A DNA stretch of 37,075 bases, taken from positions 1 through 37,075 of the forward strand of contig CALDTK010000227.1 in the NCBI GenBank assembly GCA_937924035.1, in the 5' to 3' direction. This document shows, one piece after another, positions 1 through 37,075 of the stretch. Made by a program: the position numbers and the translations under genes. Under the pieces are notes generated by a model that worked only from the letters and a program-made list of their open reading frames with translations, did no database searches and was not told where the DNA came from. Position 1 is the first letter of the stretch; each line of letters starts with the position of its first letter. The stretch comes from an uncultured Saprospiraceae bacterium. GTDB lineage: Bacteria; Bacteroidota; Bacteroidia; Chitinophagales; Saprospiraceae.

Positions 1-1950
1 CGCTTCTTACCGCCGCCTTTAATGGTTTCAGCTAGCTCTGTTAGTCGCTCGGTAGCATCATCTCTGCGATTGAGAATGACATCTTCAACGGCGACAAGAA
101 GTGGCTTCGGGATATCTGCATAGACCTCAATCATGCCCGCATTGACGATACCCATGTCCATGCCTGCTTCAATAGCGTGGTACAGAAAAGCAGAGTGCAT
201 CGCTTCTCTTACCGCATTGTTGCCGCGGAAAGAAAAGCTGACGTTACTAACGCCTCCACTCACTTTAGCACCTGGACAGCGTGCCTTGATTTGTCGAGTA
301 GCCTCGATAAAAGCAATGCCGTACCCATTGTGCTCCTCAATGCCTGTGGCCACTGCAAAAATGTTGGGATCGAAAATGATATCCGTGGGGTCGAAGCCAA
401 TTTCATCGACAAGAATGTTGTACGCCCGAGCACAGATTTCAACTTTGCGCTCGATCGTGTCTGCCTGTCCTTCTTCATCAAAAGCCATAACAACCGCCGC
501 TGCGCCATACCTACGTACAAGCTGCGCATGTTGTCGAAACTGCTCTTCGCCCTCTTTCAACGAGATAGAGTTAACGACACACTTGCCTTGTACACATTGT
601 AACCCAGCTTCGATGACATCCCACTTACTCGAATCAATCATGATGGGCAACTTGGCAATGTCTGGCTCGGCCATCATCAAGTTGAGGAAGTCTTGCATCA
701 CCTGCTTGCTGTCCAGAAGCCCCTCATCCATATTGACATCGATGATCTGAGCACCACCTTCAACTTGGTGTCTTGCTACACTAAGTGCAGCATCATAGTC
801 ACCTTTCTTAATCAATTTCGCAAAGCGCGCCGAACCCGTCACATTGGTCCGTTCACCTACATTAACGAAGTTGGTATCTTCTCGTATGATGAGTGGTTCG
901 AGTCCACTTAGGGAGGTTAATGGTTCACTTTGAGGTATCTGTCTATTTGGCAAACCTTTAACCGCCTTTGCCATAGCGGCAATATGATCAGGAGTTGTTC
1001 CACAGCAACCTCCAATGATATTCACCAAGCCACTAGCAGCAAAGCCGCGGATGTACTCTTGCATCTCATCTGGACCTTGGTCATAAGCACCAAGTTCATT
1101 CGGCAAACCAGCATTCGGATAGGCATGTACGAAGCAGTTAGCTGCTTTAGAAAGGCTCGCGATGTGCGGTCGCATTTCTTCGGCGCCGAGCGCACAGTTT
1201 AAACCTACACAGAACGGACGAGCATGTTTGATACTGATCCAGAAGGCTTCTGCCGTTTGTCCACTAAGGGTACGACCACTTGCATCGGTGATGGTTCCAC
1301 TCAGCATTGTAGGGATGGCAAGTTCTCTTTCTTCAGCCAGACGGTCAATCGCAAAAATTGCAGCTTTTGCGTTTAGAGTATCGAAGATGGTTTCTACGAG
1401 AAGTAGGTCAGCTCCTCCGTCTATCAAGCCAGTTGCTTGCTCAAAGTATGCTTGTTCTAATTCTTTAAACGTGACCGCTCGATAGCCTGGATTGTTTACA
1501 TCTGGGCTGATGCTCGCAGTCCTGTTTGTAGGTCCCATTGCACCAGCCACCCAAGTTTCCTTGCCAGTGGTTTTGGCGAAAGCTGAACACGCCTCCCTAG
1601 CCAACTTGGCACTCTCAAAGTTGATGTCGTACACCGCATCTTCCAGTGCATAGTCTGCCTGCGCAATCGTAGTTCCTGAAAAGGTATTGGTCTCAATAAT
1701 GTCAGCCCCTGCTTCCAAATACGCCAGGTGAATATCTCGAATGATACTCGGCTGGGTAAGGGAAAGCAGGTCGTTGTTGCCTTTCTGATCCTTTCGCGTT
1801 TCCGCAAAACGAGCCCCACGATAGTCGGTCTCTTGTAACTTGTGTCGCTGAATCATTGTACCCATCGCTCCGTCTAAAACAAGAATTCGCTGATTGGCAG
1901 CGGCGTAAAGGGCTTGTGCCCGAGCTGAGAAGTTCGGAGTAGAAGACATA
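1..1950 (-). CDS. metH: Methionine synthase (B12-dependent), N-terminal homocysteine-binding and pterin-binding modules; runs off the left edge of the window
   Basis: Continuous minus-strand reading frame from ATG at 1950 ([45 protein letters not shown]...). Contains [58 protein letters not shown] and [13 protein letters not shown], all typical of MetH. No stop within the window, so it is absent from the ORF track. Confidence 0.96.
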
Positions 1951-1967
1951 TAGTGCTATTGTGGAGG

Positions 1968-3683
1968 CTAAAAAACGCCTGAACGCTGAATTGTATTCAT
2001 CGAAAAGCCAAAACTGACACCGTGCTGATTGGGAATTAGAGATGTCGTGGTGCTGCGTTGATAGTAATCATAAGTCGCATGTAAGCTTGCCCCAGCAAAA
2101 GGCTGCCAACTGAGTTGAACTTTCGCGTACGTTCGCTTGACCGGCCTTTCATCTGCAATCGCATAGTCAAAGTCTCGGCCACGCAGATTGTTGTTGTATA
2201 AAATATTTGCACCGATATGCGGCGAAGGGGACAAAGCGACATCGCCTTGCACCATGTTTACGAACTGACCAGAAATTCGCCAATCTTTTTTGATTTTGTA
2301 TCCTACTCTAAACTGAAATTCTCTCAAATCTGCTCCCCAAGGGTGTGCAAGCGGCTGGTCATAATGCACGTAATTGATAGGTCCAAATCGGTGACCAAAC
2401 GTAAAAGGTCGAATCGAGTTAAACTCTGCGCCAATGTCTAGCCGCTCCTGACCAAAAGCGCCAAACCACTTACCACCAACTTGAATAGCTTGTTTGTTGG
2501 CCCACCAGCCCGTTCTTCCTATGAGTTCATCAAACTTGAATTCGTCAAAAAGAATCTGACCGTATACTTCTGCTGTTTTGCCAATGCGAAGGTTGGAGTA
2601 AAGACCAATCAAGGCATTGTCGGTCGAGCCGTTGTCTTGTTCTACTGCTCGATACAAAATAATAGGGTTGAGGTACTGAGCATCAAAGCCGTTCTCTCGC
2701 TGAAAGACAGTCATTTCTGTAATGCCAACTTCCCATGCTTTCGTTAATTGAATGCCTAGGGTATGCGAGGCAATAAACTTTCTGTTTGAGAATGCGCTCG
2801 TCTGCCGTCCATCTTTCATTTGAGAAAACACGTTGCGATAATGAATCTTCCAGACCCTAGTATCGATTTCTGCAAAGAGGTAAGGATCTGCAAAATTATC
2901 TAAAATCAGGCTTCGATAACCTGTTCCTAGACGAGGATTACCATGGCCAAAGCGAGCAGAAATGTGTTTTGTAAGATTAAAGCCGACTTCACCCGTGGCT
3001 TGAAAGAAATCTACACCGTCGGAAATGTCAAATATGCTGCTGTTGTAAGGTTTGAAGAAGCCTACCCCAGGTACCGCATTGTTATAGGCCGAGCTCCATT
3101 CACGTTCCCAGCTTTGTAGACGGGCTTGATTCTCATAGAGGGTTGTTTGAAACCATACTTTTCCATCAACCTCACCTCTTACAGTAGCGCCTCGAGTATT
3201 CGTAAACACAGCACCACTAGTAGTTCCTGTATTTGATTGATTGCCAAACTCGAAATTTAAAACCGGGTTTGCGTAGAATTTAAGGCCTGGACGCTCTACA
3301 GCAATCGCATATCCGCGTTGACGATAGAAGGACTTGTTTAGCCATCCGGTTAATCCTTTTTTAGCGAATAGCCCTCTTTCTTCATCTGAGCCTTGCTCCA
3401 CACGATTGACTAATGCTAGTCTTTCCTTAGCAAGCTCAATATCCCATTGTTGCTGCGCAGAAAGGGTAAGTCCTGAAGTATCAATTCTTTGTAGCCAGGA
3501 AGCAACGTTCTGATAAGTATACGGTCGAATAGCTAATTGTTGTCCATCTGCTGAACCAGCCAGTAATGAAAGTCTCTCCAAGTGTTGACCATCGCCTTGG
3601 TAAGTGGGATAGGGTAGGAGCTGCCCTTTTAGGCTTCCAACAAGACCTAATAGAAGTAGGCAAAAAAGAAGAAATCCTTTCAT
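1968..3683 (-). CDS. Outer-membrane beta-barrel protein, capsule assembly Wzi / gliding RemB-like family
   Basis: ORF 1968..3755; the internal Met at 3683 gives a clean signal peptide (MKGFLLFCLLLLGLVGSLKGQ). Aromatic-rich alternating beta-barrel strands, with FGHGNPRLGTGYRSLILDNFADPYLFAEIDTRVWKIHYRNVF resembling the Wzi/RemB family. Family assignment from memory. Confidence 0.65.
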   Translation of the reverse strand: MKGFLLFCLLLLGLVGSLKGQLLPYPTYQGDGQHLERLSLLAGSADGQQLAIRPYTYQNVASWLQRIDTSGLTLSAQQQWDIELAKERLALVNRVEQGSDEERGLFAKKGLTGWLNKSFYRQRGYAIAVERPGLKFYANPVLNFEFGNQSNTGTTSGAVFTNTRGATVRGEVDGKVWFQTTLYENQARLQSWEREWSSAYNNAVPGVGFFKPYNSSIFDISDGVDFFQATGEVGFNLTKHISARFGHGNPRLGTGYRSLILDNFADPYLFAEIDTRVWKIHYRNVFSQMKDGRQTSAFSNRKFIASHTLGIQLTKAWEVGITEMTVFQRENGFDAQYLNPIILYRAVEQDNGSTDNALIGLYSNLRIGKTAEVYGQILFDEFKFDELIGRTGWWANKQAIQVGGKWFGAFGQERLDIGAEFNSIRPFTFGHRFGPINYVHYDQPLAHPWGADLREFQFRVGYKIKKDWRISGQFVNMVQGDVALSPSPHIGANILYNNNLRGRDFDYAIADERPVKRTYAKVQLSWQPFAGASLHATYDYYQRSTTTSLIPNQHGVSFGFSMNTIQRSGVF

Positions 3684-3793
3684 AGCGCCAATGTAGTCAA
3701 CAACACTTTGGAAGCTTCCTAGAGGCGTTGCTCTTAACTTAACGTTTGTGAACATAAGAGACTCCAGTAGGATGAATGATGGATGACTAGTCT

Positions 3794-3906
3794 AAACGCA
3801 AAAAGCCCAGCATTTCTGCTGGGCCTTTCAAATGTAGCGAGGGTCCCGCAGCGAAGCTGCGTGGATCCTCGTTTCGACTTGTGGTCGAAACGGGACTGGT
3901 CTCAGA
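3794..3906 (-). repeat. Copy 1 of a duplicated block: terminator + tRNA-fMet 3'-end remnant + structured element
   Basis: aaacgcaaaaagcccagcatttctgctgggcctttcaaatgtagcgagggtcccgcagcgaagctgcgtggatcctcgtttcgacttgtggtcgaaacgggactggtctcaga; near-identical to 4173..4284. Confidence 0.92.
3800..3829 (-). terminator. Rho-independent terminator (copy 1)
   Basis: Minus strand: GCCCAGCA gaaa TGCTGGGC followed by TTTTT. Confidence 0.85.
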
Positions 3907-4162
3907 CCCAGACACCATGTTCTTGAATATAAGCTTGCACTCGTTTTCGGGACTTCATTTTCTTGAACTTCATTTCTAAAGACCTCGCTTCTTTGAAGGT
4001 TTCAAACTCAACAAATCCGAGGATCTTCCATGGTCTGAAAGGAGCGGTCGCCTTATTTTTTCCTGAGTTATGCTCAGAGAGTCTCCGTTTCAGATCTTGA
4101 GAAGCACCAATGTATCTCCTTCCTGATCCTATCGATTCCAAGTAGTAAGTAAAATATTTCAT
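3902..4162 (-). CDS. GIY-YIG (URI-type) endonuclease, 86 aa
   Basis: MKYFTYYLESIGSGRRYIGASQDLKRRLSEHNSGKNKATAPFRPWKILGFVEFETFKEARSLEMKFKKMKSRKR: YYL...RRYIG motif, RRL...H and the E of EARSLE match the GIY-YIG fold. Confidence 0.9.
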   Translation of the reverse strand: MKYFTYYLESIGSGRRYIGASQDLKRRLSEHNSGKNKATAPFRPWKILGFVEFETFKEARSLEMKFKKMKSRKRVQAYIQEHGVWV

Positions 4163-4172
4163 AATTGGTCGT

Positions 4173-4284
4173 AACGCAAAAAGCCCAGCATTTCTGCTGG
4201 GCCTTCCTAATGTAACGAGGGTCCCGCAGCGAAGCTGCGCGGATCCTCGTTTCGACTTGAGGTCGAAACGGGACTGGTCTCAGA
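4173..4284 (-). repeat. Copy 2 of the duplicated terminator / tRNA 3'-end / structured-element block
   Basis: aacgcaaaaagcccagcatttctgctgggccttcctaatgtaacgagggtcccgcagcgaagctgcgcggatcctcgtttcgacttgaggtcgaaacgggactggtctcaga. Differences from copy 1 include the terminal-loop position (ttgtg/ttgag). Confidence 0.92.
4177..4206 (-). terminator. Rho-independent terminator (copy 2)
   Basis: Same GCCCAGCA gaaa TGCTGGGC hairpin with T tract on the minus strand. Confidence 0.85.
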
Positions 4285-4311
4285 AAAGAGAGTTCCCAAT
4301 CTAGGTCAAAT

Positions 4312-4352
4312 AAACGCAAAAAGCCCAGCATTTTTGCTGGGCCTTTCTAATG

Positions 4353-4361
<9 letters not shown>
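4312..4361 (-). repeat. Copy 3 (parental): terminator plus genuine 3' end of tRNA-fMet
   Basis: aaacgcaaaaagcccagcatttttgctgggcctttctaatgtagcgaggg matches the first part of copies 1 and 2, then continues into the real tRNA. Confidence 0.88.
4318..4346 (-). terminator. Rho-independent terminator of tRNA-fMet (copy 3)
   Basis: Minus strand GCCCAGCA aaaa TGCTGGGC then TTTTT, directly 3' of the tRNA. Confidence 0.85.
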
Positions 4362-4425
<64 letters not shown>

Positions 4426-4525
4426 ATGTTTCTTTCGCTTATTTGGTTGTAAGCGGCTGCAAATGTACACACATGTTTGATACCTGCAAGGTGCAATTCA
4501 CATTCTTTTCAATTTTTGTGCTAGG

Positions 4526-5569
4526 CTAGTACTGAAACGTGGGACATTTCACCGGGCGCGATTTGCGATTCCGACTTCCCCAATCAAAGGATTGCACCAA
4601 ACTAAACTCCGGCCCACCAAATCCATTCGATGCGGTTGTTAAGGAACTGACATTGGTATCGAAGGATATAGTAATCACTGTATGATGGTAATCAAATCTT
4701 GCAGCAATGATTAAAGCATCCACTCCAGCGTCATTTGCAGTCAAATAGGATCGAAGAAATGCCCCAAAGTGTACAGCAATCTGAGAATCCGATGAAAGCC
4801 CATTGTCTGTTTTATAGCGCCAGTAGGTGCCTAGTTTTACCTGTCGGTTTGGCCCTTGAGTAAGGTATATCAGGCTAGGGCGAATGCTATTGAAGCGTCC
4901 AAAGTGCACTTCAGCTCCAGCATGAAGTGTCCACTTTCGGTAAAGGCGATCACCTAAGCTGTCATCACTGTCTCCTAAAAACGTTACATCAGGATTATTA
5001 AGATGCGCTCCTGCTGCCCCTGCAAACCAAGAAAGCCTTCGATTCGGCTTATTAAAGAAAGCCATCCCAAATCCGACATCCCAAAACTTATTCTTCCCTT
5101 CACCTTGAAGAGACTCCAAAGGTTCGTAGGAGAAAGCACGCGCTTCACTCCAATCGATTCGTTGCGAGTTGAAAATGTTTTGGATTCCAAAGGAAAGGAA
5201 GGTTTTTCCTCCATCAAGTCCTTTCATAAAGGAACTGTTTATACTCAGTTGTTGAGAGGTGAAATTCAAATCACCTGCTACATCATTATTAAGGTGGACA
5301 CCAATTCCAATAATGTCTTCTCTTGACTGATACGCCTTCATATCGGCTGAAAAGCTTGAAGTACGAAAACCGTTGGTAAAGTTGTTCCATTGGCCGCGGT
5401 AGTCGATACCCACGCGGGCACGTCCGTCCATAAGGCCAGTATAAGCTGGGTTCGTTTGAGTAGGTACTGCTGCTAAATGAGCGTAGTGAATGTCTTGCGC
5501 AAACGAGCTTACTGAGAGCATCGTGCATAGCACTACTGTGTACCATCCCATGAGTGTTTGTGTGTTCAT
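4526..5569 (-). CDS. PorP/SprF family type IX secretion membrane protein
   Basis: Signal peptide then QDIHYAHLAAVPTQTNPAYTGLMDGRARVGIDYRGQWNNF...SADMKAYQSREDIIGIGVHLNNDVAGDLNFTSQQ, the characteristic PorP/SprF N-terminal pattern. Confidence 0.93.
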   Translation of the reverse strand: MNTQTLMGWYTVVLCTMLSVSSFAQDIHYAHLAAVPTQTNPAYTGLMDGRARVGIDYRGQWNNFTNGFRTSSFSADMKAYQSREDIIGIGVHLNNDVAGDLNFTSQQLSINSSFMKGLDGGKTFLSFGIQNIFNSQRIDWSEARAFSYEPLESLQGEGKNKFWDVGFGMAFFNKPNRRLSWFAGAAGAHLNNPDVTFLGDSDDSLGDRLYRKWTLHAGAEVHFGRFNSIRPSLIYLTQGPNRQVKLGTYWRYKTDNGLSSDSQIAVHFGAFLRSYLTANDAGVDALIIAARFDYHHTVITISFDTNVSSLTTASNGFGGPEFSLVQSFDWGSRNRKSRPVKCPTFQY

Positions 5570-5796
5570 AGTACAGGATGTACGGGTATTAAAGCAACTT
5601 TTACGCCGCTTTTCCGAGGTTAAGCGGTTTTAACACCTTAAATATTCTGACATATGATTGCTGCGAAGTAGATTGTTCTGCGTTTTTACGGACAAACGAC
5701 TGAAGGAAAAGCCTTCAAAATCAAGTAATCCGCGCATTGAATTTTATGAAGGCAATCAACCCTTCTGTAGTTCAGATTATACTACTTAACGTCTCA

Positions 5797-8700
5797 TCAC
5801 CTTACCACTGTCACATTCCCTTGTTCTGTAAAAGGCTGGTTGTTCAAGCAGTGGCCTTCCATGTAATACATGAATACACCTGGATTGACAGGCATACCTC
5901 TGTGGGTCCCGTCCCAATAGACGTCAATATTCGTAGTTTCATATACGAGTTCACCCCAACGATTGAAGATCTTTAGAAGTACGATATCTTGAATTCCTTC
6001 GTAACGAATTTCTAGTTCATCGTTCGCTCCATCACCGTTAGGGGTGAGTATGTTAGGTATCAAGACTTCTCCAAAAGAGCAATCATCTTCTACGATGAGC
6101 GTAAGTTGTTCTCGGTCATTACATCCTTGTCCAGTCGTCGCTTCTACTTCATACGTTGTAGTCGTAAGAGGTTGGACTTCGACTTCAGTGCAGTTGTCAC
6201 ATAAAACAACTCCACGTTCGATCCATGATACGTTGGCCATTGGATTATCTGCGACCGCTTTTAGGGTTGTCCTTTCCCCAAGGCGAATCTTTCGTGCACT
6301 TACTATGCTAACATCGACAGGATCATCGATGATAACTTCTGCTGAAATTTCGATGGTATCTCCTCTACAATCGACAACGCCTGCAGTATATGTAGTCGAA
6401 TACTCAATATTTACTTCAGGGTTAGGACAGGTAGTACAGCTCAAGCCTTCTTGCGGGCTCCATGAAACTGGGCCGATGTATCCTCGCACTTGAAGCTGGC
6501 CACTTGTGCCTCTACACATTCTAATATCATCTAGTGCTATGAGTATTTCTTCAACAACGATATATGTCAATACAACAGTTGAATCGCATCCATACACGCT
6601 GGTAAATTCACCCACATAAGTTCCCGGCTCCGATAAAGTTTCTCCAGCAAATTCTATGGTTTGATCGAAACACGTTGTGACCGTGTCATATTGGGTAGTG
6701 TTCCCATGAACGATTAATAGGGTAGTATTAATAGAATCACAACCATTCACATTTGAATGGGTAGCTTCATACGCTCCCGCTTGTGTAATGTATTCTCCAC
6801 TTATATCGACGCCTTGACCTTCACAAATGTCCATGGTGTCTCTCGTGAATACGGCCTCTCTATAAAGAACGTTCAGCGCGATAACAGAGTCACATCCGAA
6901 TTGACTTGTAAGGCTATCATAGTAGGTGCCCGCAACGATAATCTGTTGTCCACCGAAGGTTATTTCCTCTCCTGCGCAAAGAAGAGTGTCACTCATCTCT
7001 AGCGTTGGTAAGTAGTGTACTACATTCAATTGAATTGTTGAGTCGCAGCCATCATGAGTAGTCAGCCTAATAGCATACTCTCCTGGATTAGGGAACGGTA
7101 TTCCTGCATGTTGATACACTACTCCTTCACATACTCGAGCGATAACTTCAGTATATCCAGTGTCTAAAACAGTAAGGTCAAGGACCAAATTACTATCGCA
7201 TCCAGCTGTTCCTGGTAAAGTGAAATTATAGACGCCAGAATCGAAAATTGTACTGTTTCCAACTTCGAGACTATCTCCTGCGCATATTGTTTGAACGAGC
7301 GTATCTCTAATCTCTGGGATCACACTTAAGATGAGCGTATAAACTGAATCACAACCAGTGGAAGCAATAGATGTATCGCGATAAACTCCTGTTTCAGTAT
7401 ATCTATCGCCACCCATTTCAAAGAAATCTCCTTCACAAATAACTGCTGTTGTATCTGCATCAGGATTTTCTAGGATAGTGACGTTGACATGAATAGTAGA
7501 GTCACAGCCAAACGGATCCAAAACGCTAAAGCTATCAACACTTGATGTGCTATATGTGCGTCCTGAAATTTCTAAGCTTTCGCCAAAACATAAGGTGGTA
7601 TCAATTCGGTAGCTAGAAAGAGGTTTTACCGAAAGGTTGACTGTAACTGTTGAGTCACAGCCAAACACGCTTTGGCCAGTACGCACAAATGTTCCTGCAG
7701 TCGTTAGTGATGTATCGAGTAACATGTAGCTCTCACCTTCACAGATAAGTTCATCCACTTCTTCGTCAAAGGTTGGGCGATAAATGAGGGTCACATTTAC
7801 GATTGAATCACAGCCATCCGCAGTATGAAATTGTAAAGGCCAACGTCCAGCCTGAGCAATTGTATATCCACCATTTGTATACACTTGACCAACGCATAGT
7901 TCTTCCCGGATTTCTTCATCATACTTTGGCGAAACCCGAAGATTTAATACCACATTACTATCGCAGCCATATTGGCTAGTTAAATATTGTCGATATGTGC
8001 CTGATGTAGTTAACCTTTGAGCACCGAACCAGTATTCTTCACCTTCGCAGACGTGTGAGTTTATAATGACGGTGCTTGTGTCGTAAACGGTTAGCGATAA
8101 TTCAATAATTGAATCGCAACCTTGACTAGATACTAAGGTTCGCTCGTAATCGCCAGCCACCGTAAACACTTCACCTGCAGCACTGAAAGAGCTTCCAGGG
8201 CAGATGCCTTCAACTAAAGCCGTCCTTAATGTATCTGCTTTCGCCAAAACCAGTGTGCGGGAAGAATCGCAGCCAAGTGTCGAAATGAGTGGTATAGTAT
8301 ACGTTCCAGAGTCGACATAATTATTCCCTTCAAATGAAATAGTTGAACCTTCACAGAGCCACATGGAAACTGTATCTCGGAGGTCTGGTAAGATGGATAA
8401 GTCAAGCGCTAAAGTGGTGTCGCATCCATGCGCAGTCAACAGCGTGTCACGATAGCTTCCAGCTTGATCATAAATTCGACCAAAAATCTGGATACTATCA
8501 CCAAAACATAAAGTCGTATCAAGCTGCCAATCAACGAAATTGAAGACATTTAAATTTAGAGTGGCGATGCTATCACAGCCGTTTAAATTGCTTAAGCTAT
8601 CAACTCTTGTTATGCTTGAAGTAAGTGTATCTCCTAGGTAAAAAAGCGTGTCGCCACGACATAGATCAATATCCTGAGTTGTGCGATCTGTAGGGCGAAT

Positions 8701-11700
8701 GACAAGATGTACTGGTTGCGATGTTGAAGAACAATCAGGATCTGTAAGATCTGGTTCGTTATCCGCTACGACGACGCGGTAGTAACCGTCAAACGCTGAA
8801 GTAGCATTTGGTAAAATATGATCTGTTTGTGTGATAGGTAAGCCTAAGTCTGTCCAAACAAGACTATCGGTACTAAATTGCCAGCGGTAAACAGGAGTGG
8901 TGTATCCACTGTCAACCGAAGCACTTAAAAAGATGTCTTCACCTATACATCCTGCTTGCGCTGTTGCTAGTGCTGGAATTGCTGGTTCACATCCAATTAT
9001 GGTAATCGTTTGCGTAAAGGTTGAGAGATTGCCACACCAATCTGATACTTGGTATTCTCTAATAATCCACCTTGTTGCTGGACAAATCTGCTGAGAGTCT
9101 CTAGTTGTAAGTGCAATTGGATTCAATCCACTACATGCATCTGCAACAGTAGGGTCAATTGGAAGAGGGATTTCTTCGAAACATTGAAGAACAGTATCAC
9201 TCGGTTCTTGAACCCAAAATGGAGGAACGATATCTTGAAAATAATAGAGTTGAGTGTACTCAGCAGAACGCCCGCAGTTGTCTTCAGCATGATATGTTCT
9301 AAAGATTAGTCGCTCTGTGTTACAATTTCCTCCCGAGGCCATAGAATCAGTAAACGACAACACAAGGTTGCAGGCTTCAATAATTTCAGGCTCGATAATA
9401 ACTGTGGAATCTAGGCACGAACTAAAAATTGTGTCCGGTAAAGGAGTGAAGACTGGACCAGCTGTATCAACTACAGTTATCACTTGTTCAGCACTTGTAA
9501 CATGACCGCAATCATCCGTGGCTTCCCACCTTCTGTAAATTACATTAACGATCGGACATGTACCAGTGACGACACTATCCAAAGTGAAAACAGGAACTGG
9601 ATTCGTACAGTCATCAATAAAAGTAGGAACCTCTGTAGGTAGAGGTTCGCCACATGCAATGGAAGTGTCTCTAGGAGATCCCATCACAACAGGACTTTGT
9701 TGATCAAGAACTAAAATTCGTTGACTGGCTGTGGTTATTCCTCCACAGACATCGGTAGCTGTCCAGGTGCGAACGACATGATAAAGGGTGTCACAAATTG
9801 AACTGTAGACTGTGCTGTCCAATCTGATAATTGGAGATGGGTCACAGTCATCTCTAGCGGTTACAATAGGCGGTGGAAAACCGACTCCACATGTTAGAAT
9901 TTGATCTGCAGGGATTCCCTCAAGTATAGGTCCTGCTGTATCTCTCAATTCAATTCTTTGGGTTGCAGTACTTCGATTGCCGCACCCATCCCATGCTTCC
10001 CACGTTCGAACAATTGTTTTGTTATAGATACAAGTGGAGTCAATCGTTTCCTGATTGAATGACCACTCATAGTCATTGTCGCAATTTTCTTCGAAAGTTG
10101 GAGTAGGTATTGGTAAAGAACCTGTGCATCCTGCGACTAATGTATCTGATGGGATATTTAGAACTTGTGGCGGACTGTTATCTGTTACTCTAATTGTTTG
10201 AGTAACTAGCGTAGAATCACCACAATCATCCCAGATAACCCAGTTGCGATTAATAACATAAGAATAGTCACAAGCACCATCAACAATAACATCTTCATGG
10301 CTGTAATCAATACTTATATCACAATCGTCGGAAAGTTCAGGAATCTCTAGTGGAGGAATAGAGTCACACATTACGGTAGTATCCATGAAACTAAAAACCG
10401 CATCAGGTGGACTCGCACAAATGAAGAAACTTAAACATACAGTTTGAAATAAACCTTGATCGTTTCGAACAGTAACTAAAACTTCATCTATTCCTTGAAA
10501 GGACTCTGGAGAAGTATAATTAAAGCACGTTCCGCCGGCTAAAGTTACTGTTCCGGCTCCTTGTCTAACTGATGCAATTGAGTGTGTTGTCGCACAACTG
10601 GTCACGTCAATACAATGGTTAATTGTTTGTAGTCCGCAGAGCGTATCTACAAAATATGCCGTGGTAGGTTCAAGTGTTTCAGGCTTGTAAACAGTCATTC
10701 TATCCTTAAAGGCTGTGAGGTAACCGTGTGTACCCGTTTCCCCTTCAATCCCTACGAGCATTCCTGCAGTGAAATATGCATCTGATGATATCGCATTGTT
10801 CTCTTCAATACAATTTACTTCAAACGTAACAACCGCTAAATCTGGTCTAGCTGGAACAGACTCTGCGGTGGCACAAGAACTATAGCTGCTTCCATTAATT
10901 TCGAGTGAAGCAAGGCCTGTTCTAGGAATAATGACATACACAGAGTTGTCAACCAATTTAGTTGTCCCAGAGTCATCAAATCGAGGAAATTCTATGAGCG
11001 TGTCGCCTTTACATTCCCCAATCGGCGCAGCGATCGCCATTCCCACTTCATTATTCGGTGATATCCCAGAAACATGGAACATGTAGAAAGGCTTATTAGC
11101 CTGAAAGTGTCTAGCCTCATATTCATCACCGAGCAAATAGTAGGTCTCATGTTCTCCTGCGTTTAAAACGATTTCAGAGTTTACATCGCCATCTATGATT
11201 ACTCTAGTGTTATTTTTATTGGCAACTAGAATCGCATACTGTTGCTCTTGATTTCCTTTTCCCCTAACGAGTACATATTCATCGCCAGTTAAGCAGTTTG
11301 GTACGAGTTGATCTATACCTCCATCCATGCCTCTGGCAACCCTATCCGTTTGTACACCATTTTCAAACCGGCATGCTTCGGTATGCTGAGATCCACTATT
11401 TACGACGATTGGTTTGGTTGAGGTTATTAGTGATCCTGAAACCGTCGTATTGTCCCAATTATCTCTGATTAGAAGCGTTTCATACTGATTTAGAGTTCTT
11501 GTGTATGGGCCTGTGATTCCGCCCATTGCAGGGAAATCAAACTTGAAAGTAACTTCTGTGTTGTCTTCAGTCGCCATCACACTTATAAAGTGACCTTCAC
11601 TCCAATCTTCATCATTTGACCCACACGTGCTGGTTTGACTACCTGCTCTAAAAACTCGTCCCATCGCTTGAGGGCCCTTTATGGTGACTAAAGTCTTGTT

Positions 11701-13161
11701 GTAAAAGGCATCAATACGGTAAATGGGTTGAATGAGTTGGTCTGAGGTTATGACCCATCCTTTATCTGCTTCAATCTCATTGTAAGTGCCAGTCTGGAGC
11801 TGGTTGATTGTGAGAGGGATTCGAAGAGGTGTGCCTTTTCTAACTTGATAGTTTTCATTGAAGGTTGTTCCATCTGCTGTTCTGATATGAATATTGGCAA
11901 CCTGTTCTAGTGTAGTGATTACTAATTCTGATGGCTGGTTGAGGTTATCATCATTTGTTCGCCAGACTGGAGGAATAAAATATGTCTTCATTGAATCACA
12001 CTCGGCAACAACACCCCCGAAGCAATTGCATTGAGGGTCGTAGTCATCGACAAGCCCATCATCATCATCGTCAATTCCATTGAAACAACACTCACACTTC
12101 ATTTCAAGCGTTTGCGAAGCAGAGGTAGCGTTGCCGCATTCATCAATAGCCGTCCATGTACGGATGACATTGTAAATCATGTCCGAACACGTTCCGTTAC
12201 TCGTTTGCTCAGAAACCTCTGAGTACGTAATTCCTACATTTGGATCACATCCGTCCGTCGCCGTTATATCTGAATAAAGTGCGGGAGCAGGAGGCAAGGC
12301 TTCACAATAAATGATAGCATCTGCTGGGATGCCTGATAAGACAGGAGCATCACCATCATGATATGAAAATGCCTGGACAGCCGTAACAAATCCATCGCAG
12401 TCATCTGTTGCCGTCCATATTCGACGAACAATCCTACACGTGTCGCCACCAAGGTTGTCTAAGGTATCAATGACCATGCTTAACGTGGGAGTCCCCCCGT
12501 TATCTGTAGCGGTAACTCCTGCGACTCCCGCAGTTGGTAATGCCTCACCACAAGCGAGGCGACCACCAGGAGGGACATCATGAATCGTTGGAAGTTCGTC
12601 ATCTGCAACAGTGAGAGCATACGTTGCATTTCTGGTGTTTCCACATGCATCTTCTGCTGCATAGCTATAAACAATAGTGTATGCACCACAAGGACCAGAA
12701 ATGGAGTCCCTTCGTGTTGTTAACGATGCATTCGGATCACAAAAGTCTATCGCACTCGGAGTTGGTTCTGGCGGAATATTATTAGGATCAACAGTCCGAT
12801 TCGCTGGTACACCTGCAATGATAGGCGCTTGCGTATCTGATACAGAAATCGTTTGAGTATGTACTGAAGTATTTCCACATCCATCTGATGCTTCCCACCT
12901 TCTAGTAAGCGTATAGGTGTGAAGACAAGGTCCATCTGATCTTGTCTCACTTGAATTAACGATGACACTGCCAATGCATGTTGTAGTTGCAGTAACCGTC
13001 GGAGATGGAGGAATGTATTGACAAGATACAGCCTCATTAATGGGTGCGTTATTAAATGTAATTTGAGCTGACAATGAACTTATCACCAACAAACAAGCCG
13101 CAGCAATCCTAATGGAGAGCTGTAGAATACGGCTTAAAGAAGTTGAATTGCTGGTGTGCAT
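5797..13161 (-). CDS. Giant T9SS-exported surface protein: HYR-like repeats, IgGFc-binding-like region, 14 Cys-containing 'GCDS' repeats and a gliding-motility-associated (type B) C-terminal domain
   Basis: ORF 5797..13188; the second Met (13161) gives a better start with a signal peptide (…RIAAACLLVISSLSAQ). C terminus VLIPNILTPNGDGANDELEIRYEGIQDIVLLKIFNRWGELVYETTNIDVYWDGTHRGMPVNPGVFMYYMEGHCLNNQPFTEQGNVTVVR is a classic CHU_C/type B CTD. Confidence 0.93.
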   Translation of the reverse strand: MHTSNSTSLSRILQLSIRIAAACLLVISSLSAQITFNNAPINEAVSCQYIPPSPTVTATTTCIGSVIVNSSETRSDGPCLHTYTLTRRWEASDGCGNTSVHTQTISVSDTQAPIIAGVPANRTVDPNNIPPEPTPSAIDFCDPNASLTTRRDSISGPCGAYTIVYSYAAEDACGNTRNATYALTVADDELPTIHDVPPGGRLACGEALPTAGVAGVTATDNGGTPTLSMVIDTLDNLGGDTCRIVRRIWTATDDCDGFVTAVQAFSYHDGDAPVLSGIPADAIIYCEALPPAPALYSDITATDGCDPNVGITYSEVSEQTSNGTCSDMIYNVIRTWTAIDECGNATSASQTLEMKCECCFNGIDDDDDGLVDDYDPQCNCFGGVVAECDSMKTYFIPPVWRTNDDNLNQPSELVITTLEQVANIHIRTADGTTFNENYQVRKGTPLRIPLTINQLQTGTYNEIEADKGWVITSDQLIQPIYRIDAFYNKTLVTIKGPQAMGRVFRAGSQTSTCGSNDEDWSEGHFISVMATEDNTEVTFKFDFPAMGGITGPYTRTLNQYETLLIRDNWDNTTVSGSLITSTKPIVVNSGSQHTEACRFENGVQTDRVARGMDGGIDQLVPNCLTGDEYVLVRGKGNQEQQYAILVANKNNTRVIIDGDVNSEIVLNAGEHETYYLLGDEYEARHFQANKPFYMFHVSGISPNNEVGMAIAAPIGECKGDTLIEFPRFDDSGTTKLVDNSVYVIIPRTGLASLEINGSSYSSCATAESVPARPDLAVVTFEVNCIEENNAISSDAYFTAGMLVGIEGETGTHGYLTAFKDRMTVYKPETLEPTTAYFVDTLCGLQTINHCIDVTSCATTHSIASVRQGAGTVTLAGGTCFNYTSPESFQGIDEVLVTVRNDQGLFQTVCLSFFICASPPDAVFSFMDTTVMCDSIPPLEIPELSDDCDISIDYSHEDVIVDGACDYSYVINRNWVIWDDCGDSTLVTQTIRVTDNSPPQVLNIPSDTLVAGCTGSLPIPTPTFEENCDNDYEWSFNQETIDSTCIYNKTIVRTWEAWDGCGNRSTATQRIELRDTAGPILEGIPADQILTCGVGFPPPIVTARDDCDPSPIIRLDSTVYSSICDTLYHVVRTWTATDVCGGITTASQRILVLDQQSPVVMGSPRDTSIACGEPLPTEVPTFIDDCTNPVPVFTLDSVVTGTCPIVNVIYRRWEATDDCGHVTSAEQVITVVDTAGPVFTPLPDTIFSSCLDSTVIIEPEIIEACNLVLSFTDSMASGGNCNTERLIFRTYHAEDNCGRSAEYTQLYYFQDIVPPFWVQEPSDTVLQCFEEIPLPIDPTVADACSGLNPIALTTRDSQQICPATRWIIREYQVSDWCGNLSTFTQTITIIGCEPAIPALATAQAGCIGEDIFLSASVDSGYTTPVYRWQFSTDSLVWTDLGLPITQTDHILPNATSAFDGYYRVVVADNEPDLTDPDCSSTSQPVHLVIRPTDRTTQDIDLCRGDTLFYLGDTLTSSITRVDSLSNLNGCDSIATLNLNVFNFVDWQLDTTLCFGDSIQIFGRIYDQAGSYRDTLLTAHGCDTTLALDLSILPDLRDTVSMWLCEGSTISFEGNNYVDSGTYTIPLISTLGCDSSRTLVLAKADTLRTALVEGICPGSSFSAAGEVFTVAGDYERTLVSSQGCDSIIELSLTVYDTSTVIINSHVCEGEEYWFGAQRLTTSGTYRQYLTSQYGCDSNVVLNLRVSPKYDEEIREELCVGQVYTNGGYTIAQAGRWPLQFHTADGCDSIVNVTLIYRPTFDEEVDELICEGESYMLLDTSLTTAGTFVRTGQSVFGCDSTVTVNLSVKPLSSYRIDTTLCFGESLEISGRTYSTSSVDSFSVLDPFGCDSTIHVNVTILENPDADTTAVICEGDFFEMGGDRYTETGVYRDTSIASTGCDSVYTLILSVIPEIRDTLVQTICAGDSLEVGNSTIFDSGVYNFTLPGTAGCDSNLVLDLTVLDTGYTEVIARVCEGVVYQHAGIPFPNPGEYAIRLTTHDGCDSTIQLNVVHYLPTLEMSDTLLCAGEEITFGGQQIIVAGTYYDSLTSQFGCDSVIALNVLYREAVFTRDTMDICEGQGVDISGEYITQAGAYEATHSNVNGCDSINTTLLIVHGNTTQYDTVTTCFDQTIEFAGETLSEPGTYVGEFTSVYGCDSTVVLTYIVVEEILIALDDIRMCRGTSGQLQVRGYIGPVSWSPQEGLSCTTCPNPEVNIEYSTTYTAGVVDCRGDTIEISAEVIIDDPVDVSIVSARKIRLGERTTLKAVADNPMANVSWIERGVVLCDNCTEVEVQPLTTTTYEVEATTGQGCNDREQLTLIVEDDCSFGEVLIPNILTPNGDGANDELEIRYEGIQDIVLLKIFNRWGELVYETTNIDVYWDGTHRGMPVNPGVFMYYMEGHCLNNQPFTEQGNVTVVR
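6540..8690 (-). repeat. 14 tandem ~50-54 aa repeats with consensus (L)CxG...G...G.Y...GCDSxxxLxLxV inside the giant surface protein
   Basis: GCDS/GCDT motifs counted directly in the translation: NGCDSIATL, HGCDTTLAL, LGCDSSRTL, QGCDSIIEL, YGCDSNVVL, DGCDSIVNV, FGCDSTVTV, FGCDSTIHV, TGCDSVYTL, AGCDSNLVL, DGCDSTIQL, FGCDSVIAL, NGCDSINTT, YGCDSTVVL. Antisense DNA signature (gaatcRcaRcc) recurs about every 150-159 nt. Confidence 0.9.
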
Positions 13162-13324
13162 ACAGAGTTTCAGATACCCTATATGCATACAAGTATTAGA
13201 CCGATGTTACATATATGCGACCATTTTAGATAGATAGAGTGTTAAAGTCAGTTGACTGGTCAAAACCAATGGATTCTCTAACATAATTAGGGTATATGTA
13301 CAGGCTCTAAACCATGTAAAAACT

Positions 13325-13359
13325 AAAAAAAAGTCCTCCACCCGCAGGCGAAGGACTTA
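13325..13359 (-). terminator. Rho-independent terminator downstream of tRNA-Ala
   Basis: Minus strand AAGTCCT tcgcctgcgggtgg AGGACTT TTTTTTAG. Confidence 0.8.
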
Positions 13360-13361
13360 TC

Positions 13362-13437
<76 letters not shown>

Positions 13438-13494
13438 GGCTAATTGTAGCACAAAACTAGTCGAGGGTTCCTTTTTTGCAAATAGGACTTCTCT

Positions 13495-15999
13495 TTAGTT
13501 TGGATCCACATCGACATTGATCCTAACAGTAGAAAAACCGCGCTCGCTATGGACATCCTGAGCAGCTGCATGAAGTTGCTTCTTTGCAAAAGAAATCAGC
13601 TTTGCATTGAGTTCGAGCTTGATCATAATGTCAAGCAAATAATATCCTCGGATCCTACTCACACTTGGAATTGCAGGGCCAATCACTCGGTCGCCTAGCT
13701 TATTTCTCAAAAAATGAGCGTAAATCTTTGCTGCTGTGTTGAGGACACTTGGTTTCTTGTGTTTTAGGGTAACCTTGATTAAGCGATGATAAGGAGGATA
13801 CTTGAACGCCTGTCTTTCCTGTATCTCACGAGCAAAAAAGCTTCCATAATCAGCTGTTCCAATCTCTTGAAGTACGGGGTGATTGGTGTCGTATGCTTGT
13901 ACCATCACGGTACCTCGTTCCTTTCCTCGGCCACTTCGCCCACTTACTTGAGTCAATAACTGAAACCCACGTTCTGAAGCTCTAAAATCTGGGTAGGAAA
14001 GTGTCATGTCCGAGTTCAGTACCCCAACTAGACCTACGTTTTCAAAATCTAATCCCTTCGTTACCATCTGGGTTCCAATTAAGACATCAACCTTGCGTTC
14101 TTCAAAATCTTGGATAATGTTGAGCAAAGCATTCTTACCCCGCACCGTGTCCAAGTCAAGTCGACTCACACGGAGCTCTGGCAAATAGACTTTCAGGTCG
14201 TCTTCCACTTTTTCGGTTCCAAAGCCCTGCATATGAAGCTTAGCACTTCCACAGGCGGGACATTCCTTGGGTATGTCCTTTGCGTAGCCGCAGTAGTGAC
14301 ATTGAAGTTTATTGGTATGCTTATGATAGGTGAGCGTCACATCGCAATGCACACATTCGCTTGACCAGCCGCAAGATTCACAACGAAGTGTAGGACTGTA
14401 GCCTCGTCGATTTTGAAATAGAATTACTTGCTTACCAGCGGCTACTGTCGCTTTAATGCCTTCAATCATCGGCAACGAGAAGTGCGATTGCATTTGCTGC
14501 TTCTTCGTCTGGTCTTTGAGGTCAATGATTTCCAATTTTGGCAGCACCGATCCACCAAAACGTTCTTTCATAGTTACAATTCCATACTTGCCCGTCTTCG
14601 TGTGGTGGAAGGTTTCAACCGCTGGAGTAGCTGTTCCTAAGAGCACTTTTGCACCATGAAGGTGCGCCAAGTATATGGCCGTATCTCTACCGTGATATCG
14701 CGGGTTAGGATCGTGTTGTTTGTAGCTACCATCGTGTTCCTCATCAACGATTACCCACTTCAAATTTTTGAACGGGAGGAATAAAGTCGAACGTGGACCA
14801 ATCAATATGGGTGCACCTGCACTTGCAGACTTATAGACTTCTACGCGTTCGTTGCTGTTGAGCTTTGAATGATATACGGCGATCTTATCACCGAACATCT
14901 TCTGCAAACGCATAATAATTTGGGTCGTGAGTGCAATTTCAGGAAGTAGATAAAGCACTTGCTCTCCACGAGCCAAGGCTGCTTGAATCACCTCGATGTA
15001 TACCCTGGTTTTACCTGATCCTGTAACACCATGCAAAAGCACTACATTCTTCTCCTCAAACTGCGTCCTTAGTTCGGTTAATGCGCTGATTTGCTGGTCA
15101 GATAAGGAGGTGATCGCATCGAGATCCTTTCCATACTTCGATATTCGACTTACCTCCTTGTCATAAAACTCAAATATCCCTTTCTGCTCAATCGCACGAG
15201 TTACAGAGCTATCTACACCTGCAATTTCTTGGATCTTAACCTTGGACACGTCCCCTTCTTTCCGTGCCTCTTGAATAAAGGCCATTAAGGCTTCTACTTG
15301 TCGGTTACTTCTACTCAGCTTGCTAAAAGCTTCATCAAGTAACTCTTCTTGATTTCGATAAGGAACCGCCAGCCGAACACATTTAACGGTCTTAGGCTTG
15401 TACTTCTCCAGCATCTCCTCTTTGAGATACAAGACTCCTTCTTCCAAAAGTTTTTTGATCAGTGGATACACGGTGTATTGACCTATGATCTTTCGAACAT
15501 CTTCAATCTTCAACTCGGCTTGTAGCGTCAATGCCTCCGCAATAAGATACTCTCGGTCATTGAGATCAGAGAAATCATCTCCATAATCCGGATTGAGCAA
15601 AATCCGGGTTTCGCTACTAAGCTTGAGGTTAGCTGGAAGAGCAGCATTCATTACCTCGCCCAGTGTACAAGCATAGTAGCTCGCCATCCATTGCCATAGC
15701 CTAAATTGTGTTTGATTGATGATCGGCTCATCGTCCATTACGTTGACGATAGCCTTTGGCGTATGACTTTTCGGTAGCTTGTCGTGAATGCCAGCTACAA
15801 TACCACTGTAAAGCTTGTTTTTCCCAAATTGAACCTCTACTCGAATACCAAACTGAACCTGATCAAGGTGCTGCTCGTCGACATAGTATGTATACGTCGG
15901 CTTGGGTGTTGCAATAGGTAGGATTACCTCCACAAATGTGTTCGTCTTGGCAATGAAGTGCTCTTCACCTACAGAACCTTCAAATATGGAGTCGGACAT
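13495..15999 (-). CDS. priA: Primosomal protein N' (replication restart helicase PriA)
   Basis: Walker A GVTGSGKTRVYIEVI, DEEHDGSYKQHDPNPRYHGRDTAIYLA, Zn-binding CESCGWSSECVHCDVTLTYHKHTNKLQCHYCGYAKDIPKECPACGSAKL, and VSGRSGRGKERGTVMVQ. Confidence 0.97.
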   Translation of the reverse strand: MSDSIFEGSVGEEHFIAKTNTFVEVILPIATPKPTYTYYVDEQHLDQVQFGIRVEVQFGKNKLYSGIVAGIHDKLPKSHTPKAIVNVMDDEPIINQTQFRLWQWMASYYACTLGEVMNAALPANLKLSSETRILLNPDYGDDFSDLNDREYLIAEALTLQAELKIEDVRKIIGQYTVYPLIKKLLEEGVLYLKEEMLEKYKPKTVKCVRLAVPYRNQEELLDEAFSKLSRSNRQVEALMAFIQEARKEGDVSKVKIQEIAGVDSSVTRAIEQKGIFEFYDKEVSRISKYGKDLDAITSLSDQQISALTELRTQFEEKNVVLLHGVTGSGKTRVYIEVIQAALARGEQVLYLLPEIALTTQIIMRLQKMFGDKIAVYHSKLNSNERVEVYKSASAGAPILIGPRSTLFLPFKNLKWVIVDEEHDGSYKQHDPNPRYHGRDTAIYLAHLHGAKVLLGTATPAVETFHHTKTGKYGIVTMKERFGGSVLPKLEIIDLKDQTKKQQMQSHFSLPMIEGIKATVAAGKQVILFQNRRGYSPTLRCESCGWSSECVHCDVTLTYHKHTNKLQCHYCGYAKDIPKECPACGSAKLHMQGFGTEKVEDDLKVYLPELRVSRLDLDTVRGKNALLNIIQDFEERKVDVLIGTQMVTKGLDFENVGLVGVLNSDMTLSYPDFRASERGFQLLTQVSGRSGRGKERGTVMVQAYDTNHPVLQEIGTADYGSFFAREIQERQAFKYPPYHRLIKVTLKHKKPSVLNTAAKIYAHFLRNKLGDRVIGPAIPSVSRIRGYYLLDIMIKLELNAKLISFAKKQLHAAAQDVHSERGFSTVRINVDVDPN

Positions 16000-16131
16000 T
16001 CGGGGGGATTACAAAATTCAGTAACGCGAAAATACTACAATTCGTTTTAATTACGAGCCTAACCTTTAATTCAAGAGGTGAAAAAGTCCACAAATCAAGG
16101 AGAAGCGCAGCCGCTCGACTAACTTTCCTGA

Positions 16132-17280
16132 GTGAATACAGCTCTACCCAAATCGCTCAATGGCCGTCTCCTTTCACTAGATGTTTTTCGTGGCCTCACG
16201 ATAGCGCTCATGGTGCTCGTCAATACCCCAGGCAGTTGGTCACATGTCTATGCGCCCTTTTTACACGCCAAGTGGCATGGGTGCACACTCACCGACCTTG
16301 TTTTTCCAAACTTTGTTTTCATCGTCGGCGTCTCCATGGCCTTCTCTTTATCCAAGTACACGGTAAACGAGAATGAACTCTCCAAAGGACCGGCTTTCGC
16401 CAAAATTTTAAAGCGGACCTGTCTTATTTTTTTAGTGGGCTTGGCCTTGAATTGGTTCCCATTTTTCCAACTCAACATTGCTGATTTAAGAATTCATGGG
16501 GTTTTGCAACGTATTGCACTGGCTTATGGCCTTGCTGCTAGTATTTGTGTTCTGCTTCCGCCAAAACATTGGTTAACTGCCGCAATAAGCTTGGCAGCGG
16601 CATACTGGGGCATACTCGTACTCGGGGCTGATACAGATACAGCATTTACATTGGAAGGGAACTTCAAGCGCACGCTTGATTTAGTAACGGTAGGAGAAAA
16701 TCACATGTACGGTGGCTTTGGAATTCCGTTCGATCCAGAAGGACTAATCGGTTTGATCTCAGCCGCAGCTACTGCGCTATTAGGTGCTTTCGCAGGACAT
16801 CTAATCCGCTCGCAAGCCTCCAAACTTCAAGCAGTGAAGAAGTTGCTCATCATGGGATTCGCGCTCACGATTTTTGGTCAGCTATTAGACCTTGCTATTC
16901 CAATCAATAAGCCACTTTGGACAAGTAGTTACGTTATGTATGCAGGGGGAATCGCCGCGGTTGTACTAGGTCTTTTGCTCTATCTCGTTGATGTCAAATC
17001 TTGGAAAGGGTGGACTTCTCCGTTCGTTCACTTGGGGACAAACCCGTTGATCGTTTATGTCTTCTCGGGTGTAATCGTGCGTATAATGCTTTATATCACC
17101 CGGTGGACAACCAGCGCTGGAGAGGTGACAAACCTGTACGCTTTCTTATGGGACAATGTGTACGCCGCGTTCATTTCACCCCCCAAACTCGCTTCACTCA
17201 TGTTTGCTTTGAGCATCGTCTTCTTATGCTGGGCATTTGCATTTAGCTTATACAAGAAACAAATATTCATTAAGCTCTAA
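16132..17280 (+). CDS. Multi-pass membrane acyltransferase, DUF5009 / heparan-alpha-glucosaminide N-acetyltransferase-like (NagX-type)
   Basis: GTG start; LLSLDVFRGLTIALMVLVNTPGSW..HAKWHGCTLTDLVFPNFVFIVGVSMAFSL and GVLQRIALAYGLAA are hallmark motifs; about 10 TM segments. Confidence 0.88.
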   Translation: MNTALPKSLNGRLLSLDVFRGLTIALMVLVNTPGSWSHVYAPFLHAKWHGCTLTDLVFPNFVFIVGVSMAFSLSKYTVNENELSKGPAFAKILKRTCLIFLVGLALNWFPFFQLNIADLRIHGVLQRIALAYGLAASICVLLPPKHWLTAAISLAAAYWGILVLGADTDTAFTLEGNFKRTLDLVTVGENHMYGGFGIPFDPEGLIGLISAAATALLGAFAGHLIRSQASKLQAVKKLLIMGFALTIFGQLLDLAIPINKPLWTSSYVMYAGGIAAVVLGLLLYLVDVKSWKGWTSPFVHLGTNPLIVYVFSGVIVRIMLYITRWTTSAGEVTNLYAFLWDNVYAAFISPPKLASLMFALSIVFLCWAFAFSLYKKQIFIKL

Positions 17281-17286
17281 AAGTGA

Positions 17287-18186
17287 CTAGCCATATACCT
17301 CTTGGGCCACTCGAAAGGTGTTCGCATGTGCATCTACAATAGTAGCAAGCCGCTCTGTGTAGCCACCGCCCATACTCACTGCTACTGGAAGGTTTCTCTG
17401 ATGACATGCTTGTAAAACCAGTCGGTCTCTTTCCCTGCAGCCTTGAGTTGTAAGACTTAGTCTTCCAAGTTTGTCAGCTGCAAGTACATCTACTCCCGAC
17501 AAATAGAAGACCATGTCGGGCTGCTGTTCATCTAGCACCTTTGGTATAATACGAGCGACTTCATTCAGGTAAAATTCATCTTCTGTTTTATCCTCGAAAC
17601 CAAGGTCTAAATCGCTCGTCATTTTACGGGTAGGGTAGTTGCGAGCTCCGTGAAAGCTGAGGGTATAAACGTTTGGATTATGCTCAAATAGCTTCGCCGT
17701 ACCATTGCCTTGGTGCACATCAAGGTCGATAACTACCGCTTTCGAGATTTCGCCACTCGAGAGCAGCACGTTAGCTGCAATGGCGATATCATTAAAGACG
17801 CAAAAGCCTTCTCCTCGATCTGCAAAACTGTGGTGAGTGCCACCTGCAATATTTAGTGCTACACCGTCCTTCACGGCATATCGAGCACAAGCCAGGGTAC
17901 CTTGGGCGATATGCAATCCACGTTCAACAAGTTTTAGCGAAAGCGGAAAACCAATATCCCTGATCTCTTTTCTGGATAAGTCTTGAGCTTGAAGCTTTCG
18001 CCAAAACTCCTCCGTATGTGTAAGAAGCAGCTCTTGTTGAGTGAGCTTTTCAGGGGCAAAAAAGGAAGCCTTCGTAACCGTGCCTTCATAGAGCAATTGC
18101 TCTGGAAGCAGGTCATACTTCGCCATCGGGAATCGATGTTTTGGCGGAAGCTTATAATGGTAAATAGGGGAAAATGCGATGCGCAT
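17287..18186 (-). CDS. Histone deacetylase / AcuC / acetylpolyamine amidohydrolase family protein
   Basis: GGTHHSFADRGEGFCVFNDIAIAANVLL..VVIDLDVHQGNGTAKLF and MGGGYTERLATIVDAH: class I HDAC-fold signature with His-His and DLDVHQGNGT. Confidence 0.93.
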   Translation of the reverse strand: MRIAFSPIYHYKLPPKHRFPMAKYDLLPEQLLYEGTVTKASFFAPEKLTQQELLLTHTEEFWRKLQAQDLSRKEIRDIGFPLSLKLVERGLHIAQGTLACARYAVKDGVALNIAGGTHHSFADRGEGFCVFNDIAIAANVLLSSGEISKAVVIDLDVHQGNGTAKLFEHNPNVYTLSFHGARNYPTRKMTSDLDLGFEDKTEDEFYLNEVARIIPKVLDEQQPDMVFYLSGVDVLAADKLGRLSLTTQGCRERDRLVLQACHQRNLPVAVSMGGGYTERLATIVDAHANTFRVAQEVYG

Positions 18187-18210
18187 GCAGACCGAAGACT
18201 AGGGTAGTGC

Positions 18211-21200
18211 TTAGCGGATTAACGTCACATCTCCTGAGAAGGTCTGTACCGTACCATTTTTGAAAAGGACCTCTGCCACTACAACAAAAACTGCTGGATT
18301 CATATCCCTATCTCGGAACGTTCCATCCCATCCAAATAATTCGTCTCCAGGCAAAAAGCCTCCCGATTGGTGCATCAGAATTCCCCAGCGATCAAACACC
18401 ATAAAGGATTCAATACGTTCGACCTCTGGGCCTCCAAATGGTAGAATTCTGTCATTGACACCGTCACCATTTGGGCTAAACGCAGTTGGAAGGAAGATAT
18501 CCGCAAGTGGGTTTACTCTAACAAATACACGATCTCGAACTTCACAACCTTCTATGGTATAAGCGATTGCTTCGTACTCGATATCAAAAGGAGGCGAGAC
18601 AAGCACGCGCTCACATGTATCACAATCCATAAATTGGCCAGGCAACCACCTGATTGAGTCGAGCGTGTTAGGGAGATCAAGGAAGATTCTTGCCGTATCA
18701 CCCAGGTTAATGTCAATAGTGTCAAAACGAATAATGTCGTAAAAAACAGGGTCGTCAATCGTAATTAACGTGCTTTGATCACATCCATTTTCTTGAATCA
18801 ACTGAAATACATATGTCCCTGCCTCTAGGTTGTCAAAGCTGAAATCAGGTGAGGTTACAGGGTCTAAACCTGGTAAGTCAAACCGGAATTGGGCATTCAT
18901 TGGAAGCTGATCAAGGGAGATTGAAATGCTTCCTTCACCATCAGGACAAATTGGATCAATCGAAGAAAGTGTGTACGCCAACGTATCTCCTTCTACAACA
19001 TCAACATTTGCCGAAGAAGTACAGCCCAAGTCATCCGTAATCGTTACAGAGTAGCTTCCTTGACCGACATCAGAAATAGTACTCGTGGTATCTCCAGTTG
19101 ACCAATCGAAAGAATATGGTCCGACACCGTTTCCTGTTTGAACAGCAATCGAAGCAACCGTATTCTCGCCGCAAGCAGTAAATACACCAGACAGCGGTAA
19201 AGGAATATCAGCGTTGAGTTGAGATACTTGTGGTGAATAGCTCACTTGACGAGGACTGGCTTCGGCACAACCTCCTGAAGTAGCGATCAAGTTACTTAGC
19301 CTGAAAGAGAAGCCACTAGTAGCAGGAAAAGACAAGGTGTTATCTCCAACAGGAAGTGTTGTTGATCCACTAGGGTTACCGTTCACAAAAAGATCGCCTT
19401 GTACTGGTCTTGTGCCTTCTACTCGCACCGTCACTTCGATGTCTGAACCTGCACAATAAGTAGGATCTCCGATGATGGACACTTCTGGTTCCCTTAAGAA
19501 CTCAAGTTCAACATTAACGATACTATCGCATCCATTGCGAGCTCGAAGAATAGAAGTTCCTGTCGGATTCAACTGATCGAAAACACGGTTTCCAACCACA
19601 AGGCTGTCACCAAAGCAAATTGTATCTCTCAGCAGAGAATCCGAAGGTGGAAGTACCATCAAAGCCACTCGATAAGTCGTATCGCAAGTAGTCGCACCAA
19701 CGGTAAAGGTGTCAGAAGGATTACTCGCATTGAAGGTCTGGCCACCAATCACAAGTGAGTCATTATTGCAGATCACATCTGTTCGATCTATTGTAGTGCC
19801 GCCTCCAGTAGAAAAGTTGACAGTTACGTTGACGATCGTATCACAGCTTGCGCCAAAACCCATTAGGGTATGAGAGCCTGTATTGCTTGTTTGCGTGTAA
19901 GTGTTGCCTGCAATTGTGACAACTGTACCGCTACAAACCGTTGTGTCTAAAGGAATGAATTGGGTTTGTCCCAATTGAATCAAGCGCAGTGGACTTTCGT
20001 CAAAACAAGTTGAGCTGATGCCTCCACTACCGTCGTTTTCTCCTGCAAGGCTCGAAATGTATACGTTTCCGCTTGTAAGCCCGAGTGCACCTAAATCAAT
20101 TGGAAGACTCGGGAATCGTCCGATCTCAATCGTTCCTGCTGCATCGCTGTAAACGACAAAAACTTGAAGATCGTTAGCGCCTAAACTTGCATCATTATTG
20201 AAGCTCGCATCCGTGATATAATTATCACAAAGCAAAAGAGGGCTAGTGTTGAAGGTGCCTGGGAATGGTGCTACACAAGGGCTAGAGCAATCATAGGATA
20301 CGACCTCATTCACTGGGCCACAGTTCTGAGCATCATCAAACATGAAATTAGCCGTACTACCTGTGGCTAGTGGACCAGCACTAAATACTGACGCACTGCT
20401 AAAGCTGCCGGCAAATCCTGACATTTGAGTGTAAGGAGCCCATCCTCCAGTTATTGTTATGTCTACTGTGTATGAATTTTGGGCGGCGTTACAAACTGGC
20501 GTTCCAACACTAATAGACATTGGAGCAGCCCAGGTTACTTGAATCGAATTACTCTGAGATCGACAGTTGTCAAGAGCCGAAACTCCTCCAGAACCATCGT
20601 CATTTCCAGCGAGAGCATAAACAAAGAGCGATTGGCCAAACAAGCCAACCGGAGCATTAAACTGGACATCAAGTCGTTGTTCTAGGAATCCATTGTCAGG
20701 ATTAGTGTCATCGTCAAGAAAGTAGAACAGTACATCGTCTCCATCATTGACAAATCCTGATACGCCGGCATTCACAAGCTGATCTGTCGAGCATAGCTGA
20801 TATGGTCCACCGGAAAGGCTCCCAGCATCAGTAGTGCAGTTGATAGAAGAACAAGTGTGAGAAATGTCAACCGTAATTGGAGCATTACACGTAGCTGCAT
20901 CATCGATGATGACGCTAGAATTTGTGCCACTCACCAAACCGGTGATTGTTAAAACTGATCCTACAAGTGTTCCTAATGAAGTCGTGATAGTGCCGTTGTT
21001 TGGTGTTGTCGTAACGCTAATAGTAGCGATATACGTCTGTCCGTCTGGGGCACAAGTGAATGTAGGCTGTCCAACCGACAAAGTCGAGACTCCTACCACA
21101 TCAAAGGTGAATTGAGCTGCAGAGTAACATCCCCCTTGCGGCGTAAAGGTTACTTGGTCTGGGCCTGAAGTATTGCTCGGTGTATATACCCCAGAACTTG

Positions 21201-24200
21201 TAATGCTACTGCCTGACCAAGATCCCATCGCAAAAGAAGGATCGAGCTGTGTACTTAGGTTAATTGGGCCTGTTCCAGCACATACCGTGTCCGTAAAAAT
21301 ACCGACGGTTGTTAACGGGCTTATTTGAAGCGATGTTGAAACAGGATCGGTAGCGCATCCTCCACTTGGTGGCGTGTAAGTAAGCATGAAATTCCCTGCT
21401 CCTATTGCTGTTGGATCAAGCTGATTACTTGAAACTCCTGGTCCTGTCCATGTACCACCCGGAGCCGCAGAAGGATCTTGTGTCGTCAAGTCAATAATAC
21501 CAGCATCAATACAATAAGACAATACGGGAAGTGTAAGCGTAATGCTTGAGCTCACAGAGACAGTAATCGTAGTTGGGTTGGTACACCCTCCGACTGGCGT
21601 ATAAATGATTCGATAGTTCCCTGCTGCTACAGCCGAAGGATCAAAGCTGTTGCCGCTTACGTTCGCGCCTGACCATGTACCTCCTCCATAAGGTGAAGGA
21701 ACTAAGGCATCGAGGTTTATCACAGGTGAGGTGGTGCAGACAAATTGATCCGCGATGGTTGGGGTACCTGAAACTTGAACCGTCACCTGGATCATCGTTG
21801 GTAGTGCGCAAACGCCAGATGCTGGTGTAAACGTTAAGCCGTAAGTGCCCGATGCTACGTTGGGTGCATCAAATTGACCAGCAGCAACTCCAGGGCCACT
21901 CCATGTTCCAGCTATAGTTACTCCATTAAGCATCATATCTAGACCAAACGCTGGAGTTCCAGCGCAAATGATGGTATCTCTTCCTGAAGTAGGAGCAGCT
22001 AGGAATACAGTAATATCTGTCGTACTCGCTTGAGCACAAGCCGTTGAAGGAGTAAACGTAAGGGTGTAATCAGAAGGGGGAAGACCAGCCGCGCTGAAGG
22101 TGGTGCCTGTTACATTGGTACCACTCCAAGTTCCAGTTGGAAATGCAGCGTCTTGAAGTGTTGTCAGATCTATGGTTTCAGTCTCGCACAGTGTAGCTGT
22201 TGCTAAAACAGGCGTTCCACTTGCTGAAACCGTTACAGCTACTGATGCCGCTGACGCGCAACCTGTAGGTGTAAAAGTTAAGATGCGAACTCCCGTTGAA
22301 CCTATAGAAGGATCTAACATGGTTCCAACAACTCCAACCCCAGACCAGGTGCCTGTAGGATATGCTGGATCGCTAATTGTGCTTAGATCGAGCGGGTTAT
22401 CTGTTTCACACAACGATACTGGGGTGAGTACAGGAGTTCCTCCTTGGGTGACTTCTATCGTAGTTGAAGCTGGGCTTAAGCAAGCGCCTGTTGGTGTAAA
22501 GGTCACGTTATGTGTTCCAACACCCACGAGAGAAGGATCAAAGAATGACCCACTTACACCTGCCCCTGTCCAAGCTCCACTAGAGAAAGCTGGATCCTGA
22601 ATATTGAACAAATCGTACAAGCCATCTGAGATACAAATAGTAGCAGTGCCAAGGGTTGGAGAACCACCCGCGCTTATGGTTATTGTAGAGGTACCCGGTA
22701 AGGTGCAACCTCCCGCTGGCGGAGTGTAGGTCACCGTATAATTACCGCTTGCGCTAGGTCCAGCGTCAAAGGAATTACCTGCCACATTAGCTCCTGACCA
22801 GCTTCCACCTGGAGCTGCTGGATCTTCAAGGCTAGCTAAATTGTAAGGTTGTTCACTCGCACAGATTGTAACATCCAGCGGTTGAGCGGTTCCTGCACCT
22901 GTCACAGTGACGTTAGTTGTAACTTGATTAACGCAACCTCCAGAGATAGTATAGGTTAGTGTGAAACTTCCCGTTCCCGCTGTTGTAGGATTAAAAAATC
23001 CAGCAGAAACACTTGGTCCTGACCATACTCCGCCCGTAAACAAAGGATCTTCTAGTGTAGTAAGGTCTAATGGAGCGTCAGCTACACAAAGTGTTGCTTG
23101 AGATAGCGTTGGTGTTGAAGCATTAGATACTGTAATACTTGTTGTTGCTGCACTTAGGCAACTTCCTGTAGGCGTGAAGGTGACATTGTGTGTTCCTACT
23201 CCAACGATCGTTGGATCAAAGAATGAACCACTCACTCCTACACCTGTCCAAGTTCCACTAGAATAAGCTGGATCTTGAATATTGAAGAGATCATAAAGAC
23301 CTGCGGTTAGGCATATAGTAGCCATCCCTAAGGTTGGTGAGCCGCTTGCACTAACCGTAATAGTCGCTGTTCCTGGCGTTGCACAACCTCCTGCTGGAGG
23401 TGTATAAGTGACCGTATAATTTCCACTAGCGCTAGGTCCAGCATCGAAAGTTGAACCAGTGACGTTAGCACCAGACCATGTTCCACCCGTTGCTGCAGGG
23501 TCTTCGAAAGGCGTCAAGTTTAGTGGTTGATCTGAAGCACAAATGGTAGCATCTAACGGTTGTGCTGGACCTGCTGCAGTGACGGTGATTGTTGTGTTCA
23601 CCGTAGAGGCACAACTTCCAGCAGTGGGCGTGAATGTTACGCTAATAGGACCAGTGCCAGCGGTCGAAGGATTAAAATTTGAACCAATTACTCCCGGTCC
23701 CGACCATGTCCCGTTCGGATAAGCAGGATCGACTAAAGCCGTTAAATCAAAAGCAGGATCTGTTTGACACAGAGTTGTACTGCCTAATACAGGTGTATTT
23801 GTTGAGGTAACAGAGATCGTTGTTGAGGATGGTCCTTCACAAGAACCTCCACCACTTGGCGTAAAGGTGACCGTTGCAGGTCCTACACCGGCACTGCTTG
23901 GGTTAAAGAAAGAGCCCGAAACTCCAGTACCAGCCCAAGTACCCGTTGGGAAGCTAGGGTCTTCTAAGGTGGTTAAATCAAATAGTGGATCATTCAAACA
24001 GAGCGTAGCAGTTCCTAGAACAGGAGATGTTTGACCAGTGACATTGATGCTTGTGTTGGTTGCTATTGCACATTGGCCAGCAGGGGGAGTGTAGGTAATT
24101 GTTGTACTACCTAAGCCAGCAACCGCAGGATTAAAGAGCCCACCACTAACTCCAGGTCCTGACCAGGTTCCACCAGGCCAAGATGGGTCTTCTAAACCTA

Positions 24201-26463
24201 CCAAAGCAAAAGCTGGGTCTGAAATACAAAGTGTCGTTGTTCCCAAATTCGCATTCACGGCGGGGACAACATTTATGGAAGTAGTCTCAGATCTATAACA
24301 CTGCCCAGGGGTGGGGGTAAAAGTGATTGTGTAACTCCCCAATGGTACACTCGCTGGATCGAAAAAGCCTCCTGAAACTCCTGTTCCAGTCCACGTTCCA
24401 GTAGGGAATCCTCCAACCACTAGGGTTGAAAGATCAATAGGAGAGTTGGATACACAAGCTGTTGCCGTTGCAAGTGATGGTGTGGAAGGGGCGTTTACTG
24501 TAATCGTGCTTGTGCCTGGAAGTAAACAACTAGCTCCGCCAGCCGGAGGCGTATAAGTCACTGAGTAACTGCCGGAAGCTGTCGGACCAGCATCAAACGA
24601 AGAGCCCAAAACGTTTAGCCCAGACCAAGTACCACCAGGAGCAGCAGGGTCTTCTAATGATGTCAAATTATAGGGCTGATCAGTTGCACAGATGGTAGCA
24701 TCTAGTGGCATAGCATTGCCACCTGCCTGCACGGTAATCGTCACCATCTCAGGTGAAAAGCATCCTGAATTTGGAGTGAACGTAAAAACATACTGAGCGC
24801 CTACACCTCCAATCGCTGGAGCATTAAATGTTGAAGGCAATGTCAAGTTTGGACCAGACCAGTCGCCTGACGGTGATGAAGGGCTTAGTAAATTATCTAA
24901 ATCATAGGTGGTTGGACCACAAAGCACAGGCGGAGTCCCAAGTGTTATAGGCGTCGGTGCGTTTATGGTAATAGTGGACGTTCCAGGTGTCAAGCATCCA
25001 CCTGCTGGCGGTGTGTACGTGACAGTGTAAGGTCCCGATGCGGTAGAACCTGCATCGAACATGGTTCCAGAAACAAAAGTCCCCGACCAGCTTCCTCCTG
25101 GAGCAGCTGGATCTTCTAACGAGGTAAGATCAATTGGCTGATCTAAAGAGCAGGCCGTGAAATCAAGTGGCATCGCCGCAGCCGAGTTTGTGGCTGTGAC
25201 TGAAGCAGAACCCAGCAAACTTGCTGGACAGCTAGTACCCCCAACACTCAATAGCGCTATCGCATATGTACCAGCACTTGCTGGTGTAAATGGAATTGTA
25301 TAAGGATTGTCAGAGGTTGTCACCTGAGGCTGCGGAACTCCTGCGATACTGTAGGTGAACGAATATGGCGGAGAGGCTATTCCTGAAAAGCTTACTTGAA
25401 TGCTGCTGGTTGGGCTGCCAGCACAGACTGTTTCACTTCCCGAAAGGGTTACCTCTGGGCACTCGACAAAAAGACTTAAGTCACCAACTCCAGTTTGTGG
25501 GGGACAACCTGCAACGGGAGGAGCCACCACTGCGCTGTAGTATTGTTGACCACATTCGTTTGCAGTAATACTTACGTTAAGTGGATCTATCGTAACCGAA
25601 GCTACGGGAACAGTAGGCGGAGCAGGTATGAAAGGAGTCCCATTACATGGCGCAGGGAAATTTACACCTAAAAGAGTCCAACCAGCAGTCAACACATTAT
25701 TCCCAGTACTACCAGTGTAAGTAAGTGACTGGTTTGGTCCTGGGCAACCAAAGTCGGCCATGTAGGTATTTGAACCGCCATTGGAAAAAGCCCCAGGAAC
25801 TGTTGTTCCAAGTATTCTTGTACAGCTGTTCTGGAAAATATAAATAGGAAAGCCTAGAGCGCACAGCCCCGAAAAATCAAAGTTGATATCTGCCTCACTA
25901 CTAGTAAATACAAGTACGAAAGCATTTGCAGGAACCACAGTGGAAGGACCTGCATAAACCACACACCCTCCGGCGACACTTACCGTTGGAGTCGCGAGTA
26001 GAGGGCATGGCCCAAGTGTGCCAATATTAGCAGTAGTTGGCGATCCAAGATCGTTTACCTCGACACCTAAGTCTGAGCCATTAAAACCGCCCGCACTCCA
26101 AATGAGCATGGCCTCGTTCTCTTCACTACCATTACTTGGATTGTTTCCATTGCAAGGGTTGACAAGACCGCCGAGAACAACAGGTGGATTAGAACATGGA
26201 GCAGATGAACCAACAATTTGCGCCGAACCCACATACGTTCCTTGAGAAAGTGGATCAAAACCTGAGGTCGATCCTGAGTACCAATCAACAGTTTGAGCAC
26301 CAGGAATCAAGTTGGTACCATCGGCCATCGTTAAAGTAACAACATCACCAATACAGGCTTGATTAGTTGAAATTGCAGGACCAGTCAATGTGGGGCATTG
26401 ACCTTGAACCATAGTTGTTGCAACAACTATGGTAAACAGGCAAAAAAGCATGTGCTTCAACAT
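18211..26463 (-). CDS. Giant T9SS-exported surface protein with 18 'GTWSGPGV' repeats, three GCDS-type repeats, one SprB-like repeat and a type B C-terminal domain
   Basis: ORF 18211..26517; the Met at 26463 gives signal peptide MLKHMLFCLFTIVVATTMVQGQ. C terminus DIFLPTAFSPNGDGVNDRILPFGGPEVERIESFMVFDRWGILMHQSGG...WDGTFRDRDMNPAVFVVVAEVLFKNGTVQTFSGDVTLIR is a gliding-motility-associated CTD. Confidence 0.93.
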   Translation of the reverse strand: MLKHMLFCLFTIVVATTMVQGQCPTLTGPAISTNQACIGDVVTLTMADGTNLIPGAQTVDWYSGSTSGFDPLSQGTYVGSAQIVGSSAPCSNPPVVLGGLVNPCNGNNPSNGSEENEAMLIWSAGGFNGSDLGVEVNDLGSPTTANIGTLGPCPLLATPTVSVAGGCVVYAGPSTVVPANAFVLVFTSSEADINFDFSGLCALGFPIYIFQNSCTRILGTTVPGAFSNGGSNTYMADFGCPGPNQSLTYTGSTGNNVLTAGWTLLGVNFPAPCNGTPFIPAPPTVPVASVTIDPLNVSITANECGQQYYSAVVAPPVAGCPPQTGVGDLSLFVECPEVTLSGSETVCAGSPTSSIQVSFSGIASPPYSFTYSIAGVPQPQVTTSDNPYTIPFTPASAGTYAIALLSVGGTSCPASLLGSASVTATNSAAAMPLDFTACSLDQPIDLTSLEDPAAPGGSWSGTFVSGTMFDAGSTASGPYTVTYTPPAGGCLTPGTSTITINAPTPITLGTPPVLCGPTTYDLDNLLSPSSPSGDWSGPNLTLPSTFNAPAIGGVGAQYVFTFTPNSGCFSPEMVTITVQAGGNAMPLDATICATDQPYNLTSLEDPAAPGGTWSGLNVLGSSFDAGPTASGSYSVTYTPPAGGASCLLPGTSTITVNAPSTPSLATATACVSNSPIDLSTLVVGGFPTGTWTGTGVSGGFFDPASVPLGSYTITFTPTPGQCYRSETTSINVVPAVNANLGTTTLCISDPAFALVGLEDPSWPGGTWSGPGVSGGLFNPAVAGLGSTTITYTPPAGQCAIATNTSINVTGQTSPVLGTATLCLNDPLFDLTTLEDPSFPTGTWAGTGVSGSFFNPSSAGVGPATVTFTPSGGGSCEGPSSTTISVTSTNTPVLGSTTLCQTDPAFDLTALVDPAYPNGTWSGPGVIGSNFNPSTAGTGPISVTFTPTAGSCASTVNTTITVTAAGPAQPLDATICASDQPLNLTPFEDPAATGGTWSGANVTGSTFDAGPSASGNYTVTYTPPAGGCATPGTATITVSASGSPTLGMATICLTAGLYDLFNIQDPAYSSGTWTGVGVSGSFFDPTIVGVGTHNVTFTPTGSCLSAATTSITVSNASTPTLSQATLCVADAPLDLTTLEDPLFTGGVWSGPSVSAGFFNPTTAGTGSFTLTYTISGGCVNQVTTNVTVTGAGTAQPLDVTICASEQPYNLASLEDPAAPGGSWSGANVAGNSFDAGPSASGNYTVTYTPPAGGCTLPGTSTITISAGGSPTLGTATICISDGLYDLFNIQDPAFSSGAWTGAGVSGSFFDPSLVGVGTHNVTFTPTGACLSPASTTIEVTQGGTPVLTPVSLCETDNPLDLSTISDPAYPTGTWSGVGVVGTMLDPSIGSTGVRILTFTPTGCASAASVAVTVSASGTPVLATATLCETETIDLTTLQDAAFPTGTWSGTNVTGTTFSAAGLPPSDYTLTFTPSTACAQASTTDITVFLAAPTSGRDTIICAGTPAFGLDMMLNGVTIAGTWSGPGVAAGQFDAPNVASGTYGLTFTPASGVCALPTMIQVTVQVSGTPTIADQFVCTTSPVINLDALVPSPYGGGTWSGANVSGNSFDPSAVAAGNYRIIYTPVGGCTNPTTITVSVSSSITLTLPVLSYCIDAGIIDLTTQDPSAAPGGTWTGPGVSSNQLDPTAIGAGNFMLTYTPPSGGCATDPVSTSLQISPLTTVGIFTDTVCAGTGPINLSTQLDPSFAMGSWSGSSITSSGVYTPSNTSGPDQVTFTPQGGCYSAAQFTFDVVGVSTLSVGQPTFTCAPDGQTYIATISVTTTPNNGTITTSLGTLVGSVLTITGLVSGTNSSVIIDDAATCNAPITVDISHTCSSINCTTDAGSLSGGPYQLCSTDQLVNAGVSGFVNDGDDVLFYFLDDDTNPDNGFLEQRLDVQFNAPVGLFGQSLFVYALAGNDDGSGGVSALDNCRSQSNSIQVTWAAPMSISVGTPVCNAAQNSYTVDITITGGWAPYTQMSGFAGSFSSASVFSAGPLATGSTANFMFDDAQNCGPVNEVVSYDCSSPCVAPFPGTFNTSPLLLCDNYITDASFNNDASLGANDLQVFVVYSDAAGTIEIGRFPSLPIDLGALGLTSGNVYISSLAGENDGSGGISSTCFDESPLRLIQLGQTQFIPLDTTVCSGTVVTIAGNTYTQTSNTGSHTLMGFGASCDTIVNVTVNFSTGGGTTIDRTDVICNNDSLVIGGQTFNASNPSDTFTVGATTCDTTYRVALMVLPPSDSLLRDTICFGDSLVVGNRVFDQLNPTGTSILRARNGCDSIVNVELEFLREPEVSIIGDPTYCAGSDIEVTVRVEGTRPVQGDLFVNGNPSGSTTLPVGDNTLSFPATSGFSFRLSNLIATSGGCAEASPRQVSYSPQVSQLNADIPLPLSGVFTACGENTVASIAVQTGNGVGPYSFDWSTGDTTSTISDVGQGSYSVTITDDLGCTSSANVDVVEGDTLAYTLSSIDPICPDGEGSISISLDQLPMNAQFRFDLPGLDPVTSPDFSFDNLEAGTYVFQLIQENGCDQSTLITIDDPVFYDIIRFDTIDINLGDTARIFLDLPNTLDSIRWLPGQFMDCDTCERVLVSPPFDIEYEAIAYTIEGCEVRDRVFVRVNPLADIFLPTAFSPNGDGVNDRILPFGGPEVERIESFMVFDRWGILMHQSGGFLPGDELFGWDGTFRDRDMNPAVFVVVAEVLFKNGTVQTFSGDVTLIR
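19490..19960 (-). repeat. Three GCDS-type repeats, the same module found 14x in the other giant protein
   Basis: TTVCSGTVVTIAGNTYTQ...ASCDTIVNVTVNF / VICNNDSLVIGGQTF...TTCDTTYRVALMV / TICFGDSLVVGNRVFDQ...NGCDSIVNVELEF. Confidence 0.8.
21100..25200 (-). repeat. 18 tandem ~75-80 aa repeats, core [G]xWxGxxVxGxxFxPxxxGxGxxxxTxTPxxGxC
   Basis: WSG/WTG/WAG cores counted in the translation: GSWSGTFV, GDWSGPNL, GTWSGLNV, GTWTGTGV, GTWSGPGV, GTWAGTGV, GTWSGPGV, GTWSGANV, GTWTGVGV, GVWSGPSV, GSWSGANV, GAWTGAGV, GTWSGVGV, GTWSGTNV, GTWSGPGV, GTWSGANV, GTWTGPGV, GSWSGSSI. Confidence 0.9.
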
Positions 26464-26740
26464 AGGCAGTACTACACTGAGTAGTTGGCTTTGGGAGGTT
26501 CTGCAAAGTACAAACATACTAGTACGCCGGGGCAGTCCATGAATAGGGTAGGTTTTGGCTTTGTTAGCTTTTTCAACGCTTTATAACAATTCCGCTCCAT
26601 TCGCATAGGAGTGCTACCTGTTTTCTGAGGTTTCAAGACCTTTTTTTGCTTCGTTGAATATTAAACCGTGGATAAATTTTAGAAGAAAGAATGTACTAGG
26701 TCGCCGAGGCCTCATCAACTACATTCGCGTTCTCAACGTT

Positions 26741-26785
26741 TTGCTTTCGCCAAAACCGCTTTAACCTTGGTTTTGGCGAAAGCAA
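26741..26785. repeat. Perfect inverted repeat (17-bp stem, 11-nt loop) built from two convergent copies of the interspersed 14-mer
   Basis: TTGCTTTCGCCAAAACC gctttaacctt GGTTTTGGCGAAAGCAA, read directly; a third copy variant (gttttagcgaaagc) follows at 26791..26804. Confidence 0.97.
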
Positions 26786-26842
26786 GACACGTTTTAGCGA
26801 AAGCTATAAGGCTCTCATAAAAGGGCGAAAACTTATTCAAAC

Positions 26843-28363
26843 ATGAGCGATACGACATTGACTGAACAAGAAATTGTACGCCGCGACAACCTCCAGAAAA
26901 TAGAGGAGGCTGGTATCAATCCATTCCCACCGGAAGCTTTTCCTCCTACGCACTTTGCGTCTGAGATTAAAGCAGATTTTACGGAGGAAAAAGCGGAAGC
27001 ATTCAAAGAGGTTCGCCTCACAGGTCGTGTCATGAATAAACGCGTTATGGGAAAAGCTAGCTTCTTGGAGCTGCAAGATTCCTCTGGGCGTATTCAGCTG
27101 TATGTAAGTCGCGATGACATTGCGCCCGGCGAAGACAAAACGCTCTATAACACCGTTGTTAAAAAGCTTCTCGATATCGGCGATTTCGTGGGCGTCGAAG
27201 GGTTTGTCTTTACGACACGTGTAGGTGAAACAACCGTTCACGTAAAGAATTTCAAGTTCCTTGGTAAGTCACTTCGCCCGTTGCCCATCGTAAAGCGCGA
27301 TGAGGACGGGAATGTCTATGATGCATTCACGGATCCAGAATTACGCTACCGGATGAGATACGTTGATCTCACGGTGAACCCACAATTCAGAGAGATTTTC
27401 GTGAAGCGAAACAAGCTTGTTAGGACAATCCAAAGCTTCCTCGATGAACGCGGAATCATGGAGGTAGAAACACCAATTCTGCAGCCTATTCATGGTGGTG
27501 CAGCAGCGCGCCCGTTTGCAACGCATCACAACACACTCGACATGCCGCTCTTTATGCGAATTGCCAATGAGTTGTACCTCAAACGACTAATCGTTGCAGG
27601 CTTCGATGGCGTTTACGAAATTGGAAAGATGTTCCGTAACGAGGGGATGGACCGCACCCATAATCCTGAGTTTACGATGATGGAAATCTATGTAGCCTAC
27701 CAAGACTACAATTGGATGATGGACATGACCGAGACGCTGCTCAGCGAGGTGGCTACTGCGGTTACTGGTAACACAACCGTCAACTATCAAGGAACTGAAA
27801 TCGACTTTGCTGGGCCTTATGCGCGACTCCCAATCTTGGATGCAATCAAGATTCACGGTGGGGTAGATGTCAGCGAAATGGACGAGGAAGGTCTTCGTGT
27901 TGTATGCAAGGAGAAAGGCATTCATCCGGACAAAACATGGGGTTACGGCAAGCTGATCGATGAGCTTTTCGGCGAACTAGCAGAGGCCAAATTGATTCAG
28001 CCGACGTTCGTTACGGATTATCCCGTAGAGATGAGCCCTCTAACCAAAAAGCACCGAACAAAGGAAGGCTTGGTTGAGCGTTTCGAGCTTTTCATCAAGG
28101 GGAAAGAAGTTGCTAATGCATACACAGAGCTCAACGATCCTATCGTTCAACGTGAGCGTTTTGAAGATCAACTCAAGCTTGCTGCTCGTGGCGACGATGA
28201 GGCTATGGTTTTAGATGAAGACTTCCTTCGCGCCTTGGAATACGGTATGCCGCCAACCACAGGTATCGGTATCGGCATCGATCGTCTTACCATGTTAATG
28301 ACTGATCAGGTGAGTATTCAGGAAGTATTGTTCTTCCCTCAGATGCGGAAGGAGGGGGAGTAG
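26843..28363 (+). CDS. lysS: Lysyl-tRNA synthetase, class II
   Basis: RRDNLQKIEEAGINPFPPEAF, FLDERGIMEVETPILQPIHGGAAARPF, FEIG-type YEIGKMFRNEGMDRTHNPEFTMMEIY, GIGIGIDRLTMLMTDQVSIQEVLFFPQMR. Confidence 0.97.
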   Translation: MSDTTLTEQEIVRRDNLQKIEEAGINPFPPEAFPPTHFASEIKADFTEEKAEAFKEVRLTGRVMNKRVMGKASFLELQDSSGRIQLYVSRDDIAPGEDKTLYNTVVKKLLDIGDFVGVEGFVFTTRVGETTVHVKNFKFLGKSLRPLPIVKRDEDGNVYDAFTDPELRYRMRYVDLTVNPQFREIFVKRNKLVRTIQSFLDERGIMEVETPILQPIHGGAAARPFATHHNTLDMPLFMRIANELYLKRLIVAGFDGVYEIGKMFRNEGMDRTHNPEFTMMEIYVAYQDYNWMMDMTETLLSEVATAVTGNTTVNYQGTEIDFAGPYARLPILDAIKIHGGVDVSEMDEEGLRVVCKEKGIHPDKTWGYGKLIDELFGELAEAKLIQPTFVTDYPVEMSPLTKKHRTKEGLVERFELFIKGKEVANAYTELNDPIVQRERFEDQLKLAARGDDEAMVLDEDFLRALEYGMPPTTGIGIGIDRLTMLMTDQVSIQEVLFFPQMRKEGE

Positions 28364-28394
28364 AGCTGTCGCTCAATTTTGAATAGGAAATTAT

Positions 28395-28494
28395 GAATTT
28401 TGAATGGCGAGATGTCAGTGCATTAAGCATGAATCGTTGTTCTACTCGTAGAAGTACGTCTCGGGGCGCCACGTTCATTCAAAATTCAAAATTC
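28395..28494. repeat. Intergenic inverted-repeat element with GAATTTTGAATG / CATTCAAAATTC ends
   Basis: gaattttgaatg at 28395..28406 and cattcaaaattc at 28476..28487 are perfect reverse complements (12 bp); a further direct copy of aaaattc extends the right arm. Confidence 0.6.
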
Positions 28495-28532
28495 TGAAAA
28501 ACGGAGTTTTGAAAAATATAAGATTTCAGACT

Positions 28533-29036
28533 TTACCAATTACTAAACGCCATATTGAAAGAGTCCTCTGCAATTCTTTCGAAGATCGCATCCAGTAGTT
28601 CATCCTGAATATCAAGGAGGTTTTGATCGGCATTGAAGACTTCAAAGTCAGTGAACGTGTTGGTATAGCTATTCTTTTCAGTCTTTGAATCTGTATACTC
28701 GACCGCGATGCGAACAGTAAGTCGGTTTAAGTCAGCTTGGTTATTAGCATTAGGAGACTCAGGAGTCACTGAAAAGCCTACAATTGAGCCGACATAGTCA
28801 ACGTCCGGGTCTTCGTCACTAAAAGCGAGTCGCGTATTATTATTGATTTTCTCTTTGAGTCTCTCACTAAATTGCTGACCGATCTCAGCTGGTGCTTCGA
28901 TCGCAGAAACTTCAAATTGCTCTACGTAAAATGTTTGTGTTTCGCTACTAATGCTGATACCGTTGAGCGTATAGCATGAACTAAAAATCAAGGTGAAAGC
29001 AAAAAGTAACGCGATGAAGACAGGCTTAAATGTCAT
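28533..29036 (-). CDS. LptE-like LPS assembly lipoprotein
   Basis: Lipobox-like signal (MTFKPVFIALLFAFTLIFSSCYTLNGISI), about 167 aa, with VEQFEVSAIEAPAEIGQQFSERLKEKINNNTRLAFSDEDPDVDYVGSIVGFSVTP. Sits after a sigma-54 regulator as commonly seen in Bacteroidetes; overlaps it by 11 nt. Confidence 0.8.
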   Translation of the reverse strand: MTFKPVFIALLFAFTLIFSSCYTLNGISISSETQTFYVEQFEVSAIEAPAEIGQQFSERLKEKINNNTRLAFSDEDPDVDYVGSIVGFSVTPESPNANNQADLNRLTVRIAVEYTDSKTEKNSYTNTFTDFEVFNADQNLLDIQDELLDAIFERIAEDSFNMAFSNW

Positions 29037-30348
29037 ATTGCTTGATCTTTCTGTAAAGAGTACGTTCAGAGATTCCTAAATCTTCAGCTGCTTCTCTTCG
29101 GCGATTATTGTGTTTATCAAGCGCTTTTTTGATCATTGATTTCTCCATGTCTTCCAAAGAAAGAGACTCTTCGACAACCTCTGCAGTACTGTCGTAATGG
29201 AAGTTGTCTGGATTGTCAATCAAGATTGCACCTGAGGATTCAAATGATCCAGCTTGCTTATTTGGGATGGGTGTTGGACTATTCCCAAAGTTGCGTTGCT
29301 GAATGACTGGAGTAGAACTCTCTGCTGCTATAGCGCGTAGCCTAGGCATATCGCTGTCTTCAAGGTGTTCTAATTGCGCTCTACTGACACGAAGGTTGTT
29401 GTTGCTGATCAACTCACTCAGTACGCCCTTGAGTTCATTCAGGTCGCTTTTCATGTCAAATAACAAACGATAGAGGATGTCTCGATCGCCCATTCCTGCT
29501 GTACTTCCTCCTGCATCAGGATCACCACCATTGAACTGGTGCTGTTTTGCCGGAAGGTGACGTTCACGAAGCTTTGGGATGAAATTATAAAGCTTCTCTG
29601 CATCAATGTTCCTTTCGGTGGACATGACGCTCAGCTGTTCGGCCATGTTGCGGAGTTCACGCACATTACCAGGCCATGCATAGTTTTCTATCACCAGTCG
29701 CGCAGAATCGTCTAAACGTACCGGATCAGTTCTATACCGCTCTGAAAAGTCGAGCGCGAATTTGCGGAAAAGTAGGAATATGTCTTGTCGGCGTTCACTC
29801 AAAGACGGTACGCGGATCGGGACAGTATTGAGGCGATAGAATAGGTCTTCCCGAAACTTGTTCTTGCGAACGCGTGAGAGCAAGTCTACGTTGGTTGCCG
29901 CTACGACGCGCACATTTGTTTTACGAGGCTTACTCGAGCCAACACGAAGGAATTCACCCGTCTCTAATACACGTAGTAAGTATGCTTGCGTGTCAAGCGG
30001 CATTTCTCCGATCTCATCTAAGAAAATGGTGCCTCCGTCAACGGTTTCGAAGTACCCTTTACGGTCGTTCATCGCTCCTGTAAAGGCACCTTTATCGTGT
30101 CCGAATAGCTCTGAGTTGATTGTACCTGAAGGAATTGCGCCACAGTTTACGGCAATGATCGGGTTATGCTTTCTGGGCGAGAGCTGATGGATAATCTGGC
30201 TAAAACTCTCTTTTCCGACACCACTTTCTCCTTGTACCAACACCGTAAGGTCTGTCGGTGCCACGCGCATCGCCGTATCGATTGCACGTTCTAGATCTGG
30301 CGAGGTGCCAATGATCCCAAAGCGTTGTTTCACTCCCTGTAACGTCAT
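29026..30348 (-). CDS. Sigma-54-interacting transcriptional regulator (AAA+ and Fis-type HTH, no receiver domain)
   Basis: GESGVGKESFSQIIHQLS, ELFGHDKGAFTGAMNDRKGYFE, GGTIFLDEIGEMPLDTQAYLLRVLE, ENYAWPGNVRELRN; C-terminal NNRRREAAEDLGISERTLYRKIKQY. Confidence 0.96.
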   Translation of the reverse strand: MTLQGVKQRFGIIGTSPDLERAIDTAMRVAPTDLTVLVQGESGVGKESFSQIIHQLSPRKHNPIIAVNCGAIPSGTINSELFGHDKGAFTGAMNDRKGYFETVDGGTIFLDEIGEMPLDTQAYLLRVLETGEFLRVGSSKPRKTNVRVVAATNVDLLSRVRKNKFREDLFYRLNTVPIRVPSLSERRQDIFLLFRKFALDFSERYRTDPVRLDDSARLVIENYAWPGNVRELRNMAEQLSVMSTERNIDAEKLYNFIPKLRERHLPAKQHQFNGGDPDAGGSTAGMGDRDILYRLLFDMKSDLNELKGVLSELISNNNLRVSRAQLEHLEDSDMPRLRAIAAESSTPVIQQRNFGNSPTPIPNKQAGSFESSGAILIDNPDNFHYDSTAEVVEESLSLEDMEKSMIKKALDKHNNRRREAAEDLGISERTLYRKIKQYDI

Positions 30349-30508
30349 AGGTCAGCAAAAGTACAAACTGACAGACTGGCAGGCGGGGGAAAATGAAGGA
30401 AAAGAGAGGTAAATCGGTATGAAAAGTAGACGAGGTTAACGTCAGAAGCAACTATCTGTAATCAAGTTCGAAATGTGCTTAGCTAACTTTCAAGTCAAGT
30501 TCAACTTA

Positions 30509-31075
30509 TTAATGGATAGTGATTTGTGGTATTGGAGAATTAGCGGTGTAGATGAGTGTCATGTCACCATAAGGACCGCAGGTCAACTCAATTTGTATTG
30601 CCTCAGGATCAATTGATAAGTTACACATACCTATTTCTTTAGCATAGTAATCTCTTCTAGGAGTCTGTTCGCGAGCTATTTTAAAAAATTTTTCGCCAAA
30701 AGAACTCGGGCCAACATTGAATTCGTCTATATACGTTGCGCCTATGTTAGAATCATCTAGTAACATACTAATTGAGGTGATTTGCTCAATCACATATGGA
30801 GGTTGGACGTTGTCAATTTGTGGGATACAAATTAGAATTACCGTATCACCTTTAGTCAGCCGTAGAATTCTTTCATAACCGTCTGTTAAGACTCTTAGAA
30901 TGGAAGATTCTTTGATAAGAGCCACTCTACCTGTACACTCATTGATAACGATACTTTTACTCTTTGATTCAGAATTGTATTTCCAAATAGTTAAAGTTTC
31001 TATTTGGTCGCCATACTGTCCAAACACTCCTATTGAGATTAGCGAAGCAATTAAAAGTAGATAAATTCTAAGCAT
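30509..31075 (-). CDS. Hypothetical secreted protein
   Basis: ORF 30509..31114; the Met at 31075 gives signal peptide MLRIYLLLIASLISIGVFGQ. No family recognised. Confidence 0.6.
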   Translation of the reverse strand: MLRIYLLLIASLISIGVFGQYGDQIETLTIWKYNSESKSKSIVINECTGRVALIKESSILRVLTDGYERILRLTKGDTVILICIPQIDNVQPPYVIEQITSISMLLDDSNIGATYIDEFNVGPSSFGEKFFKIAREQTPRRDYYAKEIGMCNLSIDPEAIQIELTCGPYGDMTLIYTANSPIPQITIH

Positions 31076-31165
31076 GAAATAAAGGTAGCTATACGAAGCC
31101 TTACAAAATGACACTCGATCTGAAGGTTCGCCGAGATCAAAAAATATTATCTAACCCTCACCACC

Positions 31166-31203
31166 AAAAAAGCCCCAACACATCATGTGCCGGGGCTTTT
31201 TAT
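31166..31203 (-). terminator. Rho-independent terminator downstream of fba
   Basis: aaaaaagcccc aacacatcatgtgcc ggggcttttta hairpin located 3' of the minus-strand fba. Confidence 0.82.
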
Positions 31204-31238
31204 TGTCCAGTCGATCTCCCGATCGACAGAAAGAAATA

Positions 31239-32330
31239 CTACTTATTCCTTCCAATACAATTCAAATCCTCAAACGCCTGCGTCAATCGCTTAACGAAAG
31301 CAGTTTCTCCTTCACGGAGCCACTTACGAGGATCGTAGAACTTCTTGTTTGGCTTGTCGTCGCCATCTGGATTTCCAATTTGCTGCTGGAGGTAAGCCTT
31401 ATTCTTCGCTTCATACGCACGAACTCCATCCCATGTAGCCCACTGCATATCTGTGTCGATGTTCATCTTCACCGCACCATAGCCAATAGCCTCACGGATT
31501 TCTTCCTGGCTTGATCCCGAACCACCGTGGAATACAAAGTTGATCGGATTGTCCTTCTCTAACTTGTACTTCTCCTTGACGTGCTCTTGCGAGGTCTTCA
31601 AGATTTTTGGTTGTAGCGATACATTACCAGGCTTGTAGACACCATGTACATTACCAAAAGCAGCAGCAATTGTAAAGCGATCACTTACCTCTTTGAGCTT
31701 TTCGTACGCGTAAGCCACCTCATCAGGTTGCGTATAGAGCTTACTAGAGTCAACGTCTGTATTATCAACACCGTCTTCCTCTCCGCCGGTCACACCAAGC
31801 TCGATTTCGAGCGTAATGCCAACTGCATTCATGCGCTTGAAATAAGCAACACAAGTTTCAATGTTTTCTTCGATTGGCTCCTCGCTGAGGTCAATCATGT
31901 GTGAACTAAAGAGCGGGTATCCACGCTGCTCAAAGAACTTCTCGTTGGCTTCAACCATGCCGTCCATCCAAGGAAGGAGCTTCTTCGCACAGTGATCCGT
32001 ATGAAGAATCACCGTTACGCCGTACATCTTCGCTAAGGTGTGTACATGTGTAGCCGCACTAATGGCTCCTACTACAGCCGCTTGCTGCTTATCGTTAGGG
32101 AGAGACTTACCAGCGTAGAAGCTTGCACCTCCGTTAGACAATTGGATGATTACAGGCGACTGGACTGCAGCAGCAGTTTCCATGACTGCGTTGATACTAT
32201 TTGTGCCCACTACATTGACTGCAGGGAGTGCAAAATTGTTATCGTTTGCGTAGTTGAGAAGCTCAGTTACCTCATCTCCAGAAAGTACTCCTGGACGAAA
32301 ACGTGTCTTATTCTTTGTGGCAGTAGCCAT
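31239..32330 (-). CDS. fba: Class II fructose-bisphosphate aldolase
   Basis: ORF 31239..32354; likely start MATATKNKTRFRPGVLSGDEV. VILHTDHCAKKLLPWMDG, GVTGGEEDGVDN, AAFGNVHGVYKPGNV, FVFHGGSGSSQEEIREAIGYGAVKMNIDTDMQWATWDGVR. Confidence 0.96.
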   Translation of the reverse strand: MATATKNKTRFRPGVLSGDEVTELLNYANDNNFALPAVNVVGTNSINAVMETAAAVQSPVIIQLSNGGASFYAGKSLPNDKQQAAVVGAISAATHVHTLAKMYGVTVILHTDHCAKKLLPWMDGMVEANEKFFEQRGYPLFSSHMIDLSEEPIEENIETCVAYFKRMNAVGITLEIELGVTGGEEDGVDNTDVDSSKLYTQPDEVAYAYEKLKEVSDRFTIAAAFGNVHGVYKPGNVSLQPKILKTSQEHVKEKYKLEKDNPINFVFHGGSGSSQEEIREAIGYGAVKMNIDTDMQWATWDGVRAYEAKNKAYLQQQIGNPDGDDKPNKKFYDPRKWLREGETAFVKRLTQAFEDLNCIGRNK

Positions 32331-32434
32331 AGTGTCTAGTTGAAATTTATTCAATACAATCTGGGCATTCAGAGAAATCCCAAATGCGAAAGTAGATGCA
32401 AGTTATCAAAACCCTACACCTCCGTAGTTTTTAC

Positions 32435-33445
32435 TTAAATGATCTCCTTCGCCGCTAAGTAGCGCTCGGCATCTAGGGCAGCCATGCAGCCAGTACCGGC
32501 AGCGGTAACGGCTTGACGGTAAACTTGATCCGCGGCATCTCCACTAACGAAAACACCTTCAACATTGGTCTTGCTTGTTCCAGGAACAGCTTTCAGATAA
32601 CCGTTGTCATGCATGTCCAAAAAGCCTTTGAAAATATCAGTATTAGGCTTGTGTCCAATTGCGACGAAAAAGCCACTGATGGCGATTTCACTCGTTTCTC
32701 CAGTCTTGTTATTCTTGATGCGAACACCAGTCACTTCTTTCTCACCGAGCACTTCTTCAGTTTCTGTATTCCAGTGAATGATAATATTCGGTGTCTTCTT
32801 CACGCGATCTTGCATGATTTTAGAAGCACGCATTTCGTCGCGGCGCACAAGCATGTGAACTTCAGGACAAAGCTTTGCCAAGTAGCTCGCTTCTTCAGCT
32901 GCAGTATCACCCGCACCAACAACAGCAACGTTTTGGCCTTTAAAAAAGAAGCCGTCACAGACTGCACATGCACTTACACCTACGTTAGCAAGACGTTTCT
33001 CACTCTCGAGACCTAACCACTTAGCCGAGGCACCCGTAGAAACAACTACCGTGTGCGCATGGACCTCATCTCCGCCTGCAGTCCAAACTTTATGTACAGG
33101 ACCCGAAAAGTCCACCTTCTCAACCAAGTCGTAACGAACATCTGTACCGAAGCGCTCCGCTTGTTTTTGAAATTGATCCATCATTGCAGGCCCCATGATT
33201 CCATCAGGATATCCTGGGTAGTTCTCGACATCAGTTGTGATCATTAATTGACCACCAGGTTCTTGCCCTGTATACATGACAGGCTTTAGACCTGCGCGTG
33301 CAGCATATATAGCAGCTGTGTAGCCCGCAGGACCACTACCAATGATGAGCGTTTCAAGCGGCTTGTCATGGCCGTTATTTCCTTTATTGCTGTCTGGAGT
33401 TTGAGCAGCTGTAGCTGCTGCATCGGCAGATTGTCCCATATTCAA
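32435..33445 (-). CDS. trxB: Thioredoxin-disulfide reductase
   Basis: LIIGSGPAGYTAAIYAARAGLKPVMYTG, redox motif VSACAVCDGFFFKGQNVAVVGAGDTAAEEA, GVFVSGDAADQVYRQAVTAAGTGCMAALDAERYL. Confidence 0.96.
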   Translation of the reverse strand: MNMGQSADAAATAAQTPDSNKGNNGHDKPLETLIIGSGPAGYTAAIYAARAGLKPVMYTGQEPGGQLMITTDVENYPGYPDGIMGPAMMDQFQKQAERFGTDVRYDLVEKVDFSGPVHKVWTAGGDEVHAHTVVVSTGASAKWLGLESEKRLANVGVSACAVCDGFFFKGQNVAVVGAGDTAAEEASYLAKLCPEVHMLVRRDEMRASKIMQDRVKKTPNIIIHWNTETEEVLGEKEVTGVRIKNNKTGETSEIAISGFFVAIGHKPNTDIFKGFLDMHDNGYLKAVPGTSKTNVEGVFVSGDAADQVYRQAVTAAGTGCMAALDAERYLAAKEII

Positions 33446-33559
33446 ATTTGTCCCGCGAAAGTAGTCGATTTAAAGAAGTGTTTTTACCCTCGTCGACGAA
33501 TAGCGTGTGATTGTCTGATTTCTCCAGATTAACCCGTGAATAGCCCATAAGTTAAAGCT

Positions 33560-35197
33560 ATGATGTTCGAAGATTGGAGCAGTGGTTACTTCATTGGTTT
33601 TGCCTTGAGCGCCCTAGCTCTTGGTGTCTGGAATGCCGCAGAAAAGAAATCAATCGTTGCGCGAAATGCCCCTTTTGTCATTTTTGCTGGACTCACACTC
33701 TACATCACGAGTGTGGTTAGCCTGCAAGGAGCACCTGGCGAACGGCTCTTCATTGTTGCACGAGATTTACTGACGCAGGCAGCAATTGCGTACATGATTC
33801 GTATGCTTTCGCAAAAACCGAAAATGCTAGTGCCTGCAGCTGTTGTTGTACTGCTAGGCTATTGGTTTTTTTACCGAGAAGTGCAAGAAGAATCCATACT
33901 TGCACTTTCACCTGATCAAGTGGAGCTTTCAGCCGATCAAGCGAATATTACGTCTTCATTTAAATCAGGCTTAGCTCCAAATGGTGAACTCTTTGTTACT
34001 TTTTACGAAGGTTGGGACGGTAAAGAGGTTCGTGATCAGTTTTCAGCTCTAGGCCTTTCGGTAAAACCTGCATTTTCCGATCTCGATGATGCCTGTGCAA
34101 CTTGTGATCCGAATGTAGTTAGTGAATTGAAGAACACATTGCTCGTTGACATACCTGATGACAAAGAAGCTGAAATTGAGTCTTTCCTATCAGCTTTCGC
34201 CAAAACAGATGTTAGCTACGCTGAGCAAAATGAGATTTTGGAGTTTGAACCCTTGAGGTCTACTCCTTTGACTGGGCAATCAGAATTTTTGATTGAACCA
34301 CCTGCAAAGCCTAGTGATCTCGGGTTGAATGATCCTGAAGTTGTCCGCCAGTGGTCCTTGGTAGCTTGGCCGTATAAAGCTTTCGCCAAAACAAGCGCTA
34401 AACTCTCCAAACGTCTGCAGCCAGCAACGCTTTTTGTGCTTGACAGTGGAGTAGATGCTACCCACCCAGATATCAAAGGCAACTATAAAAGCTATAACGC
34501 AAAGCATGATCGTGATGGACTTGGACATGGTACGCATGTTGCCGGAATTGCTGCTGCTGTAGCCAATAATAAGGAAGGTATTGCCGGATGGTGGCCTCAA
34601 GGTGATCACCCCATTAAGGTGTCTTCTATTCGAGTCATTGGTCCTTTTGGAGCAGCTACTCAACAGGCTGTTGTTCAAGGAATCATTAATGCCGCAAACG
34701 AAGGCGCAGCAGTAATCAACCTTTCCTTAGGTGGGCTGAGTACCGATTCCAAACAGCGCATATACGCCAACGCGGTCAAATACGCGAACGAGCGTGGTAC
34801 GATCGTCGTTGTAGCTGCTGGCAACTCAAGCATGGACGCTCGTCGTTATGCCCCAGCCAATACACCTGGCGTTATAGCTGTGGCTGCACTTGACAATACG
34901 CTTTCCCAAGCTTCCTTTTCAAACTCTGTAGACGGACTAGAAATGGGAGTGTGGGCTCCTGGAAAAGACATTCATAGTCTCGTTCCAAATGCAGGATACA
35001 CTCCTTTTAGTGGAACGAGTATGGCAGCTCCTCAAGTTGCTGGTATCCTCACGTTAGCCAAGTCAATTAGACCAGAACTCACTACTCGAGAAGCTTATCA
35101 GATGCTTAATAATTCGTTACAGCAACAGGTGCAAGGCACGCGTGATGCTCCGGACGTTTTAGACCCAGGCGCCTTTCTCGAAGAAGTCAGTAAGTAG
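33560..35197 (+). CDS. Membrane-anchored S8 (subtilisin-like) serine peptidase with N-terminal TM region and I9-like propeptide
   Basis: Catalytic D (FVLDSGVDATHPDIKG), H (GLGHGTHVAGIAAAVA), S (PFSGTSMAAPQVAGI), plus VVVAAGNSS; about 3 hydrophobic segments in the first ~110 aa; propeptide-like end DVSYAEQNEILEFEP. Confidence 0.93.
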   Translation: MMFEDWSSGYFIGFALSALALGVWNAAEKKSIVARNAPFVIFAGLTLYITSVVSLQGAPGERLFIVARDLLTQAAIAYMIRMLSQKPKMLVPAAVVVLLGYWFFYREVQEESILALSPDQVELSADQANITSSFKSGLAPNGELFVTFYEGWDGKEVRDQFSALGLSVKPAFSDLDDACATCDPNVVSELKNTLLVDIPDDKEAEIESFLSAFAKTDVSYAEQNEILEFEPLRSTPLTGQSEFLIEPPAKPSDLGLNDPEVVRQWSLVAWPYKAFAKTSAKLSKRLQPATLFVLDSGVDATHPDIKGNYKSYNAKHDRDGLGHGTHVAGIAAAVANNKEGIAGWWPQGDHPIKVSSIRVIGPFGAATQQAVVQGIINAANEGAAVINLSLGGLSTDSKQRIYANAVKYANERGTIVVVAAGNSSMDARRYAPANTPGVIAVAALDNTLSQASFSNSVDGLEMGVWAPGKDIHSLVPNAGYTPFSGTSMAAPQVAGILTLAKSIRPELTTREAYQMLNNSLQQQVQGTRDAPDVLDPGAFLEEVSK

Positions 35198-35204
35198 AGT
35201 GGTG

Positions 35205-35855
35205 CTATACCCAAATTTCTCCTTCTTCATTGCCTATGGTTTGTCCTTCGCTCTTCACTTTTCGGTAAGTCGCTAAAAGCGCCAATGCACTATCCACTTG
35301 GTGGTAATTCGAGAGTTCGGGAAGGTCTCCAAGCGGACTGAGGAGGGTGCGCAGTTCTGCTTCGACCTGTGGAATGGATGAAGGTGTAGTTTTGGCGTAC
35401 GCCGATAGGCCCACGCCATGCGGGGCTGACAGGTTGACTCCTTCCTGTGCTAAAAGTTGAAAAGCTTTCACCAGAGCTACTGGATAAACTTCTCCAACTT
35501 CCCATCCATAGGCGCGCAATTGGTTGGTCAAGCGCATTGCTCTTGCAGTAAGGCCGCCCAAAAACATTGGCGACATGGCCTTGAGTTCCCGATCACATGC
35601 TCGGTAGAAGTAGTCAGTGTACTTTGTTGGATTGGTAAAGACTCCAGGCAAGCTTAGAGGTGCATCGAGACCGATAACGCCGCTTGGCAAATCCTTGAGC
35701 GTATCAACTATGAACTTGTCGGCGTCTTTTTTCTTTATTGATTGACAGACCTTAAGCTGGCTTTCAAAAGCGATCGTGAGTACGGTCGTTCCTGCGAGTT
35801 TACTTCCATAATCGATACCTATTAGTGGGGTATCCAAACCATATCTTTCCGCCAT
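35205..35855 (-). CDS. DUF429 domain-containing protein
   Basis: ORF 35205..35864; likely start MAERYGLDTPLIGIDYGSKLAGTTVL; GVIGLDAPLSLPGVFTNPTKYTDYFYRACDREL is typical of DUF429 (RNase H-like fold). Confidence 0.8.
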   Translation of the reverse strand: MAERYGLDTPLIGIDYGSKLAGTTVLTIAFESQLKVCQSIKKKDADKFIVDTLKDLPSGVIGLDAPLSLPGVFTNPTKYTDYFYRACDRELKAMSPMFLGGLTARAMRLTNQLRAYGWEVGEVYPVALVKAFQLLAQEGVNLSAPHGVGLSAYAKTTPSSIPQVEAELRTLLSPLGDLPELSNYHQVDSALALLATYRKVKSEGQTIGNEEGEIWV

Positions 35856-36468
35856 GGGCCACAAACTAGTTTCTCCGACGGAATGGACGGAGTATCCTCA
35901 ACGAGAATTTGCTGCATGGTTTAATCAACTCGAAGGATTGCGTTCGCCAGTGCTCGTCGGCACACAGAATGGAGCCGGTATTCACAATCTTGCCGTATTC
36001 AGTTCAGTGACACATGTTGGCGCTAGACCTCCCTTGGTTGGAATGGTGTTTAGGCCACTCACAGTTGAACGAGATACGTACCAAAATTTGAAGGAAACAG
36101 GTTTTTACACCATTAATCATATTCCAAGTGCTATCCTGAAAGCTGCGCATCAAACGAGTGCGAAGTACCCTTCAGAAAAGAGCGAATTCGAAGCCGTTGG
36201 GCTTACACCAGAAGCGAGTAAGGAAGCTGCTCCTTATGTAAAAGAAGCAAGCATAAGCATGTTGCTCCAGTTTGAAGAGGAGCATCTAATCAAAGCAAAT
36301 GACACCATCTTCTTGGTGGGTGCTGTGAAGGAATTGCGCCTGCCAGAACCTGCTGTGTTTGGAAATGAAACCGTCGATTGGGCGGAACTAAATGGCTTAG
36401 TAGTGAGTGGGCTTTATGATTATCATAAAGTAGATCACTTAAAAAAGCTAGCATACGCTAAGCCTTAG
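35854..36468 (+). CDS. Flavin reductase family (FMN-binding split barrel) protein
   Basis: SPVLVGTQNGAGIHNLAVFSSVTHVGARPPLVGMVFRPLTVERDTYQNLKETGFYTINHI: flavin reductase-like fold. Confidence 0.85.
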   Translation: MGHKLVSPTEWTEYPQREFAAWFNQLEGLRSPVLVGTQNGAGIHNLAVFSSVTHVGARPPLVGMVFRPLTVERDTYQNLKETGFYTINHIPSAILKAAHQTSAKYPSEKSEFEAVGLTPEASKEAAPYVKEASISMLLQFEEEHLIKANDTIFLVGAVKELRLPEPAVFGNETVDWAELNGLVVSGLYDYHKVDHLKKLAYAKP

Positions 36469-36528
36469 AGCTTGTTTAGGCGAATAAGCATTTCCTAAAA
36501 CCGCTCTTAGTCAGGCGTTGAATTTTGC

Positions 36529-37071
36529 TTACTGCTCAACCAATTGCGGGAAATGCGCAAGAATCTGGTCCACCGAAACGCCAGGGTGGTTTGACTCAAT
36601 CTTAACGCTGATTTGGGCTTGCTCGTAGATAGATCGCCTCTGAACGGCGAGGCCAGTGAGGTAAGTTTCCCAATCGTCTCGATGCAGCAGCGGTCTATCA
36701 TCACGCTGATTTGCCAATCGGTTGATGAGCAAATGGATGTCTATGTCAAGAAAGATGGTTAGCCCGTTTGCCTTCAAGAACTTCATGTTCTCGAAGTGAA
36801 GAGGAGTACCACCTCCTGTGGCGATGACAGTATTTAAATGCTTGGTCGGTAAATCGCGAAGAACTTGAGCCTCACAAGCCCGGAAAGCGAATTCACCTTC
36901 TTTTTCAAAGATGTTACTAATGGATCGATTCGTGCGTTTTTCTATCGCATCATCTAGGTCTATGAATTTACGACTGAGCGATTCTGCAAGCCCACGACCG
37001 ATCGTTGTTTTGCCGCATCCCATCATTCCTACAAGGAAGATACGAGAAGGTTGGTTGTGTACATTTGCCAT
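36529..37071 (-). CDS. aroK: Shikimate kinase
   Basis: RIFLVGMMGCGKTTIGRGLAESLSRKFIDLDDAIEKRTNRSISNIFEKEGEFAFRACEAQVL...VIATGGGTPLHFENMKFL. Confidence 0.95.
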   Translation of the reverse strand: MANVHNQPSRIFLVGMMGCGKTTIGRGLAESLSRKFIDLDDAIEKRTNRSISNIFEKEGEFAFRACEAQVLRDLPTKHLNTVIATGGGTPLHFENMKFLKANGLTIFLDIDIHLLINRLANQRDDRPLLHRDDWETYLTGLAVQRRSIYEQAQISVKIESNHPGVSVDQILAHFPQLVEQ

Positions 37072-37075
37072 TGTG

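Follow-up and report, generated by a model that had tools for sequence, protein, structure and literature searches.

Upstream of lysS, in the genome of an uncultured Saprospiraceae bacterium, three copies of a short motif are clustered and two of them face each other in a long perfect hairpin. The question raised by this locus is whether the cluster serves the adjacent gene or belongs to a signal dispersed through the genome. We examined it within the 37,075-nucleotide stretch of DNA that carries it (the window), in the remainder of the genome, in the one congener and across the family.

The cluster beside lysS

The initial annotation had described a perfect 17-bp hairpin followed by a third motif copy. 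This description proved exact and its coordinates were confirmed: the arms lie at 26741-26757 and 26769-26785, pair without a mismatch and enclose an 11-nt loop, and the third copy ends 38 nt upstream of the lysS ATG (Table 1). Compared with shuffled sequences, the folding of the cluster strand has a z-score of -6.2. By name, the best matches of lysS belong to Saprospiraceae. The divergent giant protein has no Pfam match other than its weak CHU_C match, and its gene probably starts near 26464, not at 26517. The cluster had also been called the only intergenic occurrence of the motif in the window. The intergenic position of 26741-26804 holds, while its uniqueness is doubtful because the copy at 1570-1583 is covered only by a questionable 107-aa ORF and may be intergenic as well.

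Table 1. Motif copies and neighbouring features in the window.
Feature	Position	Strand	Basis
Motif copy, possibly intergenic	1570-1583	+	window motif count
Motif copy inside gene 5797-13188	7576-7589	-	window motif count
Motif with swapped outer pair, GTTTTACCGAAAGG	7623-7636	+	window motif count
Motif copy	8237-8250	-	window motif count
PriA primosomal helicase	13495-15999	-	
Motif copy	16554-16567	-	window motif count
Three motif copies (17931 +, 17994 -, 18138 +) inside histone-deacetylase-family gene	17931-18151	.	
Divergent gene, ~2750-aa protein, weak C-terminal CHU_C (type IX secretion) match below family cut-off	18211-26464	-	start inferred
Two motif copies, the second GTTTTGACGAAAGT with A-T outer pair	19846-20006	-	window motif count
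TATGTTTG, candidate Bacteroidota -7 promoter box of the divergent gene	26511-26518	-	consensus match only
Perfect inverted repeat, two facing motif copies, 17-bp arms, 11-nt loop	26741-26785	.	reverse-complement and fold check
Motif copy 1, GTTTTGGCGAAAGC	26743-26756	-	motif count in window
Motif copy 2, GTTTTGGCGAAAGC	26770-26783	+	motif count in window
Motif copy 3, GTTTTAGCGAAAGC, differing from GTTTTGGCGAAAGC only at the free sixth base	26791-26804	+	
lysS, lysyl-tRNA synthetase class II	26843-28363	+	
Motif with swapped outer pair, GTTTTGCCGGAAGG	29544-29557	+	window motif count
Four motif copies in subtilase gene, one of them GTTTTACCGAAAGG	33805-34392	-	window motif count

A regulatory role for the hairpin in lysS expression had been proposed, and it could then act as an attenuator in the 5' UTR, as an operator or as an insulator between the divergent genes. 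Such a role would agree with the very stable RNA fold located 57 nt upstream of the start codon, and a few other pairs likewise stand upstream of genes, such as one at L162 that is kept in the congener. Yet up to 330 bp of DNA 5' of lysS from about 110 further loci, for some of which only a short stretch was available, lacked the motif, those of G027, G029 and G062 from motif-bearing genera included, which led us to reject a lysS-specific leader; a search of the congener assembly found no lysS. No T-run accompanies the pair on either strand, so an intrinsic terminator of the canonical kind was rejected, and no plus-strand ORF of at least 80 aa, a possible client of a terminator, lies directly upstream of it. 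The cluster contains no sigma-70 promoter match, and Rfam returned only chance-level matches to it, below gathering scores. Elsewhere the same motif adjoins many unrelated genes and mostly lies inside genes. A search for other inverted pairs, suggested as a check by the initial annotation, found 23 of them in the two genomes, beside unrelated genes and usually just 3' of a stop codon. The proposal is thus unsupported and we regard a lysS regulatory element as very improbable; the cluster may have a local side effect on lysS. The three copies in it are ordinary representatives of a motif found genome-wide and happen to share one spacer.

A dispersed motif that can fold on one strand

The 13-mer TTTTGGCGAAAGC is present in 566 exact copies in the 4.11-Mb assembly (268 and 298 on the two strands), against none for a reversed-pattern control, and in 525 copies in the congener. 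Within the window, 19 copies were counted with at most two mismatches where 1.3 are expected. Extrapolation from samples of about 0.46 Mb of the genome and 0.58 Mb of the congener yields motif totals of 1,872 and 1,485, respectively, which are perhaps somewhat high since the sampled contigs were chosen from those with listed motif matches or pairs.

Variants collected in the sampled stretches of both genomes define the consensus GTTTT-N-XC-GNAA-GX'. Its outer bases X and X' can form a Watson-Crick pair at 185 of 191 sites in the genome and at 261 of 268 in the congener, compared with 61% and 58% if they varied independently. One tally for the genome comprises 143 G-C, 30 C-G, 11 A-T and 1 T-A pairs, the congener 196, 41, 23 and 1, and the exceptions are mostly G-T (3/6 and 5/7). 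All 18 window sites satisfy this pairing, which also holds at 77/83 and 51/57 sites in two other genera with different leaders. The inner, loop-closing C-G pair is nearly invariant, and the GNAA loop is free at its second base (GAAA 310, GTAA 58, GGAA 53, GCAA 46, with GACA at 10). A weaker covariation links positions 5 and 14 in zero-based numbering (chi2 99.6, p 2e-17), as an optional third pair. Because the outer pair was switched at none of 54 orthologous sites, the covariation is one across sites and not along a lineage.

The motif is a mini-hairpin on one DNA strand, made of a two-pair stem and a GNAA loop preceded by a 5' GTTTT leader. That its ends change together means that a single strand can fold into this tiny structure, and suggests that the motif labels self-DNA and is recognised on one strand, perhaps in DNA uptake. 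With the DNA parameters of ViennaRNA, the mini-hairpin reaches only about -1.8 kcal/mol, and on the tested bases the stem is lengthened by pairing with the A-rich 3' flank. Its special stability is taken not from this fold but from published work on single-stranded mini-hairpins of the d(GCGAAAGC) class, which are very stable and nuclease-resistant and need a GNA or GNNA loop on G-C pairs (PMC4686876).

The motif is enriched 1.9- to 2.0-fold in non-coding DNA; about 80% of its copies are nonetheless intragenic. There they are found in all reading frames and without orientation bias (81 sense and 86 antisense in the genome, 98 and 117 in the congener). Together with the non-coding excess, this balance indicates a signal in DNA and not in RNA. 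Neighbouring sites alternate in orientation more often than after permutation (67% versus 53 +/- 3.6% in the genome, 61% versus 52 +/- 3.1% in the congener), and gaps between sites of the same strand are more even, with coefficients of variation of 0.70 versus 0.85 and 0.72 versus 0.90. Each strand therefore appears to require its own sites, at intervals of about 4 kb, and this would suit single-strand reading. The strands are roughly balanced in nearly all sampled stretches, and no orientation domains appear in the sampled contigs.

Conservation, facing pairs and dialects

In the congener, with which about 128 kb were aligned at 76.5% identity, the orthologous position still holds an intact motif for 54 of 64 sites; in a first count, 46 of 56 were kept, compared with 6.7% of control 14-mers. 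These are the meaningful figures, because the fixed positions belong to the definition of a match and the 16 differences among the 54 intact sites necessarily fall at the two free positions. Where only one of the two genomes has a site, a single substitution accounts for the difference in six cases and alignment gaps are involved in four, a pattern from which the motif appears to arise mainly by point mutation. Selection or drive acting on DNA, not on RNA, is the best explanation for its maintenance. In one spacer between co-directional genes (L031:1300-1800 and L153:1245-1745), one single motif and one facing pair match perfectly between the two species, while the spacer sequence around them has diverged; from the look of the coding end, we take this spacer to be that of rpoB-rpoC.

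Facing pairs separated by 2-32 nt number 12 in the genome, where 5.4 are expected (p 0.01), and 11 in the congener, where 3.9 are expected (p 0.003). The counts come from whole-genome pattern searches only, not from the samples, and the expectations from local motif densities. Pairs in the opposite order, sought with a somewhat stricter pattern, number one and zero. Being about two- to threefold, the excess makes pairs a modest elaboration of the motif and not the main story. Nearly all the pairs examined are intergenic, most of them within 60 nt 3' of a stop codon, and all five pairs for which the orthologous region was available are also paired in the congener. Two pairs between convergent genes bear T-tails. 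One convergent-gene pair with a T-tail is orthologous between the two species (L158:1182-1218 and L159:1501-1537) and has inner stem extensions that differ yet stay complementary (CCGA..TCGG versus CCTA..TAGG), and for this reason it looks like a true terminator. The pair at L162:1501-1529, between two divergent ORFs, is almost loopless.

Across 347 family genomes, TTTNGCGAAAGC is at background level in most genera, numbers in the hundreds in several, and also varies between members of a genus. The G027 dialect has a TTTTN leader and uses all four outer pairs (36 G-C, 27 C-G, 6 A-T, 8 T-A), whereas that of G029 has a TTTN leader, often ATTTG, with 25 C-G and 23 G-C pairs. Across genera, then, the leader varies and the covarying GNAA hairpin is constant. 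Two genomes with background counts inside motif-rich genera, G274 and G343 (the latter only 70% complete), are suited to finding genes lost with the motif. In 40 kb of G007:C5 (L244-L245), GTCGGCCGAC is found in 16 copies and CTCGTCCGCCGA-type words in 8, and these may represent a different repeat. No description of a comparable motif from Saprospiraceae was found in the literature searched.

A putative self-DNA label among known systems

Beyond the observed anatomy, covariation, conservation, spacing and dialects, we infer single-stranded DNA as the recognised form, a link to transformation and the identity of a reader. We give about even odds that the motif is a strand-specific self-DNA label, read as a single-stranded hairpin and probably in transformation. 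The signal would act once strands have separated: a protein or nuclease barrier would recognise leader and hairpin on the single strand imported or processed in natural transformation, and the strand carrying them would be preferentially bound, or would resist nucleases, during import or processing. Motif-carrying fragments would be favoured, and such a drive could let sites accumulate on both strands until each carried about one per 4 kb. Facing pairs would then form long hairpins, tolerated or used between genes and sometimes recruited as terminators. The broader proposition, a genome-wide and strand-specific self-DNA code of Bacteroidota, written as a single-stranded mini-hairpin in genus dialects and read on the imported or resected strand as a structural signal for uptake or recombination, falls just short of an even chance.

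The main rival to a self-DNA label is a Chi-like recombination signal, read on single-stranded DNA by the end-resection machinery and placed on both strands every few kilobases, where either side of a break would meet one. Chi sites are similarly strand-specific and a few kilobases apart, and the strand-specific even spacing of the motif, its conservation at orthologous sites and its single-strand character all agree with such a role. However, Chi is not known to have a hairpin, facing pairs or intergenic excess, patchy presence within genera is not among its traits, and we know of no hairpin covariation in it; the lack of orientation domains in the sampled contigs may also speak against a Chi-like role, although the orientation bias of Chi itself varies by species. 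We consider this explanation unlikely. Even spacing and conservation could likewise reflect a duplex-DNA binding site of a nucleoid, segregation or chromosome-organising protein, but a covariation of X and X' that uses G-C, C-G and A-T is hard to obtain from base reading in a duplex, and the motif is patchily present even inside genera, which makes such a site improbable.

That GNAA belongs to the GNRA-class loops would recommend a tetraloop acting in transcripts, a reading largely refuted by the missing sense-strand preference in genes; moreover, GNGA loops, equally good in RNA, are almost absent, and an RNA-level signal is hardly credible. Just as hard to credit are REP- or REPIN-like mobile hairpins that a Y1 (RAYT) transposase would move. 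The motif shares with them a single-stranded hairpin with a 5' tail and facing pairs, REPINs being inverted doublets (PMC3116915), and seven Y1 transposase matches were detected in the genome. Unlike the extragenic REPs, it is mostly intragenic, its gains and losses are mainly substitutions with few gaps, and Y1 transposases are missing from G029, a complete genome that bears the motif. RAYT as the mover was rejected based on this genome and on the placement of the copies.

The preferred reading, a self-DNA label, places the motif beside the uptake sequences DUS and USS, with which the initial annotation had already compared it. Copy number, intragenic and intergenic placement, strand balance, pairs and orthologous conservation all bear this comparison out. 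As in DUS and USS, near-identical copies are very numerous, lie in and between genes on both strands with a non-coding excess, turn over by point mutation, are conserved at orthologous positions, form facing pairs in a preferred order and differ between lineages as dialects. USS, like the motif, have an A-rich 3' flank. ComEC does not discriminate here because 32 of 33 family genomes encode it, whether motif-bearing or motif-poor. To our knowledge, convincing uptake sequences come from two proteobacterial families, and neither a hairpin with a covarying stem nor even spacing on each strand is known for DUS or USS. A strong DUS-like motif in Saprospiraceae would add a further phylum to their range. 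The covarying stem of the motif implies a reader that sees a folded single strand, which would narrow the search for a DNA receptor or processing factor, and strand choice in transformation would become directly testable through the hairpin motif.

Within Bacteroidota, the transformation of Riemerella proceeds by way of ComEC, DprA and further proteins whose function is unknown (PMC8459023). A preference for own DNA is described in R. columbina, and a k-mer search in Flavobacteriaceae proposed candidates, among them AAAAATAAAA, without settling what they do (PMC7965970). In its two-pair stem and GNNA loop, the Saprospiraceae motif resembles the d(GCGAAAGC)-type mini-hairpin, known as a chemical oddity or aptamer part, whereas the motif carries a fixed leader and constitutes a conserved signal dispersed in the genome. 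It resembles the USS of Pasteurellaceae in copy number, absence of orientation bias and non-coding excess, but USS are described as non-palindromic and not notably evenly spaced (PMC1939737), while the motif is evenly spaced on each strand and its core folds. With the DUS of Neisseriaceae it shares a short sequence repeated many times in and between genes, genus dialects (PMC3630211) and order-biased facing pairs, partly used as terminators (PMC1852404). The two differ in phylum and in the form of DNA that seems to be read: recognition of the Neisseria DUS, whose receptor is a type IV minor pilin, mainly requires double-stranded DNA (PMC12061091), whereas the motif of this bacteroidotal family points to a single strand.
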